From Planctomycetaceae bacterium (lineage in GTDB: Bacteria > Planctomycetota > Planctomycetia > Pirellulales > Pirellulaceae), in assembly GCA_012729315.1 (NCBI GenBank), contig JAAYDI010000063.1, positions 62,001 to 126,000 of the forward strand: a DNA stretch of 64,000 nt, given 5' to 3'. A program made the position numbers and the translations under genes. Position 1 is the stretch's first letter, and every line of letters begins with the position of its first letter. Shown piece by piece: positions 1-64,000 of this stretch. A model generated the notes under the pieces. The model was not told the DNA's origin, ran no database searches, and worked only from the letters and a program-made list of their open reading frames with translations.

Positions 1-2
1 AT

Positions 3-1037
3 GCGATCTGCCTGGATCCCGCCACCGGCGCGACGCGCTGGAAGCGTCTGCTGTTGCCGAAGCCCAACCGTCATTTTGCCTGGGGGCCGGTCACGTCGCC
101 GGTAGTGGATGAGGACCGCCTGTACGTCGTGCCGTACGACACCTTCGAAAAGGACGTGTGGGAGGTACGGTGTCCCATCATCTGTCTGCGGACCGACGGC
201 ACGGAACTGTGGCGCGCGGACCAGACGTTCTGGGCCACGGAAGCCTCGACGCCGCTGGTCGTCGGGGACACGTTGTACGTATCGGCCGACAACCCGCATC
301 GCGTCGTCCTCGTGGCGCTCGACAAGTACACCGGCGAGCTCCGCTGGTCGACCGTGGCGGAATCGGACAAGCAGAACGAGCTGGGTGCTCCGGCCTCGCT
401 CACCTATCAGGAAGTCGATGGGGTACCGCAGGTGATCGTAGCCACGTACGGCACCTGCGAAGTGCTGGGGGTCCATGCCGAGACGGGCGAGATCATGTGG
501 CGCTATCCCTACCCTGCCGACATCGCCATCGGTCTGGTCAGTACACCGGTCGCCGTCGGATCGCGACTGTTCGTCTGTGGCGGCGAAGGCAAAGGCAAGG
601 ACTTTGCCGTTTGCCTGCAGATGAGTGCCGCGGATGGCCGGATCAGCTGCCGGGAGCTCTACTTGACCACGGAGCTGCAGAACAACATGTACAACACGGT
701 CGCGATCTATCAGGACGCGGTGTTTGGGTTCGGTGGTGGTGCGCGCGCGGGGAGCCTCCAGTGTACGAACCTGGACGACGGTCGCCTGGTGTGGGAGCAC
801 AAGCACCGCGACTGGACCAAGGACCAGAACCTGGTTGTGGCCGACGGACTGATCTTCGCCATCACGAGCGGGGGGGAACTGGTACTGGCGGAAGCCACCC
901 GCGCGGGATATCACGAACTGGGGCGGGTCAAGGTGCCGGCCGATCTGGACAAGCCGCAGCAGCCGACGATTGCCAACGGTCGGCTGTACATCCGGGGCAC
1001 GGACACGGTGGTGTGCTACCAGGTCGGTGCGCCGTAA
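3..1037 (+). CDS. PQQ-like beta-propeller repeat protein (5' end outside window)
   Basis: Partial gene: the frame is open from the first complete codon at base 3, so the N-terminus lies to the left of the window, and it ends at TAA 1035-1037. The visible part reads as repeated propeller blades with the usual pattern of a hydrophobic strand followed by a D-x-x-T/D-G turn and a tryptophan, such as CLDPATGATRW, ALDKYTGELRW and GVHAETGEIMWRY. This is typical of PQQ-binding-like WD40-type propellers that planctomycetes export in large numbers. No heme or cytochrome motif is visible, so a quinoprotein dehydrogenase activity is not shown; many members probably only bind ligands or scaffold. A broken oxidoreductase gene lies on the opposite strand about 50 bases downstream. 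Confidence 0.85.
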   Translation, partial: AICLDPATGATRWKRLLLPKPNRHFAWGPVTSPVVDEDRLYVVPYDTFEKDVWEVRCPIICLRTDGTELWRADQTFWATEASTPLVVGDTLYVSADNPHRVVLVALDKYTGELRWSTVAESDKQNELGAPASLTYQEVDGVPQVIVATYGTCEVLGVHAETGEIMWRYPYPADIAIGLVSTPVAVGSRLFVCGGEGKGKDFAVCLQMSAADGRISCRELYLTTELQNNMYNTVAIYQDAVFGFGGGARAGSLQCTNLDDGRLVWEHKHRDWTKDQNLVVADGLIFAITSGGELVLAEATRAGYHELGRVKVPADLDKPQQPTIANGRLYIRGTDTVVCYQVGAP

Positions 1038-1089
1038 AGGGGGCGCGGCGCGCGAGTTGCCCGGCATGCGGCGCACACAGCGGCCCACA

Positions 1090-1257
1090 TGCGCCATAAC
1101 CCTGGGTGACGTGCAGCCGCTGCAGCGCCGCCGCGCGCCCCTGCGGGTCCGCGTCCGCCACCGCCACGATCTCGCAGCCGGGAATGTTCCGCCACACCTC
1201 ATCGAGGCCGTGGCCGTAGTCCCCTCGGCCTGTGTGTCCGATCACGGCAACTCGCAT
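1090..1257 (-). pseudogene. N-terminal fragment of a Gfo/Idh/MocA-type oxidoreductase
   Basis: Reading from ATG 1257 on the minus strand gives about 55 residues of a clear nucleotide-binding fold: MRVAVIGHTGRGDYGHGLD, then a strand EIVAVADADPQGRAAALQRL ending near QGYG. This matches the first beta-alpha-beta unit of Gfo/Idh/MocA oxidoreductases (normally about 350-450 residues). After that the frame loses all family resemblance, becomes Cys/Pro/Arg-rich and runs antisense into the 3' end of the propeller gene. Only about 50 bases separate the break from that gene, so the missing 300 or more codons are most simply explained by deletion. A GGAGGT lies 13 bases upstream of the ATG. Not expected to be functional. 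Confidence 0.7.
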
Positions 1258-1517
1258 GGTATCCACAGCAGACCTCCATTCGGGGAAGAGGCAACAGGTG
1301 ACAGGCGGGCGCACGTGGTATTCTAGTACATGGGGGCGACGTTCGACATCGAGAGGCAGAGTGTCTGCTAAGGGCGACGCCCGCATCCCCGGGCCCGGGA
1401 CCTCTTCCGCTGGACGCGCGATCGTGCGACATTAGTGCATGGCGAGCTGGTCCCCCGTGACTGACGGTCCGGTTCGATGATGACTGCCTGCAAGAGAACT
1501 GCTGACGAGGAGCTGCC

Positions 1518-2450
1518 ATGAAAGACCCATTTGTTGCGCACACGCTCGGGGAGGTCAGTCAGCGCCGTATTCGCGACGACGTGTACCACTTGGCCTCCAA
1601 CCCGCTGCCGATGCGCAAACTGAACCTGACGTTGCCGAATCACGAGAAGAGCACGCTCGAGGAAGCCGACGACTTTCTGGCCGGGCAGTTGGAGGCCTGC
1701 GGTTACACGGTCAGGCGAGAGGGGATGCGTGTGCAGGCCTACCGGTGCGACACCAGCAAGCCGAAGGCCCACCAGTACTCGCCGCCGGCCCCTGAGGATC
1801 CGTGGTACACGGCCTACAATCTCCTCGCCGAACGCCGCGGGGAGTCGGTGCCGGAAGAGATCATCGTGCTGCTGGCACACAAGGACTCGCAGAGCTGGGT
1901 CCACTCGCCCGGCGCTTACGACAATGCGGTGGGCACCGCGGCGATCCTGGAGATTGCCCGGATCGTCGCCCAGCTCGAGTTGCGGCGCACCGTCCGCTTC
2001 CTGTGGTGCAACGAAGAACACTCGCCCTGGACGAGCGTGCTGGCGGCCAACAACATGCGCCAGCGCCAGGACAATCTGGTGGCTGTGTTCAACACCGACA
2101 GCCTGGGGGGCAAGAGCCAGCAAGACATTGATGCCGGCGTGAAGACGAATGCGACACTCTACACCGTCGACGAGGGCAAGACCCTGGCCGACCTGATGAC
2201 GCACGTGATCGAGACCTACTCGCTCGGCCTGCGCCAGACGGTGGTCAAACGCGAGCACCCCGGTGACGACGATGGCTCGTTCGTCAATGCCGGCTACGGC
2301 CGCACCATTGTGAACCTGGGGTCGTTTCCCTACACCGACCCGAATTACCACACGGAAGAGGACGTGGTGGACAAGGTTGACTACGAGAACGTGTTCCTGG
2401 CCACCCAGGCGATCCTGGCCGCCGTGTTGCACGTCGACCGGGAGTTGTGA
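1518..2450 (+). CDS. M28-family zinc peptidase
   Basis: 310-residue protein of the M28 (aminopeptidase Y / glutaminyl cyclase-like) fold. The expected metal and catalytic residues can be followed in order: His121 in HKDS, Asp135 in GAYDNAVG (bridging metal ligand), the Glu166-Glu167 pair in NEEHSP (general base plus ligand), Asp194 in NTDS and His278 in NYHTEED. It therefore probably removes N-terminal residues from peptides, or hydrolyses a related amide, using two zinc ions. No signal peptide or membrane segment is seen, so a cytoplasmic location is likely; many M28 enzymes are exported. The start is supported by GAGGAG five bases before ATG. It appears monocistronic. Confidence 0.85.
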   Translation: MKDPFVAHTLGEVSQRRIRDDVYHLASNPLPMRKLNLTLPNHEKSTLEEADDFLAGQLEACGYTVRREGMRVQAYRCDTSKPKAHQYSPPAPEDPWYTAYNLLAERRGESVPEEIIVLLAHKDSQSWVHSPGAYDNAVGTAAILEIARIVAQLELRRTVRFLWCNEEHSPWTSVLAANNMRQRQDNLVAVFNTDSLGGKSQQDIDAGVKTNATLYTVDEGKTLADLMTHVIETYSLGLRQTVVKREHPGDDDGSFVNAGYGRTIVNLGSFPYTDPNYHTEEDVVDKVDYENVFLATQAILAAVLHVDREL

Positions 2451-2518
2451 TCGGCCGGATACCGGCTCCCGTCGACCTGGCAGCGGCGGCAACTCGTTTC
2501 TGGCGTGCGGGCGTACGG

Positions 2519-2540
2519 CACGGCCTACTTGTTGGCCGTG
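2519..2540. repeat. Hairpin repeat, copy 1 (inverted)
   Basis: Stem CACGGCC / GGCCGTG (7 bp) around the 8-base loop TACTTGTT. The loop is the reverse complement of the AACAAGTA loop in the copies at 3042-3105, so this is the same element in opposite orientation. It lies in the 680-base gap between the M28 peptidase and the Gfo/Idh/MocA gene, in which I see no gene. Confidence 0.6.
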
Positions 2541-2551
2541 TGACGTGAAGT

Positions 2552-2760
2552 CCGTAGGGTGTGACGAGCTCGCGTCACGCGCTCCATCCACCGTCACGCG
2601 GCCGTGCCGCGAGCGATGCCACACCATGGCGTTGCAGGTGGGTGGTGCAACCGCGCTCGCCGGCACGGCACCGATTGCCGCTCACATGGTGTGACTGCGC
2701 TCGCCGGCGACTGTTGTGATTGTGGGGGCATTCTTGTGGCGAGCTGGTCACACCCTACCG
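2552..2760. repeat. Imperfect 22-bp inverted repeat pair bounding 165 bases
   Basis: Left arm 2552-2573 and right arm 2739-2760 are inverted copies matching at 20 of 22 positions. Smaller inverted pieces lie inside, for example CACACCATGG near 2619-2629 against CATGGTGTG near 2685-2693, so the whole segment could fold as a branched hairpin. No coding frame inside looks real. It resembles a small non-autonomous palindromic element, but no transposase or target duplication was recognised. Confidence 0.5.
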
Positions 2761-3041
2761 GATGCCGGATCAGCGCGGCGTCTGTGGCTCGGCCGACATG
2801 TTCTCGGGCGCGCGTACCCACGGGTGGCGCCGCGAGGCGCGGCTTACCCCGGGCTGTGATAGGGGCGCCGCGCTACGGCTCAAGACGGCAGGTCGCGTGG
2901 CGCGAACAGGTCACGAAACGTGACTTCCATCGACACACGAACAAAACGCGATTGCTGCCACGATACCAGTTGCTTTTCACGTGCATGTGGCGTAAATAAT
3001 GCAACTGGAGAGTAAGTCGTGGCACACGGTCCGCTCCTTCA

Positions 3042-3105
3042 GCACGGCTAACAAGTAAGTCACACCGACATGCTTCTTCGGCACGGCTAACAAGTAAGCC
3101 GTGCC
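3042..3105. repeat. Hairpin repeat, copies 2 and 3 (direct)
   Basis: An 18-base block, GCACGGCTAACAAGTAAG, occurs at 3042-3059 and again at 3081-3098, 39 bases apart. The second copy is a perfect hairpin: GGCACGGCT (3080-3088), loop AACAAGTA, AGCCGTGCC (3097-3105), a 9-bp stem. In the first copy the right arm has decayed. A half copy (AGTAAGTCGTGGCACACGG) is visible at about 3011-3029. The cluster ends about 25 bases from the 3' end of the minus-strand oxidoreductase gene; there is no T-run, so it is not a classical terminator. Confidence 0.65.
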
Positions 3106-3129
3106 ACACGGAACAGCTTGGGCGGCAGG

Positions 3130-4386
3130 TCAGCTCTTGAGTCCCTGGAGGTCGATCTCGAGCTTCTCGTTGCTGGCCAACAGTTGGTCCCAGTACACGA
3201 CCTCGCCGAGGTAGGCGGACGTGCGGCCGAGGATGGTGACCAGGTTGCTGCGCACACTTTCCGGCACGGTCGTGTTCGCACACTCCTGGGCCAGGATGCT
3301 CCGGTGGAACGTGGCGATATTGGCTACGGCCCCTTCCTCATAGATGGCCGGTGACGAGCCACCCCGGTAGAAGTTGTTGCCGCGGATGAGCACCTGGCCG
3401 CCGTAGCTGGTTTCCAGCACACCTTCGGTGCCGAACATCCGGTTGAGAATACCTTCGGGCTGCGTGCCGTGCCCGGCGAACTGCCGCGAGCTGAACGCGA
3501 TGCCGACATTGTCGGGGTACTGGAACGTGACACTGAACGTGTCCCAGCAGTCGCCGAAGTCGCGCACTTTGCGCCCGCCGGTGCCGAACGCGCACACGGG
3601 GGGCTGCCCCATGATCCAGCTGGCGACGTCGAGCGTGTGGATGTTCTGTTCGGTAATGATATCGCCGGACAGCACCTGATCGAGTCCCCAGGCCCGCAGG
3701 CGGCTCTCGGGATTCGTCTTGGCCTCCTTGGCGAAGTCAATCTGTCCCATCCAGGGCACGTCGGCATGGTAGGTCGCTTCGCCGAACGCGAACTTGCCGA
3801 TTGCACCTTCGTGTACGCGGCGCAGCGCCTCCATGTAGAACGGGTCGGAGCGCGTCTGGAAATCGACCAGGAAGCACAGCCCCTTGCTGGTCGCCTGCTT
3901 GCCGCTCTCCTCGACACTCTGGCAGCCCGGCACGTCGACGGCGATGGGTTTGGCCAGATAGACATGCTTCCCCGCCGCGACCCCCGCGGCCGCCTGCTCC
4001 GGATGGAAGTAGGGGGGGGATTCCACGACGATGGCGTCCAGCTTCTGCTCCAGCATGCGGTGGTATCCCGCCAGACCGGCATAGCGCGCCTCGGGCTTCA
4101 CGTCCAGCTTGGCACCGAAATCATCCAGGCGGTCCTGGAAGTAGTCGGCGGCCGCCACGATATTGTAGCCGCCATGCTTCTGGAACAACGCAGCGATCCA
4201 GCTGCCGCGTCCGCCGCAGCCGATGACGCCGATATCGACTTTCTCGTTGGCCTGATAGCCCGCGACCAGTTCGGGACGCAGGATCGTGAAGCCCGCGGCT
4301 GCGGCTCCGGCGCCGGCCAGGAAGCTGCGCCGGGAACACCAGGCGGCACGGCAGGATTGGTTCTCGGTCGTGTTCACGTTCGACAT
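3130..4386 (-). CDS. Tat-exported Gfo/Idh/MocA-family oxidoreductase
   Basis: 418-residue protein. A twin-arginine signal (CSRRSFLAGAG, then an Ala/Gly-rich hydrophobic stretch) lies near residues 17-35, followed by the NAD(P)-binding motif VIGCGGRGSW. The usual E-K-P lysine motif of the family is present as LAKPIAVDV. Family members oxidise or reduce sugars, inositols or sugar acids with NAD(P); exported planctomycete members are thought to hold their cofactor tightly, as in GH109-type glycosidases. The start at ATG 4386 follows GGAGATAG and keeps the Tat motif near the N-terminus; the longer reading from 4449 would overlap the upstream gene. It lies 25 bases downstream of a discoidin-like secreted protein on the same strand, so the two are probably co-transcribed. 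Confidence 0.87.
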   Translation of the reverse strand: MSNVNTTENQSCRAAWCSRRSFLAGAGAAAAGFTILRPELVAGYQANEKVDIGVIGCGGRGSWIAALFQKHGGYNIVAAADYFQDRLDDFGAKLDVKPEARYAGLAGYHRMLEQKLDAIVVESPPYFHPEQAAAGVAAGKHVYLAKPIAVDVPGCQSVEESGKQATSKGLCFLVDFQTRSDPFYMEALRRVHEGAIGKFAFGEATYHADVPWMGQIDFAKEAKTNPESRLRAWGLDQVLSGDIITEQNIHTLDVASWIMGQPPVCAFGTGGRKVRDFGDCWDTFSVTFQYPDNVGIAFSSRQFAGHGTQPEGILNRMFGTEGVLETSYGGQVLIRGNNFYRGGSSPAIYEEGAVANIATFHRSILAQECANTTVPESVRSNLVTILGRTSAYLGEVVYWDQLLASNEKLEIDLQGLKS

Positions 4387-4411
4387 GGTTCTATCTCCGA
4401 ATCTCCGAAAT

Positions 4412-5080
4412 TCATTCCGCGGGTTTGGCAAACACTTCGACTTCCACATAGTGATTCAGACTGTTGGCCGTGTTGCGGCGGCTGTACAAACGTACGTACC
4501 GGCCCGTTACCCCCCGAGCGTCGATCAGCTTGCCCTGGTAGGTCTCGATGTACGGACGGTCCTTCCCGACCCCCAGCTTGGCGGATGCGTCGGTGTCGTT
4601 GTTGTACACGGTCTGGACGTTCTGCGTGAACTGCTCGTCATCCGCCACCTGCACGATCACGTCCTCATAGCTGCGCGCTTCCCGGAAGAAATGCCAGACA
4701 TACACGCCGTAGATCCGCATGGGCTGCTCCAGATCGATCTGGACCCACTGCACGCCCGGTGACAGCTCGACATACGCTTCCTCCGTCCCCTCCTTGTTGC
4801 CGTCGGTGACGAACTCCAGCTTGCCGATGATCGGATCCGACTCGCTGGACGTCACCTTCTTGCCCCGTGCGACGTTCGTGGTGCCTTCGGGCACGAGCAG
4901 TTCGGGGGCCTTGTCCGACGGGGGTTCCAGGTTGGGATACAGCCGCGCGAGGACATCGGGGGGAGTGCCTGCCAGGACCTCGCGCGGGAGATCCGTCTGC
5001 AGCGGCACCTTCTTCTCTTCCGCAATACCCAGGCCTGCCAACCAGGCCAGCGCGACCAGAAACGCAGTGCAACGAAGCAT
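4412..5080 (-). CDS. Secreted discoidin (F5/8 type C)-like protein
   Basis: 222 residues with a Sec signal peptide (MLRCTAFLVALAWLAGLGIA). From about residue 68 the protein reads like a galactose-binding/discoidin jelly roll: NVARGKKVTSSESD, WVQIDLEQPMRIYGVYVW, then TGRYVRLYSRRN and a final VEVEVFAKP strand. Such domains bind carbohydrate at the cell surface or in the periplasm. It lies directly upstream of the Tat oxidoreductase and 32 bases downstream of a glycosyltransferase 2 gene, all on the minus strand, so a shared role in handling glycans is plausible but inferred. No catalytic motif was seen. Confidence 0.75.
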   Translation of the reverse strand: MLRCTAFLVALAWLAGLGIAEEKKVPLQTDLPREVLAGTPPDVLARLYPNLEPPSDKAPELLVPEGTTNVARGKKVTSSESDPIIGKLEFVTDGNKEGTEEAYVELSPGVQWVQIDLEQPMRIYGVYVWHFFREARSYEDVIVQVADDEQFTQNVQTVYNNDTDASAKLGVGKDRPYIETYQGKLIDARGVTGRYVRLYSRRNTANSLNHYVEVEVFAKPAE

Positions 5081-5112
5081 GTGATGCTTCCTCCTTTCAT
5101 GTCGAATTCGTA

Positions 5113-5985
5113 TTACCGGGCCGATTCAGTGGGTTGCTTACCATCATAATCCAATCTCAGCCGTTTGAGGCGGCGCCGGACCCGTTCCAGCCCGGCCAGA
5201 ATGCCGCACGCGTCCCGGCAGAGTCGCAGCCGGCTGCCCGGCCGTTCGGCCCAGTTGATGGCCACCTCGGCAATGCGGTAGTCCAGCTGCTGGGCCAGCG
5301 CCAGGATTTCGATGTCGAACAGATAGCCGTTTTCATGCGAGAGGGCGAACAGCCGCGCGGCGGCCTCGCGGCGGAACATCTTGAAGCCGCACTGCGTGTC
5401 ACGCACCGGCAAGCAGAAGAGACTGCGCGCCGTGGCGGCGAAGACGCGCCCCAGTATCGCTCGGCTCCAAAACCGCCGCCGTACCACCTGGCTATCGCCA
5501 GCGAGCCGCGAGCCGACGGCCACGTCCGCGCCAGCCTCCAGTGCCGCGCTGAGCCGGCGCTCTTCCTCGATCGGTGTCGCGCCGTCCGCATCCGCGAACA
5601 GGATCCGGTCCCCGCGCGCTGCCCGGACCCCGGTCCGCACCGCGGCCCCTTTGCCCTGGTTCCGCGGATGACGCAGGAACACGAACTGGGGCCACTCGCC
5701 GCAGATGGGGGTCAGCGTCTCCAGCAGGTGGTCGGCGCTGCCGTCATCGACGACAATGACCTCGTACGCCGCGGGGTACTGCATGTCAAAGTAGTGGCGG
5801 ATGGACGCGAGATACGGCGGCAGCCGCAGCGCCTCGTTGTACGCGGGTATCACCAACGACACGGTCAGGGACGCGGCATCCGACGGACTCGTGCCACCGT
5901 GATCCGCCACCGGCTCGCACCGCGGTGCCCGCACATGCTGTGAATCACCCGGTTCGCCAGCGGGAGTGCCACCTGACTCGCACAT
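5113..5985 (-). CDS. Family 2 glycosyltransferase (dolichyl-phosphate glucosyltransferase-like)
   Basis: 290 residues, GT-A fold. Motifs in order: SLVIPAYNE (about 43-51), VVDDGS (nucleotide-sugar site), ADADGATP (the DxD metal site), GSRL, and QCGFKMFRRE, which in this subfamily lies beside the acceptor site. The arrangement is close to ALG5/DPM1-type enzymes that transfer a sugar to a polyprenyl phosphate at the cytoplasmic face of the membrane. The usual C-terminal membrane segments of some relatives are missing. The first 40 residues are Gly/Pro-rich and may be overcalled; no better start stands out. It begins 21 bases from the divergent Agl23-like membrane protein, which suggests both act on lipid-linked sugars. 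Confidence 0.85.
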   Translation of the reverse strand: MCESGGTPAGEPGDSQHVRAPRCEPVADHGGTSPSDAASLTVSLVIPAYNEALRLPPYLASIRHYFDMQYPAAYEVIVVDDGSADHLLETLTPICGEWPQFVFLRHPRNQGKGAAVRTGVRAARGDRILFADADGATPIEEERRLSAALEAGADVAVGSRLAGDSQVVRRRFWSRAILGRVFAATARSLFCLPVRDTQCGFKMFRREAAARLFALSHENGYLFDIEILALAQQLDYRIAEVAINWAERPGSRLRLCRDACGILAGLERVRRRLKRLRLDYDGKQPTESAR

Positions 5986-6006
5986 GTCAGTACTCCACAG
6001 GATAAC

Positions 6007-7596
6007 ATGATCGTGAGGAATCGGATGTCAGCCAGACGCGCGTGGGGCCTTCTGCTCTGCTGGTTGTTGCTCATCGCCGGTGGGGCGGCGATTCGCATCC
6101 CCAGGCTCGATGCGCGGCCCATGCACGCGGACGAAGCGGTCCAGGCCGCGCGTTTCCGCGACTTGTGGATCACAGGACAGTACCGCTACGATCCGCATGA
6201 GTTTCACGGCCCGACGCTCATCTATGCCACGCTGCCATCTGTGCTGGCGGGAAACGCCGCCACGTTCGCGGACACAACGGAGGCGATGTACCGGGCGGTG
6301 CCGGTCGCCTTTGGGGTAGGATTGCTGTTCCTATTCTGGTTGCTCCGCGACGCGTTGGGAAGAGCCGGCAGCCTGTGGGCCACCCTGCTGGCGGGCTGTT
6401 CCCCCGCGTGCGTGTTTTACAGCCGATACTACATCCATGAAACATTGTTGGCCTTCTTCACGCTGGCCGCAATCGCATTGGGGTGGCGCTACGTGCGGAG
6501 CGGCCGGCTGGCCTGGTGCCTGGCTGCTGGAGCGGCCATCGGCCTGATGCAGGCAACGAAGGAGACTGCGGCCATCGCCTACCTGGCCGGGCTCGCCGCC
6601 CTGGCCGCCACCGTGCTGCCCGCCCGCCGCGCCGCCGGAGGTCCTCCTCGGGACCTGCCTGTTCGCTGCTGGCATCTCGCGCTGGGTGCCGCCGTGGCCG
6701 TGCTGGTGGCCATCACTCTGCTGTCGTCATTCTTCACTCATCCGCGCGGTATCGTGGATGGTGTGTTGACGTACGTGCCGTGGTTGAGTCGCGCGGGGGG
6801 CGCATCGCCCCATGTCCATCCGTGGCACTTCTACTTCCAGCGTCTGATCTGGTGGCGCGGCGGCGGCGCTGGGCCGCTCTGGTCCGAGGTTCTGATTGTG
6901 GGCCTGGCCGCCATCGGGTGCGCCGCCAGCGTTGGGTCCCGTCCACGCTGGCTCCGCGATGGGCACGCCGGTTTCCTCCGCTGGATGGCCTGGTACACCA
7001 TCGCTGCCGTCGTGATCTACACAGTGATTCCCTACAAGACACCCTGGTGCCTGCTGCAGTTCCTGCTGGGGATGATCGTGTTAGCCGGCGCGGGAGCCAC
7101 TGTGCTGTGTCGCGCGGTTCGCAGCCGGTACGCCGCCTTCGCGGTGGGAGTGTTGCTTGCAGTCGGGGCAGCGCACCTGGCCTGGCAAGCCTGTCGCGCC
7201 AGCTATTCTCTGGTAGCCGACCCGCGCAATCCGTACACGTATTCCCAGACCTCCACCGGCGCGGTGGAGCTGGGTGCGCAGCTGCAGGAGCTGGCGGAGT
7301 CGAGCGACCGGGGCTATCACACCCCGGTCAAAGTCGTGTGGAACGATCCATACTACTGGCCGTTGCCCTGGTACCTGCGGCGTTTCGCCGACGTCGAATT
7401 GTGGACCTCGTTACCCGCCGATGCGGCAGCGCCGCTGGTCATCGCCGCGCCGCAACACGACGCGCAGCTCACCACGCAACTCGAGGCGACTCATATCATG
7501 ACCGGCTATTTCGAGCTCCGCCCGCAGGTACTCGCAATGCTCTGGGTGCGGCTTGAGCTGTGGGAGCAGATGCTGCGCCGCCAGGGGCGGATCTGA
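6007..7596 (+). CDS. Agl23-like polytopic membrane protein (TIGR03663-type)
   Basis: 529 residues with about ten to twelve hydrophobic segments starting at WGLLLCWLLLIAGG. Near residue 38 it has RPMHADEAVQAA, and near residue 60 YDPHEFHGPTL; this acidic first loop after TM1 is the signature of the ArnT/PMT-like GT-C fold in the form annotated as 'flippase activity-associated protein Agl23'. GT-C proteins use polyprenyl-phosphate sugars outside the membrane. The last 150 residues are soluble. ATG 6007 is preceded by AGGA; ATG 6025, behind GAGGAA, is an equally good start and would remove six residues. The divergent GT2 gene makes a donor-plus-transferase pair plausible, but the true substrate is unknown. 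Confidence 0.8.
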   Translation: MIVRNRMSARRAWGLLLCWLLLIAGGAAIRIPRLDARPMHADEAVQAARFRDLWITGQYRYDPHEFHGPTLIYATLPSVLAGNAATFADTTEAMYRAVPVAFGVGLLFLFWLLRDALGRAGSLWATLLAGCSPACVFYSRYYIHETLLAFFTLAAIALGWRYVRSGRLAWCLAAGAAIGLMQATKETAAIAYLAGLAALAATVLPARRAAGGPPRDLPVRCWHLALGAAVAVLVAITLLSSFFTHPRGIVDGVLTYVPWLSRAGGASPHVHPWHFYFQRLIWWRGGGAGPLWSEVLIVGLAAIGCAASVGSRPRWLRDGHAGFLRWMAWYTIAAVVIYTVIPYKTPWCLLQFLLGMIVLAGAGATVLCRAVRSRYAAFAVGVLLAVGAAHLAWQACRASYSLVADPRNPYTYSQTSTGAVELGAQLQELAESSDRGYHTPVKVVWNDPYYWPLPWYLRRFADVELWTSLPADAAAPLVIAAPQHDAQLTTQLEATHIMTGYFELRPQVLAMLWVRLELWEQMLRRQGRI

Positions 7597-7766
7597 CCCG
7601 GGCGGCGACGGCACGCGCCACCCCCTGGGGCGGGCTCGAGCCCTATGCGAGCCGCCCCTGCCTCGTGCTGCGCTCCTGCCCGTCGCGCCGACTCGGTGGA
7701 ATCGGTACTGGGCACCTCAGCCCCCGCCATTGCCCCGGTGTGCGGCAGCGTGCGGCGGCCGGGAGC

Positions 7767-9122
7767 TTACACGTTATCCGGGGTCGGGTGGATCCAATCA
7801 CCGCGATAGGTTCGCGCGAGACGCCGATTGGCCTCGTCATCGCCGATAACGCGCCCGGCTGCAGCATCCCAACGGAGCTCGCGTCCGAGTTCCATTGACA
7901 GATTAGCCATGATGCAGCAGGCGGAGGAGATGTAACCCTGTTCGATGTCGGCCACGGGCAGCTGGCCATTCTGGCGCGCGGCCAGGAAGTTCCGCATGTG
8001 AGCGCGCGTGCCCGGTGCGGCGAACAGCTCCGTCGCCTTGTGCTGCACATCCTCGGGGTACTGCTCGCGTTCCTCCAGCGCTTTGCGGTGCTCCTTCGAG
8101 CCATTTCCTTTGGGGATGAAGTCGTACGACCACACGCTGAACTTGAGTGTCCCCTTATCGCCGTAGAGGGTCGCGCCCCAGGGATACTCGGGATCCGGGT
8201 TCTCGCCCCAGTTGCGCTGGTTCCAGACCACCTGCACATCTCCGTGGTCGAACAGTGCGGTCTGCGTATCGTGCAAATTGATGTTGGAGTCTGGGCTGCG
8301 CATGAGGCTCCCGCCGGTGGCGGCAACGCGTTTCGGCCAGCCGAGTTTCAGGAAATACCGCACGGCGTCGTACATGTGGACGCACAGGTCGCCGGTCTGG
8401 CCGTTGCTGAATTCGCGGCACGCGCGCCAGCTGCGCGGGTGGATTCCCGGGTTGAAGTCGCGCCAGGTGGCAGGTCCGACGTACATGTCCCAGTCGAGCG
8501 TTTCGGGTGGCTGGGTGTTGGGCGGAAAATCGCCTGGCCCGCCGTAGTAGCTGTGGATATCAACGTAGGCGACTTTGCCGAGCAGGCCGCTGTCAATGAA
8601 CTTCTCGCGCGCTTCCAGCAGGTGCGGCGTGCTGCGCCGCTGCAGCCCCACCTGCACGGTCCGCTTGTACTTGCGCGCCGCGGCCACCATCGCCTGGCCT
8701 TCCACCACGTCGTAGCAGATCGGCTTCTGCACGTAGACGTCGCAGCCCGCCTTACAGGCTTCGACCATCGGCAGGCAATGCCAGTGATCGGGGGTGCCGA
8801 TGAGCACAACCTCGGGACGCTGGTCCGCGAGCAGTTTCCGGTAATCGCCGAACGTGGGAGGCGACTTCCGGGAAGACTGCCGCTGCGCGACGAGTTCTGC
8901 CGCTTCGTTCACCAACTGGCGGTCCACGTCGCACAGCCCGACGACCTCGGCCGGCGCGACCTGCAGGAGATGAAACAGGTCCGTTTTGCCGTACCAGCCA
9001 CAACCGATCAGAGCCACGCGCAGCGGCTGGTCGGTGGCAGCGGCATAGGCCCGCGCATGCCAGGCGGCCAGCGACATCACCCCGCCCACGCCCGCTTTCA
9101 AAACATCACGCCGATTGATCAT
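7767..9122 (-). CDS. Tat-exported Gfo/Idh/MocA-family oxidoreductase
   Basis: 451 residues. It starts with a Tat signal (INRRDVLKAGVGG) ending near ARAYAAA, then the Rossmann strand LRVALIGCGWYGK and the family lysine motif as VYVQKPI. The C-terminal part (about 170-440) is the alpha/beta substrate domain with conserved YYGGPGDFPPN and WHVCREF-like segments. ATG 9122 is preceded by AGAGGAAC and puts the arginines at residues 4-5; longer readings to 9212 add a tail with no signal features. It is not closely similar to the other complete copy at 3130-4386, sharing only family motifs. It faces a divergent sialidase-like gene, suggesting periplasmic carbohydrate use. Confidence 0.87.
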   Translation of the reverse strand: MINRRDVLKAGVGGVMSLAAWHARAYAAATDQPLRVALIGCGWYGKTDLFHLLQVAPAEVVGLCDVDRQLVNEAAELVAQRQSSRKSPPTFGDYRKLLADQRPEVVLIGTPDHWHCLPMVEACKAGCDVYVQKPICYDVVEGQAMVAAARKYKRTVQVGLQRRSTPHLLEAREKFIDSGLLGKVAYVDIHSYYGGPGDFPPNTQPPETLDWDMYVGPATWRDFNPGIHPRSWRACREFSNGQTGDLCVHMYDAVRYFLKLGWPKRVAATGGSLMRSPDSNINLHDTQTALFDHGDVQVVWNQRNWGENPDPEYPWGATLYGDKGTLKFSVWSYDFIPKGNGSKEHRKALEEREQYPEDVQHKATELFAAPGTRAHMRNFLAARQNGQLPVADIEQGYISSACCIMANLSMELGRELRWDAAAGRVIGDDEANRRLARTYRGDWIHPTPDNV

Positions 9123-9316
9123 GATATGTTCCTCTTGTGCTGGAGTGTTCTCGGCTCGCCCGCCGGCAAGCCGTGGACCCGCAGACTGAATATGATAACA
9201 CGTTTTGCGCACAGCAACTCTAGATAGCCTGTTATTATGGTATCATGACCAGCGAGATCGGGGGCATCCCCGACGCGGCCAGCACACACGCGGACCAGAC
9301 CGCAGGAGGAACCCCA
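9123..9316. promoter_or_regulatory. Divergent promoter region between oxidoreductase and sialidase genes
   Basis: The 194 bases between the two divergent starts contain the only A+T-rich stretch nearby (about 9186-9245). An imperfect inverted repeat, ATGATAAC at 9192-9199 and GTTATTAT at 9231-9238, brackets it and could be an operator. No confident -35/-10 pair can be named. Confidence 0.25.
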
Positions 9317-10660
9317 ATGTACCGTTGTACCCGCATGTCGATCCGGAAGGCTATCCTGGTCCTGGCAATGAGCGGCGCCGTGGCGGGGATGACGCCGATG
9401 CCGCCCGTGGCGGCCGATGAAGCAGCGCTGCCCTGGCAGACCCATACGCCGATCGTGGTGGTCCAAAAGGAACTCTACCGCCAACATACCCGCCCGCGAG
9501 AAGCGCCCATGGCCGCGGTGACCTATGTGGGGCCGAACCTGGAACGGCGCGAGATGCAGGCCGAGGAAGTTGAGAGCGATGTGGCGTCCAACGTCCGCGC
9601 CCGCTGGTCGTCGGACAACGGGCGCACGTGGAGCGAGTTCGTCCCGGTGCAGCTCTCGAACAAAGTCGATTACGGCGGCGTGACAGTTTGGGAAGGTGAA
9701 GGGACGGGCGTCTTCGATCCCGGTGCGGGGGTCTTGGTGCAGGCCTGGCTGAGGCAGATTGTTGTCGACGGCCTGTTCCACTGCTTCACCTATACGCGCT
9801 ATTCGCGCGATCTGGGACACAGCTGGAGCCAGCCCCAGCAACTCCGGTACGAAGACGGCGGAGCCGATTTCGATGCGGCCGCGCCTCGGCACGCGGAATT
9901 CCTCGATCACAACGAGGGTTATTTCGGCAATAACCTGCTGGTCCGCGCCGATGGAACGCTGGTGCACGTCCTGGCGCACACCAACGCGCCGGGGGATCCG
10001 CGCAACAATCAACGCCCGTGGCGCATGGGCAGCGTCCTGTTCCTGGGACGCTGGAATGCGCAGCAGGGCGATTACGAATGGCAGCCGGGCGCTCGCGTGG
10101 AAATCTCCCCGGACGAGTCGGCGCGCGGACTGATGGAGCCGGAGGTGGCCGAACTGGCCGACGGTCGACTGCTGGTCGTGTGGCGCGGGTCCACCCACGG
10201 ATGGGACGGCAGCGTCGCGAAACTGCCGGGACGGAAGTTCTTCAGCGTGTCGGCCGACGGCGGTCGCACACTCACCCCGCCTGCCGTCTGGAAATACGAC
10301 GACGGCAGCGACTTCTACTCCCCCTCGTCGATTCACCGCATGATCCGGCACAGCGTCACGGGCAAGCTCTACTGGCTGGGCAACATCTCGGCGACGCCGC
10401 CTCGCGGCAACTTGCCACGCTATCCTCTGGTGATCGCGGAAGTGGATGAAGCGACCGCCACGCTGCGCAAGGCGACCGTGTCGGTCATCGACGATCGCCA
10501 GCCAGACCAGGGACCGGAAGTCCAGTTCTCGAATTTCTCGCTGCTCGAGGATCGCGAGACGCACGCGCTCGAGCTGTATCTCACTACCTACGGCCAGGCG
10601 CCGGACCCGGCCGACTGGGCGACCGCTGACTGTTTCCGGTACCTCATCAAAGTCCAGTGA
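9317..10660 (+). CDS. Exported sialidase/BNR-repeat glycosidase-like protein
   Basis: 447 residues with a Sec signal (about residues 1-33, ending PPVAADE) and a sialidase-type six-bladed propeller. Asp-box repeats are visible as SSDNGRTWSE, SRDLGHSWSQ and SADGGRTLT. Planctomycete members are usually annotated as exo-alpha-sialidase; the arginine triad of true sialidases cannot be assigned with certainty here, so the substrate may be another glycan. The start is well defined: AGGAGGA at 9304-9310 lies six bases before ATG 9317. Divergent from a Tat Gfo/Idh/MocA oxidoreductase, with which it may share regulation and substrate. Confidence 0.78.
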   Translation: MYRCTRMSIRKAILVLAMSGAVAGMTPMPPVAADEAALPWQTHTPIVVVQKELYRQHTRPREAPMAAVTYVGPNLERREMQAEEVESDVASNVRARWSSDNGRTWSEFVPVQLSNKVDYGGVTVWEGEGTGVFDPGAGVLVQAWLRQIVVDGLFHCFTYTRYSRDLGHSWSQPQQLRYEDGGADFDAAAPRHAEFLDHNEGYFGNNLLVRADGTLVHVLAHTNAPGDPRNNQRPWRMGSVLFLGRWNAQQGDYEWQPGARVEISPDESARGLMEPEVAELADGRLLVVWRGSTHGWDGSVAKLPGRKFFSVSADGGRTLTPPAVWKYDDGSDFYSPSSIHRMIRHSVTGKLYWLGNISATPPRGNLPRYPLVIAEVDEATATLRKATVSVIDDRQPDQGPEVQFSNFSLLEDRETHALELYLTTYGQAPDPADWATADCFRYLIKVQ

Positions 10661-10723
10661 CGCGCCGCGGTACCCCGAGTGACGCGAACGGAGGCACGAG
10701 CACAAGTACGCGCACACGACTGG

Positions 10724-12355
10724 TCAATGGGCACAGCCTGGCCCGACGGTCTGGAAGAAGTCGTGGCCTTTGTCGTCGATCAGGATGAAGGCCGGGAAGT
10801 CGACCACGTCGATTTTCCAGACCGCTTCCATCCCGAGTTCCTCGAATTCGAGCAGTTCGACGTGGCGGATATTCTCCTTGGCGAGGATCGCCGCGGGGCC
10901 GCCGATGCTGCCGAGATAAAAGCCGCCGTGCTTCTGGCAGGCGGCGGTCACCTGCGGGCCGCGATTGCCTTTGGCGATCATCACCAGGCTGCCGCCATGG
11001 CGCTGGAACAGCTCCACGTACTCGTCCATGCGGCTGGCGGTCGTGGGTCCGAACGAGCCGCTGGGAAACTGAGCCGGCTTCTTGGCCGGGCCGGCGTAGT
11101 ACACGGGATGGTCACGAAAATACGCCGGCAGCGGTTGCCCTGCCTCGAGTCGCTGCTTCAGTCTGGCGTGCGCCATGTCGCGCGCTACGACCAGTGGGCC
11201 GGACAGCAGCAGCCGGGTCGTGACAGGGTACTGTGTCAGGTCGGCCAGGATCTCGCGCATCGGCCGGCACAGATCGACGCGTACTGCGCCCTCATCACGG
11301 CACTGTCGCAGGGCTGCGGGGATGTACTTGAGGGGTTCGTACTCCAGCTGCTCAAGGTAGACCCCCTCGCGCGTAATCTTCCCCTTCGCCTGCCGGTCCG
11401 CGCTGCAGGAGACTCCGATGCCGACTGGCAGCGACGCGCCGTGACGCGGCAAGCGGATGACGCGCACGTCGAGCGCGAAGTACTTGCCGCCGAACTGAGC
11501 GCCAAGACCAGTCTGCTGCGATGACTCCAGCAGCCGTGCCTCGAGCTCCTGATCGCGAAACGCGCGACCGTGCGCGTTGCCGGTCGTGGGCAGGCTGTCG
11601 AGATACCTGGTCGACGCCAGCTTCACCGCCTTGAGATTGGCCTCGGCCGACGTGCCGCCGATGACGAATACCAGGTGGTAAGGGGGGCAGGCGGAAGTAC
11701 CCAGCAGCGCCATCTTCCGCGTCAGCGCCGCCACCAGCTTGCGAGGATCGAGCAGCGCGGGCGTTTCCTGAAACAAGAATGTCTTGTTGGCCGACCCCCC
11801 CCCTTTCGCCATGAACAGCAGTTCATAGTGGTCGCCGTCACACGCCAGCAGGTCGATCTGCGCCGGCAGGTTCGTGTGCGTGTTCCGCTCCTGCCACATC
11901 GTCAACGGAGCGGTCTGCGAATAACGCAGATTGTTCTCGGTGTACGCGGTATACACGCCGCGCGCCAACGCCTCCTCGTCACCCATCGACCAGACCGCGT
12001 GCCCCTTCTTGCCCAAAATGATCGCCGTACCAGTATCCTGGCAGAAGGGAAGTACCCCGGCGCTGGAGACCTCAGCATTCTTGAGCATGGTCAGCGCAAC
12101 CATCCGATCGTTGTCCGACGCCTCGGGGTCGTCCAGCACGGCCGCTACTTGCGCAAGATGTGCCGGGCGCAGAAAGAAGTTGATGTCGTGGAACGCCTGA
12201 GCCGACAGCAGCGTCAGCGCTTCCGGGGCCACGCACAGTAGCTCGTGCCCGTCCCAGCCGCGCACGGCGACATGCTCTTTGGAAATCAGCCGGTACTCAG
12301 TGTCGTCCGGTCCCAACTCGAACAACTGCTGGAAATGGAAAGGAATATTGGACAT
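10724..12355 (-). CDS. fumA: Class I (iron-sulfur) fumarate hydratase
   Basis: 543 residues; converts fumarate to L-malate in the TCA cycle with a [4Fe-4S] cluster as Lewis acid. The three cluster cysteines are Cys105 (LPFCQDTGT), Cys223 (TSACPPYHL) and Cys317 (GVSCSADR), almost identical in position to E. coli FumA (105, 224, 318). The C-terminal half carries the FumA beta-domain motifs [11 protein letters not shown] and MIAKGNRG. Alpha and beta parts are fused as in FumA/FumB rather than split. ATG 12355 gives the family's usual length; the open frame upstream to 12751 is not family-like. It appears monocistronic. Oxygen sensitivity is expected from the class. Confidence 0.95.
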
Positions 12356-12663
12356 GTCAGCACACCCTGGCAAGCGAGCAACGCACGATCTCCGCCGCGG
12401 AATTGTAACCCACGCCGCGCGCGGGAACAGCCCGGTTCGGCCGCGGCCGGTATCACCGCGGCGAACGCGCGCGGCCCGCTCAGCCGACTGCACTTTGTGA
12501 AACGCCTTCGGCGTATCGTGCGCAATTGGGCGTTGCGTCATACCAGCGGGGGAGTAGAATGCTTGTGGGTCACCGCCAAGGGTACATCTTCCTTTTTCCG
12601 GTAATACCGAACGGCAATTCCGTGCGCGCTCCCCAGCGAAAACGGCCGCAATCGAAAGGTTCC

Positions 12664-13965
12664 ATGAGCAACCTTCACTTTGATTTCGAATGGCAGGATC
12701 CGGCGGGAGCCAGAGGTGAGGAGCTGCGCGCAACATGGGCGTCGCTGTCAATCCTGATTGACGGCAGTCCAGTCACTGAGTTGCAGGACAAACAGACAAA
12801 GGCAGTCCGACACCGCGTTTTCCTTCCGTTATTTCCGCTGGCCGAATGGCTTGCCGACAACTGGTGGTTCCTTCGATCTGAAATTGAACGGCCGGACGCT
12901 GCGGCAAGCTGTGAGTTCGATCGCAGACACAATATTCGCTGGGCGCGCGAGGGCTACGTTCTGCCCTCGCTGCGTTTCGTGAGGCTTGGGAGCAACGTTG
13001 AGGCCCGTTGGCAACCGCTTGACATCGCCGATGCACGAATCCGGTTTCTGGCGAGTGGAGATGCGATTCTACCTGACATCGCCTTCTTTCAGACGCTACA
13101 CGAGTTTGTGAGCGCTGTTGTCACGAGACTCGATGACATGGGAGTCCCTGGGACAACGCTGCACGAGCAATGGCGGGCAATCCAGGAAGCGGATCCTGAC
13201 GAGCGGGAGTTCTGCGATGCTGCCGCACGGCTTGGCAAAGATCCCTACGCCGCTGACTCTCAACTTGAGGCAGCGATTCTGGACGTATCCAGAATGATTC
13301 GTCCCGAACTCCTCGACGATTTTCTATCCCTGACGGCCGTTGAGCATTTGCGCACACAGGCATCCGCACTGGCGACCGCTTCTGAATCCATCGCATCAGA
13401 TGCCGACAACATCGACGCTTTGGCCGCGGTACGAAGTCGGGCGCCATCATGGGTATTGGGCACGGCTTCGTGGGAGACCGGTTACCGCTTTGCCTCGGCG
13501 CTGCGAGCGAGGTTGAACGGTTCGGGCTGGAAGTCACATTCGCTCGACGAATTGGCCGGGTATCTGAGTATCGATCAACTCGGACACTGTCTGCTGCCGG
13601 AAACCGGCGAGTGCGGATTTCTCGATGCACTGACTGGATCAAACCAACGGCGCAATCCTAAGTTTCTTATCGAAAAGCGGCGAGAGGACTCGCGACAGTT
13701 TGCATTCTGCCGGGCGCTGTTCGAGCACTTGACGTTACCTCGTGATTCCTTTGCGGCCGTGTCCAGGCTGCGAACTGATCGTCAGCAGATGAATCGCGCT
13801 TTTGCCGCTGAGTTTCTCGCCCCCCACGAGATGTTGAAGAGTGACTTGTCTGGAGCGGTGATTGGAGAAGATGAGATCGACGATCTGGCGGTCGCTTATG
13901 GAGTGTCGGCGTTCGTGGTCAGGCATCAGATTGAGAACCACCGGCTCGCCCGAGTTTCATCCTGA
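12664..13965 (+). CDS. ImmA/IrrE-like protein with a degenerate peptidase site
   Basis: 433 residues. The C-terminal 100 residues have the layout of ImmA/IrrE metallopeptidases: [13 protein letters not shown] where the family normally has F-x-x-A-HExxH, then [18 protein letters not shown], then a helix pair ending [19 protein letters not shown]. The zinc ligands are not in place: the HExxH positions read R-A-L-F-E. The N-terminal 300 residues, with [16 protein letters not shown], match no family I can name, and there is no N-terminal helix-turn-helix as in phage-type ImmA regulators. The start at 12664 follows GAAAGG. The gene is less G+C-rich than its neighbours and has no partner, so it may be accessory. 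Catalysis is doubtful; a binding or sensing role is possible. Confidence 0.6.
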
Positions 13966-14218
13966 CGAGACGCGCGTGGGGAACGACCCGCATTTGCTTG
14001 CCAGCCTCTCTCCTTGCTCCTGCGGTCTCCTCTCTCCTTTCTCACAACCACCCCACGGGCCGGAGTCAGAGTGTCTGTTTCTGATTCGTTTCTGATTGGG
14101 ACAAGACGACAACTGGCCGGCGAGCGTCACCGCCAGGTACAGCCTTGCCGTGGAAACGCGCCAATGTGCCAATGTCATGCCGAGCTTCTGAGTACGCCGA
14201 AGGCGTTACACTCCACAG

Positions 14219-14253
14219 CCCAGGGTGCGCCGCGTTTCGCGGCGCACCCTGGG
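14219..14253. repeat. Perfect 16-bp stem-loop with TTT loop
   Basis: CCCAGGGTGCGCCGCG pairs perfectly with CGCGGCGCACCCTGGG around the loop TTT (14235-14237). It is preceded by ACGCCGAAGGCGTTACACTCCA. No U-run follows on either strand, so it is not a simple terminator. Elements of this kind, with a 'CCCAGGGT...ACCCTGGG' hairpin after an 'ACGCCGAAGGCGT' motif, are common in planctomycete intergenic DNA (from memory). Confidence 0.65.
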
Positions 14254-14301
14254 GTGGGGAACCGTCCACGAAGGGTCGGCCGAGCCGTGAGGTGGCCAAG
14301 T

Positions 14302-14411
14302 AACCGGCGGTTTCCGAGGCCGCAACAAGCCGCGCGTGGCGTCGTGTGCGGCACGTGCCGCAGGAGACGGGCCACGGTTTGTTTCGGTCTCGGTCCCGGA
14401 AACCGCCGGTT
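14302..14411. repeat. Long inverted repeat (15-bp perfect outer arms)
   Basis: AACCGGCGGTTTCCG at 14302-14316 is repeated exactly in inverted form at 14397-14411. Pairing continues imperfectly inward (GAGGCCGCAACAA against TTTGTTTCGGTCTC), so the 110 bases could form one long hairpin. It lies in the 795-base gap (13966-14760) between the ImmA-like gene and the CorC-like gene, which shows no convincing gene. Confidence 0.6.
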
Positions 14412-14760
14412 CAGCGCGGCATCTGCGGCTCGACCGGCATGCCGGGATGTCGGGTGAGGGCACCTTCTCGAGGTTCGCGCCGCCGTCGCGGACCCGGCCC
14501 GGGACCACGTACACCCGTTGCATGGTGGGCAACCTTTTCCGTCTGGATCTCGACGCACGTCCGGCGACACCTGCAGCAGATGCCAGCGTACGATGAAGAT
14601 CGGGGCCGGAACAAGCAAGCGAAACGAAAAAAACGGCAGTGGTGGTCCCGGGTGGCGACGAGCCGAGCGAAAGGTATTATCATGGCGTCCAATCAGGTTC
14701 CTCCCGTGTGGGGTATCATACGAGTGGGAACGGGATTGGGCGCGGGGTGGACGAAACGGC

Positions 14761-16167
14761 ATGGGCATTATGGAAAACTGGGTGCAAAGCTCGATCTATC
14801 TGGCGACGGCTGCCGGGATGGTCCTGTTCAACGCGTTTTTCGTTGCCGCCGAGTTTGGCCTGGTGAAGGTGCGGGGAAGTCGGCTCGAGGAGCTGGCGAA
14901 GGAGGGGAAGCCCTTCGCCAGCACGGCCTGTTGGCTGGGGGCGCGGCTCGATACGTCCCTGTCCGCCTGCCAGTTGGGCATCACGATAGGCTCCCTGGGC
15001 TTGGGCTGGGTGGGCGAACCGGCGTTTGCCGGGCTGCTGAAGCCGGCATTTGTTGCGTTGGGAGTCACCTCCCCCACGGCGCTGCGCACGTCCACGATCG
15101 TGGTGGCCTTTACGATCATCACGGCGTTGCACCTGATCATTGGCGAGCAGGCGCCGAAGATCTACGCCATCCGCCGTCCGGAATCTGTCGCGATCTGGTG
15201 CGCGGTGCCGCTGAAGGTCTTCTACGTGTTGTCCTACCCCTTCCTGATGGCCTTGACCCTGACCACGTCATGGGTGCTGCGGCTGGTGGGGATTGAGTCC
15301 ACATCGGAGGAGGACGTCCCGCACAGCGAGGCGGAGATTCGGGCCCTGGTGCGGCAGTCGCACATCCATGGCGAACTGACCCGCGCCGAACACCGGTTGA
15401 TCCACGCCATCTTTGAGTTTGACGACATGATCTGCCGGCGCGTCATGGTTCCGCGCCGCGACGCCGTGTTCCTGGACGTTGAGCAGTCGTTTATCGAGTG
15501 TCTGGAGATCATCAACCGCACGAAGCACTCGCGCTATCCGCTCTGCGAAGATTCGCTGGAACGTGTCGTCGGCATTGTGCATGTGAAGGATCTGGTGGGG
15601 GTGGACCCGAACCTGCCCGTTGATCTACGGAAATTCGCGCGTCCACCGCATCACGTTCCTGAAACGATGCCGATGAGTCAGTTGCTGCGGCACTTCCAGC
15701 GAACCCATCAACTGATGGCGCTGGTGGTGGACGAATATGGCACGATCGTCGGTGTGGTCACGTTGGAGAACGTGATGGAGCAGATCGTCGGGTCGGTGGA
15801 GGATGAGTTTGACCGGGAACCGCCACCGATCACCGCGGAGGGTGAGGGGCAGTTTGTGGTGCTGGGCAGTGCGCCTGTCGAAACCGTCAACGAGCAGCTC
15901 GGGCTGCAGTTGGTCGGCGAGGATGTGGACACGATTGCCGGCGCGCTGGTGGAGCGCATGGGGCGGTTGCTGGAGAAGGGGGATCGGATCGACCTGGAAG
16001 GTGCGCAGGCCGAGGTGATCGAAGTGGAGGGTGCCCGGGCGAAGCAGATCCGCATCAAGCTCCAGCCGGGGAGCGAGCGGCCGAAGGACGCGGAGGACGG
16101 GCGGGAGTCCGCCGACTGGCGGCTGGAAGACGCTGCCGATGACGAGCTACCGGACGACGAGGAGTGA
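14761..16167 (+). CDS. CNNM/CorC-type transporter (DUF21-CBS-CBS-CorC domains)
   Basis: 468 residues. Three or four hydrophobic helices in the first 170 residues form the DUF21/CNNM membrane domain (YLATAAGMVLFNAFFVAAEF, then VVAFTIITALHLIIGE with the conserved IGEQAPK). A CBS pair follows at about 210-340 (VMVPRRDAVFLD; LMALVVDEYGTIVGVVTLE), then the CorC/HlyC C-terminal domain from about 365 and an acidic tail ending DDELPDDEE. Family members are linked to Mg2+/Co2+ efflux or export, with ATP binding in the CBS pair. ATG 14761 and ATG 14770 are both possible starts; no strong ribosome site separates them. Convergent with the next gene. Confidence 0.88.
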   Translation: MGIMENWVQSSIYLATAAGMVLFNAFFVAAEFGLVKVRGSRLEELAKEGKPFASTACWLGARLDTSLSACQLGITIGSLGLGWVGEPAFAGLLKPAFVALGVTSPTALRTSTIVVAFTIITALHLIIGEQAPKIYAIRRPESVAIWCAVPLKVFYVLSYPFLMALTLTTSWVLRLVGIESTSEEDVPHSEAEIRALVRQSHIHGELTRAEHRLIHAIFEFDDMICRRVMVPRRDAVFLDVEQSFIECLEIINRTKHSRYPLCEDSLERVVGIVHVKDLVGVDPNLPVDLRKFARPPHHVPETMPMSQLLRHFQRTHQLMALVVDEYGTIVGVVTLENVMEQIVGSVEDEFDREPPPITAEGEGQFVVLGSAPVETVNEQLGLQLVGEDVDTIAGALVERMGRLLEKGDRIDLEGAQAEVIEVEGARAKQIRIKLQPGSERPKDAEDGRESADWRLEDAADDELPDDEE

Positions 16168-16215
16168 ATGGGCATCCCGGCCGCAAGTGGAAGTGCTTGC
16201 TGGCGACCGGCGAAA

Positions 16216-17325
16216 TCAGTTTGCGTCGAAGAGTGGAGTTCGGAAGTTCGTGGTAGTGGTGGTAGTGGTCGTATGCGGTCCGCGTGCGTCCTTGATGCCA
16301 AGCACGGAGGAGACGGGGATGGTCTTCCCGTCGCCTTGCAGCGCTCCGTCGAACCCCGCTTCGTAGATCATCCGGGTGCAGTCATCCACGGAGAGTCCCA
16401 GATTCTGGGAGGTCTCGATGCTTTCATCGCGCGGATTGGCGCCGATCTCGGCGTACACGGAATTCGCGCCCGACGTCAAGCAGATCAAGTTTGGCTCGTG
16501 CGCCCCGATGAAGATGATCGCGGGGTCAGCGAGCGCGGCTAGCGCCGAGACGGCGACGATCTGCGCAAGTCGCAGTTCCGTGATCTGCCCGCGAGCGGCA
16601 ATCGGACTGTTCGGCAGAAAGACGCGCCGCATCGCCGCGCAATAGCTGGGACGAAGGCTCATTCCGAACAGGATGTGGTCGGCGAGTTCTTCGGGCGTGT
16701 GCTCCGGCCCGATCGGCTCGCAACAGAATCCCCACCTCAACCCGGCCTCCTGAATGTTGCGGACGGTCCGAATTCGTTCTTCGCGGTCGAGCCGGGTGTC
16801 AATTCCTTCCCGCAGCCGTATCTGGTGGTAGGCCCCCGAGGCGCCGGCGGCTTTCAATTCCTTGGCCTGCTCTGCGGTAATATCGCCTACGTTCGCCGAG
16901 ATGCGGACGTAGGCGGGAACGGCCGCGCGGACGGCGGCCAGCAAATCGAGAAAACGCCTGAAGTCGAACTGGTGCATCGACATCAGAGAGACTCCGCTCA
17001 GTACGCCGTTGCTGGTGAGCGTTGTCGCGTGCTCGACCACTTCTTCCGTGGACATTTCCACGCGGGGCAGGTGGAAGTGCGCGGCGCTGAACGCGCAGAA
17101 CACGCAGTCTCCGTCGCACGGCGAGGCGGCATACCCGATCTGCCCGCTAACCACGGCCAGATTGCGAGACCGCTCGCGCGTGATCCGGTTCGCGACGGCC
17201 CGGATGATCCCTGATTCAAGCGAGTGTTCGGGATAGCGGAGGAGGTGGACCATTTCGTCGCGCGCCGGAGCCTTGCCGTCCAAAGCGCGCTCAAGGACTC
17301 CTTGGGTCTGCGCGGGCACCTGCAT
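16216..17325 (-). CDS. BioB-like radical SAM protein (paralogue 1)
   Basis: 369 residues. The radical SAM cluster motif CxxxCxxC is Cys70, Cys74, Cys77 (PCDGDCVFCAFS), set in a BioB/HydE-type TIM barrel. Conserved blocks shared with the protein at 18891-19850 are IRLREGIDT, EPIGPEHTPEEL and a C-terminal GANSVYAEIGANPRD. Biotin synthase's auxiliary [2Fe-2S] ligands cannot be matched, so it is not simply BioB; the substrate is unknown. ATG 17325 follows AGGA. The C-terminus carries eight threonines in a row (residues 352-359), coded by ACN codons at 16249-16272. It lies 108 bases downstream of the DUF1559 gene on the same strand. Confidence 0.8.
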   Translation of the reverse strand: MQVPAQTQGVLERALDGKAPARDEMVHLLRYPEHSLESGIIRAVANRITRERSRNLAVVSGQIGYAASPCDGDCVFCAFSAAHFHLPRVEMSTEEVVEHATTLTSNGVLSGVSLMSMHQFDFRRFLDLLAAVRAAVPAYVRISANVGDITAEQAKELKAAGASGAYHQIRLREGIDTRLDREERIRTVRNIQEAGLRWGFCCEPIGPEHTPEELADHILFGMSLRPSYCAAMRRVFLPNSPIAARGQITELRLAQIVAVSALAALADPAIIFIGAHEPNLICLTSGANSVYAEIGANPRDESIETSQNLGLSVDDCTRMIYEAGFDGALQGDGKTIPVSSVLGIKDARGPHTTTTTTTTNFRTPLFDAN

Positions 17326-17433
17326 GATGATTGTCCTTCGATCGGTTGGATGCTGAGAAGTACAAGGTGGGTTTATCGGAGGGGAACGCAAACTGCAGGA
17401 GTGGCGGGGAAAGGGACGCATTTCGGGAGACGT

Positions 17434-18504
17434 TCAAGGGATGATCACCGCCTCTCTGCCGGCCCTGGTTGCCACCGATCTCCAGATGCTTTCGGTGACC
17501 GAATCGGAGAAGAAATGGACCGAACCATCGCCGAACAAGGTGTTGACCCCGCCGGGGTGCATGCTGCGCGCGCCGAATAGCCCGAACGACTGAATCCACA
17601 TGCGAGGATCGTTGCCATGCACGTCGTAGAGCCTGGAATTGGGCATGAAATAGTGGTTGTAAAGCGTGCTGCGGAAGTAGCCGCCGTTCCAGCAGTAGCC
17701 CCGCGGCCAGACAGTCTGATCTACGGGAAAGGACTGATAGTTCGACTCCGTGATCATGGTCGTGTATGAGGTGAGATAATGATATCGAGGATCGGCGGTG
17801 GCTGCAGTCAAGCCGGTGCCATCCGCGCCGAGAAGCGTTTCGGACATGAACACGGTGTTGCTCAGACCGTCGGAAATGTCCGCCACTCTCTGCGCGTCCC
17901 GGACCATGAACGACCCGTCCGTGTGGTAGGCCGGGCCAAGCGTCCGCGAGACACTCATGTCGGTACTCATGGCGCCGGTTCCCATGCAGACCTTGTAGTT
18001 GATCGGGCCGAGAACCGTTTCTCCATAAACGGTTGTCCAGATGATCGACCGGAATTGGTCGCTTGGGCACATGAACGTCGGGACGGGAACGCGAAAGACC
18101 TCGCCCTGGCCGTTTGGAAACGGTTCGTTGAAGCCGTTGGTGAACTTTGCAAGGCAGGGCTCGTTGACGTCGACGTAATGCGAGATGGCCGTCTGTTCCA
18201 GGTAGGGCGTCAGTTGCGCGTAGACCGACCAACTGAAATGGAACGGGAGCCATTGGGGATCATTCGCATACTTGGGGGAGACTTTTCCCGGGTGCGCGGG
18301 GGGGAACCGGCGGAAGGTGCTCTCGAAGTTGTGCAATCCCAACCCGAGTTGCTTGAGGTTGTTCGTGCACTGCGCCCGCCGCGCGGCCTCCCTCGCCGCT
18401 TGAACCGCGGGGAGCAGCAGCGCGATCAGGATTCCGATGATCGCAATCACCACGAGCAACTCGACCAGAGTAAAGCCTGGCTGGCGCGAACGGTGTCCTC
18501 TCAT
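17434..18504 (-). CDS. DUF1559 prepilin-like protein
   Basis: 356 residues. A class III signal, [16 protein letters not shown], has Gly at -1 and Glu at +5, followed by the DUF1559 body ([17 protein letters not shown], then [15 protein letters not shown]) and the C-terminal motif [16 protein letters not shown]. The family is greatly expanded in planctomycetes. Its members are thought to be processed by prepilin peptidase and displayed in or through the cell envelope, but function is unknown. Upstream neighbour of the radical SAM gene on the same strand; the link may be fortuitous since DUF1559 genes are scattered widely. Confidence 0.92.
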
Positions 18505-18890
18505 CGGGCGGGCCTCGCTTTCCGGTGTGTGTGCGGCAGGGCAGACACGGTGGCCTGTCCGGTGACGTTCGAAGTCCGGGGCGGCGATCGGACTGGCAAA
18601 GGTTCAAAACTTTGGGGTAGCGGTGGTCGCCTAGGAGAGTAGAACGTATAGCAGACGTGCTCTATTATTGGTTGCGAGTCCGGAGCGTCAAGTACCCAAC
18701 ACCCAAATACCTCGGGGAAGAGCGAGGGATTCAGGATGCCAGGAGACCCCCCCTCTTGACTGCTGGCGCGCGGACACGAATACTGTCACACGAGCCGGTT
18801 TGACCAGGAGTTGCGGGTCATGTCTGCCGACAAGGGCAACGTCCCTGGAAAACAAGGTCTCTGGAAACAGCTGGAGAATGACCTGTCGCC
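18505..18890. other. Gap between divergent DUF1559 and radical SAM genes
   Basis: 386 bases with no convincing gene. It should hold the promoters of both divergent units. A moderately A+T-rich stretch lies at 18645-18675 (TATAGCAGACGTGCTCTATTATT). No strong hairpin or repeat was seen. Confidence 0.3.
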
Positions 18891-19850
18891 ATGCCCGTTT
18901 CCTTCAGTCCGATCAGTGATTCCCGCGAGAGGCTGCTCCAACTGCTCCGCGAGACCCGGTGTCCTGACCGCAGAGACGCGCTGTATCTCGAAGCGCGCGC
19001 CGTGGTGCGGGAGCATTTGGGCAACCGTGGCCGAATCTGGGCGGCGATCGGCCTGGACCAGGCGCCTTGTAATATGGGGTGCCGCTTCTGCTCTTTCGCC
19101 TCGGAATGGACTCGAGTCACCGAGTCCTGCGAGTTGAGCGAAGAGGAAGCACTGGAGTGGGCTGATGAGTTCATTCGCGAGCGGGCGGACTATCTGATTC
19201 TGCGCACCAGCGAACAGTACTGCCTGGAGAAGCTCCTCGAGCTTGGGCGTCGCATCCTGGACCGCAAACGCGGCACGGTGCGGCTGGTCGCCAACACCCG
19301 GTTGGCCAACGACCTGCAACTGGCCCAACTCAAGAAGGCCGGGTTTCACGGAATCTACAAGACGATCCGGCTCCGCGAAGGCGCGGACACGGCGTTCGAT
19401 CCGCAAGTCCGGTTGAAACAGATCCGGCAGGCCCGCGACCATGGCCTGCGCGTGTTCGGCCTGGTGGAACCCGTCGGACCGGAACACTCGGACGAGGAGA
19501 TCGTCGACGCCATCCTGATGCTTCGCGATCCGATTCATACCGGCCTGGTCGGCGCCATGGCGAGAGTGCCCGTCGAGGGCTCGCCACTGTTCGGCTATGG
19601 CGCGGTGGACGTACAGCGACTGGCGGCGATCACGGCCGTGTTCATCCTGGCCATGGCCGATCGCTTCGATGACGTCGAAATCGTGTGCAGCCATCCGCCG
19701 CATGCGGAGATCCTGCGGGCCGGAGCCAGCGCCGTGGTTGTAGAAGTCGGCGCCATTCCCCGGGATACGGCGTTCGCGCGGCGCGAATGGCAAGGGCTGA
19801 CCATGGCCCAGGCCAGAAAGCTCCTGCAGGACGCCGGGTACGAAGTCTGA
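18891..19850 (+). CDS. BioB-like radical SAM protein (paralogue 2)
   Basis: 319 residues. The CxxxCxxC motif is Cys60, Cys64, Cys67 (PCNMGCRFCSFA). The rest follows the same barrel as paralogue 1: IRLREGADT, EPVGPEHSDEEI, and GASAVVVEVGAIPRD near the C-terminus. It is 50 residues shorter, lacking mainly the C-terminal extension. The shared blocks point to a common ancestor and related substrates. Ribosome site is weak (GGAG 15 bases before ATG). The C_GCAxxG_C_C gene begins 43 bases downstream on the same strand, so the two are probably one transcript. Substrate unknown; biotin, methylornithine and hydrogenase-cofactor chemistries all use this fold. Confidence 0.8.
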   Translation: MPVSFSPISDSRERLLQLLRETRCPDRRDALYLEARAVVREHLGNRGRIWAAIGLDQAPCNMGCRFCSFASEWTRVTESCELSEEEALEWADEFIRERADYLILRTSEQYCLEKLLELGRRILDRKRGTVRLVANTRLANDLQLAQLKKAGFHGIYKTIRLREGADTAFDPQVRLKQIRQARDHGLRVFGLVEPVGPEHSDEEIVDAILMLRDPIHTGLVGAMARVPVEGSPLFGYGAVDVQRLAAITAVFILAMADRFDDVEIVCSHPPHAEILRAGASAVVVEVGAIPRDTAFARREWQGLTMAQARKLLQDAGYEV

Positions 19851-19893
19851 ATGGAGTGGGGTTCTCGCAATATCGATTGAAGGAAACGAAGCC

Positions 19894-20379
19894 ATGACGA
19901 CGAAGCAAACCGGGCAGATCGATCCTGAAGACCTTGCCCAACGCGCGACGTACTACTTTGTCGAGAAGGGAAAGACTTGCAGCGAGTCGTGCCTGATGGC
20001 CGGCGCGGAAGCCTTAGGAATCGAAAACCCGTTGTTGCCCGAGATCGCCATCGCGTTTGCTGGGGGGATCGGTATGCAAGGCGACGTATGCGGCGCAGTC
20101 CCCGGCTGTGTGATGGCCTTGTCGCTGGCCGCTGCCCAGAAGGTGGAGGAGTATCCACAGCGAAAGGCGATTGCCGTGCCCGCCGCCGGCCGCTTGTATC
20201 GAAAGTTCGCCGAGCAGTATGGCTCTCTTCACTGCGAGCAGATCTGCGGGTTGGATCTGACCACGCCGGAGGGGGTGGCCCAATTGGCCGCCGGCGTTCG
20301 AGGCGAAAAGTGCACACCCGCGGTTGCAGGCGCCGCGCGGCTGCTGGCTGACGAGCTTAACCGGATCGCCGCTTCATGA
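19894..20379 (+). CDS. C_GCAxxG_C_C-family redox protein
   Basis: 161 residues, Cys-rich: Cys29 and Cys33 (CSESC), Cys66 in GDVCGAVPG and Cys72 in GCVMAL, Cys114 and Cys118 (HCEQIC), Cys140 near the end. The spacing fits the C_GCAxxG_C_C family (TIGR01909), small proteins thought to bind a metal or cluster or to act as redox partners; no member's reaction is firmly known to me. AAGGAAA lies six to seven bases before ATG. Directly downstream of a radical SAM gene, so a role in supplying electrons or sulfur to that enzyme is a reasonable guess. Confidence 0.82.
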   Translation: MTTKQTGQIDPEDLAQRATYYFVEKGKTCSESCLMAGAEALGIENPLLPEIAIAFAGGIGMQGDVCGAVPGCVMALSLAAAQKVEEYPQRKAIAVPAAGRLYRKFAEQYGSLHCEQICGLDLTTPEGVAQLAAGVRGEKCTPAVAGAARLLADELNRIAAS

Positions 20380-20699
20380 CCGTGACGTGTTCTATGGTGG
20401 CGTGGTGAAAGGCCCGAAGAAACGGCCCTGGTGCCGGTTGTGACATTTGTTCCACCGGTGAGCCACTTCGCATTAACGGTTTCCTTCTCACTGCGAACCC
20501 TGTGTCAGGTTGGCGACCCTGCACCAGGAGTGCGGTACCGGGATAGCTGTCGTCTGGCCTTCGGCCAATTGCGGGATGTAACCGCTGCACGGTGAGGAGG
20601 TAGGCAGTCCATGCGAATGGGCCCATCCATGGCATGGATTTGTCCACTACAACCGGCTCGGAATGACCGAGCCTTTCACCATCCCAGGCATGTTCCGGC
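20380..20699. other. Gap between convergent genes, no feature seen
   Basis: 320 bases between the C_GCAxxG_C_C gene and the end of the GT39 gene. It holds a short palindrome (ATGGGCCCAT near 20618) but no terminator with a T-run and no frame that resembles a protein. Confidence 0.3.
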
Positions 20700-22550
20700 T
20701 TACCGCCTGGCGGCTGTCGGCGGCCGCTTGTCAGCCGTCTGCCGCTTCGCGTCGGATGCGGCCAACAGCAGCAGCGTGTCGTCCTGCAGGAAGTAGTCGG
20801 TTTGGGCGATCACCGCAACGTCGGGGCCGAGTCCCCCGATCGACTCCATGTACTGCCGGCTGGTGATGGCGTAGTGATCCGGGCTTTGCGCCAGGTAGTC
20901 GCGCAGGTTCCAGACGGTCTTGGGTTCCCAGTCATGGGTGCGTGGGGACTGAACTGTCTCGTCGCCGGGACATGGGGGGATGGTCAATCGATCCAGAGGG
21001 TGGCCGATGTAGAACACCCAACTGGGCTCAGCAATGCCCAGCGTACCGACCTGCGGGCGGGGCGACCGCTGGTGCAGGATGCGAACGAGTGAATCGAACG
21101 TCTGGTGCGTGTCGACACGGGCCGCTCCGACGGCGAACATGCTGGTGGTCAGGGCGACTGCGCCTGCGGCAAACACGCGGGCGGCCTGGGCTGGTGCAGC
21201 GTGCCGAATCAGCCACATGCCGACCGCCGCGGTGACGAGCGGAATGAGCCCCAGGCCGGCCAGCCACTGTTCACCGGGAAGATACCGCGCGGCGGCAATG
21301 GGAATGGCTACAACGATCAGCGTGCCGACCACCGCGAGGCAGGCAAAGGCGGCGCGCGGCCAGATGGCTGCCACACGACTCGTTCCGCTGCTCCACGCGA
21401 CCAGGAAGCTGGCGACCAGCAGTGCCACTGCCGGATAGCTGGGCGTGATATAGCTCGGCAACTTGGTCTGTGCGATGGAGAACAGTCCCATGTAGACGCC
21501 CAGCCAGCACAGCGCGAGCACGTGGCCGGCACGGTCGGTGCCGGAGCTGCGCAGGCGGTGGAACACCTCGAGCGCCGTAGGCACCGCGAACACGGACCAG
21601 GGGAAGAACCCGACCAGCAGCGCAAGCGGGTAGAAGAGCACCGAGCCGCTGTGGCCTTCCATGGCCTGGGCGGCACGGCCGAGGTTGTGGTCCAACAGGA
21701 ACCCGCGCACCCAATGGCCGTCCGTGCGCCAGGCGACGGCGACATACCAGGGCAGGGCCACGGCCGACACGACGACCAGCGCCGTCAGCGGCCGCATGCT
21801 CCAGAGAGTGCGCAGGAAATGTCCCGGAGCAAAGGGGCGCAGGAGCGGCCACACGCGGGCAAGAAACCGCGCAGGCTCCGTTCCGGAGCCAGTAGGACGC
21901 TGGGCCGGCAACCGCTGAATCAGCAGGTACATGCCCAACACTGCTGTAGGCAGCACCACGCCGATCGGCCCCTTGGCAAGGACCGCCATTCCCATGCACC
22001 CGTACATGCAGGCCGCGGCAGGCCACGCGGGAAACCACTGCGGCGGCACGGCCGCCAACCGGCTGGCTCGCCCCCCCACCACAGGTACGTCCACGCTCCA
22101 TACATAAACGGCAATCGCCGCGGTACTCCAGAAGATCAGCAGCGCGTCCGGCGTGGCGGCACGCCCGGCGACGTCGAACATGAGCGTCGTCATCAGGATC
22201 ACGGCGGCCCACAATCCGACAGCGGGCGACCACAGACGCCGGCCGATGCCGTACGTCAGGAGCGCTGTGCCGACAGCGGATGCGGCCGACCAGAACCGGG
22301 CGGCAAACTCGTTGACGCCGAACACCGCATAGGCGGTCATCATGAACCAGTAGAGCAGCACGGGCTTGTGGGTCCGCAATTCGCCGTCGAAGACGGGGGT
22401 GACCCAGTCGCCGCGCTCCAGCATCTCACGCGTGCAGCCGGCATTGCGCGGTTCGTCACGATCCCACAGGCGTGGTCCTCCCAGATTGCTGAAGAGCACC
22501 AGCGTTCCCAGGATTACAATGAGCAGGATGTGTCGCGCTGTGGAGTTCAT
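20700..22550 (-). CDS. GT39-type glycosyltransferase (ArnT/PMT-like)
   Basis: 616 residues, polytopic, with about twelve hydrophobic segments beginning HILLIVILGTLVLFSN. The first periplasmic loop carries the GT-C acidic motif WDRDEPRNAG and REMLERGDWVTP, and FDGELRTHKPVLLYW follows, typical of ArnT and bacterial protein mannosyltransferases. Such enzymes move a sugar from a polyprenyl phosphate to lipid A, protein or another acceptor on the outer face of the membrane. The last 150 residues are a soluble domain with a Lys/Arg-rich end. ATG 22550 has GGAG nine bases upstream; ATG 22559 is three residues longer but too close to that site. Divergent from a PAP2 phosphatase that could recycle the lipid carrier. 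Confidence 0.85.
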   Translation of the reverse strand: MNSTARHILLIVILGTLVLFSNLGGPRLWDRDEPRNAGCTREMLERGDWVTPVFDGELRTHKPVLLYWFMMTAYAVFGVNEFAARFWSAASAVGTALLTYGIGRRLWSPAVGLWAAVILMTTLMFDVAGRAATPDALLIFWSTAAIAVYVWSVDVPVVGGRASRLAAVPPQWFPAWPAAACMYGCMGMAVLAKGPIGVVLPTAVLGMYLLIQRLPAQRPTGSGTEPARFLARVWPLLRPFAPGHFLRTLWSMRPLTALVVVSAVALPWYVAVAWRTDGHWVRGFLLDHNLGRAAQAMEGHSGSVLFYPLALLVGFFPWSVFAVPTALEVFHRLRSSGTDRAGHVLALCWLGVYMGLFSIAQTKLPSYITPSYPAVALLVASFLVAWSSGTSRVAAIWPRAAFACLAVVGTLIVVAIPIAAARYLPGEQWLAGLGLIPLVTAAVGMWLIRHAAPAQAARVFAAGAVALTTSMFAVGAARVDTHQTFDSLVRILHQRSPRPQVGTLGIAEPSWVFYIGHPLDRLTIPPCPGDETVQSPRTHDWEPKTVWNLRDYLAQSPDHYAITSRQYMESIGGLGPDVAVIAQTDYFLQDDTLLLLAASDAKRQTADKRPPTAARR

Positions 22551-22714
22551 GGCCGCCATCTCCCTGGTTGTGCTGGGGGGGGGAGAGTGTACGGCGAGTG
22601 GCAGTTCAGCCACAAGCTCAATTTCGCCGCGGCCGTGCCCCCGGACCCCGTCGGGGCAGCGGGGCGAAAACGGCACTTCTCGGGCACCGCGAACCGTGGT
22701 ACTCTGCGCGCATT

Positions 22715-23410
22715 ATGGGTATACCTGTCCCCACGCGAAATCGATCGTACTGGCTGGCTGCCGTATTTGCGCTGTTGGCCTGTGCGGCACTACTGGTCGA
22801 TGTGCCGCTCAGCCGGTACGCGGCGACCCACTCGCTCGTCGGCGATCTGCGTAAAGTGCTGGATGTGTCGGAGGTCTTTGCGCATGGCCTGGGCGTGCTG
22901 CTGATCCTGGTCACGGCGGCCGTCCTGGATCCCATGCGGCGACCTCGGTTACCGCGGGTAGCGGCCTGCGCGTACGGTGCGGGTCTGGTGGCCAACTTAC
23001 TCAAGCACTTCATACCCCGGATCCGGCCAAACGCCTTTGATACCACAGCCGATGTGTGGACGACGTTTCTCTCCTGGCGCGTGCCGGACGTCGGGTCGAT
23101 CGATGTGCTGGGAAGGAGTGCTGTCCAGTCGTTTCCGTCCGGACACACAGCTACGGCCGTCGGTCTGGCGTTCGGCCTGACCTGGCTGTACCCCCGTGGG
23201 CGCTGGCTGTTCGCCTCGTTCGCCGTGCTGGCCGCGCTGCAGCGCATCCAATCGTCGGCGCATTTCTTGAGCGACACGTTGGCGGCCGCCGCCATCGGGT
23301 GCGTTGTATCCGGCTGGATTCTGCGCGACAGTTCGGTGGGACGCTGGTTCGCGGCGCGGGAAGCGGCAGGCTGGAGGCGGGGAGCGGGCCTGGTGCGGCC
23401 GGAAGTCTGA
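22715..23410 (+). CDS. PAP2-family phosphatase
   Basis: 231 residues with five to six hydrophobic helices. All three motifs of the type 2 phosphatidic acid phosphatase family are present: KHFIPRIRP, PSGHTAT, and SSAHFLSDTLA (with Ser in place of the usual SR pair's Arg; the His and Asp are kept). Substrates of the family include undecaprenyl pyrophosphate, phosphatidate and phosphatidylglycerophosphate. Proximity to the GT39 gene, 164 bases away on the other strand, favours a polyprenyl-phosphate role. The first 49 codons of the longer open frame are not membrane-like, and ATG 22715 starts just before the first helix. A tandem repeat follows the stop. Confidence 0.85.
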   Translation: MGIPVPTRNRSYWLAAVFALLACAALLVDVPLSRYAATHSLVGDLRKVLDVSEVFAHGLGVLLILVTAAVLDPMRRPRLPRVAACAYGAGLVANLLKHFIPRIRPNAFDTTADVWTTFLSWRVPDVGSIDVLGRSAVQSFPSGHTATAVGLAFGLTWLYPRGRWLFASFAVLAALQRIQSSAHFLSDTLAAAAIGCVVSGWILRDSSVGRWFAAREAAGWRRGAGLVRPEV

Positions 23411-23432
23411 GTGCCGGAGAGGCCCAAATCGC

Positions 23433-23488
23433 AAATCCCAAATCCGAAATCCCAAATCCGAAATCCCAAATCCGAAATCCCAAATCCG
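23433..23488. repeat. 14-bp tandem repeat, four units
   Basis: The unit AAATCCCAAATCCG starts at 23433, 23447, 23461 and 23475; each unit is itself a doubled 7-mer (AAATCCC/AAATCCG). Degenerate flanking units run from about 23423 to 23508. It fills the gap between the PAP2 gene and the convergent ABC permease gene. Base composition is far from the surrounding DNA. Confidence 0.9.
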
Positions 23489-23515
23489 AAAAACCGAGAA
23501 TCCGAAACGCGGCTG

Positions 23516-25717
23516 TCAGACGTTCTGCTTCGTCGCCACCGGCTCGGTGTGCGGCGGCGTGGCACGGTGCCGGCGGGTGGCCAGGTACACCAGCATGATG
23601 CCGATCACGGTCACCGCTGCGGCGGTGGCCAGCCAAGCCAGCGGCAGGTGTTCACGTCCCGCCTGGTCCCAGCCTTGCGCGATGATGGCGTCCCGCATCT
23701 GGGCGATGGTGAGCAACACCCCGTTATGGATCACGTGCAGGCCGATGCCCGGCAGAATGCTCCCAGTGCGGTAGCAGGTCCAGCCGAGAAACAAACCCAG
23801 GAACGTGCTGGGCAGGAATCGTTCGGGGGTCAAAGTGGTGGGATTCAGCACGTGGCACATTCCGAACAGCAGGCTCGACATGATGATCACGGTGCCGCCC
23901 GGAAACCGGTCGCGCAGTCCGTGGAACAGGTAGCCGCGGAAGAAGAACTCCTCGCACACCGGCTGCACCACCGACAACGTCAACAGGACCAGCACTGGGG
24001 ACAGGCCCTGAAACGCCCGCAGCATCTGCTCGGTGGCCTCGAACTGGCTGTGTTCCAGAGTGGCTACGCCGAAGAATCGGCTGACCAGGAACAGTTCATA
24101 GGCAAAGGGCCACAGGGCGCAGCCCAGCAGCGCCGCGCCCACGCACGCCAGCAGCGGTGGGCGGCCCAGCCGGAAACCGGTGACTAGGCGGACGCGCTGC
24201 GCTGCCGCGAACACCAGCGGGCAGCAGGCAAAGACGACCACGCTCACGCCGGCGTGCAGGACCAGCTGAATGCCGACCGCGCCCCTGTACCGCGCGGCCA
24301 GATTGCCCAGCAAGTAATAACAGGGGAACATGCTGGCCAGACAGGCCACCGCCGCGGCCGCGGTCGGGGCGCTGCGCGCCACGACCGGCCTGCGCAGCAG
24401 GTCGGACCAGCTGCCCCGGCTGGCGTAGAGCAGCGCGTCATTGCCAAACACCTTGGACGCCAGGAGCAGTGCTCCGACGGCATAGACGGCAGTCGACATG
24501 ACGGCCAGCGCCGTCATCATCGGTGTCGCATTGGCTTCCAGCAGGTCGCGCGACAGCAACACGATGTTGACCAGCGGTGTGACGGCGAGCAGGCCGGTCA
24601 GCTGCAGGCCCGGCATCAGACTCAACAGGCCGGGTGAAATCGCCAGCAACATGACCGGGATCAGATAGGCCTGCGCTTCCTTGAAGCTGCGGGCGAAGCT
24701 GGTCAGCGCCAGCAGAATGGCCGAAAAGAAGGCGGCGAACAGAACCATCAGCCCGAAAATCTCGGCGATCAGCATAAGGGGCAACCCCTGCGGGAACAGC
24801 CGCTCCTGCAGGCTGGAACTCATGATGGTGACCGTCATCGCCACCAGGTTCATCATCGCCGTGAGCACGGCCACGGTGAGCACTGCCAGGTACTTGGCGA
24901 ACAGCAGGGCCATCCGCGAAATGGGCGCGGCGATGAGCGTCTCGAGCGTCCCCCGCTCCCGTTCCCCGGCCGTCAGGTCGATCGCCGGATAGACGGCTCC
25001 GGTGATCGTCATCAGGATGAGGACGAGCGGGACGAGCGTGGCCAGCGAGAACGGCGCGACGTGCTCCGTGGCCACCGTCTTGCGGGAGACGGCAGCCGGC
25101 ACGCCGGCCCACAGCTTGGTCTGCGCCAAGCGGTTCCGCAGCGAGGTCTCGTTGAGGGTCTGCAGGCGGTCGTCAATAAACCGCATCGCGCGCCGGCTGG
25201 CCGGCGAGTTGGCCCGATAGATCAGTTCGCATTCCACCGCCGCGTCCGCGCGCGGCGCGTTCTCCTCGTCCGCGCGATACCGGACACGCACCGCCACATG
25301 GACGACATGGTTGGCCACCTGCGACTCGAGCGAGCCGGGCACCAGGTCGAACTCGACCGATTCGTGGGGGGACAGGAGGTATTCCGTGCCCGTCTCGGCC
25401 GCGGCTGCACCGGAGGCGGACTCCGCTTCCTTCGCTGCCAGCAGCTGGCCGCCCCAACTCAACAGCCCCTGCAGCACCTCGCTGTCCCGCGGCGAACTGA
25501 CACCAATGACATACACCGTCTGCCCCGCCTGCTCGGCAGTGATCAGCATCGACTTGTTGAACGAAATGCTGATCAGCGGGTACACCAGCAGCGGCATCAG
25601 CACGAGCGTAATGACGGTGCGGCGGTCGCGCAGCGTCTCGCGCAGCTCCTTGCGGGTCAGCCGGAAGATGCGCCCCACGCCCGAACGCCGAACCAGGGGC
25701 CGGACGCCGCCGCTCAT
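23516..25717 (-). CDS. ABC-2 permease (NatB-like) fused to a CPBP intramembrane protease
   Basis: 733 residues. The N-terminal part begins in the cytoplasm ([16 protein letters not shown]), has one helix, a large outer domain of about 200 residues, and then the six-helix ABC-2 block ([18 protein letters not shown] between helices), as in NatB/Na+ efflux permeases. From about residue 560 it is a CPBP (CAAX-like) protease: [11 protein letters not shown] carries the EExxxR motif, FGMCH the first conserved His, and HVIHNG the second. CPBP proteins are glutamic-type membrane proteases. ATG 25717 overlaps the stop of the upstream ATPase by the sequence ATGA, so the two subunits are translationally coupled. 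Substrate unknown; Na+ or a small peptide is possible. Confidence 0.87.
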
Positions 25718-26484
25718 GGTGACCCCATCCCGGCGCCCGCCGTTGTCTCGATCAGCTGCAGGAACATCTCGGTCAGCGACTGGCAGCCGGTGCGTGCGCG
25801 GAGCTCGGCGAGGGTGCCCTCGTGCAGCAGACGCCCGTGATGCAGGAGCCCAAACCGATCGCACAGGCGTTCGGCCTCGTCCAGGCGATGCGTGCACACG
25901 ATGACCGCTTTGCCCGCATCACGCAAGTGCCGCACGTAATCGAAGATCACCTTGCTCCCCCACACGTCCAACCCCCGGGTCGGTTCGTCGAGCAGCATGA
26001 TCTGGGGCGCGTGGATCAGAGCCCGCGCCAGATTGACCCGCTGCTTCTGGCCAGTGCTGAGCGTCGCGCAGCGCTGGTCCAGAAAACGCGTCAGGCCGAG
26101 ACGTTCACTGATCCGCGCGACCGACTCCACCGCCTCCTCGGGCGGCACGTGGTACAGGTCCGCAAAAAACAGCAACGTCTCGCGCGGGGTCAGCCACGGA
26201 TACACACCCGCACTGGCCGATACCAGCCCCAGCCGCGCCTTGACCGCGTCCGGAACGTCGGTCGAACGATAGCCGTCCACCTCGGCATATCCGGCGGTCG
26301 GCTGCAGCACGCCCAGGACCATCCACAACGTGGTCGTTTTACCCGCACCGTTGGGACCCAGCAGGCCGTAGACTTCCCCCGCCTCTACCCGGAACGATAA
26401 CCGGTCGACAGCCACGAGGGTGGTGTGGCCGACGTGGAAGTGCTTGGTTAGTTCGACTACCGAAATCACGGCGTTTGCCTCCAC
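25714..26484 (-). CDS. ABC transporter ATP-binding protein (NatA-like)
   Basis: 256 residues with a complete nucleotide-binding domain: Walker [10 protein letters not shown], signature LSTGQKQR, Walker B IMLLDEPT with the catalytic Glu, and the switch His in CTHRLDEAE. It drives the permease-protease encoded directly downstream (4-bp overlap). The helical region and length match the NatA/CcmA type that pairs with ABC-2 permeases. ATG 26484 is the first codon and no better internal start was seen. Confidence 0.92.
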
Positions 26485-27024
26485 GCAATCCGCCCCTCTT
26501 TTATATCAGTTCCCTCTGCGGCGACGATGGGCGAACTCCGTATTCTGCCGACCATGCATGGCCGGACCAGCCGCCACCGAGTCTACGCCGCGCCAGGGGG
26601 GGACAGCCGCCGCGAGCTGAGCTGCTCCTCTTCCGCAACGCGGTCGCATCCCGGCCGCTCCCGCCGCACATTCCGTACGGTCGCCCGAAACGCCCCCCCC
26701 CAAATTCCCCATTCGCTGGCGAAACGTTGGGAATTCCAGGCGGTTGAATGATAATGGAACCGTTGACCGGCACGAAGTGCGGCGCCATTGGACCCGGCTG
26801 GAGGGGGGGCGCGACGTCGAAGGCGGGGGCATGGTCCGCAAGTGGTCCCCGAATATCGCATCTGAGCTATGGGGGCCTGCGTGTCGGGTATATGTTGATG
26901 GGTGAATCAGGTGGGCGCAGATGGGCGCGGCCCGCAGCTGGCGGGGTGGTGCCGCAGGTGGCTGGAAGGTGGCCTTGCGGAGACTGGGGCATGCGCGGCC
27001 GTCTCGCCATGGAGTACTGACTCG
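26485..27024. other. Gap of 540 bases upstream of the secretion locus
   Basis: Open frames here are G/C-rich shadows with no protein family character. The stretch between the divergent ABC operon and the giant NolW protein should hold promoters for both; a weak A+T-rich patch lies at 26500-26513. No hairpin with T-run and no repeat stood out. Confidence 0.3.
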
Positions 27025-30000
27025 ATGCAATCCAATCGCCGTACGATGCAACTGAGCCTCCTGATATTGGGCGTGTGGATCGGGATCGGCCTGATCACGG
27101 CCGGAGCGGCACGAGCTGCCGACCCCGCTTTTGTGGGCATCCTGTCGCTGGCTGTCGACGAGCAGGGGGCCCGGCACCTGGGGCTGTCGGACGAAGTGCG
27201 CGAGAAACTGCGGCGGCTGGTCGACCAACGGGTGACCGAAGCGACGAATCTGGCGCTGAGTATCAAAGACCTTCCACCCGAACTGCGCGCCGAACGTTTG
27301 GCGCCGTTTGTGGCGGAGTCAGAGCGGCTGGGTTTCGAGTTGTTGACACAGGAGCAGCGGAGCAAACTCAATCAGCTGCGTCTGCAGCGTACGGGCATGG
27401 CATCGCTGGCGGACGACGAGATGGCCCGGTTGCTCGGGTTGTCGGAGGACCAGCGTGACGCGGTCACGCGGCTCATGGCGGAGCGGGCCAAGGCGATGAC
27501 GCGCGGAGGCGCGGCGGAACAGCGACTGGCGCGGGACACACACGAGCGCCAGCTGCGGTCCGTGTTGACACGCGAGCAGAAGTCGATGTGGGACCAGCTG
27601 GCCGGCGTGGGGCCCGGTCCCGCCTCACCCGCCTCACCGGCCGCCGCAGCGGCGCAGCCCGAGCCGAGCGCCGCGGAGGAGGTGGAGGAGGTGGTCGCAG
27701 CAGTGCCTGCCGCCAGCGCTCCGGAGGCACCTCGCGCGGAGCAGACGCCAGCGCCTGCAGCGCCGACGGGCGATGCGCAGCCTGCCGTCGCTGCGCCGGA
27801 AGAGCCTCAACCGGAGTCAGGGCCCGCAGAAGCGGCGGGCGAAGACGCGCCGGCGCTGCCGGCGGACGCCGCGTTTGCCGCGCCGACCGAGTTGGCGGAC
27901 ATGTGGGAGGACGACGATAACGCTCCGGGTTTCGCCGAGCGGGACCCGGAGGCGGTCAAGCTGCGGTTCAACTTCCGATACCAGCCCTGGCAGGATGTAC
28001 TGGATTGGCTGGCGGAACAGGCTGATCTGTCCCTCCAGTCCACGCTCGTTCCGGAAGGCACCTTCAACTACTCCGATTCGCAGGCGTACACGCCGAGCGA
28101 AGCGATCGACCTGATCAACGGCGTGTTGCTGCCCCAAGGGTACACGCTCGTGCGGCGCGGACGCCTGCTGTCGGTCATGAGTCTGGAGGACGAAGTGCCG
28201 GACGTGCTGGTGGAGTTCGTGCCGATCGAGAAGCTTGAGGGGCGGGGGGAATTCGAACTGGTGAAGACCGTGTTCCATCTGGCGAAACTGGAGCCGACCG
28301 AGGTGGAGCAGGAGATCCAGCAGCTGCTCGGGCCAGGACGCACGATGGTGGTCATGTCGCGGGCGCGGCAGATCATGGTGACCGAAACTGTCGGCAAGCT
28401 CCGCATGATTCGGGATGTGATCGAGAGCGCGGAGAATCCGACGGGGATCAAAGAGAAAGGGATTGCCGAGATCAAGCTGCAGTTCGTCGCGCCGGAAGAG
28501 GTGCTGACCATCGCCCGGCCGCTGCTGGGGCTGGAGGACGGGAAGGATGTCGGGCCGGACGTGAGCATCGCGGTCGATCCGCTGGGCACGCGCATCTTTG
28601 CCACCGGCTCGCGCGACAAGATCCAGATCCTGCAGGAGCTGGTAGAAAAAGTCGACATCAAACGCGAGGCGGCCACCGCCGCCGTGGCGCTCGAACAGCC
28701 GCAACTGTTGACGCATCAGCTGGGCGCGCTCGATCCGCAGGAAGCGCTGGCCGTGCTGCAGACACTGCTGGCCGGCCTTCCCGACGTGCGCATGTCGCTT
28801 GACGCCAAGACCAAGAAGATCATCGCGCTGGCCCGCCCGTCGGAACACCGCACGATCCAGGAAACGATCCGCCAGCTGGAAGGCGACGCGCCGCAGCTCA
28901 AGGTCTTCCAGGTCCGGACGATGGACGTCAAGACCATGGCCGCGGCGCTCACCAAGTTCTTCCCGCCGGCGAAAGAAGGCGATACGAGCGGCATCACGGT
29001 GGATGCCGATCCGCTCGCCGGGAAATTGCTCGTCCATGCGACACCCACACAGCTGGACCAGGTCGCCGCGTTCATTGAACAACTGGAAGGGTCGGCCGCG
29101 GGCGGGTCGACCAGCACGCTGCGGTTCATCCCGCTCACCGGCAGCGAAGCTGTATCCGCGGTGGAGATGGCGGAACGGTTGTGGCGCGGACCGAACCAGA
29201 TCCGGATGACGACTCCGTCAGAAACCGGTCCGGGAGTGATCGACCTGCGCGAAGTACCGCTCGACCCCCAGGCGATCCCGGAATATGACCCCGCGCGGCC
29301 GACGCCCGGGCCGCAGCGGAAGACCACCGGCGCGAATATCCGGCCTTCGGCTGCCGCTCCCGCTGCGCCCGAGCGGCCACGCGACAAGGTGACCTGGCAG
29401 GAAAACAAAGAGGCTGAACCGCTCGACACGGTGTCCCGCGGACCGTTTCGCCTGACCAGCTATCGGCCGGACGGGACGGCGCGGGATGACGCGGGGGAAC
29501 TTCCCGCCAGCGCCGCTGGCATGGAAGCGGCTGACGCGCAGCGCGATGATGCGCCGCCGGTGCCGCCAGTGTCGGTGACCGGACCCGCCGCGTCTGTGGC
29601 GGGCCCGCCCAGCGACATTCGCATCGAGTTCACCCCCAACGGCATTCTGATCTCGTCCGAGGACACGGTGGCGCTCGATGAGTTCGAAGAAATCCTCCGC
29701 ACTGTCATGCCGCCGTCGGCACCGGGGACGGGCAAGAACTTCACTGTCTATTTTCTCAAGCACTGCAAGGCCGAAGTGGCGCGCCAACTCATTTCGGACA
29801 TCCTGGGTGGCACGAGCGAAGGTGGCTCGGGCGGCGGGTCGCTGGTCGGAGACGTCGCTGCGAACCTGATGGGGGGAGGCGGCGGGATTCTCGGCGCGCT
29901 GCTGGGCAGCGCCGGCGGGGGCGACGGTGGTGTCGTGACGACGGTGCAGGTGACCGGCCCGGTCTCCATCGTGGCCGATACGCGACTGAACTGCCTGATC

Positions 30001-30801
30001 GTCCAGGCCCTGCCGGTCGATGTCAAACTGATCGAACAACTGCTCAAGGTGATCGACCGGGAAGGCAGCATTACGGATGTGCAGACCGCCGGCAAGCCGC
30101 ATATCCTGCCGATCCGCTATCTGGAGGCGGAACTGGTGGCCGGCCTCGTGCGGGAAGCATTCGCCAACCGGATGGTCACGGCCAGTGGAGGGCAGGCGGG
30201 TGGCCAGCCCAACCCGGTCGAACTGATCCGCGCACTGCGCGGCGGCCGCGGCGGGCGGCCCGAGGCGGACGTGAAGAGCGAAGAAGCAAAAATGACGATC
30301 ACCGTCGACAACCGCAGCAACTCGTTGATCGTGACCGCTCCCACACCGCTGTTTGAACAGGTCCGGGAACTGGTGGAGCTGATTGACGTCGGCAGCCCGG
30401 AGCTGGACGAGACGATCGAGATCGTCGAGTTCCAGTCGAATCCCGAGACCGTGCAGCGCGCCTTGTCGGCGATCACCGGAACTACGACCTCGTCGCCGTC
30501 AGGCAGCAGCCGCAGCCAGTCGGGCCAGCGCCCTGGCGGAGCCTTCGGCATGCCGTTCGGCATCCCGGCCTCCGGCGGTGCCGCGCCGTTCATGCAACGG
30601 CCACAGGGAATGGGCGGGATGCCCGGTGGCTTCGGCGGGTTTGGCGCCATGCCCGGCCTGGGGGGACAGCGCGGCGGGATGCCCGGCGCCGGCGGCGGAC
30701 AGCGCAGTGGCATGGGCGGGATGCGCGGAGGCATGCCAGGTGGCACGCGCGGAGGCACGCAACAGGGTGGGGCACGTGGCGGTGCGGGCGGCCGCCGCTA
30801 G
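27025..30801 (+). CDS. Giant secretin-N-domain (NolW repeat) protein without a secretin barrel
   Basis: 1258 residues. A Sec signal (about 1-32, ending GAARAADPA) is followed by helical Q/E/R-rich units (LLTQEQRSKLNQL, LGLSEDQRDAV), an Ala/Pro/Glu linker (about 190-270), and then four or more secretin N1/NolW modules, recognisable by a beta strand, a helix and the closing RSNSLIV or LNCLIVQ-type strand (for example LKVFQVRTMDVKTM, HILPIRYLEAELVAGLV, ITVDNRSNSLIVTAP). No C-terminal secretin barrel follows; the last 80 residues are Gly/Met/Arg-rich. It is therefore likely periplasmic and may form rings with the true secretin at 47254. ATG 27025 follows GGAG by ten bases. First gene of the T2SS locus. 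Confidence 0.75.
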   Translation: MQSNRRTMQLSLLILGVWIGIGLITAGAARAADPAFVGILSLAVDEQGARHLGLSDEVREKLRRLVDQRVTEATNLALSIKDLPPELRAERLAPFVAESERLGFELLTQEQRSKLNQLRLQRTGMASLADDEMARLLGLSEDQRDAVTRLMAERAKAMTRGGAAEQRLARDTHERQLRSVLTREQKSMWDQLAGVGPGPASPASPAAAAAQPEPSAAEEVEEVVAAVPAASAPEAPRAEQTPAPAAPTGDAQPAVAAPEEPQPESGPAEAAGEDAPALPADAAFAAPTELADMWEDDDNAPGFAERDPEAVKLRFNFRYQPWQDVLDWLAEQADLSLQSTLVPEGTFNYSDSQAYTPSEAIDLINGVLLPQGYTLVRRGRLLSVMSLEDEVPDVLVEFVPIEKLEGRGEFELVKTVFHLAKLEPTEVEQEIQQLLGPGRTMVVMSRARQIMVTETVGKLRMIRDVIESAENPTGIKEKGIAEIKLQFVAPEEVLTIARPLLGLEDGKDVGPDVSIAVDPLGTRIFATGSRDKIQILQELVEKVDIKREAATAAVALEQPQLLTHQLGALDPQEALAVLQTLLAGLPDVRMSLDAKTKKIIALARPSEHRTIQETIRQLEGDAPQLKVFQVRTMDVKTMAAALTKFFPPAKEGDTSGITVDADPLAGKLLVHATPTQLDQVAAFIEQLEGSAAGGSTSTLRFIPLTGSEAVSAVEMAERLWRGPNQIRMTTPSETGPGVIDLREVPLDPQAIPEYDPARPTPGPQRKTTGANIRPSAAAPAAPERPRDKVTWQENKEAEPLDTVSRGPFRLTSYRPDGTARDDAGELPASAAGMEAADAQRDDAPPVPPVSVTGPAASVAGPPSDIRIEFTPNGILISSEDTVALDEFEEILRTVMPPSAPGTGKNFTVYFLKHCKAEVARQLISDILGGTSEGGSGGGSLVGDVAANLMGGGGGILGALLGSAGGGDGGVVTTVQVTGPVSIVADTRLNCLIVQALPVDVKLIEQLLKVIDREGSITDVQTAGKPHILPIRYLEAELVAGLVREAFANRMVTASGGQAGGQPNPVELIRALRGGRGGRPEADVKSEEAKMTITVDNRSNSLIVTAPTPLFEQVRELVELIDVGSPELDETIEIVEFQSNPETVQRALSAITGTTTSSPSGSSRSQSGQRPGGAFGMPFGIPASGGAAPFMQRPQGMGGMPGGFGGFGAMPGLGGQRGGMPGAGGGQRSGMGGMRGGMPGGTRGGTQQGGARGGAGGRR

Positions 30802-30910
30802 TGTAGTGTGGTCCGGCCCGGGATGCGTTGATCCGCCCCGTGCGACGGCTGGTGCCTGTCAGGCGACAGACCGGGTGGCCGCGCGATCGCGGCGCTCGGC
30901 AGCGTTCGGG

Positions 30911-30949
30911 TGACATCTGTGTGTGACATCTGTGTGTGACATCTGCATG
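30911..30949. repeat. 13-bp tandem repeat, three units
   Basis: TGACATCTGTGTG starts at 30911, 30924 and 30937 (the third unit ends differently). It lies in the leader between the giant NolW gene and the next gene. It might affect spacing or RNA folding upstream of that gene. Confidence 0.75.
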
Positions 30950-31051
30950 AGGTTCCCGCGATGTGGCGGAACCCGATTTGTTCCCGCGGGTTCAATCTTC
31001 TGGGTCCCAGTGGGGGTGCAGAGTCCGATTCCTTTTCGAGGAGACTGTCAG

Positions 31052-31870
31052 ATGAAATGGGGTAAGCAAGCGGTGGTGTGGTCAGTCGCCATGCTGTTCC
31101 TGTTGGCGTGTGTGTGCAGTGCTGAGGCACAGGGCCGACGTGGTCAGGGGCCGGGCCAGCAGCGGGGCGGGCCGGGTGGTCCGCCGCCGGGCGGGCCGGG
31201 CGGCTTCGGTGGACCTGGCATGGGCATGATGCCTGGCATGGGGGGAATGTTTGGTGGTATGGGCGGCGGCATGAGCGACGTTATGCTCCTGGCCCGTGAA
31301 GACGTCCAGAAAGAGCTCGAGCTGGTGGATGATCAACTCGAACAGATCAACAAGCTGCGTGAGACGAGCGGCCAGGAGATGCGGGACATGTTTTCCGGCC
31401 TGCGCGATCTGCCGCGCGAGGAGATGGGCCCCAAGATGGCTGAACTGATGCGGGAAGCGCAGGCCAAGACGAAGAGGGCCTTGGAGGACATCCTGCTGCC
31501 GCACCAGTCGGAACGACTCAATCAGCTGGTCGTGCAGTGGCAGCTGCAAGGTGGTGGCCTGGCGCAGAGTGACGAGGTGGCGAAAGAACTGGGAATTTCG
31601 GACGAACAACGTGATCAGCTGCGCGCCAAGACACGGGAGCTGGAACGCGCGCTGCGCAAGAAACTGGCCGAAGACCTGCTGAAAGAGCTGACGCCGGAGC
31701 AGCAGGCGAAGTACAAGGAGCTCGTCGGGGAGCCGTTTGAGTTCCAGCGGGACGAGCGGTTCGGGCCGGGTCGCGGGTTCGGCGCTCCCGGCGGGTTTGG
31801 TGGCCCCGGCGCTCCGGGTGGTCCGGGTGTCGGTCCTGCCGCTCCGCGTGGTGGCCGGCGCGGCAACTAG
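31052..31870 (+). CDS. Exported Gly-rich helical protein of unknown function
   Basis: 272 residues. A signal peptide ends near CSAEAQG; residues 30-72 are Gly/Pro/Met-rich (GGPGGPPPGG, GMGGMFGGMGGGM), the middle is helical (EDVQKELELVDDQLEQINKL; LGISDEQRDQLRAKTREL; LTPEQQAKYKEL) and the end is again Gly/Pro-rich. The helical units look like those near the N-terminus of the giant protein upstream, and in general like Spy/CpxP-type periplasmic helices. GAGGAG lies nine bases before ATG 31052. It sits between the NolW protein and gspE, so it may assist assembly of the secretion machine, but this is only positional. Confidence 0.65.
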   Translation: MKWGKQAVVWSVAMLFLLACVCSAEAQGRRGQGPGQQRGGPGGPPPGGPGGFGGPGMGMMPGMGGMFGGMGGGMSDVMLLAREDVQKELELVDDQLEQINKLRETSGQEMRDMFSGLRDLPREEMGPKMAELMREAQAKTKRALEDILLPHQSERLNQLVVQWQLQGGGLAQSDEVAKELGISDEQRDQLRAKTRELERALRKKLAEDLLKELTPEQQAKYKELVGEPFEFQRDERFGPGRGFGAPGGFGGPGAPGGPGVGPAAPRGGRRGN

Positions 31871-32080
31871 GCGGCGGTCAGGTATTGGGCAGCACGCGAG
31901 TCACAGGCTGTCATTGTGCCTGCCTGCTCCACACCGCATGCGATGTGATCTGGAGCGTGCGGTGTGGCATGTGTGGCAATTTCCCGAGTTGATGCTGGCG
32001 GGCACGGCGGACGCGGCCCGCTGGCATCACCTTGCTGGGGGTTCCGCTGGGTTCTGTGTGTGGTTCGTTTAGAATGAGGG

Positions 32081-33865
32081 ATGGATCAGTCCCGCACGAT
32101 GGTGCGGGGGCGCGACCAGCCGCCTGCGGGCGAAGAGTGGGTACCAATGGATGCGGGTGAAATGCTCAAACGGCGTGGCTTGCTCAGCGACAGCCAGTTC
32201 GCTCAGCTGCGCCAAGGCAACGGCGACGGCGCCTCGTTGATCGACAAGGCGGTGGCGCTGGGCTATGTGCGGGAGGAGGCGGCGTTGCAGGCCCTGGCCG
32301 AGGAGGTGGGGCTGGAATACGTCGATCTCCGCGACATGGAGGTGGACCTGGCACTGCTGCAAAGTTTCCCCCACAAGTTGATCCACCGCGAGTCGCTGTT
32401 TCCGATCCGGCGCGACAACGGGCAGCTGATTGTGGCGACGAGCGACCCGTTCGATCTGTATCCGATTGACGAGGTGAGTGCCGCAACTGGCCTGTCGGTA
32501 GTGCCGGTGCTGGCCAGCCGCGGGCAGATTCTGGGCCTGATCAAGAAGCACCTGGGGGTGGGCAGCGAGACGGTCGAGGGGCTGCTCGAGCAGGCGAGCG
32601 ACCGCGATGTGGAGTTGCTCGACGAAATCGAGGCCGACGGATCAGAGCTGTCGGAGATGGCGCAGGAGGCGTCGGTCGTGCGGCTGGTCAACGAGATTCT
32701 GCTGGAGGCGATCGAGACGCGTGCGAGCGACGTGCACATCGAGTCGCAGGCAGCGGGACTGGTGATCCGGTATCGTGTGGACGGGATCCTGCATCCGCAG
32801 CCGGTGCCCCCCGAGATCAACCGGTTTCAGGCGGCCATCATCAGCCGCCTGAAGATCATGTCGCATCTGAACATCGCCGAACGCCGGTTGCCGCAGGACG
32901 GCCGGATCAAGCTGCGGGTGAAAGGGCGCGAAATCGACGTGCGTGTGTCGGTCATTCCCATGATCCATGGCGAAGGGCTGGTGCTGCGTATCCTCGACAA
33001 GGGGGCGATGGTGTTCGAACTGCGCAGCCTGGGGATGGACCCCGACACGTACAGGCTGTTCGGAGAACTGATCCGGTTGCCCCACGGCATCATCCTGGTG
33101 ACAGGCCCCACCGGCTCCGGCAAGACCACGACGCTCTACAGCGCGCTGATTGAGATCAACAGTCCCGACACCAAGATCATCACGACGGAAGATCCGGTCG
33201 AATACCAGTTGGCCGGGATCAACCAGATCCAGGTGCATCCCAAGATCGGGTTGACTTTTGCCGGCTCTCTGCGCGCGATCCTGCGGCACGACCCGGACGT
33301 GGTCCTGATCGGGGAAATCCGCGACCTGGAGACGGCGGAGAACGCGATCCAGGCGGCGCTGACCGGCCACCTCGTGTTCAGCACGCTGCACACGAACGAC
33401 GCGGCGGGCGCCTATGCCCGTTTGTCGGACATGGGGGTGGAGCCGTTCCTGGTGGCCAGCACGGTGGAGGCGGTCATGGCCCAACGCCTGGTGCGCCGTC
33501 TGTGCATACACTGCCGCGAACCATATACCCCGGATCGGGACGCCATGCCGGCCGACTTCCCCTGGGATCGCCTGGGGGACCGTCCACTCTACCGCAAGGT
33601 CGGTTGCCGCGAGTGCCGCCACGTCGGCTACAGCGGGCGGTTGGGGATCTACGAGCTGCTGCTGACCGACAATAACATCCGGCAGTTGGCGCACGATCGC
33701 GCGAGCACGTGGCGCATCAAGCAGACGGCGGTCCGGCAGGGGATGATGACGTTGCGCGATGACGGTTGGCGCAAGGCCATCGAGGGGGTGACCACTGTGG
33801 ATGAGGTGCTCCGCATCACAAAGGGTGATCAGGATCTGGCCGAGTTGGACAAACTGGTGCGTTGA
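32081..33865 (+). CDS. gspE: Type II secretion ATPase GspE
   Basis: 594 residues. An N1E-type N-terminal domain is followed by the AAA-like core: Walker A GPTGSGKTTT (342-351), the Asp box around ITTEDPVEYQ, Walker B LIGEIRD and the His box TLHTNDAAG. A tetracysteine zinc site is present (LCIHC, then VGCREC about 40 residues later), as in GspE. Drives pseudopilus growth at the cytoplasmic face of the inner membrane. Head of the compact gspE-F-G-H-I-J-K series. The start is uncertain: ATG 32081 has GAGGG directly against it, while ATG 32147 (MDAGEMLKRRG) gives an N-terminus closer to the family. Confidence 0.93.
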   Translation: MDQSRTMVRGRDQPPAGEEWVPMDAGEMLKRRGLLSDSQFAQLRQGNGDGASLIDKAVALGYVREEAALQALAEEVGLEYVDLRDMEVDLALLQSFPHKLIHRESLFPIRRDNGQLIVATSDPFDLYPIDEVSAATGLSVVPVLASRGQILGLIKKHLGVGSETVEGLLEQASDRDVELLDEIEADGSELSEMAQEASVVRLVNEILLEAIETRASDVHIESQAAGLVIRYRVDGILHPQPVPPEINRFQAAIISRLKIMSHLNIAERRLPQDGRIKLRVKGREIDVRVSVIPMIHGEGLVLRILDKGAMVFELRSLGMDPDTYRLFGELIRLPHGIILVTGPTGSGKTTTLYSALIEINSPDTKIITTEDPVEYQLAGINQIQVHPKIGLTFAGSLRAILRHDPDVVLIGEIRDLETAENAIQAALTGHLVFSTLHTNDAAGAYARLSDMGVEPFLVASTVEAVMAQRLVRRLCIHCREPYTPDRDAMPADFPWDRLGDRPLYRKVGCRECRHVGYSGRLGIYELLLTDNNIRQLAHDRASTWRIKQTAVRQGMMTLRDDGWRKAIEGVTTVDEVLRITKGDQDLAELDKLVR

Positions 33866-33901
33866 CAAGTGTCGAAGGTTTCTGTGAGCTGACTGTGAAC
33901 T

Positions 33902-35101
33902 ATGCCTGACTTTGTCTATGTTGCCCGCGATCCGGCTGGCCAGCGCGTCACTGGTTCGATTGCCGCAGCGAGCCGGCGGGAAGCGGTGACGTTGCTGGCG
34001 GGTCAGTCGCTGTTCCCGCTGCACGTGACGACCGAGAAGCCGAAGACGAAGCTGGTGGGTGGGCGGATCAAGGGGCAGACGATGGCGATCACCTACTCGC
34101 AGCTCGCGTCGCTCCTGCGCAGCGGCGTGCCGCTGCTCCGCTCCCTCGATGTGCTGCGCAAACAGGCGTCCAACCAGGCGCTGGCCCGAGTGCTGGGAGA
34201 AGTGCGTGACCACCTGGAACAGGGGGACACGCTGGGGGATGCGATCGCGCGGTACCCGCACGTGTTCAGCGAGATGGCGATCAACATGGTGCGGGCCGGG
34301 GGCGAGGGGGGGTTCCTCGAAGAGGCGCTCGAACGCGTGGCGCAGTTCACCGAACAGCAGGAGGACCTGAAGGCTCGCACCATCGGCGCGCTGGCCTACC
34401 CCATATTCCTGGCTGCCGTCGGGACGACCATCGTGACGACCCTGATTGTCTTCTTTGTGCCGCAGTTCGAGGATCTGTTCCAGTCGTTGCGGGAACGGGG
34501 CGAACTGCCGGTGCTGACCGACTGGCTGCTGTGGTTCAGCAAGACGTTGCAGTCCTACGGCCTGTTCATCCTGCTGGGCCTGGTCATTGTCGGCGTGGTG
34601 ATCAAAGCCAAACTGGCGACGGAGGAAGGCCGCCGGCTGCGCGACCGCGCGAAATTGAAGCTGCCGTTGCTCGGCGTCGTGTTCCAGTACCTGGCGGTTG
34701 CCCGGTTCTGCCGCGTACTCGGAACGTTGCTCCGGAACGGAGTGCCGATCCTGAAATCGCTGGAAATCAGTCGCGACACGTCGGGGAACCGGATCCTGTC
34801 CGAGGCCATCCATGGCGCGTCCGACAACATCTCGTCGGGTGAGTCGCTGGCGGCGCCGCTGGCCGCCTCCGGGCATTTCCCGGTCACCGTTGTCGAGATG
34901 ATCAGTGTGGCGGAAGAGTCCAATACGTTGGATAAGGTGTTAGTCGAGATAGCGGACAGTCTGGAGAAACAGACTGCTCGGCGGCTCGATCTGGCCGTGC
35001 GCCTGCTCGAGCCCATCCTGCTGCTGTTCCTGGCTGGTGCCGTGCTGTTCGTTGTGATCGCGCTCTTGATGCCGGTTATCAAGATGAGTAGTGCAATGTG
35101 A
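33902..35101 (+). CDS. gspF: Type II secretion inner membrane protein GspF
   Basis: 399 residues with two homologous cytoplasmic helical halves (LLRSGVPLLRSLDVL near 75; LLRNGVPILKSLEIS near 285) and three membrane helices, near 165, 220 and 375. This is the GspF/PilC platform that couples the ATPase to pseudopilin assembly. It starts 36 bases after gspE and ends just ahead of gspG. Length and motifs match the family; nothing unusual. Confidence 0.95.
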   Translation: MPDFVYVARDPAGQRVTGSIAAASRREAVTLLAGQSLFPLHVTTEKPKTKLVGGRIKGQTMAITYSQLASLLRSGVPLLRSLDVLRKQASNQALARVLGEVRDHLEQGDTLGDAIARYPHVFSEMAINMVRAGGEGGFLEEALERVAQFTEQQEDLKARTIGALAYPIFLAAVGTTIVTTLIVFFVPQFEDLFQSLRERGELPVLTDWLLWFSKTLQSYGLFILLGLVIVGVVIKAKLATEEGRRLRDRAKLKLPLLGVVFQYLAVARFCRVLGTLLRNGVPILKSLEISRDTSGNRILSEAIHGASDNISSGESLAAPLAASGHFPVTVVEMISVAEESNTLDKVLVEIADSLEKQTARRLDLAVRLLEPILLLFLAGAVLFVVIALLMPVIKMSSAM

Positions 35102-35115
35102 GGGGAGTCCAAACC

Positions 35116-35559
35116 ATGTGTGGAAAGAGACGCACGCGTGCGCGCCGCCGCTCGGTGCGGCCGGGCTTTACGCTGATGGAGGTGCTGCTGGTACTGGCGA
35201 TCCTGGTGATCCTGGGTGCGCTGGTCATGACCAATTTCTCGGGGATTCTGGCGGGGGGCAAGGTGAAGGCGGCCCGCGCACAGCTCACCGCGTTCGAGCA
35301 GGCCATCGACATCTATCAGCTGGACATCGGCAGCTACCCGACGACGCAGCAGGGGCTTCAGGCGCTGCGCGTCGCCCCGGCGGATCTGCCCGATCCGTCC
35401 AAGTGGACCACGCCCTATCTGAAGAAAGATATCCCCCCCGACCCGTGGGGAAATCCGTATTACTATGAACTGATGAGCCCGACGCAGTACAAGATTTCTT
35501 CGGCGGGCCCGGACGGCGCGACCAACACGGCTGATGACATCGTGAACGTGTCGGGCTGA
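35116..35559 (+). CDS. gspG: Major pseudopilin GspG
   Basis: 147 residues. The prepilin site is RPGFTLMEVLLVLAIL with Gly at -1 and Glu at +5. The C-terminal globular part has the GspG hallmarks DIGSYPTTQQGLQAL and DPWGNPYYYEL, and ends with calcium-loop-like DGATNTADD. It would form the shaft of the pseudopilus after cleavage by a prepilin peptidase, which is not encoded in this window. ATG 35116 is preceded by AGGGGAG at eight bases; a GTG at 35098 that overlaps the gspF stop is less likely. Confidence 0.95.
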   Translation: MCGKRRTRARRRSVRPGFTLMEVLLVLAILVILGALVMTNFSGILAGGKVKAARAQLTAFEQAIDIYQLDIGSYPTTQQGLQALRVAPADLPDPSKWTTPYLKKDIPPDPWGNPYYYELMSPTQYKISSAGPDGATNTADDIVNVSG

Positions 35560-35577
35560 GTTCCATGCGGTGTGAAC

Positions 35578-36255
35578 ATGATGGCGACGTTGCACAAGAC
35601 GCGGGGCCTTCGGCAGGTGCGCTGGCGCACCCGGCCCCGCGCTGCCATGACGCTGCTGGAACTCATGCTCGTGCTCGCGCTGCTGGTCGTCTTTGGCACG
35701 ATGTCGATGCCGGCGTTCCGCATGGCGCTTGACAACCACCGGCTGCGGCAGGGTGCGGAACTGGTGCGCATCGAATGGAACAAGGCGCGGCTCAAGGCCA
35801 TGCGGACCGGCCAGATCCAGATGTTCCGCTACGCGGTCCAGTCCTCGTCGTGCCAGGTCATGCCGTACTACTCCCAGCAGGACTGGCTGGAGGCGGATGC
35901 CGCCCATGCGACCGGCAGCGGCGTGGCCGGTGCGAACCTGCCGCCGCCGATGGCCACGGCAGGGGCCGATCAGGCGATGCAGGGGGAGCGGGCGCTGCCG
36001 GAAGGCGTGGTGTTCGTGCAGGGGGAAGTCGAGGCGAACCAGCGCTCGTACGACATTCAGCAGCAGTTGCAGGGGGGGCAACCGAGCGGCGTGCCGGTGC
36101 TCTTCTATCCCGACGGCACCACGTCCGATGCGCGGGTCGTGTTGACGAATCAGTACGAACGTCTGTTCGTGGTGGTCAGTCTGCGGAGCCTGACCGGCAT
36201 GACGCGTGTGAGCAACCTGTTATCGTCCGATGAATTGCAGCAGTATCCTTACTAG
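35578..36255 (+). CDS. gspH: Minor pseudopilin GspH-like
   Basis: 225 residues. The prepilin helix is AAMTLLELMLVLALLVVFG with Glu at +5, but the residue at -1 is Ala rather than the usual Gly. The globular domain has the H-type start LRQGAELVRIEWNKARLKAM and is about 50 residues longer than usual, with an Ala/Pro/Gln-rich insert at about 115-165. Placed between gspG and gspI as expected. Start ATG 35578 is one of three closely spaced candidates (GTG 35572, ATG 35578, ATG 35581), none with a strong ribosome site. Confidence 0.8.
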   Translation: MMATLHKTRGLRQVRWRTRPRAAMTLLELMLVLALLVVFGTMSMPAFRMALDNHRLRQGAELVRIEWNKARLKAMRTGQIQMFRYAVQSSSCQVMPYYSQQDWLEADAAHATGSGVAGANLPPPMATAGADQAMQGERALPEGVVFVQGEVEANQRSYDIQQQLQGGQPSGVPVLFYPDGTTSDARVVLTNQYERLFVVVSLRSLTGMTRVSNLLSSDELQQYPY

Positions 36256-36805
36256 CCGATCTGGCCTGCACGGCATCCCGCGGCGCGCCCTGCGGGGCCC
36301 CGCGCTGGGCGTGCGCGCGGGCACGACGCTGCTGGAAGTGATCCTGGCGATCGCCATTCTCGGCGGTTCGCTGGCCGTCCTGGGGGAGCTGGTCCGCATC
36401 GGCACCCGGTCGGCCTACGCTGCGCGCGTGCAATCGACTGCTCAACTGCTGGCCGATACCCTCGTGGCGGAACTCGCGGCCGGAAGCACCACTCCGGAAT
36501 CGACCAGCGGCGTGGTGGAGGCGTTCGGCGGATTCAACTGGGCGTATGACGTGCTGGTGCAGCAGGTCGACCAGCAGGGGTTGCTGGCGTTGGACGTCAC
36601 GGTCCGCGAGAACGTGGACGCCGCGCCGCATCCGATCTCCTACCGGCTGGTCCGTTGGATGATCGATCCGCAGACGGAGTACGAGCTGGAGCAAGCGGCT
36701 GCGCAGGCGGCCAGCACCGCGGGCAGCACCACTTCGGGCGCGACGACAGGCAGTTCCACGGTACCAGCCACGGGGACGGAGAGTGGCACGGGAGGGACGC
36801 CATGA
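36230..36805 (+). CDS. gspI: Minor pseudopilin GspI-like
   Basis: 191 residues. Prepilin helix RAGTTLLEVILAIAILGGSL with Gly at -1 and Glu at +5, then the I-type region with RSAYAARVQSTAQLLADTL. The last 30 residues are a Ser/Thr/Gly-rich tail not seen in typical GspI. Overlaps the end of gspH by 26 bases and gspJ by 4 (ATGA), which implies coupled translation. GspI together with J and K normally caps the pseudopilus tip. Confidence 0.82.
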   Translation: MNCSSILTSRSGLHGIPRRALRGPALGVRAGTTLLEVILAIAILGGSLAVLGELVRIGTRSAYAARVQSTAQLLADTLVAELAAGSTTPESTSGVVEAFGGFNWAYDVLVQQVDQQGLLALDVTVRENVDAAPHPISYRLVRWMIDPQTEYELEQAAAQAASTAGSTTSGATTGSSTVPATGTESGTGGTP

Positions 36806-37911
36806 ACGCGCGCTGGGCCTGGTGCTGGCTGACGTCCCGTGCTGGCGCAGGTTCGCGCCCGGGTGTGCAGCGCCCCGGCGCCGCGGCCCACCATGCGCCG
36901 CGCGGTCGGTTGCACCGCGGCATGACCCTGCTGGAACTGATGCTGGCGCTGACGCTCTCTGCGTTCGTGCTGATGGCCATTTCCATGGCGATCGACCTGC
37001 ACCTGCGCGTGCTGCAGGACCGCCGCGACTACGTCGAGAGCATCCAGTTGGCACGCGCCGTGTTGACCATCATCGCCAACGACCTGCGCGCCACGATCCA
37101 GCAGAACACGACCGATTTCTCGGCGCTGGCCAGCATGGCGTCCGCCGCCGCCATCATTGCGCCCGCGATGGAACAGGCCGAAGCAGCCGCTGACGGAGCG
37201 GACACAGACGCTGCGGCAGGGGGCACGCCGGGATCCGCGACGTCCGCAGGCGGCGGGGAAGGTGCCGCGTCGAGCACGACCGTGAATATCGCGGCCTCCA
37301 GCACGGTGCCCACGGTACCCGGGCTCTACGGGAACCAGTACGAACTGCAACTGGACGTGAGCCGGCTGCCGCGCGTAGATGAGTTTCAACGCATGACGGC
37401 CAACGTGCGCGAGGCCGCTTTGCAGGATATTCCGAGCGATGTCAAGACGGTTGCCTACTACTGTGCCGACGCCCGCTCGCTCACCTCGTCGGGTGTGATG
37501 AACCGCCGCACCGGCCAGTTTGAGTCGGGACTGGTGCGCCGTGTGATGGACCGCGCGGTGACGCTGCACGCGTCGCAGTACGGCAACATGCAGGGGCTGC
37601 AGCAGGCGGCCGAGGTGATCGCGCCGGAAATCACGAGTATCGAGTTCCAGTACTTTGACGGCACCCAGTGGTTATATGAATGGGACTCCGCGGAACAACA
37701 GGGGCTGCCGGTGGCCGTCAAGATCACCGTGCTGCTGATGCCCGACGCGGCCGCGAACACGCCTCCGGGCAGCAGCAGCCTGAACGCCACGTCCAGCCAG
37801 ATCCAGCCCGATCAGATGTATTCGCTGACGGTCCGACTGCCGACGGCCAGGCCGGTGGCGACCGATTCGACAGCGGACAGCAGCAGTGGCCTGGAAGCGG
37901 TCGGATTATGA
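36802..37911 (+). CDS. gspJ: Minor pseudopilin GspJ-like, enlarged
   Basis: 369 residues against about 200 for ordinary GspJ. After a basic N-terminus the prepilin helix is RGMTLLELMLALTLSAFV (Gly -1, Glu +5). RDYVESIQLARAVLTIIANDLRA continues the helix. The extra length is mainly an Ala/Gly/Thr/Ser-rich insert at about residues 120-170 and a Ser-rich end. GGGAGGG lies six bases before the ATG, which overlaps the stop of gspI. Its position ahead of gspK fits J; assignment is by order and helix, since the globular domain is divergent. Confidence 0.8.
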   Translation: MNARWAWCWLTSRAGAGSRPGVQRPGAAAHHAPRGRLHRGMTLLELMLALTLSAFVLMAISMAIDLHLRVLQDRRDYVESIQLARAVLTIIANDLRATIQQNTTDFSALASMASAAAIIAPAMEQAEAAADGADTDAAAGGTPGSATSAGGGEGAASSTTVNIAASSTVPTVPGLYGNQYELQLDVSRLPRVDEFQRMTANVREAALQDIPSDVKTVAYYCADARSLTSSGVMNRRTGQFESGLVRRVMDRAVTLHASQYGNMQGLQQAAEVIAPEITSIEFQYFDGTQWLYEWDSAEQQGLPVAVKITVLLMPDAAANTPPGSSSLNATSSQIQPDQMYSLTVRLPTARPVATDSTADSSSGLEAVGL

Positions 37912-37935
37912 CGCCGCCGGCGCCACCTCACCGGG

Positions 37936-37978
37936 ATAACGTGTGACTACATAACGTGTGACTGCACAGCGTGCGACG
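37936..37978. repeat. 15-bp near-tandem repeat before gspK
   Basis: ATAACGTGTGACTAC (37936) and ATAACGTGTGACTGC (37951) are followed by a degenerate third unit ACAGCGTGCGAC (37966). It occupies the short space between gspJ and gspK where a ribosome binding site would be expected. Confidence 0.7.
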
Positions 37979-39583
37979 ATGAAGACGAAGCGAAACAACC
38001 GGAAGCCCCCACCCCCGCCGCGGCGCGGCCTGGTCCTGGTCGTGGTTCTGGTGGTCGTGGCCCTGCTGTCGCTGGTCGCCTACACGTTCGCGGGACTGAT
38101 GTCCACACACTACGGCGCCGCGAAGCAGGGAGGACGGCAACTGCAGACGCGCATGCTGGTCGAATCGGGGATCGAGGCGGTCCGCCTGTACCTGATGCAG
38201 ACGGAGGCGGGGCGCACCGATGTGGGAGGCCACTTCAACAACGTCGATTATTTCCAGGCCATTCCGGTCCTGATCCACCAGGACGTCGCTCAGTGCGCGA
38301 ATTTCACGGTGCTGGCACCCAATCTGGACGACGAAGGCAATCTGAGCGGTGTGCGGTACGGGTTGGAGGACGAGTCTGCGCGCCTGAACATCAACGCGCT
38401 GGTGGTTGCTGACCAGATCCAGGAGAATGCGGGGCGGGATCTGCTGATGAGACTTCCCGGCATGACGGAAGACGTGGCCGACGCCATCCTGGACTGGATA
38501 GATGAGGACGATGAGGCGCGCGACTACGGCGCGGAATCGTCGTACTATCAGGGTCTGCGGCCCCCATACACGCCCAAGAACGGACCTCTCGACACGGTCG
38601 AGGAACTGCTGCTCGTCCGCGGCGTCACCCCGCAACTGCTGTTCGGCACCGACACCAACCGCAACGGGATGGTCGACCCGCACGAGACGAGCGGCGCCGC
38701 GCAACCCGGGATGGCGACCGGCACCATGGGCGCCGCGCAGGCCTACAGCGGCTTGGCCGGGTCGATGGATCGCGGCTGGTCCGGCTACCTGACCCTCTAC
38801 AGCGCTGAAAAGAATCTGACCTCCGAGGGGCTGCCGCGGATCGACCTGAACCAGGACGATCTGCAGACGCTCTACGAAAGCCTCGCCACCGCGCTCAACG
38901 ACGACTGGGCGCGGTTCATCATTCTCTATCGCCAGAACGGCCCCTATGACGGCGACGAGTCGGGTGTGGACATCACCAGCGTTGGTGACCTGGATCTGAC
39001 GAAGGAAGGGGGAAACAAGTTCACCCAGGTGCTCGACCTGATCGGCGCGCAGGTACAGATCGCGGCCGGGGAGGGGGAGGACGCGACCGTCATCACTCCA
39101 GTGTTCCCGGACACGGTGGCGGAAATGGCGCTGTACATGCCGGTGTTGATGGACGCCGTTGCCGTCAACGCGAGTCCCACGATCCCGGGCCGCATCAGTA
39201 TCAATCACGCGCCGCGGGCGATCCTGGAGGGCATTCCCGGGATGGACGAGACGATGGTGGGCGAGATTCTCAATCAGCGGTCGTTCGAGAGCACGTCTGA
39301 AGCGGACGCGGCGCTGCGGCAGCACGAAACGTGGTTGCTCACCTCGGGCATCGTGACGCTGGACCAGATGAAGCAGCTCGTGCCGTTCATCTGTGCCGAC
39401 GGCGATGTCTTTCGTGCGCAGATTGTCGGTTATTACGAAGATGGCGGCGCCGCCTCTCGTGTGGAAGTTGTCTTTGATGCCGCCGGCGCCGTACCGCGCG
39501 TAGTATCCTTGAGAGACATCAGCCACCTGGGCCGAGGTTACCCGCTGGATATGCTGGGTGTGCAACTGATCAACAGCTATTGA
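37979..39583 (+). CDS. gspK: Minor pseudopilin GspK, enlarged
   Basis: 534 residues against about 330 usually. The helix RRGLVLVVVLVVVALLSLVAY has Gly at -1 and lacks Glu at +5, as is normal for GspK. GspK helix-hairpin-helix-type features follow, including ADAILDWIDEDDEARDYGAE, DTVEELLLVRGVTPQLLFG, and a second set near the end (LEGIPGMDETMVGEIL). Large extra loops explain the length. Caps the pseudopilus with GspI and GspJ. ATG 37979 is used because it lies nearest the helix; GTG 37958 lies inside the repeat and has no ribosome site. Confidence 0.88.
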   Translation: MKTKRNNRKPPPPPRRGLVLVVVLVVVALLSLVAYTFAGLMSTHYGAAKQGGRQLQTRMLVESGIEAVRLYLMQTEAGRTDVGGHFNNVDYFQAIPVLIHQDVAQCANFTVLAPNLDDEGNLSGVRYGLEDESARLNINALVVADQIQENAGRDLLMRLPGMTEDVADAILDWIDEDDEARDYGAESSYYQGLRPPYTPKNGPLDTVEELLLVRGVTPQLLFGTDTNRNGMVDPHETSGAAQPGMATGTMGAAQAYSGLAGSMDRGWSGYLTLYSAEKNLTSEGLPRIDLNQDDLQTLYESLATALNDDWARFIILYRQNGPYDGDESGVDITSVGDLDLTKEGGNKFTQVLDLIGAQVQIAAGEGEDATVITPVFPDTVAEMALYMPVLMDAVAVNASPTIPGRISINHAPRAILEGIPGMDETMVGEILNQRSFESTSEADAALRQHETWLLTSGIVTLDQMKQLVPFICADGDVFRAQIVGYYEDGGAASRVEVVFDAAGAVPRVVSLRDISHLGRGYPLDMLGVQLINSY

Positions 39584-39608
39584 GACCAGACCAGACCAGA
39601 CCAGACTA
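39584..39608. repeat. 5-bp tandem repeat (GACCA) x5
   Basis: Four exact GACCA units and one GACTA directly follow the gspK stop codon. Simple repeat of a kind prone to slippage; it is outside coding sequence. Confidence 0.85.
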
Positions 39609-39660
39609 GACGAAATGAAACCAAGCCAGAGCGGCAGGTGCTCGGGAAGGTGGTTCGCGC

Positions 39661-41304
39661 ATGGCCAGACTGCTTGCGATTGAGTGGGATGAAAGGGAGG
39701 CGCGGGTGGCGGTAGCCACGCCGCACGGCGAGGAAGTAGTGGTCGAAGATGCGTTTGCCATCGACATCTCGGCTGCGGCGGCCGCCGATGCGGCGGACGA
39801 TGCGAGCCAGGACGATGCGAGTCGGGACGATGCGAGCCAGGGCAACGCGAGCCAGGTGGGGCGGTGCATCGCGCAGGCGCTGGCCGCGCGGGGGCTGACC
39901 GGCGGCGATGTACTGGTGGGGTTGGGGCGAACCAGTATCGAGCTGCGTTCCATTTCGTTGCCTCCGGCGCCGCCGGAAGAACTTCCTGACATGGTCCGGT
40001 TCCAGGCCATGCAGGCGTTTGCGGCGATCAGCGAGGACTGGCCGCTGGACTTCGTGGAACTGGGCGCTCAGGACGGCACACTCCAGGTGCTGGCGGCCGT
40101 GGTGTCCCCGAAGCAGGTTGAGCAGATCCTGCGGGTCTGTGCGGCCGCGGAGCTCGCGCCGCGCTGCCTCGTGCTACGGCCGTTCGCGGCGGCGTCCCTG
40201 TTGAGTCGTGGCGATGTGCTGGCCGAAGGCCGCAACGCGCTGATGGTCGACATGCTGGCCGACGGGGCCGATCTGACAGCCATCTCACGGGGGCAGGTCG
40301 TGTTCATGCGCACGGTGCGCCGGCCGGCCACCGACGATCCGGCCGTGCAGGCCCGCGCTCTGGTCGGCGAAGCGCGCCGCACGATCGGCGCGGCACAGGC
40401 TCAGATGGGCGGTCAGCGGATCGAACAGGTGATCATCTGCGGAAGCGAGTCCGAGCATCCGGAGCTGATGCAGGCGCTGGCCGATGCCCTGTCCCTGGAA
40501 GTCGTGCGGTTCGATCCGTTTCGCGCCGTGCGACTGGCGCGGGGACTGGAGCGGCAGTTGCCTGCCGATGCCGGACGCTACACGCCGCTGCTGGGAATGC
40601 TGGCCGACGTCGCGGCCGGCGTCCCCCACGCCATCGACTTCCTCAACCCGCGCAAGCGGCCGGTGCCGCGCAGCAACCGGCAGCGGAATGTGCTGATCGC
40701 GGCCGGCAGCCTGGCGGCGGTCGGCGTCGTGGTGCTCGGTGTCTGGGGCGGACTCAAGTATCTGGACCGGCAGATCGCAGACCTCAATGCCCAGGTCGCT
40801 GAGCTGGACAAGCAGGTGGCGGCGGCCCGCGAGCTGATGGCCGACGTGGATGCCGTGTCGGACTTCGTCGGCGGCGATGTGACCTGGCTCGACGAACTGC
40901 ACGAACTGGCGCGCCGCATGCCCGGCGCTGAGCAGATCAAACTCAATGACGTGACGATTACGACCGGCAATGTGAAGCGGGGCGGGGTGATCGCCCTTAA
41001 AGGGCACGTGCAGAACGCGGACGTGATCGCCAGGTTCGAAGACTCGCTGCGTTACGAGGACCATGTGGTGCGGGGCAGGTCGGCTATACCCGATCAGAAG
41101 TCCGCCGACTATCCCTACGCACTCGATACCACGGTCACCGTGGAGCCGGACACGTACGATCGCGGACGATCGCTGGGACGCCCCTTCCGCGACAAGCTGC
41201 GCGCCGCGGCCGATGCTGACACGCCTGCCCGCGCTCCAACCGGTACGCCGGACGCGGACGCGGACGCTCAGCCGGCGCAGACGACAGAGGGGGACGCAGC
41301 ATGA
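39661..41304 (+). CDS. PilM/GspL-like actin-fold protein fused to a PilN-like membrane domain
   Basis: 547 residues. Residues 1-330 have the actin-like fold of PilM/GspL (start RLLAIEWDEREARVAVA; PPAPPEELPDMVRFQA; ALMVDMLADGADLTAISRG). A membrane helix at about 340-362 (VLIAAGSLAAVGVVVLGVW) is followed by the PilN-type coiled coil (LNAQVAELDKQVAAARELM) and a ferredoxin-like domain, then an Ala/Asp/Pro-rich end. This equals a PilM-PilN fusion, the layout GspL also has. Residues 47-65 contain a short tandem motif (DASQ, DDASR, DDASQ, GNASQ). It overlaps the next gene by ATGA. Forms the inner platform between GspE and the periplasm. Confidence 0.8.
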   Translation: MARLLAIEWDEREARVAVATPHGEEVVVEDAFAIDISAAAAADAADDASQDDASRDDASQGNASQVGRCIAQALAARGLTGGDVLVGLGRTSIELRSISLPPAPPEELPDMVRFQAMQAFAAISEDWPLDFVELGAQDGTLQVLAAVVSPKQVEQILRVCAAAELAPRCLVLRPFAAASLLSRGDVLAEGRNALMVDMLADGADLTAISRGQVVFMRTVRRPATDDPAVQARALVGEARRTIGAAQAQMGGQRIEQVIICGSESEHPELMQALADALSLEVVRFDPFRAVRLARGLERQLPADAGRYTPLLGMLADVAAGVPHAIDFLNPRKRPVPRSNRQRNVLIAAGSLAAVGVVVLGVWGGLKYLDRQIADLNAQVAELDKQVAAARELMADVDAVSDFVGGDVTWLDELHELARRMPGAEQIKLNDVTITTGNVKRGGVIALKGHVQNADVIARFEDSLRYEDHVVRGRSAIPDQKSADYPYALDTTVTVEPDTYDRGRSLGRPFRDKLRAAADADTPARAPTGTPDADADAQPAQTTEGDAA

Positions 41305-42503
41305 ACCGGCGCGAACAAATCCTGGCTACCCTCGTGGGCCTGCTCGTCGTAGTGACCGTTTTGAACTTCGCCCTGAAACGCGTCTTCAGCCAGTTCAGCG
41401 ACCGGACCGACAGGATCGCCACGCTGGAGTCGGACATCCAGTCGAAGGAACTGATCATCCACCGTGGCGCAGTCGCCGAACGTGTGCTCAAGATGTACCG
41501 GGAACGTTCGCTGCCGAGCGATCCGGACCTGGCAAGCTCGCGTTATCGGGAATGGCTGCTCAAGTGGACGGAAGGCGCGCAGGTGCGCGGGTCGAACGTC
41601 AGCCACACCAGCTGGTATCCGGTCGCGAAGTCACATGGCCGGCACAAGTTCCAGGTGAACTGCGAGGCGACCCTGGCACAGCTTGTCGACCTGCTGTTCG
41701 GCTTCTACTCGTCCGACCACCTGCACCGGATCGTGATGCTCAAGGCCAAGGCTCATCCGGACGGCAAGCTGCTGACGATGAACATCACGGTCGAAGCGAT
41801 CGGCATGACCGGTGCCGAGAAGGACACCCTGTCTGATATGCCGGCCCAGCGGCTGGCGTTCGCCCAGGCGGACGCGTACCACGAGACGATCGTCGGTCGC
41901 AATTTCTACGGGCCTGCCAACAAGCCGCCGCATTTCACCTCCAGTGCATCGCAGCAGGGGTATGTGCAGCGGCCGCTGTCAGTGACCCTCCAGGCCGAGG
42001 ATCCCGACAAGCACGCCGTTCGCTTCCGGCTGGATCAGTGCGACATCGAGGAGCTGAGCGTCGACGCCGGGAGCGGGCGGATTGAATGGACCCCGGACCG
42101 CGTCGGGGAATTCGAGATCGTCGTCTCTGCCGTGGACGACGGCGTGCCGGCCAAGGAGACGTCGCAGACAGTCCGGCTGACCATCACGGAGCCGCCGCCG
42201 CAGGAGGCGCCACCGCCGCGCCGGTCGTTTGACGAAGCGAAATATACCTTCGTCACGGGGATCGTCGAGATCAACGGGCGACGCCAGGTGTGGTTGACCG
42301 TCCGCACGGATGGCAAGTGGCTGCGGCTGTTTGAGGGGGAGACGTTCCAGGTCGGCGCGTTCGAAGGCAAGATCCTCAAGATCCATCCGCGGCACGTGGA
42401 GATTGCCTCGCAGGATACCGTCGTGTCAGTGCGGTACGGCCAGAGCATCAGCGACGGGGAAGAAATCGAGGGGGGACCGGACGTCGCCGCATCGCCCCGG
42501 TAG
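41301..42503 (+). CDS. PilO-like inner membrane protein with cadherin-like and PilP-like parts
   Basis: 400 residues. A short N-tail, one membrane helix (LATLVGLLVVVTVLNFAL) and a coiled coil (RIATLESDIQSKELIIHRG) are followed by a PilO/GspM-type ferredoxin-like domain (about 100-180). Residues 200-295 form an Ig/cadherin-like domain (VTLQAEDPDKHAVRFRLD, then IEWTPDRVGEFEIVVSAVDD). The C-terminal 95 residues (RQVWLTVRTDGKWLRLFEG, then ILKIHPRHVEI) look like the beta domain of PilP/GspC that touches the secretin. This would join the roles of GspM and GspC in one chain. Translationally coupled to the PilM-like gene. Domain calls beyond the PilO part are inferred from patterns only. Confidence 0.65.
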   Translation: MNRREQILATLVGLLVVVTVLNFALKRVFSQFSDRTDRIATLESDIQSKELIIHRGAVAERVLKMYRERSLPSDPDLASSRYREWLLKWTEGAQVRGSNVSHTSWYPVAKSHGRHKFQVNCEATLAQLVDLLFGFYSSDHLHRIVMLKAKAHPDGKLLTMNITVEAIGMTGAEKDTLSDMPAQRLAFAQADAYHETIVGRNFYGPANKPPHFTSSASQQGYVQRPLSVTLQAEDPDKHAVRFRLDQCDIEELSVDAGSGRIEWTPDRVGEFEIVVSAVDDGVPAKETSQTVRLTITEPPPQEAPPPRRSFDEAKYTFVTGIVEINGRRQVWLTVRTDGKWLRLFEGETFQVGAFEGKILKIHPRHVEIASQDTVVSVRYGQSISDGEEIEGGPDVAASPR

Positions 42504-42736
42504 CTGCGCCGGACGACGCGTGCCTGCCAGCCGATCAGTGGGATAGGCCGGTCACGGGTCAGCACAGTAATATATCGGCTGGGCCGGCGCGCATGCGTGT
42601 TTGCTCCCGCGAGTGTCTGACAGGCCGTGCCCCGCACGTCCAGGCGAGTGGACGTTCGGCGCTGGCGGACTGCGACTGCGCAGGTGCCCGCTCCCTCGCC
42701 GGCGGGCACCCGCTCATCCACTGCCAGGAGGTATCT

Positions 42737-43141
42737 GTGACGTCCCATACACTGCAGTTCCGTGTCCGCTACAGCGAAACCGACCAGATGCAGACGTTCT
42801 ACAATTCCCGGGCACTGGAGTGGTTCGAGGTGGGACGCACCGAACTGGCGCGGGCCATGGGGATGCCGTACTCAGAGTGGGAACGGCGCGGGATTCTGCT
42901 CCCGCTGATCGAAGCGCGGGTGTTCTTCCGGGGCCGTGCCCGCTACGATGACCTGCTGGAGATGACGGTCAGCATTCAGCTGGAAGGTAAGACTTGCCTG
43001 CGGTTCGATAACCGCATCGTGCAGGCCGACGGTGGCCAGCGCGTAGCCGATGGTTACACCGTCCACGCCATGGTTTCCGCAGAGTCCCGGCGGCCCGTCC
43101 GTGTGCCCGACTGGGTCCTGCAGCTCCTGGAGACACCCTAG
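42737..43141 (+). CDS. YbgC/FadM-type acyl-CoA thioesterase
   Basis: 134 residues, single hot-dog domain: RVRYSETDQMQTFYNSRALEW is the 4HBT motif with the catalytic Asp, and WFEVGRTELARAMG the following helix. Hydrolyses acyl- or aryl-CoA; the exact chain is not predictable. The start codon is GTG 42737, decided by AGGAGG at 42726-42731, five bases upstream; in-frame upstream ATG codons lack such a site. It is two bases ahead of iorA, so it heads this metabolic operon, whose phenylacetate-CoA ligase suggests an aryl-CoA substrate. A TAATATAT stretch near 42570 could be a -10 element. Confidence 0.88.
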   Translation: MTSHTLQFRVRYSETDQMQTFYNSRALEWFEVGRTELARAMGMPYSEWERRGILLPLIEARVFFRGRARYDDLLEMTVSIQLEGKTCLRFDNRIVQADGGQRVADGYTVHAMVSAESRRPVRVPDWVLQLLETP

Positions 43142-43143
43142 AG

Positions 43144-44703
43144 ATGGAACGCCTGCTGTTGAGTGGGAACGAAGCGGTCGCGCGGGGCGCGCGGGATGTC
43201 GGCGTTGCCCGCGGGGTCGGCTATCCGGGCACCCCGTCGAGCGAGATTCTGGAGGTGTTCCACCGGCTGGGCGGCGCGGCGGCGTGGGCCCCCAACGAGA
43301 AGGTGGCCGCCGAAGTGGCGCTGGGCGTGGCCTTCGCACGGGCCCGGGCGCTGGTCACGATGAAGCACGTCGGGCTGAACGTGGCGGCCGATGTGCTGTT
43401 CACGTCGGCCTACAGCGGGGTGGATGGAGCGCTGGTGCTGGCCGTCGCGGACGACCCGGGGCTGGCGTCGAGCCAGAACGAGCAGGACACGCGCCGCTAC
43501 GCGGTGGCGGCCGGTGTGCCGCTGCTGGAACCGTCCGACTCCCAGGAGGCCTACGACTTCACCCGGTTGGCGTTTGAGCTGTCGGAGCGCTGGCACGTGC
43601 CGGTGATCCTGCGCCTGACCACGCGCATCTGCCACTCCAGCACGGTCGTCTGCTGCGATGCGCCGGCGGTGCCGCCGCCCGCGCCGGTGTTCGTACGCAA
43701 TATCCCGCAACGCGTGATGGTCCCCGGGCATGCACGGGCGGCCCATCAGCGGCTGCGCCAGAAGCTGTCCGAGTTGGCTGCGTGGAACGAGGTCTCCGGT
43801 CCGAACCGGCGCTGGCCGGGATCATCGGAGCTGGGCATCATCGCGTCGGGCGTGGCGGTCCAGTACGCGCGCGAAGCGGCACCGGACGCGGCGATCTTCC
43901 AGGTCGGCCTGAGCCACCCCCTGCCGATCCAGGCCATCCGCGACTTCGTGGCTTCCGTCTCGCGCGCTGTGGTGATCGAAGAGAACGATCCCTGCATGGC
44001 CGATGCGATTCGCGCGGCCGGCCTGACGATCGACAGCGCGCCGGCCATGTATCGCCAGGGAGAACTGACGGTGGGGCGGGTGCGGCGCATCCTGGCGGGC
44101 GATGCGAGCGCGGAACCGGTACCGGCTGCCCGCCGGCCCCCGCAGCTCTGCCAGGGCTGTCCGCACCGGCGGGTCTTTGAGATCCTCAAGAAACACGACT
44201 GCATCGTGGCGGGAGATATCGGCTGCTACACGCTCGCGGCGCTGCCGCCGCTGAGCGCCATGGACATACAGATCTGCATGGGGGCCAGTATCGGCGTCGG
44301 ACTCGGGCTCCGGCATGTGCTGCCCCGCGAGCAGGCCATGCGTGTGGTGAGCGTGATTGGGGACAGCACGTTCGTGCACAGCGGCCTGACCGGCCTGGCC
44401 GAAATGGCCTACAACGTCCCGGATACCGGGCACGTGCTGCTGATTCTGGACAACGCGACGACGGCCATGACCGGCCGCCAGCAGCATCCGGGGACCGGAT
44501 ACCGGCTGGACCAGACGCCCACCAATCGACTGGATTACGTCGCCCTGGCCCGGGCCATGAACATCGCGAATGTCGCCCAGTTTGACCCGGTTCGCGAGAC
44601 GGACGCATTGGAGCAGGCGTTGGTCGAGGCACTGCAGAAGGCGGAGCTGACCGTGCTCGTGGCACGCCGCCCCTGCATCCTGATCCCCGCCGGTAAATCG
44701 TAG
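43144..44703 (+). CDS. iorA: Indolepyruvate:ferredoxin oxidoreductase alpha subunit, lacking the ferredoxin domain
   Basis: 519 residues. The PP domain (GVGYPGTPSSEI, APNEKVAAEVALG, MKHVGLNVAAD) and the C-terminal TPP-binding domain (DIGCYTLAALPP, VIGDSTFVHSG, LDNATTAMTGRQQHPG) are complete. The enzyme decarboxylates aryl-pyruvates to aryl-acetyl-CoA and passes electrons to ferredoxin. Ordinary IorA is about 600-650 residues and ends with two [4Fe-4S] clusters; this protein stops after RRPCILIPAG with no CxxCxxC motif, so the electron exit must use another protein or be altered. Only two bases follow the thioesterase gene, and iorB lies 84 bases downstream. Confidence 0.92.
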   Translation: MERLLLSGNEAVARGARDVGVARGVGYPGTPSSEILEVFHRLGGAAAWAPNEKVAAEVALGVAFARARALVTMKHVGLNVAADVLFTSAYSGVDGALVLAVADDPGLASSQNEQDTRRYAVAAGVPLLEPSDSQEAYDFTRLAFELSERWHVPVILRLTTRICHSSTVVCCDAPAVPPPAPVFVRNIPQRVMVPGHARAAHQRLRQKLSELAAWNEVSGPNRRWPGSSELGIIASGVAVQYAREAAPDAAIFQVGLSHPLPIQAIRDFVASVSRAVVIEENDPCMADAIRAAGLTIDSAPAMYRQGELTVGRVRRILAGDASAEPVPAARRPPQLCQGCPHRRVFEILKKHDCIVAGDIGCYTLAALPPLSAMDIQICMGASIGVGLGLRHVLPREQAMRVVSVIGDSTFVHSGLTGLAEMAYNVPDTGHVLLILDNATTAMTGRQQHPGTGYRLDQTPTNRLDYVALARAMNIANVAQFDPVRETDALEQALVEALQKAELTVLVARRPCILIPAGKS

Positions 44704-44787
44704 GCCGCGGTGGGCCGGGCCGGCGCCGCCCCGACCCCCGCGCACGCCGCCGTCCGGCCGGCCCGGAGCACTGACAAAGGAACCCGC

Positions 44788-45267
44788 ATGATGATCGACT
44801 CAGTCACCAACTTCCGCATCGTCGGGCTGGGCGGCATGGGCGTGCTCACGGCGTCCCAGATCGTGGCCCAGGTCTTCTTCCGCCAGGGGTACGCGGTCAA
44901 GAAGGCGGAGGTGCACGGGATGAGTCAGCGCGGCGCATCGGTGTGCAGCGATGTGCGGGTGGGGCCGCAGGTGTGGAGCCCGACGATCCCGGCCGGGGAA
45001 GTGGGCTATCTCGTCCTGCTCGACCCGCAGGAGCGGCCGCTGTATGAAGCCGAACTCCGCCCCCAGGCCGTCGTGCTGGAGCCGGCGATGATCGAGAAGG
45101 CCAGACTGCCGCACAGCCGGGCGTTGAACGTCGCCATGCTCGGTGTGTTGAGCCGACATTTTCAGATACCTGGTGCAGCCTGGCTGGAGGTGATTCGCGA
45201 GGTGTTTCCGCCGCGACTGCACGCCGCCAACGAAGCCGCTTTCCTCGCCGGCTGCGACAGCCCGTAA
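44788..45267 (+). CDS. iorB: Indolepyruvate:ferredoxin oxidoreductase beta subunit
   Basis: 159 residues, the gamma-type domain of 2-oxoacid:acceptor oxidoreductases: NFRIVGLGGMGVLTASQI, KKAEVHGMSQRGASVCSDVR and a short C-terminus. About 30 residues shorter than E. coli-like or archaeal IorB, mainly at the C-terminus, but all core strands are present. ATG 44788 has AAGGA seven bases upstream. Partner of the preceding iorA product. Confidence 0.93.
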   Translation: MMIDSVTNFRIVGLGGMGVLTASQIVAQVFFRQGYAVKKAEVHGMSQRGASVCSDVRVGPQVWSPTIPAGEVGYLVLLDPQERPLYEAELRPQAVVLEPAMIEKARLPHSRALNVAMLGVLSRHFQIPGAAWLEVIREVFPPRLHAANEAAFLAGCDSP

Positions 45268-45279
45268 CGGAACCCACGC

Positions 45280-46593
45280 ATGGCCCCCGAGATCTATCCG
45301 GAGAGTACTGCAGATTACCTTGATCCCGACCAGCTGCGCGCGCTGCAGTTGCAGCGCCTGCGGGCGATCGTCGAACGCTGTTTCACCCGCGTCGCCGTGT
45401 TCCGCCAGCGGATGCAGCAGCGCGGCATGGTGCCGGCTGACGTGCGGTCGCTGGATGACGTCGCCCAGCTCCCCTTCATGCGGAAGACAGATCTGCGCGA
45501 TCACTATCCCTACGGGCTGTTCGCCGTGCCCATGAAAGAGGTGGTGCGCCTGCACGCATCGAGCGGCACGACCGGCAAGCCCATCGTCGTGGGGTATACC
45601 CGGTACGACATCGACCTCTGGAGCAGCCTCATGCTGCGCTGCTTCGTCGCCACCGGCATCCAGACCGGGGACGTCCTGCAGAATGCCTTCGGCTATGGGC
45701 TGTTCACCGGCGGACTCGGTGCGCACTACGGCGCCGAACGGCTGGGGGCCACCGTGATCCCGATCTCCGGCGGCAACACCCGGCGGCAGATCATGGTCAT
45801 GAAAGACTTCGGCGTCACCGCCATCTGCTGTACCCCCAGCTACTTCGTACACCTGATCGAGCAGGTCCACGAGAATGGCCTGCGGTTCGCAGAACTCGGA
45901 CTCAAGATCGGCATCTTCGGCGCGGAACCGTGGACCGAAGGCATGCGGACCCATATCCAGCGCGAGTCCGGCATCCGGGCCTACGATATCTATGGCCTGT
46001 CCGAAATCCTGGGCCCCGGCGTCGCCGTTGAATGCTCCCAGCAGGCAGGACTCCACATGTTCGAGGATCAGTTCCTGATGGAGATCGTCGATCCGCAGAC
46101 CGACCAGGTGCTGCCGGATGGCCAGGTGGGCGAACTGGTGATTACCACCCTCACCAAACAGGCCTTCCCCATGATCCGCTACCGCACACACGACCTCACC
46201 GCCGTCATCCCGGAGCGGTGCGCATGCGGCCGGACCCTGCGCCGCATTCGCCGCATCCAGTCGCGCAGCGATGATATGCTGATCATCCGCGGTGTCAACG
46301 TTTTCCCCTCCCAGATTGAAGCCGCGCTGCTGTCGGTCATGACCTCCTCGCCCCACTACCAGATCGTCCTCTCCCGCCAGGGCGGACTGGATCAGATCTC
46401 CGTGGAACTGGAAGTGACTGAGGGGATGTTCGGCGACCGCATCAGCCAGCTGGAAGTCCTTCAGACACGTCTGGCTCACGCCATTGAACAGACCATCGGA
46501 CTGCGCGTGCCGGTGCGGCTGGTCGAGCCGCATACGATCGCGCGCAGCGAAGGCAAGGCCGTTCGGGTCATCGATCAGCGAGACAAGAAATGA
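45280..46593 (+). CDS. paaK: Phenylacetate-CoA ligase
   Basis: 437 residues, AMP-forming adenylate enzyme. The P-loop is HASSGTTGKP; the following IDLWSSLMLRC, LGAHYGAERLG and YGLSEILGPG (the A5 motif) are those of PaaK. Near the C-terminus are RSDDMLIIRGVNVFPSQIE and the A10 lysine, GKAVRVID. Makes aryl-acetyl-CoA from phenylacetate or a related acid with ATP and CoA. It starts 12 bases after iorB and is nine bases ahead of the ACT protein. Working backwards with IorAB and a thioesterase it could instead yield ATP during aromatic amino acid breakdown. Confidence 0.93.
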   Translation: MAPEIYPESTADYLDPDQLRALQLQRLRAIVERCFTRVAVFRQRMQQRGMVPADVRSLDDVAQLPFMRKTDLRDHYPYGLFAVPMKEVVRLHASSGTTGKPIVVGYTRYDIDLWSSLMLRCFVATGIQTGDVLQNAFGYGLFTGGLGAHYGAERLGATVIPISGGNTRRQIMVMKDFGVTAICCTPSYFVHLIEQVHENGLRFAELGLKIGIFGAEPWTEGMRTHIQRESGIRAYDIYGLSEILGPGVAVECSQQAGLHMFEDQFLMEIVDPQTDQVLPDGQVGELVITTLTKQAFPMIRYRTHDLTAVIPERCACGRTLRRIRRIQSRSDDMLIIRGVNVFPSQIEAALLSVMTSSPHYQIVLSRQGGLDQISVELEVTEGMFGDRISQLEVLQTRLAHAIEQTIGLRVPVRLVEPHTIARSEGKAVRVIDQRDKK

Positions 46594-46602
46594 GGAGGTC
46601 TC

Positions 46603-47037
46603 ATGATGAAACTCACGCAGCTCTCCGTGTTCCTGGAAAACCGCCCTGGACACCTGAGCAACGTCTGCGGCGCCCTGTCGGCAGCCCACCTCAATATCGC
46701 GGCGCTGACGATGGCCGACACCCGCGAGTTCGGCATCCTGCGCCTGATCCTCCGCGAGTGGAAACAGGCCCGGGAAGCCCTGGAAGCGGCCGGCTTCGTC
46801 GTCAATACCACCGACGTGGTGGCGCTGGAGGTGCCCGATCGGCCGGGCGGACTCGAGTCCATACTCAAACAGGCGGACGCGGTGGGACTGAGTGTCGAAT
46901 ACATGTACGCCTTCGCCATCAAACAGGGTGAGAACGCCCGGATCGTGATCCGCTTCGATGACATGCAGCGCGCCGTCGAAGTCCTCGAGTCGACCGGGAT
47001 CACCTTCCTGCGGGCCGCTGATTTCTACAAGCAGTAG
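46603..47037 (+). CDS. Tandem ACT-domain protein
   Basis: 144 residues forming two ACT domains: QLSVFLENRPGHLSNVCGAL and VVALEVPDRPGGLESILKQA each begin one, with the small-molecule loop N/D-RPG. ACT domains bind amino acids, and this kind of stand-alone pair accompanies IorAB and PaaK in many genomes, presumably sensing aromatic amino acids or regulating the ligase. AGGAGG lies before ATG 46603 by about four bases. Last gene of the operon. Confidence 0.9.
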   Translation: MMKLTQLSVFLENRPGHLSNVCGALSAAHLNIAALTMADTREFGILRLILREWKQAREALEAAGFVVNTTDVVALEVPDRPGGLESILKQADAVGLSVEYMYAFAIKQGENARIVIRFDDMQRAVEVLESTGITFLRAADFYKQ

Positions 47038-47253
47038 CCGGCTCCCGCGGCCCGACCAGGATGGCCGCACTGCCTGTCTTCTCTGCAATGCCCAGGCTGC
47101 GCCCCTGTTCTGGCCACCGCGAGCAGTCCGTTTGTATCGAACGAATTGTTTGCAGTGACTGTACCGGATATGCCGATTCTTCCCATTGGGTGAGTTCTAC
47201 GAGCAGTAGCGGCAGGCGCGTCTTTCATCAGCGCTTGGCAGCAGGGGGAAGAC

Positions 47254-50200
47254 ATGACGATGGTGGCGGAAGGCAGCACAATCGAAGGCAGGCGACCGCG
47301 TCTGGTTCTGATTCCCGCGTTGAGTGCACTATGCATCGCGAGTGTACTGGCCGTGTGTTGCAATCGCGGGATGGCCGCGGCACCGGGCGGCGGCAACAGC
47401 TCGATATACCCCCTGGCGCATGCGGATGCGGAAACCGTTGGTCCGCAGCTGCAGGGGCTGTTGAACGACTACGGCGCGGAAGCCCAGGTAGTGTTTGACC
47501 GGTCAAAGAACCAGCTGGTCGTCCAGGGTGCGGAGGCCTCGCGGCAGCTGGCCGGTCAGCTCATCGCCACGCTCGACAAGGCCCCGAATCAACCGGCAGC
47601 GACGGCCGAGTTAGGGAAGGTGGCCGGCTACGCGATTGACCCGGACCGCCTGGATGCGACGGCCGCAGCGCTTCAGCAGCGGTTTCCACCGTCGACCGGC
47701 GTGCGGGTAGCGCCGGATCGACGCACGTCGCAGTTGGTCGTGATTGCGCCACCGGCCATGCAGACGCAGGTGGCCGCTTTCCTGCAAGCTGATGCGGTGA
47801 CGCCGGCAGCGGCCGGCGGGACACGCCTGGATCCCTATCGCCTGCAGAACATCTCCTGGCGGGATTTCGAGGCGAGCCTGGTGCGCCTGTGGGGCAACGG
47901 CCTGGTGATCACTCCGGACGCGTCGGGCCGGCTCGCCACGGTGCACCTGGCATCCGATCCGGCCCGGCAGGCCGTGCTGCAGATCGATCGCCAAACACAC
48001 GAGGTCCTGTTTCCGGGAGCCGCCGACGCCAGCCGATCATGGCGACAGGTGACGGCTGCCCTGGACCGTTCGCCGACCGCGCGCGGGATGACCACTCAGC
48101 TAGTGCCGCTGCGCCGTGCCGACCCGGCCCAGGTCCAGCAGGCGGTGTCGATGATCCGGGACGCCGCGTTACGGACCCAATCGGGCGAGACGCTGGCGGC
48201 GGTGCCAGTGTCTCAGCCGGGTAAACCGCGCAGTGCCGTCAATCTGGTATCGATGATCTTCCAGGATGCCCGGGAGGCCGCGCACGCGGCACCGGCACAG
48301 GAGGCACAGGAGGCACAGGAGGAGGAACGAGAGGAGGAGATGTCGCCGGAGCAGGCGCCGGGGGCCGAGTTGCAGCCGTCGCCGGACCAACCTTCCTTGC
48401 CGGGCGAACCGGGTGCGGGACAAGGCGCGGAATCCGATGGATTGCTGGGCGATGTGCAGATCGAGTTCGTGCCGGAACTCGGCGTGGTGATTCTGCGCGG
48501 CAATCGGCGCGATGTGGAGAAGATCCAGAAGATCATTGCGGACATCGAAGAGAAGAGTGAAGCCACGCGTCCCGAAATCCGGCTGGTCACGCTCGAACAC
48601 ACTAACAGCGAGTCGATGACGACGCTGGTGACATCCATCTATTCGGAAGTCTATCAGCCACGTCAGGGACCGTTGACCATCACGGCGCTCGTCAAGCCCA
48701 ACGCCATTCTGATGATCGGCCGTCTGGAGAACATCAAGACGGTGGTGAACCTGATCGAGAAGCTCGATCAGCCGGTGCCGCCGGAAAGCCAGATCAAGGT
48801 CTTCCGGCTGTTGCACATGTCGGCGGTCAATGCCGAGACGTACATCCGCAACTTCTATGGTGCGGCTGGGGGCGTGGCGGGCGTGGCGGTCGGCGCGCAA
48901 CAGGCTCAGCAGACCGCCCGCGGACTCTCGCCGCGCATCACCGTTATTGGCGACTACCGCAGCAACTCGCTGATCGTCCAGGCCAGTCCGCGCGACCTGC
49001 TTGAAGTGGGCAAACTGCTCGAGGAACTCGACGTGGCCAAGACCGAGGCCAGCATCGAAGTCCGTGTGTTTCCGCTGAAAAACTCGGTGGCCTCCGCCTT
49101 GACCCAGGTGCTGCAGAGCACGCTGGCCATGCAGCAGATGCAGGGGACGGCCGGCATGCAGGGTTTCCAGCCCATGCAGATGATGGCGCAGGGTCAGCAG
49201 CAGACCGCCGTGTCCAAGAGCATCCAGATTGTCGGCATCGACCAGGAGGGCAACAAGATCATCGAATCGGGTCTGCTGAACGATGTGACGGTGACGGCTG
49301 ATGACAATTCGAACACGGTCGTCGTCAAGGCACCGGCGGAGAGCATGGGGCTGATCGCCGCGCTGATCGAACAACTGGACAAGATCCCGGCGGCCGAATC
49401 GCTGATCAAGGTCTTCCAGATCAAGAACGGGGACGCAACCAATCTGACCGCCATGCTGCAGACGCTGTTCGGCCAACAGGTGACGGCCGGCCAGGTCGGG
49501 GTGTTCTCGCAGACGGTTGGACGGACATTCGGCATGCAGGGGCCGCTGCAGCAGGTGAGCGCCGGAGAGAGCTCGTTGATCCCCCTGAATTTCGGCGTCG
49601 ACGCGCGGACCAACAGCATCGTAGCCTCCGGTTCGGCGGCCGACCTGGCGGTGGTGGAGGCGATCCTGATGCGGTTGGACGAGGGGGACTTGCGGCAGCG
49701 CAAGCTGATCGTCTACCGGTTGAACAACGCGCCGGCCCAGTATGTCGCCGACGCGCTGACCACCATCCTGAACGAACAGTACCAGTTGCTGTCGCAGCAG
49801 CAGTCGCAGCAGTACTCGCTGATCAGTCAGTTCGAAATCATCGACCAGCAGATCTCGGTCGTGCCGGAGGTCATCAGCAACACGCTGATCGTGAGTGCGA
49901 CCCCGAAGTACTACGAGCAGATCACCGAGGTGATCGAGGATCTCGACCGGCGTCCACCCATGATCATGATCCAGGTCGTCGTGTGCCTGGTGCGGCTGGA
50001 CGATTCGGAGGAGATGGGTGTGGAACTGGGGCTGCAGGATTCCCTGCTGTTCGATCGCAGTGCGACCGCCAGCGGGCTGCTGGACCCGGGGTTCAATTTC
50101 GCCAACCAGCCGCTGGGGAATGCCAGCAGCGCTGGCTCGCTGGCCACGCGCGGCAAGCTGGCGGGGCAGGCCTTCGGATCGTTCGCGGTCGGCCGCTCGA

Positions 50201-51432
50201 GTGCCGCAGAAGGCTTTCCGGGGCTGGTGCTGTCGGCGGCGAACGAGTCGATCAACATCCTGATTCGAGCGCTGGTCAAGAAGTCGCGCGTGCAGGTGCT
50301 CAGCCGGCCGCAGATCATGACACTCAACAACGTCCCGGCCTCCGTGCTGATCGGCCAGCGGATTCCGCAGATCACGGACTTCCAGACAACCACTGCCGGT
50401 AACACCGTCAACTCAGTTGAACTGGTGGATACCGGCGTGTCGCTCGGTGTGATCCCGCGCGTGACGCCCGACGGGCTGATCATCATGGACCTGGAAGCCA
50501 ACGATTCGAAGGCCGGCGACCCGGCCGACGGCATTACGATCGGCGTCCAGGACGGCGTGCCGATCCAGTCGCCCATTTATGACGACGTCACCGCGATCAC
50601 CACGATCGCCGCGCGCAGCGGCCAGACGGTGGTCTTCGGCGGCCTGATCACCAGCGAGCGGACGGATACCTTCCGCGGCGTGCCCTACCTGTCGGACATC
50701 CCGGTCCTGGGGCATCTGTTCCGGTTCGACACCAAGTCGGACGGCCGCCAGGAACTGCTGTTCTTCCTGACCCCCCACATCGTGATGGACGACGACGACG
50801 TGCGGACACTCAACCAGCGCGAAGCCGACCGCATGAGCTGGTGTCTGGCCGACGTGGTCCAGATCCACGGTGACCCGGGATTCGGAGCCAGCCGCATCGA
50901 CACCTGGAACGAAGGCACGCCACTGATCTATCCGAGTGTGGACCCCACCGCCGAAGGCGCGATACCCATGGATGGATCCGAGGCGGTGCCGATGCCGCCC
51001 GGGCAGCCGATCATGGAGTACAGCGCGCCCGGCGCGACCGGCAAACCATTTGTGTTGCCGCCCGACCAGCGTCAGGAAGGCAAACCGTTCATCCTGCCGC
51101 CCGCGGAGCGTCAGGAAGGGAAACCGTTCGTGCTGCCCGAAGGGGAATTGCCCCAGGGGCGGCCGTTCATCGAAGGACAGAATCAGTCACTGCGGCAGCC
51201 ACCGGCCGGTCCGCTCGACTTGCAGCCGGCCAACGCCTGGCGGGCACCACCGGCGCAGGAGCCGTACCAGACCGACGCGACCCCCACCCCGGCCACGGTA
51301 ATCCCGGCGGCCGCCTCCGAGCTGGCGGGCGGGCAGGAGCCTGCGCCGCTGAGCAATATGCCGCTGAGCAATATGCCGCCCGCGCCGTCCGCCTCGCAGC
51401 GCCCGTATTCGCAGTTTCCCTACGTGAAGTGA
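47254..51432 (+). CDS. gspD: Type II secretion-type secretin with extra N- and C-terminal regions
   Basis: 1392 residues, about twice the usual GspD. A signal peptide (about 15-42, ending GMAAAPG) is followed by N1/NolW-like modules, an acidic linker with a 9-bp DNA repeat (AQEAQEAQEEE near 348-360), and five further NolW modules, each starting with a strand such as VFRLLHMS, VFPLKNSV, VFQIKNGD and VYRLNNAP. The secretin barrel is at about 900-1180 (RVQVLSRPQIMTLNN; VELVDTGVSLGVIPRV; GVPYLSDIPVLGHLF). The C-terminal 200 residues hold three repeats of about 15 residues on the theme GKPFVLPP. It forms the outer membrane pore. GGGGAA lies four bases before the ATG. Separated from gspE-K by the metabolic operon. 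Confidence 0.93.
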   Translation: MTMVAEGSTIEGRRPRLVLIPALSALCIASVLAVCCNRGMAAAPGGGNSSIYPLAHADAETVGPQLQGLLNDYGAEAQVVFDRSKNQLVVQGAEASRQLAGQLIATLDKAPNQPAATAELGKVAGYAIDPDRLDATAAALQQRFPPSTGVRVAPDRRTSQLVVIAPPAMQTQVAAFLQADAVTPAAAGGTRLDPYRLQNISWRDFEASLVRLWGNGLVITPDASGRLATVHLASDPARQAVLQIDRQTHEVLFPGAADASRSWRQVTAALDRSPTARGMTTQLVPLRRADPAQVQQAVSMIRDAALRTQSGETLAAVPVSQPGKPRSAVNLVSMIFQDAREAAHAAPAQEAQEAQEEEREEEMSPEQAPGAELQPSPDQPSLPGEPGAGQGAESDGLLGDVQIEFVPELGVVILRGNRRDVEKIQKIIADIEEKSEATRPEIRLVTLEHTNSESMTTLVTSIYSEVYQPRQGPLTITALVKPNAILMIGRLENIKTVVNLIEKLDQPVPPESQIKVFRLLHMSAVNAETYIRNFYGAAGGVAGVAVGAQQAQQTARGLSPRITVIGDYRSNSLIVQASPRDLLEVGKLLEELDVAKTEASIEVRVFPLKNSVASALTQVLQSTLAMQQMQGTAGMQGFQPMQMMAQGQQQTAVSKSIQIVGIDQEGNKIIESGLLNDVTVTADDNSNTVVVKAPAESMGLIAALIEQLDKIPAAESLIKVFQIKNGDATNLTAMLQTLFGQQVTAGQVGVFSQTVGRTFGMQGPLQQVSAGESSLIPLNFGVDARTNSIVASGSAADLAVVEAILMRLDEGDLRQRKLIVYRLNNAPAQYVADALTTILNEQYQLLSQQQSQQYSLISQFEIIDQQISVVPEVISNTLIVSATPKYYEQITEVIEDLDRRPPMIMIQVVVCLVRLDDSEEMGVELGLQDSLLFDRSATASGLLDPGFNFANQPLGNASSAGSLATRGKLAGQAFGSFAVGRSSAAEGFPGLVLSAANESINILIRALVKKSRVQVLSRPQIMTLNNVPASVLIGQRIPQITDFQTTTAGNTVNSVELVDTGVSLGVIPRVTPDGLIIMDLEANDSKAGDPADGITIGVQDGVPIQSPIYDDVTAITTIAARSGQTVVFGGLITSERTDTFRGVPYLSDIPVLGHLFRFDTKSDGRQELLFFLTPHIVMDDDDVRTLNQREADRMSWCLADVVQIHGDPGFGASRIDTWNEGTPLIYPSVDPTAEGAIPMDGSEAVPMPPGQPIMEYSAPGATGKPFVLPPDQRQEGKPFILPPAERQEGKPFVLPEGELPQGRPFIEGQNQSLRQPPAGPLDLQPANAWRAPPAQEPYQTDATPTPATVIPAAASELAGGQEPAPLSNMPLSNMPPAPSASQRPYSQFPYVK

Positions 51433-51446
51433 GGTGATGGACCACA

Positions 51447-52685
51447 ATGACTCGGTCTCTTTTCCAGCTTCTGGGACTCGCCGCCAGCCTGACGCTCATG
51501 GTGCTGTCTGGTTGCGCCACGAAGGAACTGGCGCTGAACAAGGCCCTGCCCTGGTCCGGGGCGAAGGAAAGATACGAAACGCCTGAGAAGGTGATTGCGA
51601 TCTGGACCGACGCCGTCTACCAGTTGCCGAGTAAGCCCCCTACCCGTGGCTTCGGCGGACGCGTGTACTTCTACAACGCGGACGACGACGTGATTCCGGT
51701 CAATGGGCAGCTGGTCGTGTATGCCTTTGACGATTCGGATCCCATGGCCAGCACCGACCGGCCATCCCGCAAATACGCCTTCACGGCAGAACAGCTGACC
51801 AACTACTACAGCAATTCGGACCTGGGAGCGTCCTACAACATCTGGATCCCCTGGGATGAAGTGGGGGGCGACGAGAAACAGATCGCGCTCTTCCCGGTGT
51901 TTGTCGACGAATCGGGCAAGACCGTCCGCGGCACGTTCGCCAACAACCGCCTGCCGGGCAAGCGAGTGGTCACCGAAGAGGAGCGTCGTGGTTTCTACAT
52001 CTCGCGCACTCGCCGGCAAGGCGCTCAGGTCGTCTCGCAACAGGAGTCCGGTGTCAGACCGGTCAGCTATGAAGAGGCCGGCCCCGCGGACGGGGCGACC
52101 GCAGACAAGGAAAAGCCGGGTCTGGTGACCACCACGATCCGCGTACCACGCAGTTTGTCAGAACGCATGGCCGGCGGCCACGGCGCGATCGTGCCGCAGT
52201 CCCCTAGCGTGACGACGCTGTCCAGCCCGGCAGCTGTGCCCGCTCACCCGGCCGGATCCGTTCCTGGCGCTGGACCGTCGCCAGCCAGTTGGTCGCCCGG
52301 CCCACATACGGCTCAGCCCCCTGCGGATGCAGCCTCGGCAAACCCACAGGTCCCGGCCGCGTCGTCCTATCCGATCCCTGCAACCGGCACGGCTCCCGCA
52401 CCATCCGTATTGCCATCCGCAGGCCAGTCCGCATTGCCACCTGCGGGCCAGACTGTGCCACAGCCAGCCCTGCCGCTCGGGCAACAGGGGTTTATTGGCG
52501 CTGATCCACAGCTCTCGACGTCGGCTCGCTCGCGGGCTTGGGCACGGCAGGATCCACGAGCAGCTCGTTTCGAACCGCCTCAATTCCGGGCTCCAGCATC
52601 GCCAGGTTCTCGAGCACGCCTCGCACGTGCTCCGTTGCAACCGTCCCGGTCAACACCGCCGTACTCCCTTCCATCGACACCGTGA
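51447..52685 (+). CDS. Probable outer membrane lipoprotein of unknown function
   Basis: 412 residues. A lipoprotein signal, LMVLSGCATKE, puts the lipid-carrying Cys at residue 23. Residues 40-195 are a compact unit (FGGRVYFYNADDDVIPVNGQLVVYAF; SDLGASYNIWIPWDEVGGDEKQIALFPVFVDES) that I recognise only as a conserved planctomycete lipoprotein domain. The rest is Pro/Ala/Ser-rich. The gene follows the secretin by 14 bases, so it may be a pilotin-like or accessory part. The final 65 residues are antisense to the end of the BON gene and look Arg/Pro-rich and random, so the original stop may have been lost. Confidence 0.7.
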   Translation: MTRSLFQLLGLAASLTLMVLSGCATKELALNKALPWSGAKERYETPEKVIAIWTDAVYQLPSKPPTRGFGGRVYFYNADDDVIPVNGQLVVYAFDDSDPMASTDRPSRKYAFTAEQLTNYYSNSDLGASYNIWIPWDEVGGDEKQIALFPVFVDESGKTVRGTFANNRLPGKRVVTEEERRGFYISRTRRQGAQVVSQQESGVRPVSYEEAGPADGATADKEKPGLVTTTIRVPRSLSERMAGGHGAIVPQSPSVTTLSSPAAVPAHPAGSVPGAGPSPASWSPGPHTAQPPADAASANPQVPAASSYPIPATGTAPAPSVLPSAGQSALPPAGQTVPQPALPLGQQGFIGADPQLSTSARSRAWARQDPRAARFEPPQFRAPASPGSRARLARAPLQPSRSTPPYSLPSTP

Positions 52686-53247
52686 CCTGACCGCCACCGA
52701 TGTCCGGACGTTCGAGGACGCGGGTGATGACGCGTGAGAACCTCGCATTGACAGCGCCGGATGGTTGCTGCGGCCTGTCAAAGCCGAGCCGCATGTGTGT
52801 GCGGACCTTGCCGGTCTGCTGCTGGTTCGTCATCTGCGCGTTGCGGCCGAACATGTTGCGCATGCCCATCATGCCGCCCAGGCCAAAGTTGCCCATGCCG
52901 CCCAGGTTTCCAAAGCGGTTCTGTCCGCTGGCCTGGCCCTGCGCCGCCGATTGCCCAAAGGCGCCCGAAGTCGCTGCCGCAGCGCCCGCCGTCGTCTCGC
53001 CCATCCCCGCGCTACCGGTCATGAAGCGGTTGAAACCGCTGCCCGTGAAGCGACTGTCCAGACCGTAACCTTGGGCCTGGGACAGCGTCGATGCGCTGCC
53101 GGCGGTCGCATTGCCGCTGCCGAACCCAGTCGTGCGACCCGATCCCGATGTCCGGTTGCTCCCACTCTGCTGACCCCAGGCTGCGTGCGAGACGGTCAGG
53201 CAGACTGCAGCTACGGCCGCGACAGCCAGAGTCCAACGACGGTTCAT
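52492..53247 (-). CDS. Secreted BON-domain protein
   Basis: 251 residues: signal peptide (ending SHAAWGQQ), then a Gly/Ser/Gln-rich region up to about 140 (GRTTGFGSGN, NLGGMGNFGLGGMMGMRN) and a BON domain at about 175-240 (ITRVLERPDIGGG, VSMEGSTAVLTGTVAT, EPGIEAVRNELLVDP). BON domains bind phospholipids or other envelope parts; OsmY-type proteins carry two, this one has a single one. ATG 53247 follows GGAGAGAG. Its 3' end overlaps that of the lipoprotein gene by 194 bases on the opposite strand. Confidence 0.82.
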   Translation of the reverse strand: MNRRWTLAVAAVAAVCLTVSHAAWGQQSGSNRTSGSGRTTGFGSGNATAGSASTLSQAQGYGLDSRFTGSGFNRFMTGSAGMGETTAGAAAATSGAFGQSAAQGQASGQNRFGNLGGMGNFGLGGMMGMRNMFGRNAQMTNQQQTGKVRTHMRLGFDRPQQPSGAVNARFSRVITRVLERPDIGGGQVTVSMEGSTAVLTGTVATEHVRGVLENLAMLEPGIEAVRNELLVDPAVPKPASEPTSRAVDQRQ

Positions 53248-53677
53248 GATTCTCTCTCCGAGCCAACGATCTTCGACGCGATCTTCGACAGAGGTGTAGA
53301 ACTGCCGCCCCCAGTCCTCATCATCGGCCACGATTCGGACGCACTCGATCTAGTTTGCCAGCGGGCAGTTCGTGCTGCCACAGTACTCGAGTTCAATTAT
53401 ATATATACACTCTATGCTTTGCTCATCCCGCTCGGCGGGCAGCAGCGACCGCGCGCTCCACGTGTATCTGAACCCCGGCCGGGTCTTGATGTTTCGATCC
53501 ACCGGGGCATGCCCCCCCCTGTGGTGGTGTCCTGAAACCGCGCCGTCAGGATGCGGGTAACGTTTGACGGCGGTCTGATCGGTCCAAGGGATGCCGACGT
53601 TCGGCGAATACGCGGTTATTGTGTTGGCGTTGGCTAGTTGGCATTGTCGCCCATTATCGGGTTCTGGAGACGTACGC
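53248..53677. other. Divergent promoter region with an A+T tract
   Basis: 430 bases between the BON gene and the DUF3352-like gene. A pure A/T-rich stretch, CAATTATATATATACAC at 53394-53410, stands out in this G+C-rich DNA and reads on the minus strand as TATATATAAT, a fair -10 candidate for the BON gene. No real gene was found; an open frame from 53591 in the same frame as the next gene could extend it. Confidence 0.35.
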
Positions 53678-55453
53678 GTGTTTATCGAGCCTTTCGCCCA
53701 TCGTGGTTTTGTGAGCTGCTGGTTGGCCCTGGCGCTGGTGGGCGCAGGGGCGTCGAGTGTGTGGGGGGAGCGGCCGAGCGCCCCGAAGCTGCTTCCCAAG
53801 AGCACGCTGGCGTATGTCCGCATTGCTGACAGCCGCGAGCTGACCCGGTGTTTCCTGAAGACATCGATCGGGCGGTTGAGCCAGGACGAGAAGATCAAGC
53901 CGCTGATCATGCACTTGTATGGCTCGGCCACGCAGATGTTTGCCCGCATCCAGGAGGAGATTGGCGTTTCCCTCAGCGAGATTCTGTCCATCCCGCAAGG
54001 GGAAGTGTGCGGCGCGATTGTGGGGCGTGCGCAGGGCGATCCGGCGTTCGTGGCGCTCGTGGAAGTGGGCGACCAGATGCCGGTGGTGCACCGGATGCTG
54101 GAGCGTGCCGAGCGGGACCTGGTGCGCGGCGGAGAGCGGATACGCACGGAAGTGATTGACGGCGCGACATTGACGCTGATCACGACGCAAGAGGAGGACG
54201 AAGCTGCCGTGTGTGAGCGGGACGGTGTGGTGCTGATCGGCTCCGATGCGGGTCTGATCCGTGAGATCCTGAAGACCTGGTCGGGTGATGAGGGGGTGGA
54301 GACGCTGGCCGACAATCGTGAGTTCACGGCGATCATGAGCCGTTCGGTGGGAACCAAGGACGAGCGGCCGCAGGTCACATTTTTTGTCGACCCGATTGAG
54401 TTTTTCAAGCATGTGACGCGGGACAGCACCGGAGCGCAGATGGCGTTGGCGATGCTGCCGGCGCTGGGGCTCGATGGTATCAAGGCGGTCGGTGGAAGCC
54501 AGATCTATGCCGCTGAGGATTTCGACTCGATCACCCACGTGCACCTGCTGCTGGACAGCCCCCGCACCGGTGTGCTGGAGATGCTGGCGCTGGAACCGGG
54601 CGACACCAGTCCGGAAGACTGGGTGCCCACGGATGCCGCCTCGTATATGACGATCAACTGGAACACCCAGAAGACCGTTGGGGCATTCCGCAAGCTTTTC
54701 GATCAGATCCGGGGCGAGGGGGCATTGAGCAGCGCCATCGCGCGGGACTTGTCTGATCAGCTCGGAGTGGACTTCGAAAAAGAGGTGCTGCAGAAGATTG
54801 GCGGCCGGTTCACATACGTGACCTGGTTCGAAATGCCGGCACGCGTCAACAGCAGCACCGGCCTGGTGGGCGTGCGGCTGGTGGACGCGGCAGGATTCCA
54901 GAGCACGCTGGAGAAAATGATGACCAAAGGCGGTGCCACGGCGGCAAAGCAGTCGTATCGCGGGATCACGTACTATCAGTTTCAGACCGGGCGGCAGCAG
55001 GACACCGATGCGACACTCGTCCGGCCCCCCACACCCTGCCTGGGTCTGGTGGGGGACTACCTGCTGCTGTCAGACAGTACGAAGTGTCTGGAGGCGGCGA
55101 TCGCGAGCAAGTACGACGGGTCCCAGGCGCTGGCCGACGAACTGGACTTTAAACTGATCGCCAGCCGCATCGAGCAGTATCCGGGCACGACCCGGCCGGG
55201 CATGCTGGCCTTCCAGCGCCCGGAGGAGTCGATGCGTTCGTTTTATGAGTTGGCGATGTCTCCCGCGATCCGTTTGCAACTGGAAGAAGCAGCCAAGACC
55301 AATTCCGCCTTGCGGGCGCTGCACACGGCGCTGCAAGATAATCCGCTCCCCCCGTTCGCGGACATCGCCAAGTATCTGGCCCCGGCCGGCGGGCTGATGG
55401 TCAACGACGAGACGGGTATCCACTACACGGCCTTCGGGCTGAAACGCGAATAG
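53678..55453 (+). CDS. Exported DUF3352-like protein
   Basis: 591 residues. A signal segment GFVSCWLALALVGAGASSVWGE is followed by a domain that opens LLPKSTLAYVRIADSREL, as DUF3352-type proteins do ('P.dt..y..'), with repeated ferredoxin-like units (GQMPVVHRMLERAERD-type strand and helix, and VGVRLVDAAGFQSTLEKM). Function unknown; planctomycete genomes carry several. GTG 53678 is chosen because GGAG lies eight bases upstream and it gives a normal signal peptide; ATG 53591 would add 29 residues. Followed 146 bases on by the receiver-domain gene. Confidence 0.7.
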   Translation: MFIEPFAHRGFVSCWLALALVGAGASSVWGERPSAPKLLPKSTLAYVRIADSRELTRCFLKTSIGRLSQDEKIKPLIMHLYGSATQMFARIQEEIGVSLSEILSIPQGEVCGAIVGRAQGDPAFVALVEVGDQMPVVHRMLERAERDLVRGGERIRTEVIDGATLTLITTQEEDEAAVCERDGVVLIGSDAGLIREILKTWSGDEGVETLADNREFTAIMSRSVGTKDERPQVTFFVDPIEFFKHVTRDSTGAQMALAMLPALGLDGIKAVGGSQIYAAEDFDSITHVHLLLDSPRTGVLEMLALEPGDTSPEDWVPTDAASYMTINWNTQKTVGAFRKLFDQIRGEGALSSAIARDLSDQLGVDFEKEVLQKIGGRFTYVTWFEMPARVNSSTGLVGVRLVDAAGFQSTLEKMMTKGGATAAKQSYRGITYYQFQTGRQQDTDATLVRPPTPCLGLVGDYLLLSDSTKCLEAAIASKYDGSQALADELDFKLIASRIEQYPGTTRPGMLAFQRPEESMRSFYELAMSPAIRLQLEEAAKTNSALRALHTALQDNPLPPFADIAKYLAPAGGLMVNDETGIHYTAFGLKRE

Positions 55454-55599
55454 ACACCGTAATGGGCGGGACGGCCCGTACCCGCCGTCATGGTTTCTCG
55501 CGTGCGGCTCGGTTGCATTCCCGGCCAATCTCCGCTAATTCTATAGCTTGGAGTTGGTTGCGCACCGTGGGTTGGACGTTGACGTAAGGTGGTGGATTG

Positions 55600-56004
55600 A
55601 TGCCCGAAGAAATCGCCAAGGATGAACAGACTCCGGCTCCCCAGGCCAAGCGGATCCTGTTGGTGGACGATGATGCCGAGATCATCGAGGCCATGCGCTA
55701 TGCGCTGGAGGCGAAGGGCTACGCCATCTTGGTTGCCCGGGACGGCAATCAAGGGCTCGCCTTGGCCGAACGGGAGGACCCCGATCTGGTGATCCTGGAC
55801 ATGATGATGCCCAAGCGGAGTGGGTTCCTGGTGCTCGAGAAGCTGCGGCGGACGCGCCCGGTGCCGGTACGGATCATCATGATCACCGCCAATGAGGGTA
55901 GCCGGCACAAGGCGTACGCGGAGATGCTGGGCGTGGATGATTACATCCGTAAGCCATTCGGCATGGACCGTCTGATGGCGAGTGTCGAGCGGCTGTTGGG
56001 TTAA
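55600..56004 (+). CDS. Single-domain response regulator (CheY-like)
   Basis: 134 residues: a short charged tail and one receiver domain. All acceptor-site residues are present: the acidic pair in LLVDDDAE, the phosphoryl-accepting Asp in LVILDMMMPKRSG, Thr in IMITANE and Lys in YIRKPFG. No output domain, and no histidine kinase in the window, so it probably takes phosphate from a kinase encoded elsewhere. ATG 55600 lies behind AAGGTGGTGG. The gap upstream contains CTAATTCTATAGCTTGG, which might be a promoter. Confidence 0.92.
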   Translation: MPEEIAKDEQTPAPQAKRILLVDDDAEIIEAMRYALEAKGYAILVARDGNQGLALAEREDPDLVILDMMMPKRSGFLVLEKLRRTRPVPVRIIMITANEGSRHKAYAEMLGVDDYIRKPFGMDRLMASVERLLG

Positions 56005-56331
56005 GCGAGCCAGATGATGGACGAACGTGGGCAGGATTTCCCGGAAACCGTCAGGACTTCCACGCAGCCGACCGAGGGCTGGCATTAGGCCACCGCGCTC
56101 GAGGCCACCTGACTCCTTTGTGTCGATATATCGCATGCGGTTTGATGAAGCCAGCACGCGCTACGCCGAGTTTGGCCCGTTCTTCGCAAGCTACATCGCG
56201 GGCGTTGCCGCCGTCCTCCGCCAGTACCGCATCGCGAGTTAGAGTCTGCCACGCCACGATCGCGGCCACCAGCCGGCTGGGGACGCGACAAGCCCGTCCC
56301 ATCTCGGTTGAGGTGGGCAGTGAAGAACGCT
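56005..56331. other. Gap of 327 bases, no gene accepted
   Basis: A 71-codon frame (56027-56242) is present but has no ribosome site and no family resemblance. No hairpin with T-run was seen. The region separates the receiver gene from the exonuclease gene. Confidence 0.3.
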
Positions 56332-56895
56332 ATGTCGAAGAAGCTGGATTGGGCGCTGGTGATCGATGTCGAGTCCACCTGCTGGGAACACGAGCCGCCC
56401 CGGGGGCAGACGAGCGAGATCATCGAAGTCGGGTTGTGCGTCGTCGACCTGCAACTGCTCGAACGCCGTGAACGGCGCAGCATCATGGTCCGCCCCGGCA
56501 TGTCGGAGGTGAGCGAATTCTGTACACAGCTCACCGGCATCACGCCCGACATGCTGTCTGACGCTGCGCCCCTATCCGACGCCCTGCAACTGCTGCACGA
56601 CGAGTTCCGCTGCAGCGAACGGCTCTTCGCCAGCTGGGGCGACTACGACCGCAACCAGTTCATGCGGAACTGCCGCACGTACAACCTGAAATACCCGTTC
56701 GGCCCGACTCACCTGAACGTGAAAAACCTCTTCTCCGCCGCGTTCGGCCTGACGTGCGAACTGGGCATCGACGCGGCGTGCGCCCGGCTGGGTGTCACGA
56801 TGGAGGGGGCACATCACCGTGGCGTGGACGACGCCTGGAATGTGGCCCGCATCCTCTGCCTGCTGCTCAAACGCATTCGCCGCGCCACAGCCTAG
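56332..56895 (+). CDS. DEDDh-type 3'-5' exonuclease
   Basis: 187 residues. ExoI is WALVIDVESTCWE with the Asp-x-Glu pair, ExoII includes the Asp in SWGDYDRNQF, and ExoIII is HHRGVDDAWNVARI with the His and Asp four residues apart (DEDDh form). The domain resembles ERI-1/KapD-type exonucleases that trim the 3' ends of RNA, more than DNA polymerase epsilon. It is a stand-alone domain in the cytoplasm. ATG 56332 is the likely start. No operon partner. Confidence 0.9.
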   Translation: MSKKLDWALVIDVESTCWEHEPPRGQTSEIIEVGLCVVDLQLLERRERRSIMVRPGMSEVSEFCTQLTGITPDMLSDAAPLSDALQLLHDEFRCSERLFASWGDYDRNQFMRNCRTYNLKYPFGPTHLNVKNLFSAAFGLTCELGIDAACARLGVTMEGAHHRGVDDAWNVARILCLLLKRIRRATA

Positions 56896-56946
56896 CCTGG
56901 CTGCCGGCTGACCCGCGGCTGGTCGACTTCCCTTCTCGGCTTCGAA

Positions 56947-57954
56947 TTAACCCTCTGTCGCGGGAGCAGGTGCTGCGGGCTCCTGGGCCGGCGACTTTTC
57001 AGCTTCGCCGTCCGCGGCGGCCGGTTTGGCGGGTTCTGTGGCAGGTGGTTTGGCGGGTTCCGCAGCGGGTGACTCCGGTGCGTCCAGTTTCGGGGTCAGG
57101 AACAGGAACACTGGCGTATCGCGCGGCGGAATACGTTCGGTGTAGGCCGTGAACAGCAGTGTCTCGTTGGCTGCCGAGCTCTCGATGGGCAGGTCCAGCA
57201 TGGCCGTGGAGAAATTGGACACGCAGATGAATTCGCCGCCATCGGCGTAGTAGAAACGCTCCTTGCCTTCCTCATCCGACCAGAAGCCGCTGCCGGCAAA
57301 CACCCAGGGGTACGCCAGGGCCTGGCCGGTCTTCACATGCCGTACCCACTCCTGGGCCTTGACCCGTTGCGTCTGCCCGTGTTCGTCGCGCCAGAGGACA
57401 TCCACGGCCACTTCGGTACCCTGTGCCGGCCGATACGTCGGCTCGAACTGAACCGGCGGGCCGGGCTGCGCGCCCAGCGCCAGCAGGGCCCCGTGCACGA
57501 ACCGGGCCGGTGTGTGTACGGCTATGATCGACTCATGTTCCTTCGTCTGTTTGGGGCAGGCGAACATCTCGAGCAGCCCTTCCCGCAGGCACACATGCCC
57601 GCCGGCAATGACCTGTTTCTGCTTGATGTCGATCCACACTTCGTAGTCCTTGGCGACGCGCAACCAGTCCTTTTCCGGTTCCAAGGGGGTGCGAGCCGTT
57701 TCTTTTCCGGCGGGCGGCGCGGACGGTTCCGTCGGCGTGTCCCCAGCCGTATCGGCCGCCGCCGTCGGCTGGCCCGCGGGTGTCGCGTCTTCCACGGGTG
57801 TCTGAGCGCGACACGCGGCGCTGGTCAGCAGCAACGAGAGCGTGAGACAGGTTGCGGTGGCGCTCATCCGGCCGCGTCCCAGGCACCACACGGTGCTCAA
57901 ATAGGTTCTGATCGGTCCTGATCCTGCGCTCGTCCCTCGCATGTTCGTCCTCAT
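56947..57954 (-). CDS. Exported YdjY-domain protein
   Basis: 335 residues. After an unusual basic N-terminus comes a hydrophobic signal (SATATCLTLSLLLTSAAC, with a Cys that could be a weak lipobox), a Pro/Thr-rich linker, and the YdjY domain from about 100: the motifs VCLREGLLEMFAC, TKEHESIIAVHTPARFVHGAL, WVFAGSGFW and ICVSNFSTAMLDLPI are those of the planctomycete family. The C-terminal 45 residues are Pro/Ala/Glu repeats (EPAKPPATEPAKPA). Function is unknown. ATG 57954 has GAGG eight bases upstream; ATG 57867 would give a more usual signal peptide but no ribosome site. Confidence 0.82.
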   Translation of the reverse strand: MRTNMRGTSAGSGPIRTYLSTVWCLGRGRMSATATCLTLSLLLTSAACRAQTPVEDATPAGQPTAAADTAGDTPTEPSAPPAGKETARTPLEPEKDWLRVAKDYEVWIDIKQKQVIAGGHVCLREGLLEMFACPKQTKEHESIIAVHTPARFVHGALLALGAQPGPPVQFEPTYRPAQGTEVAVDVLWRDEHGQTQRVKAQEWVRHVKTGQALAYPWVFAGSGFWSDEEGKERFYYADGGEFICVSNFSTAMLDLPIESSAANETLLFTAYTERIPPRDTPVFLFLTPKLDAPESPAAEPAKPPATEPAKPAAADGEAEKSPAQEPAAPAPATEG

Positions 57955-58191
57955 GTTCAATTCCTCACGGGTTCGGGGGGGCGCGCCGCGTCACCCGGCG
58001 CAGCGGCGGCCTGCGCGGCTGGTGCGTGGCACAGCCGGTGCTCTCCCACCGCACAACCGGGTCGTGCCGATCAGGTCGTGCTGATGTACTGGTCAGGGTC
58101 CAGGCCAGCCGCCTGGACCAACTCCTGACTGCCGATGATACTATACGCAGTTCAGCGAGGGCAAACCGTATCGTGAAGGTGGTGGGAGCGG

Positions 58192-60000
58192 ATGTTGAGA
58201 CAGAACGCGGACGGCACCAGGTTTGCGGCGGGAGCTGGGGAGGAAGTGGCACCGGCGGCCGGTAGACGACGGGACAAGCGGGGCAGCCGCTGGACGCAGC
58301 TCCCTGCACACGATCAATGGGAGGCGTGGCAACACGACCTGGCGAGCCGGCCGCAGCCGGCGGACCTCGCCCAACTGGCCAGGTCCCCCGGCACCCATCC
58401 GCTCCGCTGGGCCGTGCCTGACGATTATGACGCGCGGCCTGCACCCCGGCTGCTCAAACGCCTCACCCGCTATGCGACGCGCAAGAAGTTGCCTGCGGGG
58501 GTTGTTCAGTCGCTGGGCGACTGGCTGAACACGGCCGTTGCGGCCCGGTCGGATGCCGGGTGGGCGCTGGAGTCCATTGCGTGGTGTCATCTCCTGCCGC
58601 GGCTTGCGACGTCGATTGCCGAGCCGTTGTGGCGCGCGCTCTACGAGACCTTATTCGAGGCCATTGGATCAGCGGCGGACAGCGCGGTGTACGACGAGCC
58701 GGTGCGCCATCAGTTGCTCAACGCCGAGCTGCCGCTGACGTTGGCGTTTGTCCTGCCGGAGCTGCAGCCCTGCCGGGAGTTGGTGTTGCCGGCGTCGAGT
58801 GCCCTGTCATTTGGACTGGTCGAGTTGCTCGACGGTGAGGGACTGGTGTGTGCCGCGCACGTCGAGCATTTCCGCGGCCTGCTTGCCTGTTGGACACGGT
58901 GCGCACTGCTGGACGACGCGGCCCACTGGGGCAGTTTCGACGACGACGCGCGCGCGCAGTTCGCCTGCCTGGCCCGGCAGGCGCTGCGGTTGACGCGCCC
59001 GGACGGTACGCTCGTCCTGTCACGCGGCACCAGCGGCCAGTGGTGTCCCGAGCTGATTCAGGCGGCGGTAGCCCGCGGCAGTCGCAAGGACAGGCGACTG
59101 GCGAAACGAGTGTTGCCTGACAAGGACGCCCCCAAAGACGACCGTCCCGCACACAAGCTGCCGCCGCCGTCGGTGTATTCCGAATGGGGGGAGGTCTGTG
59201 TGATGCGGACAGCCTGGTGGCGCAAGTGTCCGCAGTTCGCGTGCCTGTTCGGCGGGCAGCGCCTGCGGTCGGAGCTGACGGCCGCCAAGCACACGTTGTG
59301 GTCGGGCGACGTGGCACCGCAGGTGCGCGTGGACGGCCAGCTTCTGGAGCGTCGGTCGGACTGGATTGAGGTGTGCTGGCATACAGACGACGATGTCGAT
59401 TACCTGGAACTGGAGGCTGACTGCGACGGCCCCTGGCAGCTTCAGCGCCAGATGCTGTTGGCGCGGAAGGATCACTTCCTGCTGCTCTCCGACGTGGTGC
59501 TCGGTCCGCAGGCGGCGGCCATCGAGTACGAGTTGCGGCTCCCCCTGGCAGACGGTATTCGGTGTGAGTGGGCGGAGGAGACGCGTGAAGGACTGTTGGG
59601 CAACCGCCGGTCGCTGTGTGCGGTGATGCCGCTGTCGCTGCCCGAGTGGCGCGCGGCGCCGGCGCACGGCGCGCTGCAGTCGCAGGGGAACGTGCTGCAG
59701 CTGACGATCACCGAGACAGCGCGGCGGCTCTACGCGCCGCTGCTGTTCGATCTCGTGCCGCAGCGAGTCCGGCAGCCGCGCACCTGGCGCCAGCTCACGG
59801 TGGCGGAAGAGCTGCAGCAGCAGCCGCGCGAGGTGGCCGTCGGGTATCGAGTGCAATTAGGCCGCGCGCAGTGGCTGCTCTACCGTTCGTTGGCGCCGCG
59901 CCGCAACCGCTCGGTGCTCGGCCAGAACGTCGCGGACGAGTTCGTTGCCGCACGCTTCAGCCGCGATGGTGAACTGGATCAACTGATAGAGATTCAATAG
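58192..60000 (+). CDS. Conserved protein with a heparinase II/III-like C-terminal part
   Basis: 602 residues, no signal peptide. The N-terminal 300 residues are helical (LLKRLTRYATRKKLPAGVV; SWHLLPR-type helices), and the C-terminal part is beta-rich (SVYSEWGEVCVMRTAWWRKC; LELEADCDGPWQLQRQMLLARKDHFLLLSDVV), resembling the beta-sandwich of heparinase II/III-like proteins. The Tyr/His of known polysaccharide lyases cannot be placed, so activity is uncertain. GGGAG lies four bases before ATG 58192. It ends two bases before yggS, indicating one transcript with yggS and the DUF167 gene. Confidence 0.6.
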   Translation: MLRQNADGTRFAAGAGEEVAPAAGRRRDKRGSRWTQLPAHDQWEAWQHDLASRPQPADLAQLARSPGTHPLRWAVPDDYDARPAPRLLKRLTRYATRKKLPAGVVQSLGDWLNTAVAARSDAGWALESIAWCHLLPRLATSIAEPLWRALYETLFEAIGSAADSAVYDEPVRHQLLNAELPLTLAFVLPELQPCRELVLPASSALSFGLVELLDGEGLVCAAHVEHFRGLLACWTRCALLDDAAHWGSFDDDARAQFACLARQALRLTRPDGTLVLSRGTSGQWCPELIQAAVARGSRKDRRLAKRVLPDKDAPKDDRPAHKLPPPSVYSEWGEVCVMRTAWWRKCPQFACLFGGQRLRSELTAAKHTLWSGDVAPQVRVDGQLLERRSDWIEVCWHTDDDVDYLELEADCDGPWQLQRQMLLARKDHFLLLSDVVLGPQAAAIEYELRLPLADGIRCEWAEETREGLLGNRRSLCAVMPLSLPEWRAAPAHGALQSQGNVLQLTITETARRLYAPLLFDLVPQRVRQPRTWRQLTVAEELQQQPREVAVGYRVQLGRAQWLLYRSLAPRRNRSVLGQNVADEFVAARFSRDGELDQLIEIQ

Positions 60001-60002
60001 CG

Positions 60003-60719
60003 ATGTCCAATCTGGCTGACGCGCGTCGAAGAATCGCGGACAATGTGGCGGAGGTTCGGCAGCGGATGGCGGAGGCGGCACGCCGTAGTGGCCGCACGGC
60101 CGACGACGTACTGCTGGTGGCCGTCACCAAGTACGTGGGGGTGGAGATCATGCGTCTGCTGATCGACGCTGGCTGCCTTGCGCTGGGGGAGAGCCGCCCG
60201 CAGGATCTGTGGGCGAAGGCCGACGCCATCGCCGACATGCCTGTGCAGTGGCACATGATCGGGCACCTGCAGCGGAACAAGATCCGGCGCACCTGGCCGC
60301 GGCTCAGCTGGCTGCATTCCGTCGACAGCCAGCGGCTGCTCGTAGCGCTGGACCGGGAGGCCGCGGCCCGGTCTGAGCCGCTGCCCGTGCTGCTGGAGGT
60401 CAACGTGTCCGGGGACCGGGACAAGACAGGCTTTGCGTGCGACGAGGTCGCGGCGCTGGCCCACCAACTCGGCCAATGGCCGCACCTGGAGATCGCCGGA
60501 CTGATGGCCATGTCGGCGCTGGAGAGCAACGCCGAATCGGCGCGCCAGGATTTCGCGCAGCTGCGCGCGCTGCGCGATGCGCTGCAGCCCCAGTGCCCGC
60601 CAGGAATCGTCCTGCGGCACCTGTCGATGGGGATGAGCCGCGACTACGAGGTGGCGATTGAAGAGGGTGCGACGATGGTGCGGATCGGAAGTGCCCTGCT
60701 GGAGGGTGTGCTCGCATGA
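60003..60719 (+). CDS. yggS: YggS-type pyridoxal phosphate homeostasis protein
   Basis: 238 residues, single TIM-barrel PLP-binding protein. The lysine that binds PLP is in LLVAVTKYV near residue 43, and the family motifs WHMIGHLQRNK, LLEVNVSGDRDKTGF, LMAMSAL and LSMGMSRDYEVAIEEG (phosphate binding) are complete. It balances PLP and amino acid pools rather than catalysing a reaction. Its stop overlaps the next start by ATGA. The pairing with a DUF167 (yggU) gene is common in bacteria. Confidence 0.95.
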   Translation: MSNLADARRRIADNVAEVRQRMAEAARRSGRTADDVLLVAVTKYVGVEIMRLLIDAGCLALGESRPQDLWAKADAIADMPVQWHMIGHLQRNKIRRTWPRLSWLHSVDSQRLLVALDREAAARSEPLPVLLEVNVSGDRDKTGFACDEVAALAHQLGQWPHLEIAGLMAMSALESNAESARQDFAQLRALRDALQPQCPPGIVLRHLSMGMSRDYEVAIEEGATMVRIGSALLEGVLA

Positions 60720-61015
60720 TCGAGATCGGCCACCATGCGGAAGGAGTGGTGCTCCCGGTACGCGCGCAGGCCGGGGCCCGGGCAAACGCCATTCGCGGCG
60801 TCCAGGATGGAGCGCTGAAGGTGGCCGTGACACAGATTGCCGAGAAGGGCAAGGCCAACAGGGCGATTGCCGACGTTCTGTGCAAGTCGCTGCAGCTGCG
60901 CCGCTCGCAGGTGACGCTGATTGCCGGTGACATTTCCCCTCAGAAACGGTTCCTGATTCGCGGTGTCTCGGCCGCCGAACTGGCTGCACGTCTCGACCGG
61001 TTCGTCTCCGCGTGA
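60716..61015 (+). CDS. DUF167 (YggU-like) protein
   Basis: 99 residues. Motifs VRAQAGARANAIRG, KGKANRAIADVL and GDISPQKRFLIRG are those of the UPF0235/DUF167 family, small alpha/beta proteins of unknown role. Coupled to yggS by the ATGA overlap. A terminator-like hairpin lies about 150 bases downstream, just ahead of greA. Confidence 0.93.
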   Translation: MIEIGHHAEGVVLPVRAQAGARANAIRGVQDGALKVAVTQIAEKGKANRAIADVLCKSLQLRRSQVTLIAGDISPQKRFLIRGVSAAELAARLDRFVSA

Positions 61016-61166
61016 CGCGCGCGGTCCCGCCTGCCCCCGCCTGGCCGCGTTCCCGCGCTCATGCATCCCCCGCATCCCGGCAACCGGTCGGGGGGGCCGG
61101 TAGATCCTTCTTTACATGGACAGAGAAATCCCTGACAATAGGGTGACTCAACCGTGTGGCGTCGGC

Positions 61167-61201
61167 CGACCTCTCTCACTCAGGGAGGTCGCGTTTTTTT
61201 T
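61167..61201 (+). terminator. Rho-independent terminator or attenuator in the greA leader
   Basis: CGACCTC (61167-61173) pairs with GAGGTCG (61185-61191), extended by one G-U and one C-G pair, and is followed by eight T residues (61194-61201). It could end the yggS-DUF167 transcript. Because it lies only 23 bases before the greA start, a promoter upstream would place it in the greA leader, where it would act as an attenuator. Confidence 0.75.
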
Positions 61202-61223
61202 GCCTGGGTGTGGAGCTTGCCGA

Positions 61224-61706
61224 ATGACCGATCAAATCCCCATGACGCGCGATGGATACAATCGCAAGCGAGCGGAAGTGGCTCGTCTCGAACAGGATGA
61301 GATGCCGGTGATCCTGGAGAAAATCGCCGCGGCGCGGGACGAGGGCGATCTGAGCGAGAATGCCGAGTATCATGCCCAGCGTGAAGCGCAAGGGTTGCTG
61401 CAGGCCCGGATCAACAAACTCAAGAGCGACCTGGCGCGAGCCGTGATCGTGGACCCCACCAAGCTGCCCACGGATCAGGTGGCGTTCGGCGCGACGGTCG
61501 TGGTCCGCGATCTGGACCTGGATGACGAGGAGGAGTTCACGCTCGTCGGAGCCGGTGACGAGGACTACGACGCCGGCCGCTTCCTGATCACCAGCCCGAT
61601 CGGTCAGGGACTGCTGGGCAAGAAAGTCGGCGACCAGGTCGAGATCCCCGTGCCGCGGGGTGTGCTCCGCTACGAAGTGCTCTCCATCTGCTACGACGAA
61701 CGGTAA
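61224..61706 (+). CDS. greA: Transcription elongation factor GreA
   Basis: 160 residues. The N-terminal coiled coil has the GreA acidic tip ARDEGDLSENAEYH with the two residues (Asp41 and Glu44-type) that activate RNA cleavage, followed by EAQGLLQARI. The C-terminal FKBP-like domain includes ISSPIGQGLLGKKVGD-type strands (here ITSPIGQGLLG). GreA rescues backtracked RNA polymerase by stimulating transcript cleavage. ATG 61224 follows GGAG at eight bases; the longer open frame from 61116 would run through the terminator hairpin. Confidence 0.95.
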   Translation: MTDQIPMTRDGYNRKRAEVARLEQDEMPVILEKIAAARDEGDLSENAEYHAQREAQGLLQARINKLKSDLARAVIVDPTKLPTDQVAFGATVVVRDLDLDDEEEFTLVGAGDEDYDAGRFLITSPIGQGLLGKKVGDQVEIPVPRGVLRYEVLSICYDER

Positions 61707-61780
61707 ATACGACGGACGGTAAACGCGCTCGGCTCGCCAGCCGACCAGTCGTCAGGCCTGGGCCACCGCGTTCCGGCCGG

Positions 61781-62500
61781 TCACACGTAAGGCTCGCGGT
61801 CCTCGGGCAAGTAGAGCAGCGCGCCGCAGCTCTTGCAGGACACGGGCTTGGATTGCAGGAGTTCGTTGATGGTCTGGGTTGTGAGTACGTGGTAGCAGCA
61901 GCTGCACACGTTGCCGTCGACCTGAGCCAGCGTATCCTCGCCCCGCGCGCGGGCGATCCGTACGTAGTCGGCCTTGAAATCGCTCGGCAACGCCTGTTCG
62001 GCCTGGCTGAGTTCGAGCGTCACGCGGCGGAGCTCCGCTTCGAGACGCTCTTGCTTGCCCTGGGTCTCCACGCGGAGACTCTCCAGCGCCGCCGCCGCGC
62101 TGTTGCGATCCGACTCGGTCTTGGTCAGTTCTGCCTGCAGCACGTCGATTTTCTCGAGCGCCTCAAGGATCTCGTCCGACAGTACGCTGTTGGCCTGCTT
62201 GTCAGCGGCGATCTGTTCCTTGAGCGTCTGGTACTCCCGATTGCCGCTGCAGGTGTTCAGCTTGATCTGCAGGTCCTGGATGCGGTGTTCGCGCTCACGC
62301 AGCTGCAGTTGCTTGCTGTCCGCCGACACGCGGGTCTGCGTCAAGGCTTCCTTCGCCTTGGCCAGGGCGTCTTCGAGCCGAGCCAACAGCGCCTCGGCCG
62401 CGCGGACCTGTTTGGGACACCGGTCCAGCCGTCCCTTGAGATCGGTGATCTGGCGATGGATGCGATGCAGTTCTCGTAAAGCGGCCGCCGACACAGTCAT
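61781..62500 (-). CDS. Coiled-coil protein with C-terminal zinc ribbon
   Basis: 239 residues. Residues 5-180 form a long coiled coil (LHRIHRQITDLKGRL; KLNTCSGNREYQTLKEQI) and the end is a zinc ribbon with CSCCYHVL and CKSCGALLYLPE. The layout is that of the CT398-like/zf-RING_7 family, whose chlamydial member binds a sigma factor. ATG 62500 is the likely start; ATG 62518 is possible. It is downstream of the sigma factor gene on the same strand, with the terminator at 62588-62615 between them, and convergent with greA. Confidence 0.85.
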   Translation of the reverse strand: MTVSAAALRELHRIHRQITDLKGRLDRCPKQVRAAEALLARLEDALAKAKEALTQTRVSADSKQLQLREREHRIQDLQIKLNTCSGNREYQTLKEQIAADKQANSVLSDEILEALEKIDVLQAELTKTESDRNSAAAALESLRVETQGKQERLEAELRRVTLELSQAEQALPSDFKADYVRIARARGEDTLAQVDGNVCSCCYHVLTTQTINELLQSKPVSCKSCGALLYLPEDREPYV

Positions 62501-62587
62501 GGTATGTATCACCCCCATACAGGATGTTTCAGTTGTGCCCGGGGCAGGACCCGGCGGTTGTGTACGGACCGGTCCCCGCCAACAAAC

Positions 62588-62615
62588 AAAAAACCGCCGG
62601 TCAACGGACCGGCGG
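62588..62615 (-). terminator. Rho-independent terminator of the sigma factor gene
   Basis: On the minus strand CCGCCGGTC (9-bp stem, four-base loop) is followed by TTTTTTGTTTGTT. The forward-strand arms are 62594-62602 and 62607-62615 with A6 at 62588-62593. It lies about 57 bases after the sigma gene stop and should separate that transcript from the coiled-coil gene. Confidence 0.85.
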
Positions 62616-62671
62616 CACCCGAATTCTGGTGTCCCGCAAGCGGCGCGGCCTGCAGGAGCGGCATGGTAAGA

Positions 62672-64000
<1,329 letters not shown>

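What the first reader, a model, noticed from the sequence alone, without database searches (positions are those of the whole stretch)
27025..30801. Giant NolW-repeat protein with no secretin barrel at the head of a T2SS locus
It has four or more secretin N-domain modules and a Gly/Met-rich end but no pore domain. Together with a true secretin of 1392 residues, it suggests an extended periplasmic channel or a second ring, much larger than in model T2SS.
Basis: partly seen in the sequence, partly recalled or inferred. Interest (0 to 1): 0.52.

Follow-up and report, generated by a model that had tools for sequence, protein, structure and literature searches.

The report
Two-piece secretin of a planctomycete T2SS
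In these planctomycete bacteria the long channel that exports proteins across the cell envelope appears to be built from two different proteins, one carrying the docking base and extra ring domains and the other carrying the membrane pore, which would be a new layout for a well-studied secretion machine.

Summary
The 1258-residue product of 27025-30801 ("X") has no secretin barrel. It carries a Spy/LTXXQ-like N-terminal domain, a GspD-type N0 domain, seven N1-type domains, a conserved stub and a Gly/Met-rich tail, and it heads a T2SS operon. The true secretin of the same locus ("D", 47254-51432) has 8-9 N1-type domains and the barrel but, by sequence, no N0. The split holds in related genomes: 69 of 69 X have N0 and no barrel; 30 of 30 D have a barrel and no N0. 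X and D occur together in 48 of 60 related genomes, both are missing in 9, and D is never alone. A second T2SS has the same split with an X of 2304-3749 residues. Other planctomycete families carry all parts fused in one secretin of about 4200-4600 residues. A third family has N0 on both X and D. Best reading: X supplies the N0 base and extra rings of a two-polypeptide secretin that bridges a wide periplasm. Composition and linkage are shown; ring formation, X-D contact and the inner-membrane partner are inferred. New variant of a known kind.

The parts
27025..27117 (+). signal peptide of X (by eye, ...AGAARA/ADP)
   Evidence: sequence
27136..27600 (+). Spy/LTXXQ-like N-terminal domain of X
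   Evidence: BLASTP of 27070-27640 against the product of 30923-31870: 30% identity over 153 aa, E 5e-10; that product has a sub-threshold LTXXQ match
27601..27954 (+). Ala/Pro/Glu-rich linker of X
   Evidence: sequence
27961..28185 (+). N0 domain of X (residues 313-387)
   Evidence: model 13-92 vs 4jtm_A (GspD N0) Z 11.2, rmsd 2.4 over 80; vs 3oss_D Z 10.0, rmsd 1.9 over 76; PF21305 in 62 of 84 relatives at E<=1, best 4.5e-7, but not in the window's own protein
28258..29088 (+). N1-type domains 1-4 of X (residues 412-470, 481-543, 560-620, 624-688)
29119..30384 (+). N1-type domains 5-7 of X, two of them split by long disordered inserts
30418..30480 (+). conserved C-terminal stub of X (strand-like plus helix, like the first half of another N1 domain)
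30517..30798 (+). Gly/Met/Arg-rich tail of X
   Evidence: sequence
30923..31870 (+). separate Spy/LTXXQ-like secreted protein with Gly/Met-rich stretches
32081..33865 (+). GspE ATPase
   Evidence: PF00437 E 2.4e-136
33902..35101 (+). GspF
   Evidence: PF00482
35098..35559 (+). GspG major pseudopilin
   Evidence: PF08334
35572..39583 (+). GspH-, I-, J- and K-like minor pseudopilin genes
   Evidence: PF07963, PF02501, PF11612, PF21687 matches; the matches of the H-, I- and J-like genes to PF07963, PF02501 and PF11612 respectively lie below the curated cut-offs
39661..41304 (+). GspL-like (PilM-like head, then TM and PilN/GspM-like part)
   Evidence: sub-threshold PF11104 and PF04612, sequence
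41301..42503 (+). GspM/PilO-like membrane protein with cadherin-like insert and an unassigned C-terminal domain (42228-42455)
   Evidence: HR-domain test negative
47254..51432 (+). secretin D: signal peptide, 8-9 N1-type domains (from about 47395), no N0, PF00263 barrel at 50269-50784
51447..52685 (+). lipoprotein next to D, conserved beside D (possible pilotin-like accessory)
   Evidence: neighbours in L168, L173, L175, L178, L183

Best explanation
X is a barrel-less paralogue of the T2SS secretin that forms the inner-membrane-side half of a two-polypeptide secretin. Its N0 domain is the base that docks on the inner-membrane platform, as GspD N0 does on GspC. Its seven N1-type domains stack as extra periplasmic rings under D, which brings 8-9 more N1-type domains and the outer-membrane barrel. 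D has given up its own N0 to X. The Spy-like domain and Gly-rich tail are accessory. Shown: domain composition, the reciprocal N0/barrel split, operon linkage, co-occurrence, fused relatives. Inferred: ring formation, X-D stacking, docking, and the link to a wide periplasm.
For: Six Secretin_N stretches and no PF00263 in X; PF00263 in D. X model: N0 plus seven N1-type domains; N0 matches solved GspD N0 structures. N0 absent from D: profile comparison of the X N0 profile with the D alignment gives 0.8%, and D's third domain is like an N1-type domain of X (91.6%, E 8e-7), not like N0 (5.8%). 69 of 69 complete non-redundant X have N0 and none a barrel; 30 of 30 D have a barrel and none N0. X sits within 4.5 kb before GspE in 17 of 45 testable loci and near D in L087, L112 and L115. 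X in 51 of 60 and D in 51 of 60 related genomes; counting weak barrel-only D hits (G006, G046, G047) as absent: both 48, X only 3, D only 0, neither 9 (Fisher p 1.5e-8, not corrected for kinship). A second system repeats the split in contiguous clusters X2-E-F-G-H-I-J-K-L-M-D2-lipoprotein (G008, G034). Fused N0-(44 to 51 N1)-barrel secretins exist in G061, G093, G154 and G170. The isolated XcpQ N-domain forms rings without its C-domain (PMC5646246, abstract), and GspC HR binds N0 at the secretin base (PMC6882859, passages).
Against: No call shows X oligomerising or touching D. No GspC is recognised in the genome (PF11356, 0 matches, control rang), and the candidate C-terminal domain of the GspM-like protein matched neither GspC HR nor PilP beyond chance. 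In 28 of 45 loci X is not followed by GspE within 4.5 kb. In family f21 D keeps its own N0 while X is present, so the split is not a plain cut of one gene. A structural aligner put D's third domain in the N0 place of XcpQ in rows 1, 2, 4 and 5 (rmsd 4.3-5.7). A stack of about 57 separate rings (G008) would be implausibly long.
Confidence: 0.62

Rival explanations
1. X is a T2SS part but not a stacked ring: its N-domain string is a flexible periplasmic tether or scaffold (GspB-like role) that hooks the platform to the secretin or to peptidoglycan.
For: Long disordered inserts inside two N-domains and a Gly-rich tail; very long X2 forms (47-48 N1 in G008) are easier to picture as strings than as rings.
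Against: N1-type domains in secretins are ring-building modules, and isolated XcpQ N-domains form rings (PMC5646246, abstract); fused giants place the same string directly before a barrel.
Confidence: 0.2
2. X forms a second, separate ring (for example around the platform or on substrates), with its Spy-like domain acting as a substrate chaperone, and does not share a channel with D.
For: Spy/LTXXQ-like N-terminal domain plus a separate Spy-like gene next door; f21 has N0 on both X and D.
Against: Absence of N0 from D where X is present in 30 of 30 D and the fused giants point to one shared stack.
Confidence: 0.13
3. X is a degenerate secretin copy without function in secretion.
For: It lacks the barrel.
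Against: Conserved across 69 non-redundant complete ORFs with invariant N0 positions; co-occurrence with D.
Confidence: 0.03

Closest known systems
GspD/PulD/XcpQ T2SS secretin
   Same: N0, N1-type domains and barrel of the same folds; X alone gives solved GspD chains as its best matches
   Different: GspD has N0, N1-N3 and the barrel in one chain, reaching ~20 nm into the periplasm (PMC6882859, passages). Here N0 and barrel are on two proteins and N1-type domains total 15-16
Thermus thermophilus PilQ
   Same: Precedent for extra stacked N-rings in a wide periplasm: six rings N0-N5, channel ~35 nm, periplasm ~70 nm (PMC5745081, PMC4463427, passages)
   Different: One polypeptide, six rings; a type IV pilus secretin
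Giant single-chain planctomycete secretins (G061, G093, G154, G170)
   Same: N0, long run of N1-type domains, barrel
   Different: All on one chain of about 4200-4600 aa with 44-51 N1-type domains; no X seen in the 15.6-20 kb fetched around each
Myxococcus KilC
   Same: A secretin reported to lack N0 (PMC8460266, passage)
   Different: Short, Tad-like; no N0-bearing partner is described in the passages seen
Xanthomonas VirB7 / Legionella DotD
   Same: N0-like domain on a separate protein (PMC3093366, search listing only; chains 3ov5 and 3ady)
   Different: T4SS lipoproteins (recalled for DotD) with one N0-like domain, not a run of N1-type domains

Membership tests
T2SS secretin GspD (TIGR02517), tested on X | secretin barrel PF00263 | tested here: not met
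   no match at E<=1 in X; 0 of 69 relatives
T2SS secretin GspD (TIGR02517), tested on X | NCBIfam score over cut-off 351.35 | tested here: not met
   122.3 bits, best stretch at residues 353-549
T2SS secretin GspD (TIGR02517), tested on X | N0 followed by N1-type domains | tested here: met
T2SS secretin GspD (TIGR02517), tested on D | secretin barrel PF00263 | tested here: met
   E 2e-42
T2SS secretin GspD (TIGR02517), tested on D | N0 domain | tested here: not met
   0 of 30 by local N0 profile; PF21305 not among the 25 of 39 families shown for 33 members; profile comparisons. Structural alignment of the third domain is equivocal
T2SS secretin GspD (TIGR02517), tested on D | NCBIfam score over cut-off 351.35 | tested here: not met
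   345.2 bits, just below
Type II secretion system (locus) | GspE, F, G and minor pseudopilins in one cluster | tested here: met
Type II secretion system (locus) | GspC with HR domain | tested here: not met
   PF11356 0 matches in the genome, control rang in 2 of 14 named genomes; HR-like C-terminus of 41301-42503 not supported
Type II secretion system (locus) | protein export activity | not testable with these tools
   needs experiment

The most novel reading that the evidence does not exclude
Planctomycete T2SS use a heteromeric secretin: a barrel-less protein carries the N0 docking base and a variable number of ring domains, and an N0-less secretin carries the pore. Channel length is tuned by N1-domain copy number, from about 4 to more than 50 across the phylum, in fused or split form, to bridge an enlarged periplasm.
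Probability: 0.45. Interest if true: 0.8.

Novelty: new variant of a known kind. Interest (0 to 1): 0.64.

Why it matters
Secretins are described as single-chain homo-oligomers with N0 at the base. A split between N0 and barrel on two co-occurring genes, plus fused giants with about 50 N-domains, would show that the periplasmic channel is modular and can grow. It gives a direct test of how secretion machines bridge the enlarged planctomycete periplasm (PMC5394234, passages). It may also help explain why models built mostly on Proteobacteria predict few T2SS elsewhere (PMC4793230, passage: very few T2SS predicted outside Proteobacteria).

Tried and rejected
A barrel hidden in the C-terminal 300 residues of X: rejected. 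N0 hidden in D: rejected on sequence profiles, with an equivocal structural alignment. GspC HR at the C-terminus of 41301-42503: not supported; the top solved-structure hits were designed Pizza propellers matched by a short repeat, an artefact. A sequence-only N0 search of solved structures was weak, best E 0.044 and XcpQ at E 1.5, so N0 rests on fold and on PF21305 in relatives. A PilP search of the genome was uninformative because no control rang. An N0 tree (21 rows) puts all 13 X together with weak support (72/50) and warns of long branches; it does not rule out one origin of X. Literature: the listings showed no description of a split or giant planctomycete secretin (titles and abstract starts only, except the papers cited); most subscription papers are not held. 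One paper (passages) gives a mean secretin size of 555 +/- 151 aa.

Full report
Observation. The ORF at 27025-30801 encodes 1258 residues. Pfam gives six Secretin_N stretches (E 5.7e-46) and no Secretin domain; the locus's true secretin at 47254-51432 has eight Secretin_N stretches and PF00263 at 1006-1177. NCBIfam's GspD model scores 122.3 bits on X and 345.2 on D against a cut-off of 351.35. Downstream of X lie a Spy/LTXXQ-like gene, GspE, GspF, GspG, H-, I-, J- and K-like genes, a GspL-like gene and a GspM-like gene. Then come a thioesterase-like gene, indolepyruvate-oxidoreductase-like genes and an AMP-binding gene, then D and a lipoprotein.

Anatomy of X. AlphaFold2 on residues 296-1165 with 69 aligned sequences gave mean pLDDT 76 (440 of 870 residues at 90 or more). 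It shows an N0 fold, then seven N1-type domains, the fifth and sixth interrupted by disordered inserts, and a conserved stub; there is no barrel. The N0 part matches ETEC GspD N0 (4jtm_A, Z 11.2, rmsd 2.4 over 80 residues) and the GspC-bound GspD (3oss_D, Z 10.0, rmsd 1.9 over 76). Pfam's GspD N0 model matches 62 of 84 aligned members at E<=1 (best 4.5e-7) but not the window's own protein. The N-terminal domain of X is related to the Spy-like gene next door (E 5e-10).

Anatomy of D. The model of residues 39-870 (33 aligned sequences, mean pLDDT 71) is a run of N1-type domains that starts directly after the signal peptide. The X N0 profile does not match the D alignment (0.8%). D's third domain was placed in the N0 position of XcpQ by the structural aligner (rows 1, 2, 4 and 5; rmsd 4.3-5.7). 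By profile it is like an N1-type domain of X (91.6%, E 8e-7) and not like N0 (5.8%). I read D as lacking N0.

Relatives. A scan of genome contigs kept 80 loci (of 125 confirmed), nearly all titled as planctomycetes and one only as 'bacterium'. Among complete non-redundant ORFs in loci L025-L164 and the window, 69 of 69 with N0 have no barrel and 30 of 30 with a barrel have no N0. In 45 loci with a closed X and at least 4.5 kb downstream, GspE follows on the same strand within 4.5 kb in 17; in the other 28 it does not, and in most of those no T2SS gene is in the fetched stretch. At the thresholds of the calls, X is in 51 of 60 and D in 51 of 60 related genomes. Three of those D hits (G006, G046, G047) are weak matches to other secretins; counted as absent, the table is both 48, X only 3 (G006, G025, G046), D only 0, neither 9 (Fisher p 1.5e-8, not corrected for kinship).

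Second system and other states. A second T2SS has the same split, with X2 of 3749 aa in G008 and 2304 aa in G034 in contiguous clusters X2-E-F-G-H-I-J-K-L-M-D2-lipoprotein; D2 has no N0. Pfam counts 27 Secretin_N stretches in the G008 X2; local profiles count 47-48 N1 domains at a median spacing of 66.5 residues. In the window's own genome X2 probably lies in two pieces at contig ends (C71 with N0 and 21 N1; C21 with 11 N1, followed by GspE to L) and D2 is on C46. In 149 genomes sampled across the phylum, 20 match the N0 profile at E<=1e-8. Six of these, in family f21, have both an X-type ORF with N0 and a separate barrel-bearing ORF with its own N0; in G107 the order is X-E-F-G-H-I-J-K-L-M-D-lipoprotein. 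Four others carry giant single-chain secretins: N0, 44 to 51 N1 and a barrel in open frames of 4217 to 5073 residues. The 5073-residue frame has its likely start about 480 residues in (by eye), so the proteins are about 4200-4600 residues.

How it likely works. In model systems N0 sits at the secretin base and binds GspC HR, and the assembly reaches about 20 nm into the periplasm (PMC6882859, passages). Isolated XcpQ N-domains form rings without the C-domain (PMC5646246, abstract). Thermus PilQ uses six rings to span most of a wide periplasm (PMC5745081, PMC4463427, passages). Planctomycetes have a periplasm that can be greatly enlarged (PMC5394234, passages). The simplest reading is that X forms the base and lower rings and D the upper rings and pore of one channel. 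At a rough 3-5 nm per ring (my estimate), 16 rings would give some 50-80 nm. The same sum for the 57 N-domains of the G008 system is implausibly long, which keeps the tether rival alive.

Origin. Since f21 keeps N0 on D as well as X, duplication of a secretin, loss of the barrel in X, then loss of N0 from D in the order of the window fits better than a single cut. The N0 tree is compatible but weak. The fused giants show that one secretin can carry such a long run of N-domains.

Open point. The inner-membrane partner of N0 is not identified: no GspC is recognised, and the unassigned C-terminal domain of the GspM-like protein is only a candidate.

Verdict. The reciprocal split of N0 and barrel over two genes, its conservation, and the fused giants make this a new variant of a known machine, not an ordinary GspD.

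Noticed in passing
window 23516-26484 (-) and L166:1941-5033 (+): An ABC ATPase gene beside a gene fusing an ABC-2 permease with a Rce1-like (CAAX protease) domain lies next to X in the window and also near the third barrel-less N-domain protein (X3) on contig C97.
   Followed up: no
L166:8416-11631 (-): X3: a 1071-aa barrel-less protein with N0 and 6 N1-type domains, not in a recognised T2SS context (neighbours: SpoU methylase, amidohydrolase, ABC transporter).
   Followed up: partly
L176:1307-16525, L179:2083-14733, L180:4067-17968, L181:2336-16597: Giant single-chain secretins with N0, 44-51 N1-type domains and a barrel in other planctomycete families.
   Followed up: partly
window 42593-46593: Thioesterase-like, indolepyruvate-oxidoreductase-like and AMP-binding (PaaK-like) genes sit between the T2SS platform genes and the secretin.
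   Followed up: no
window 51447-52685: Lipoprotein gene directly after D, kept beside D in both T2SS types and in family f21; no Pfam match; a pilotin-like role is a guess.
   Followed up: partly
window 41301-42503: GspM-like protein with a cadherin-like insert and an unassigned conserved C-terminal domain; the insert is absent in the second T2SS.
   Followed up: partly
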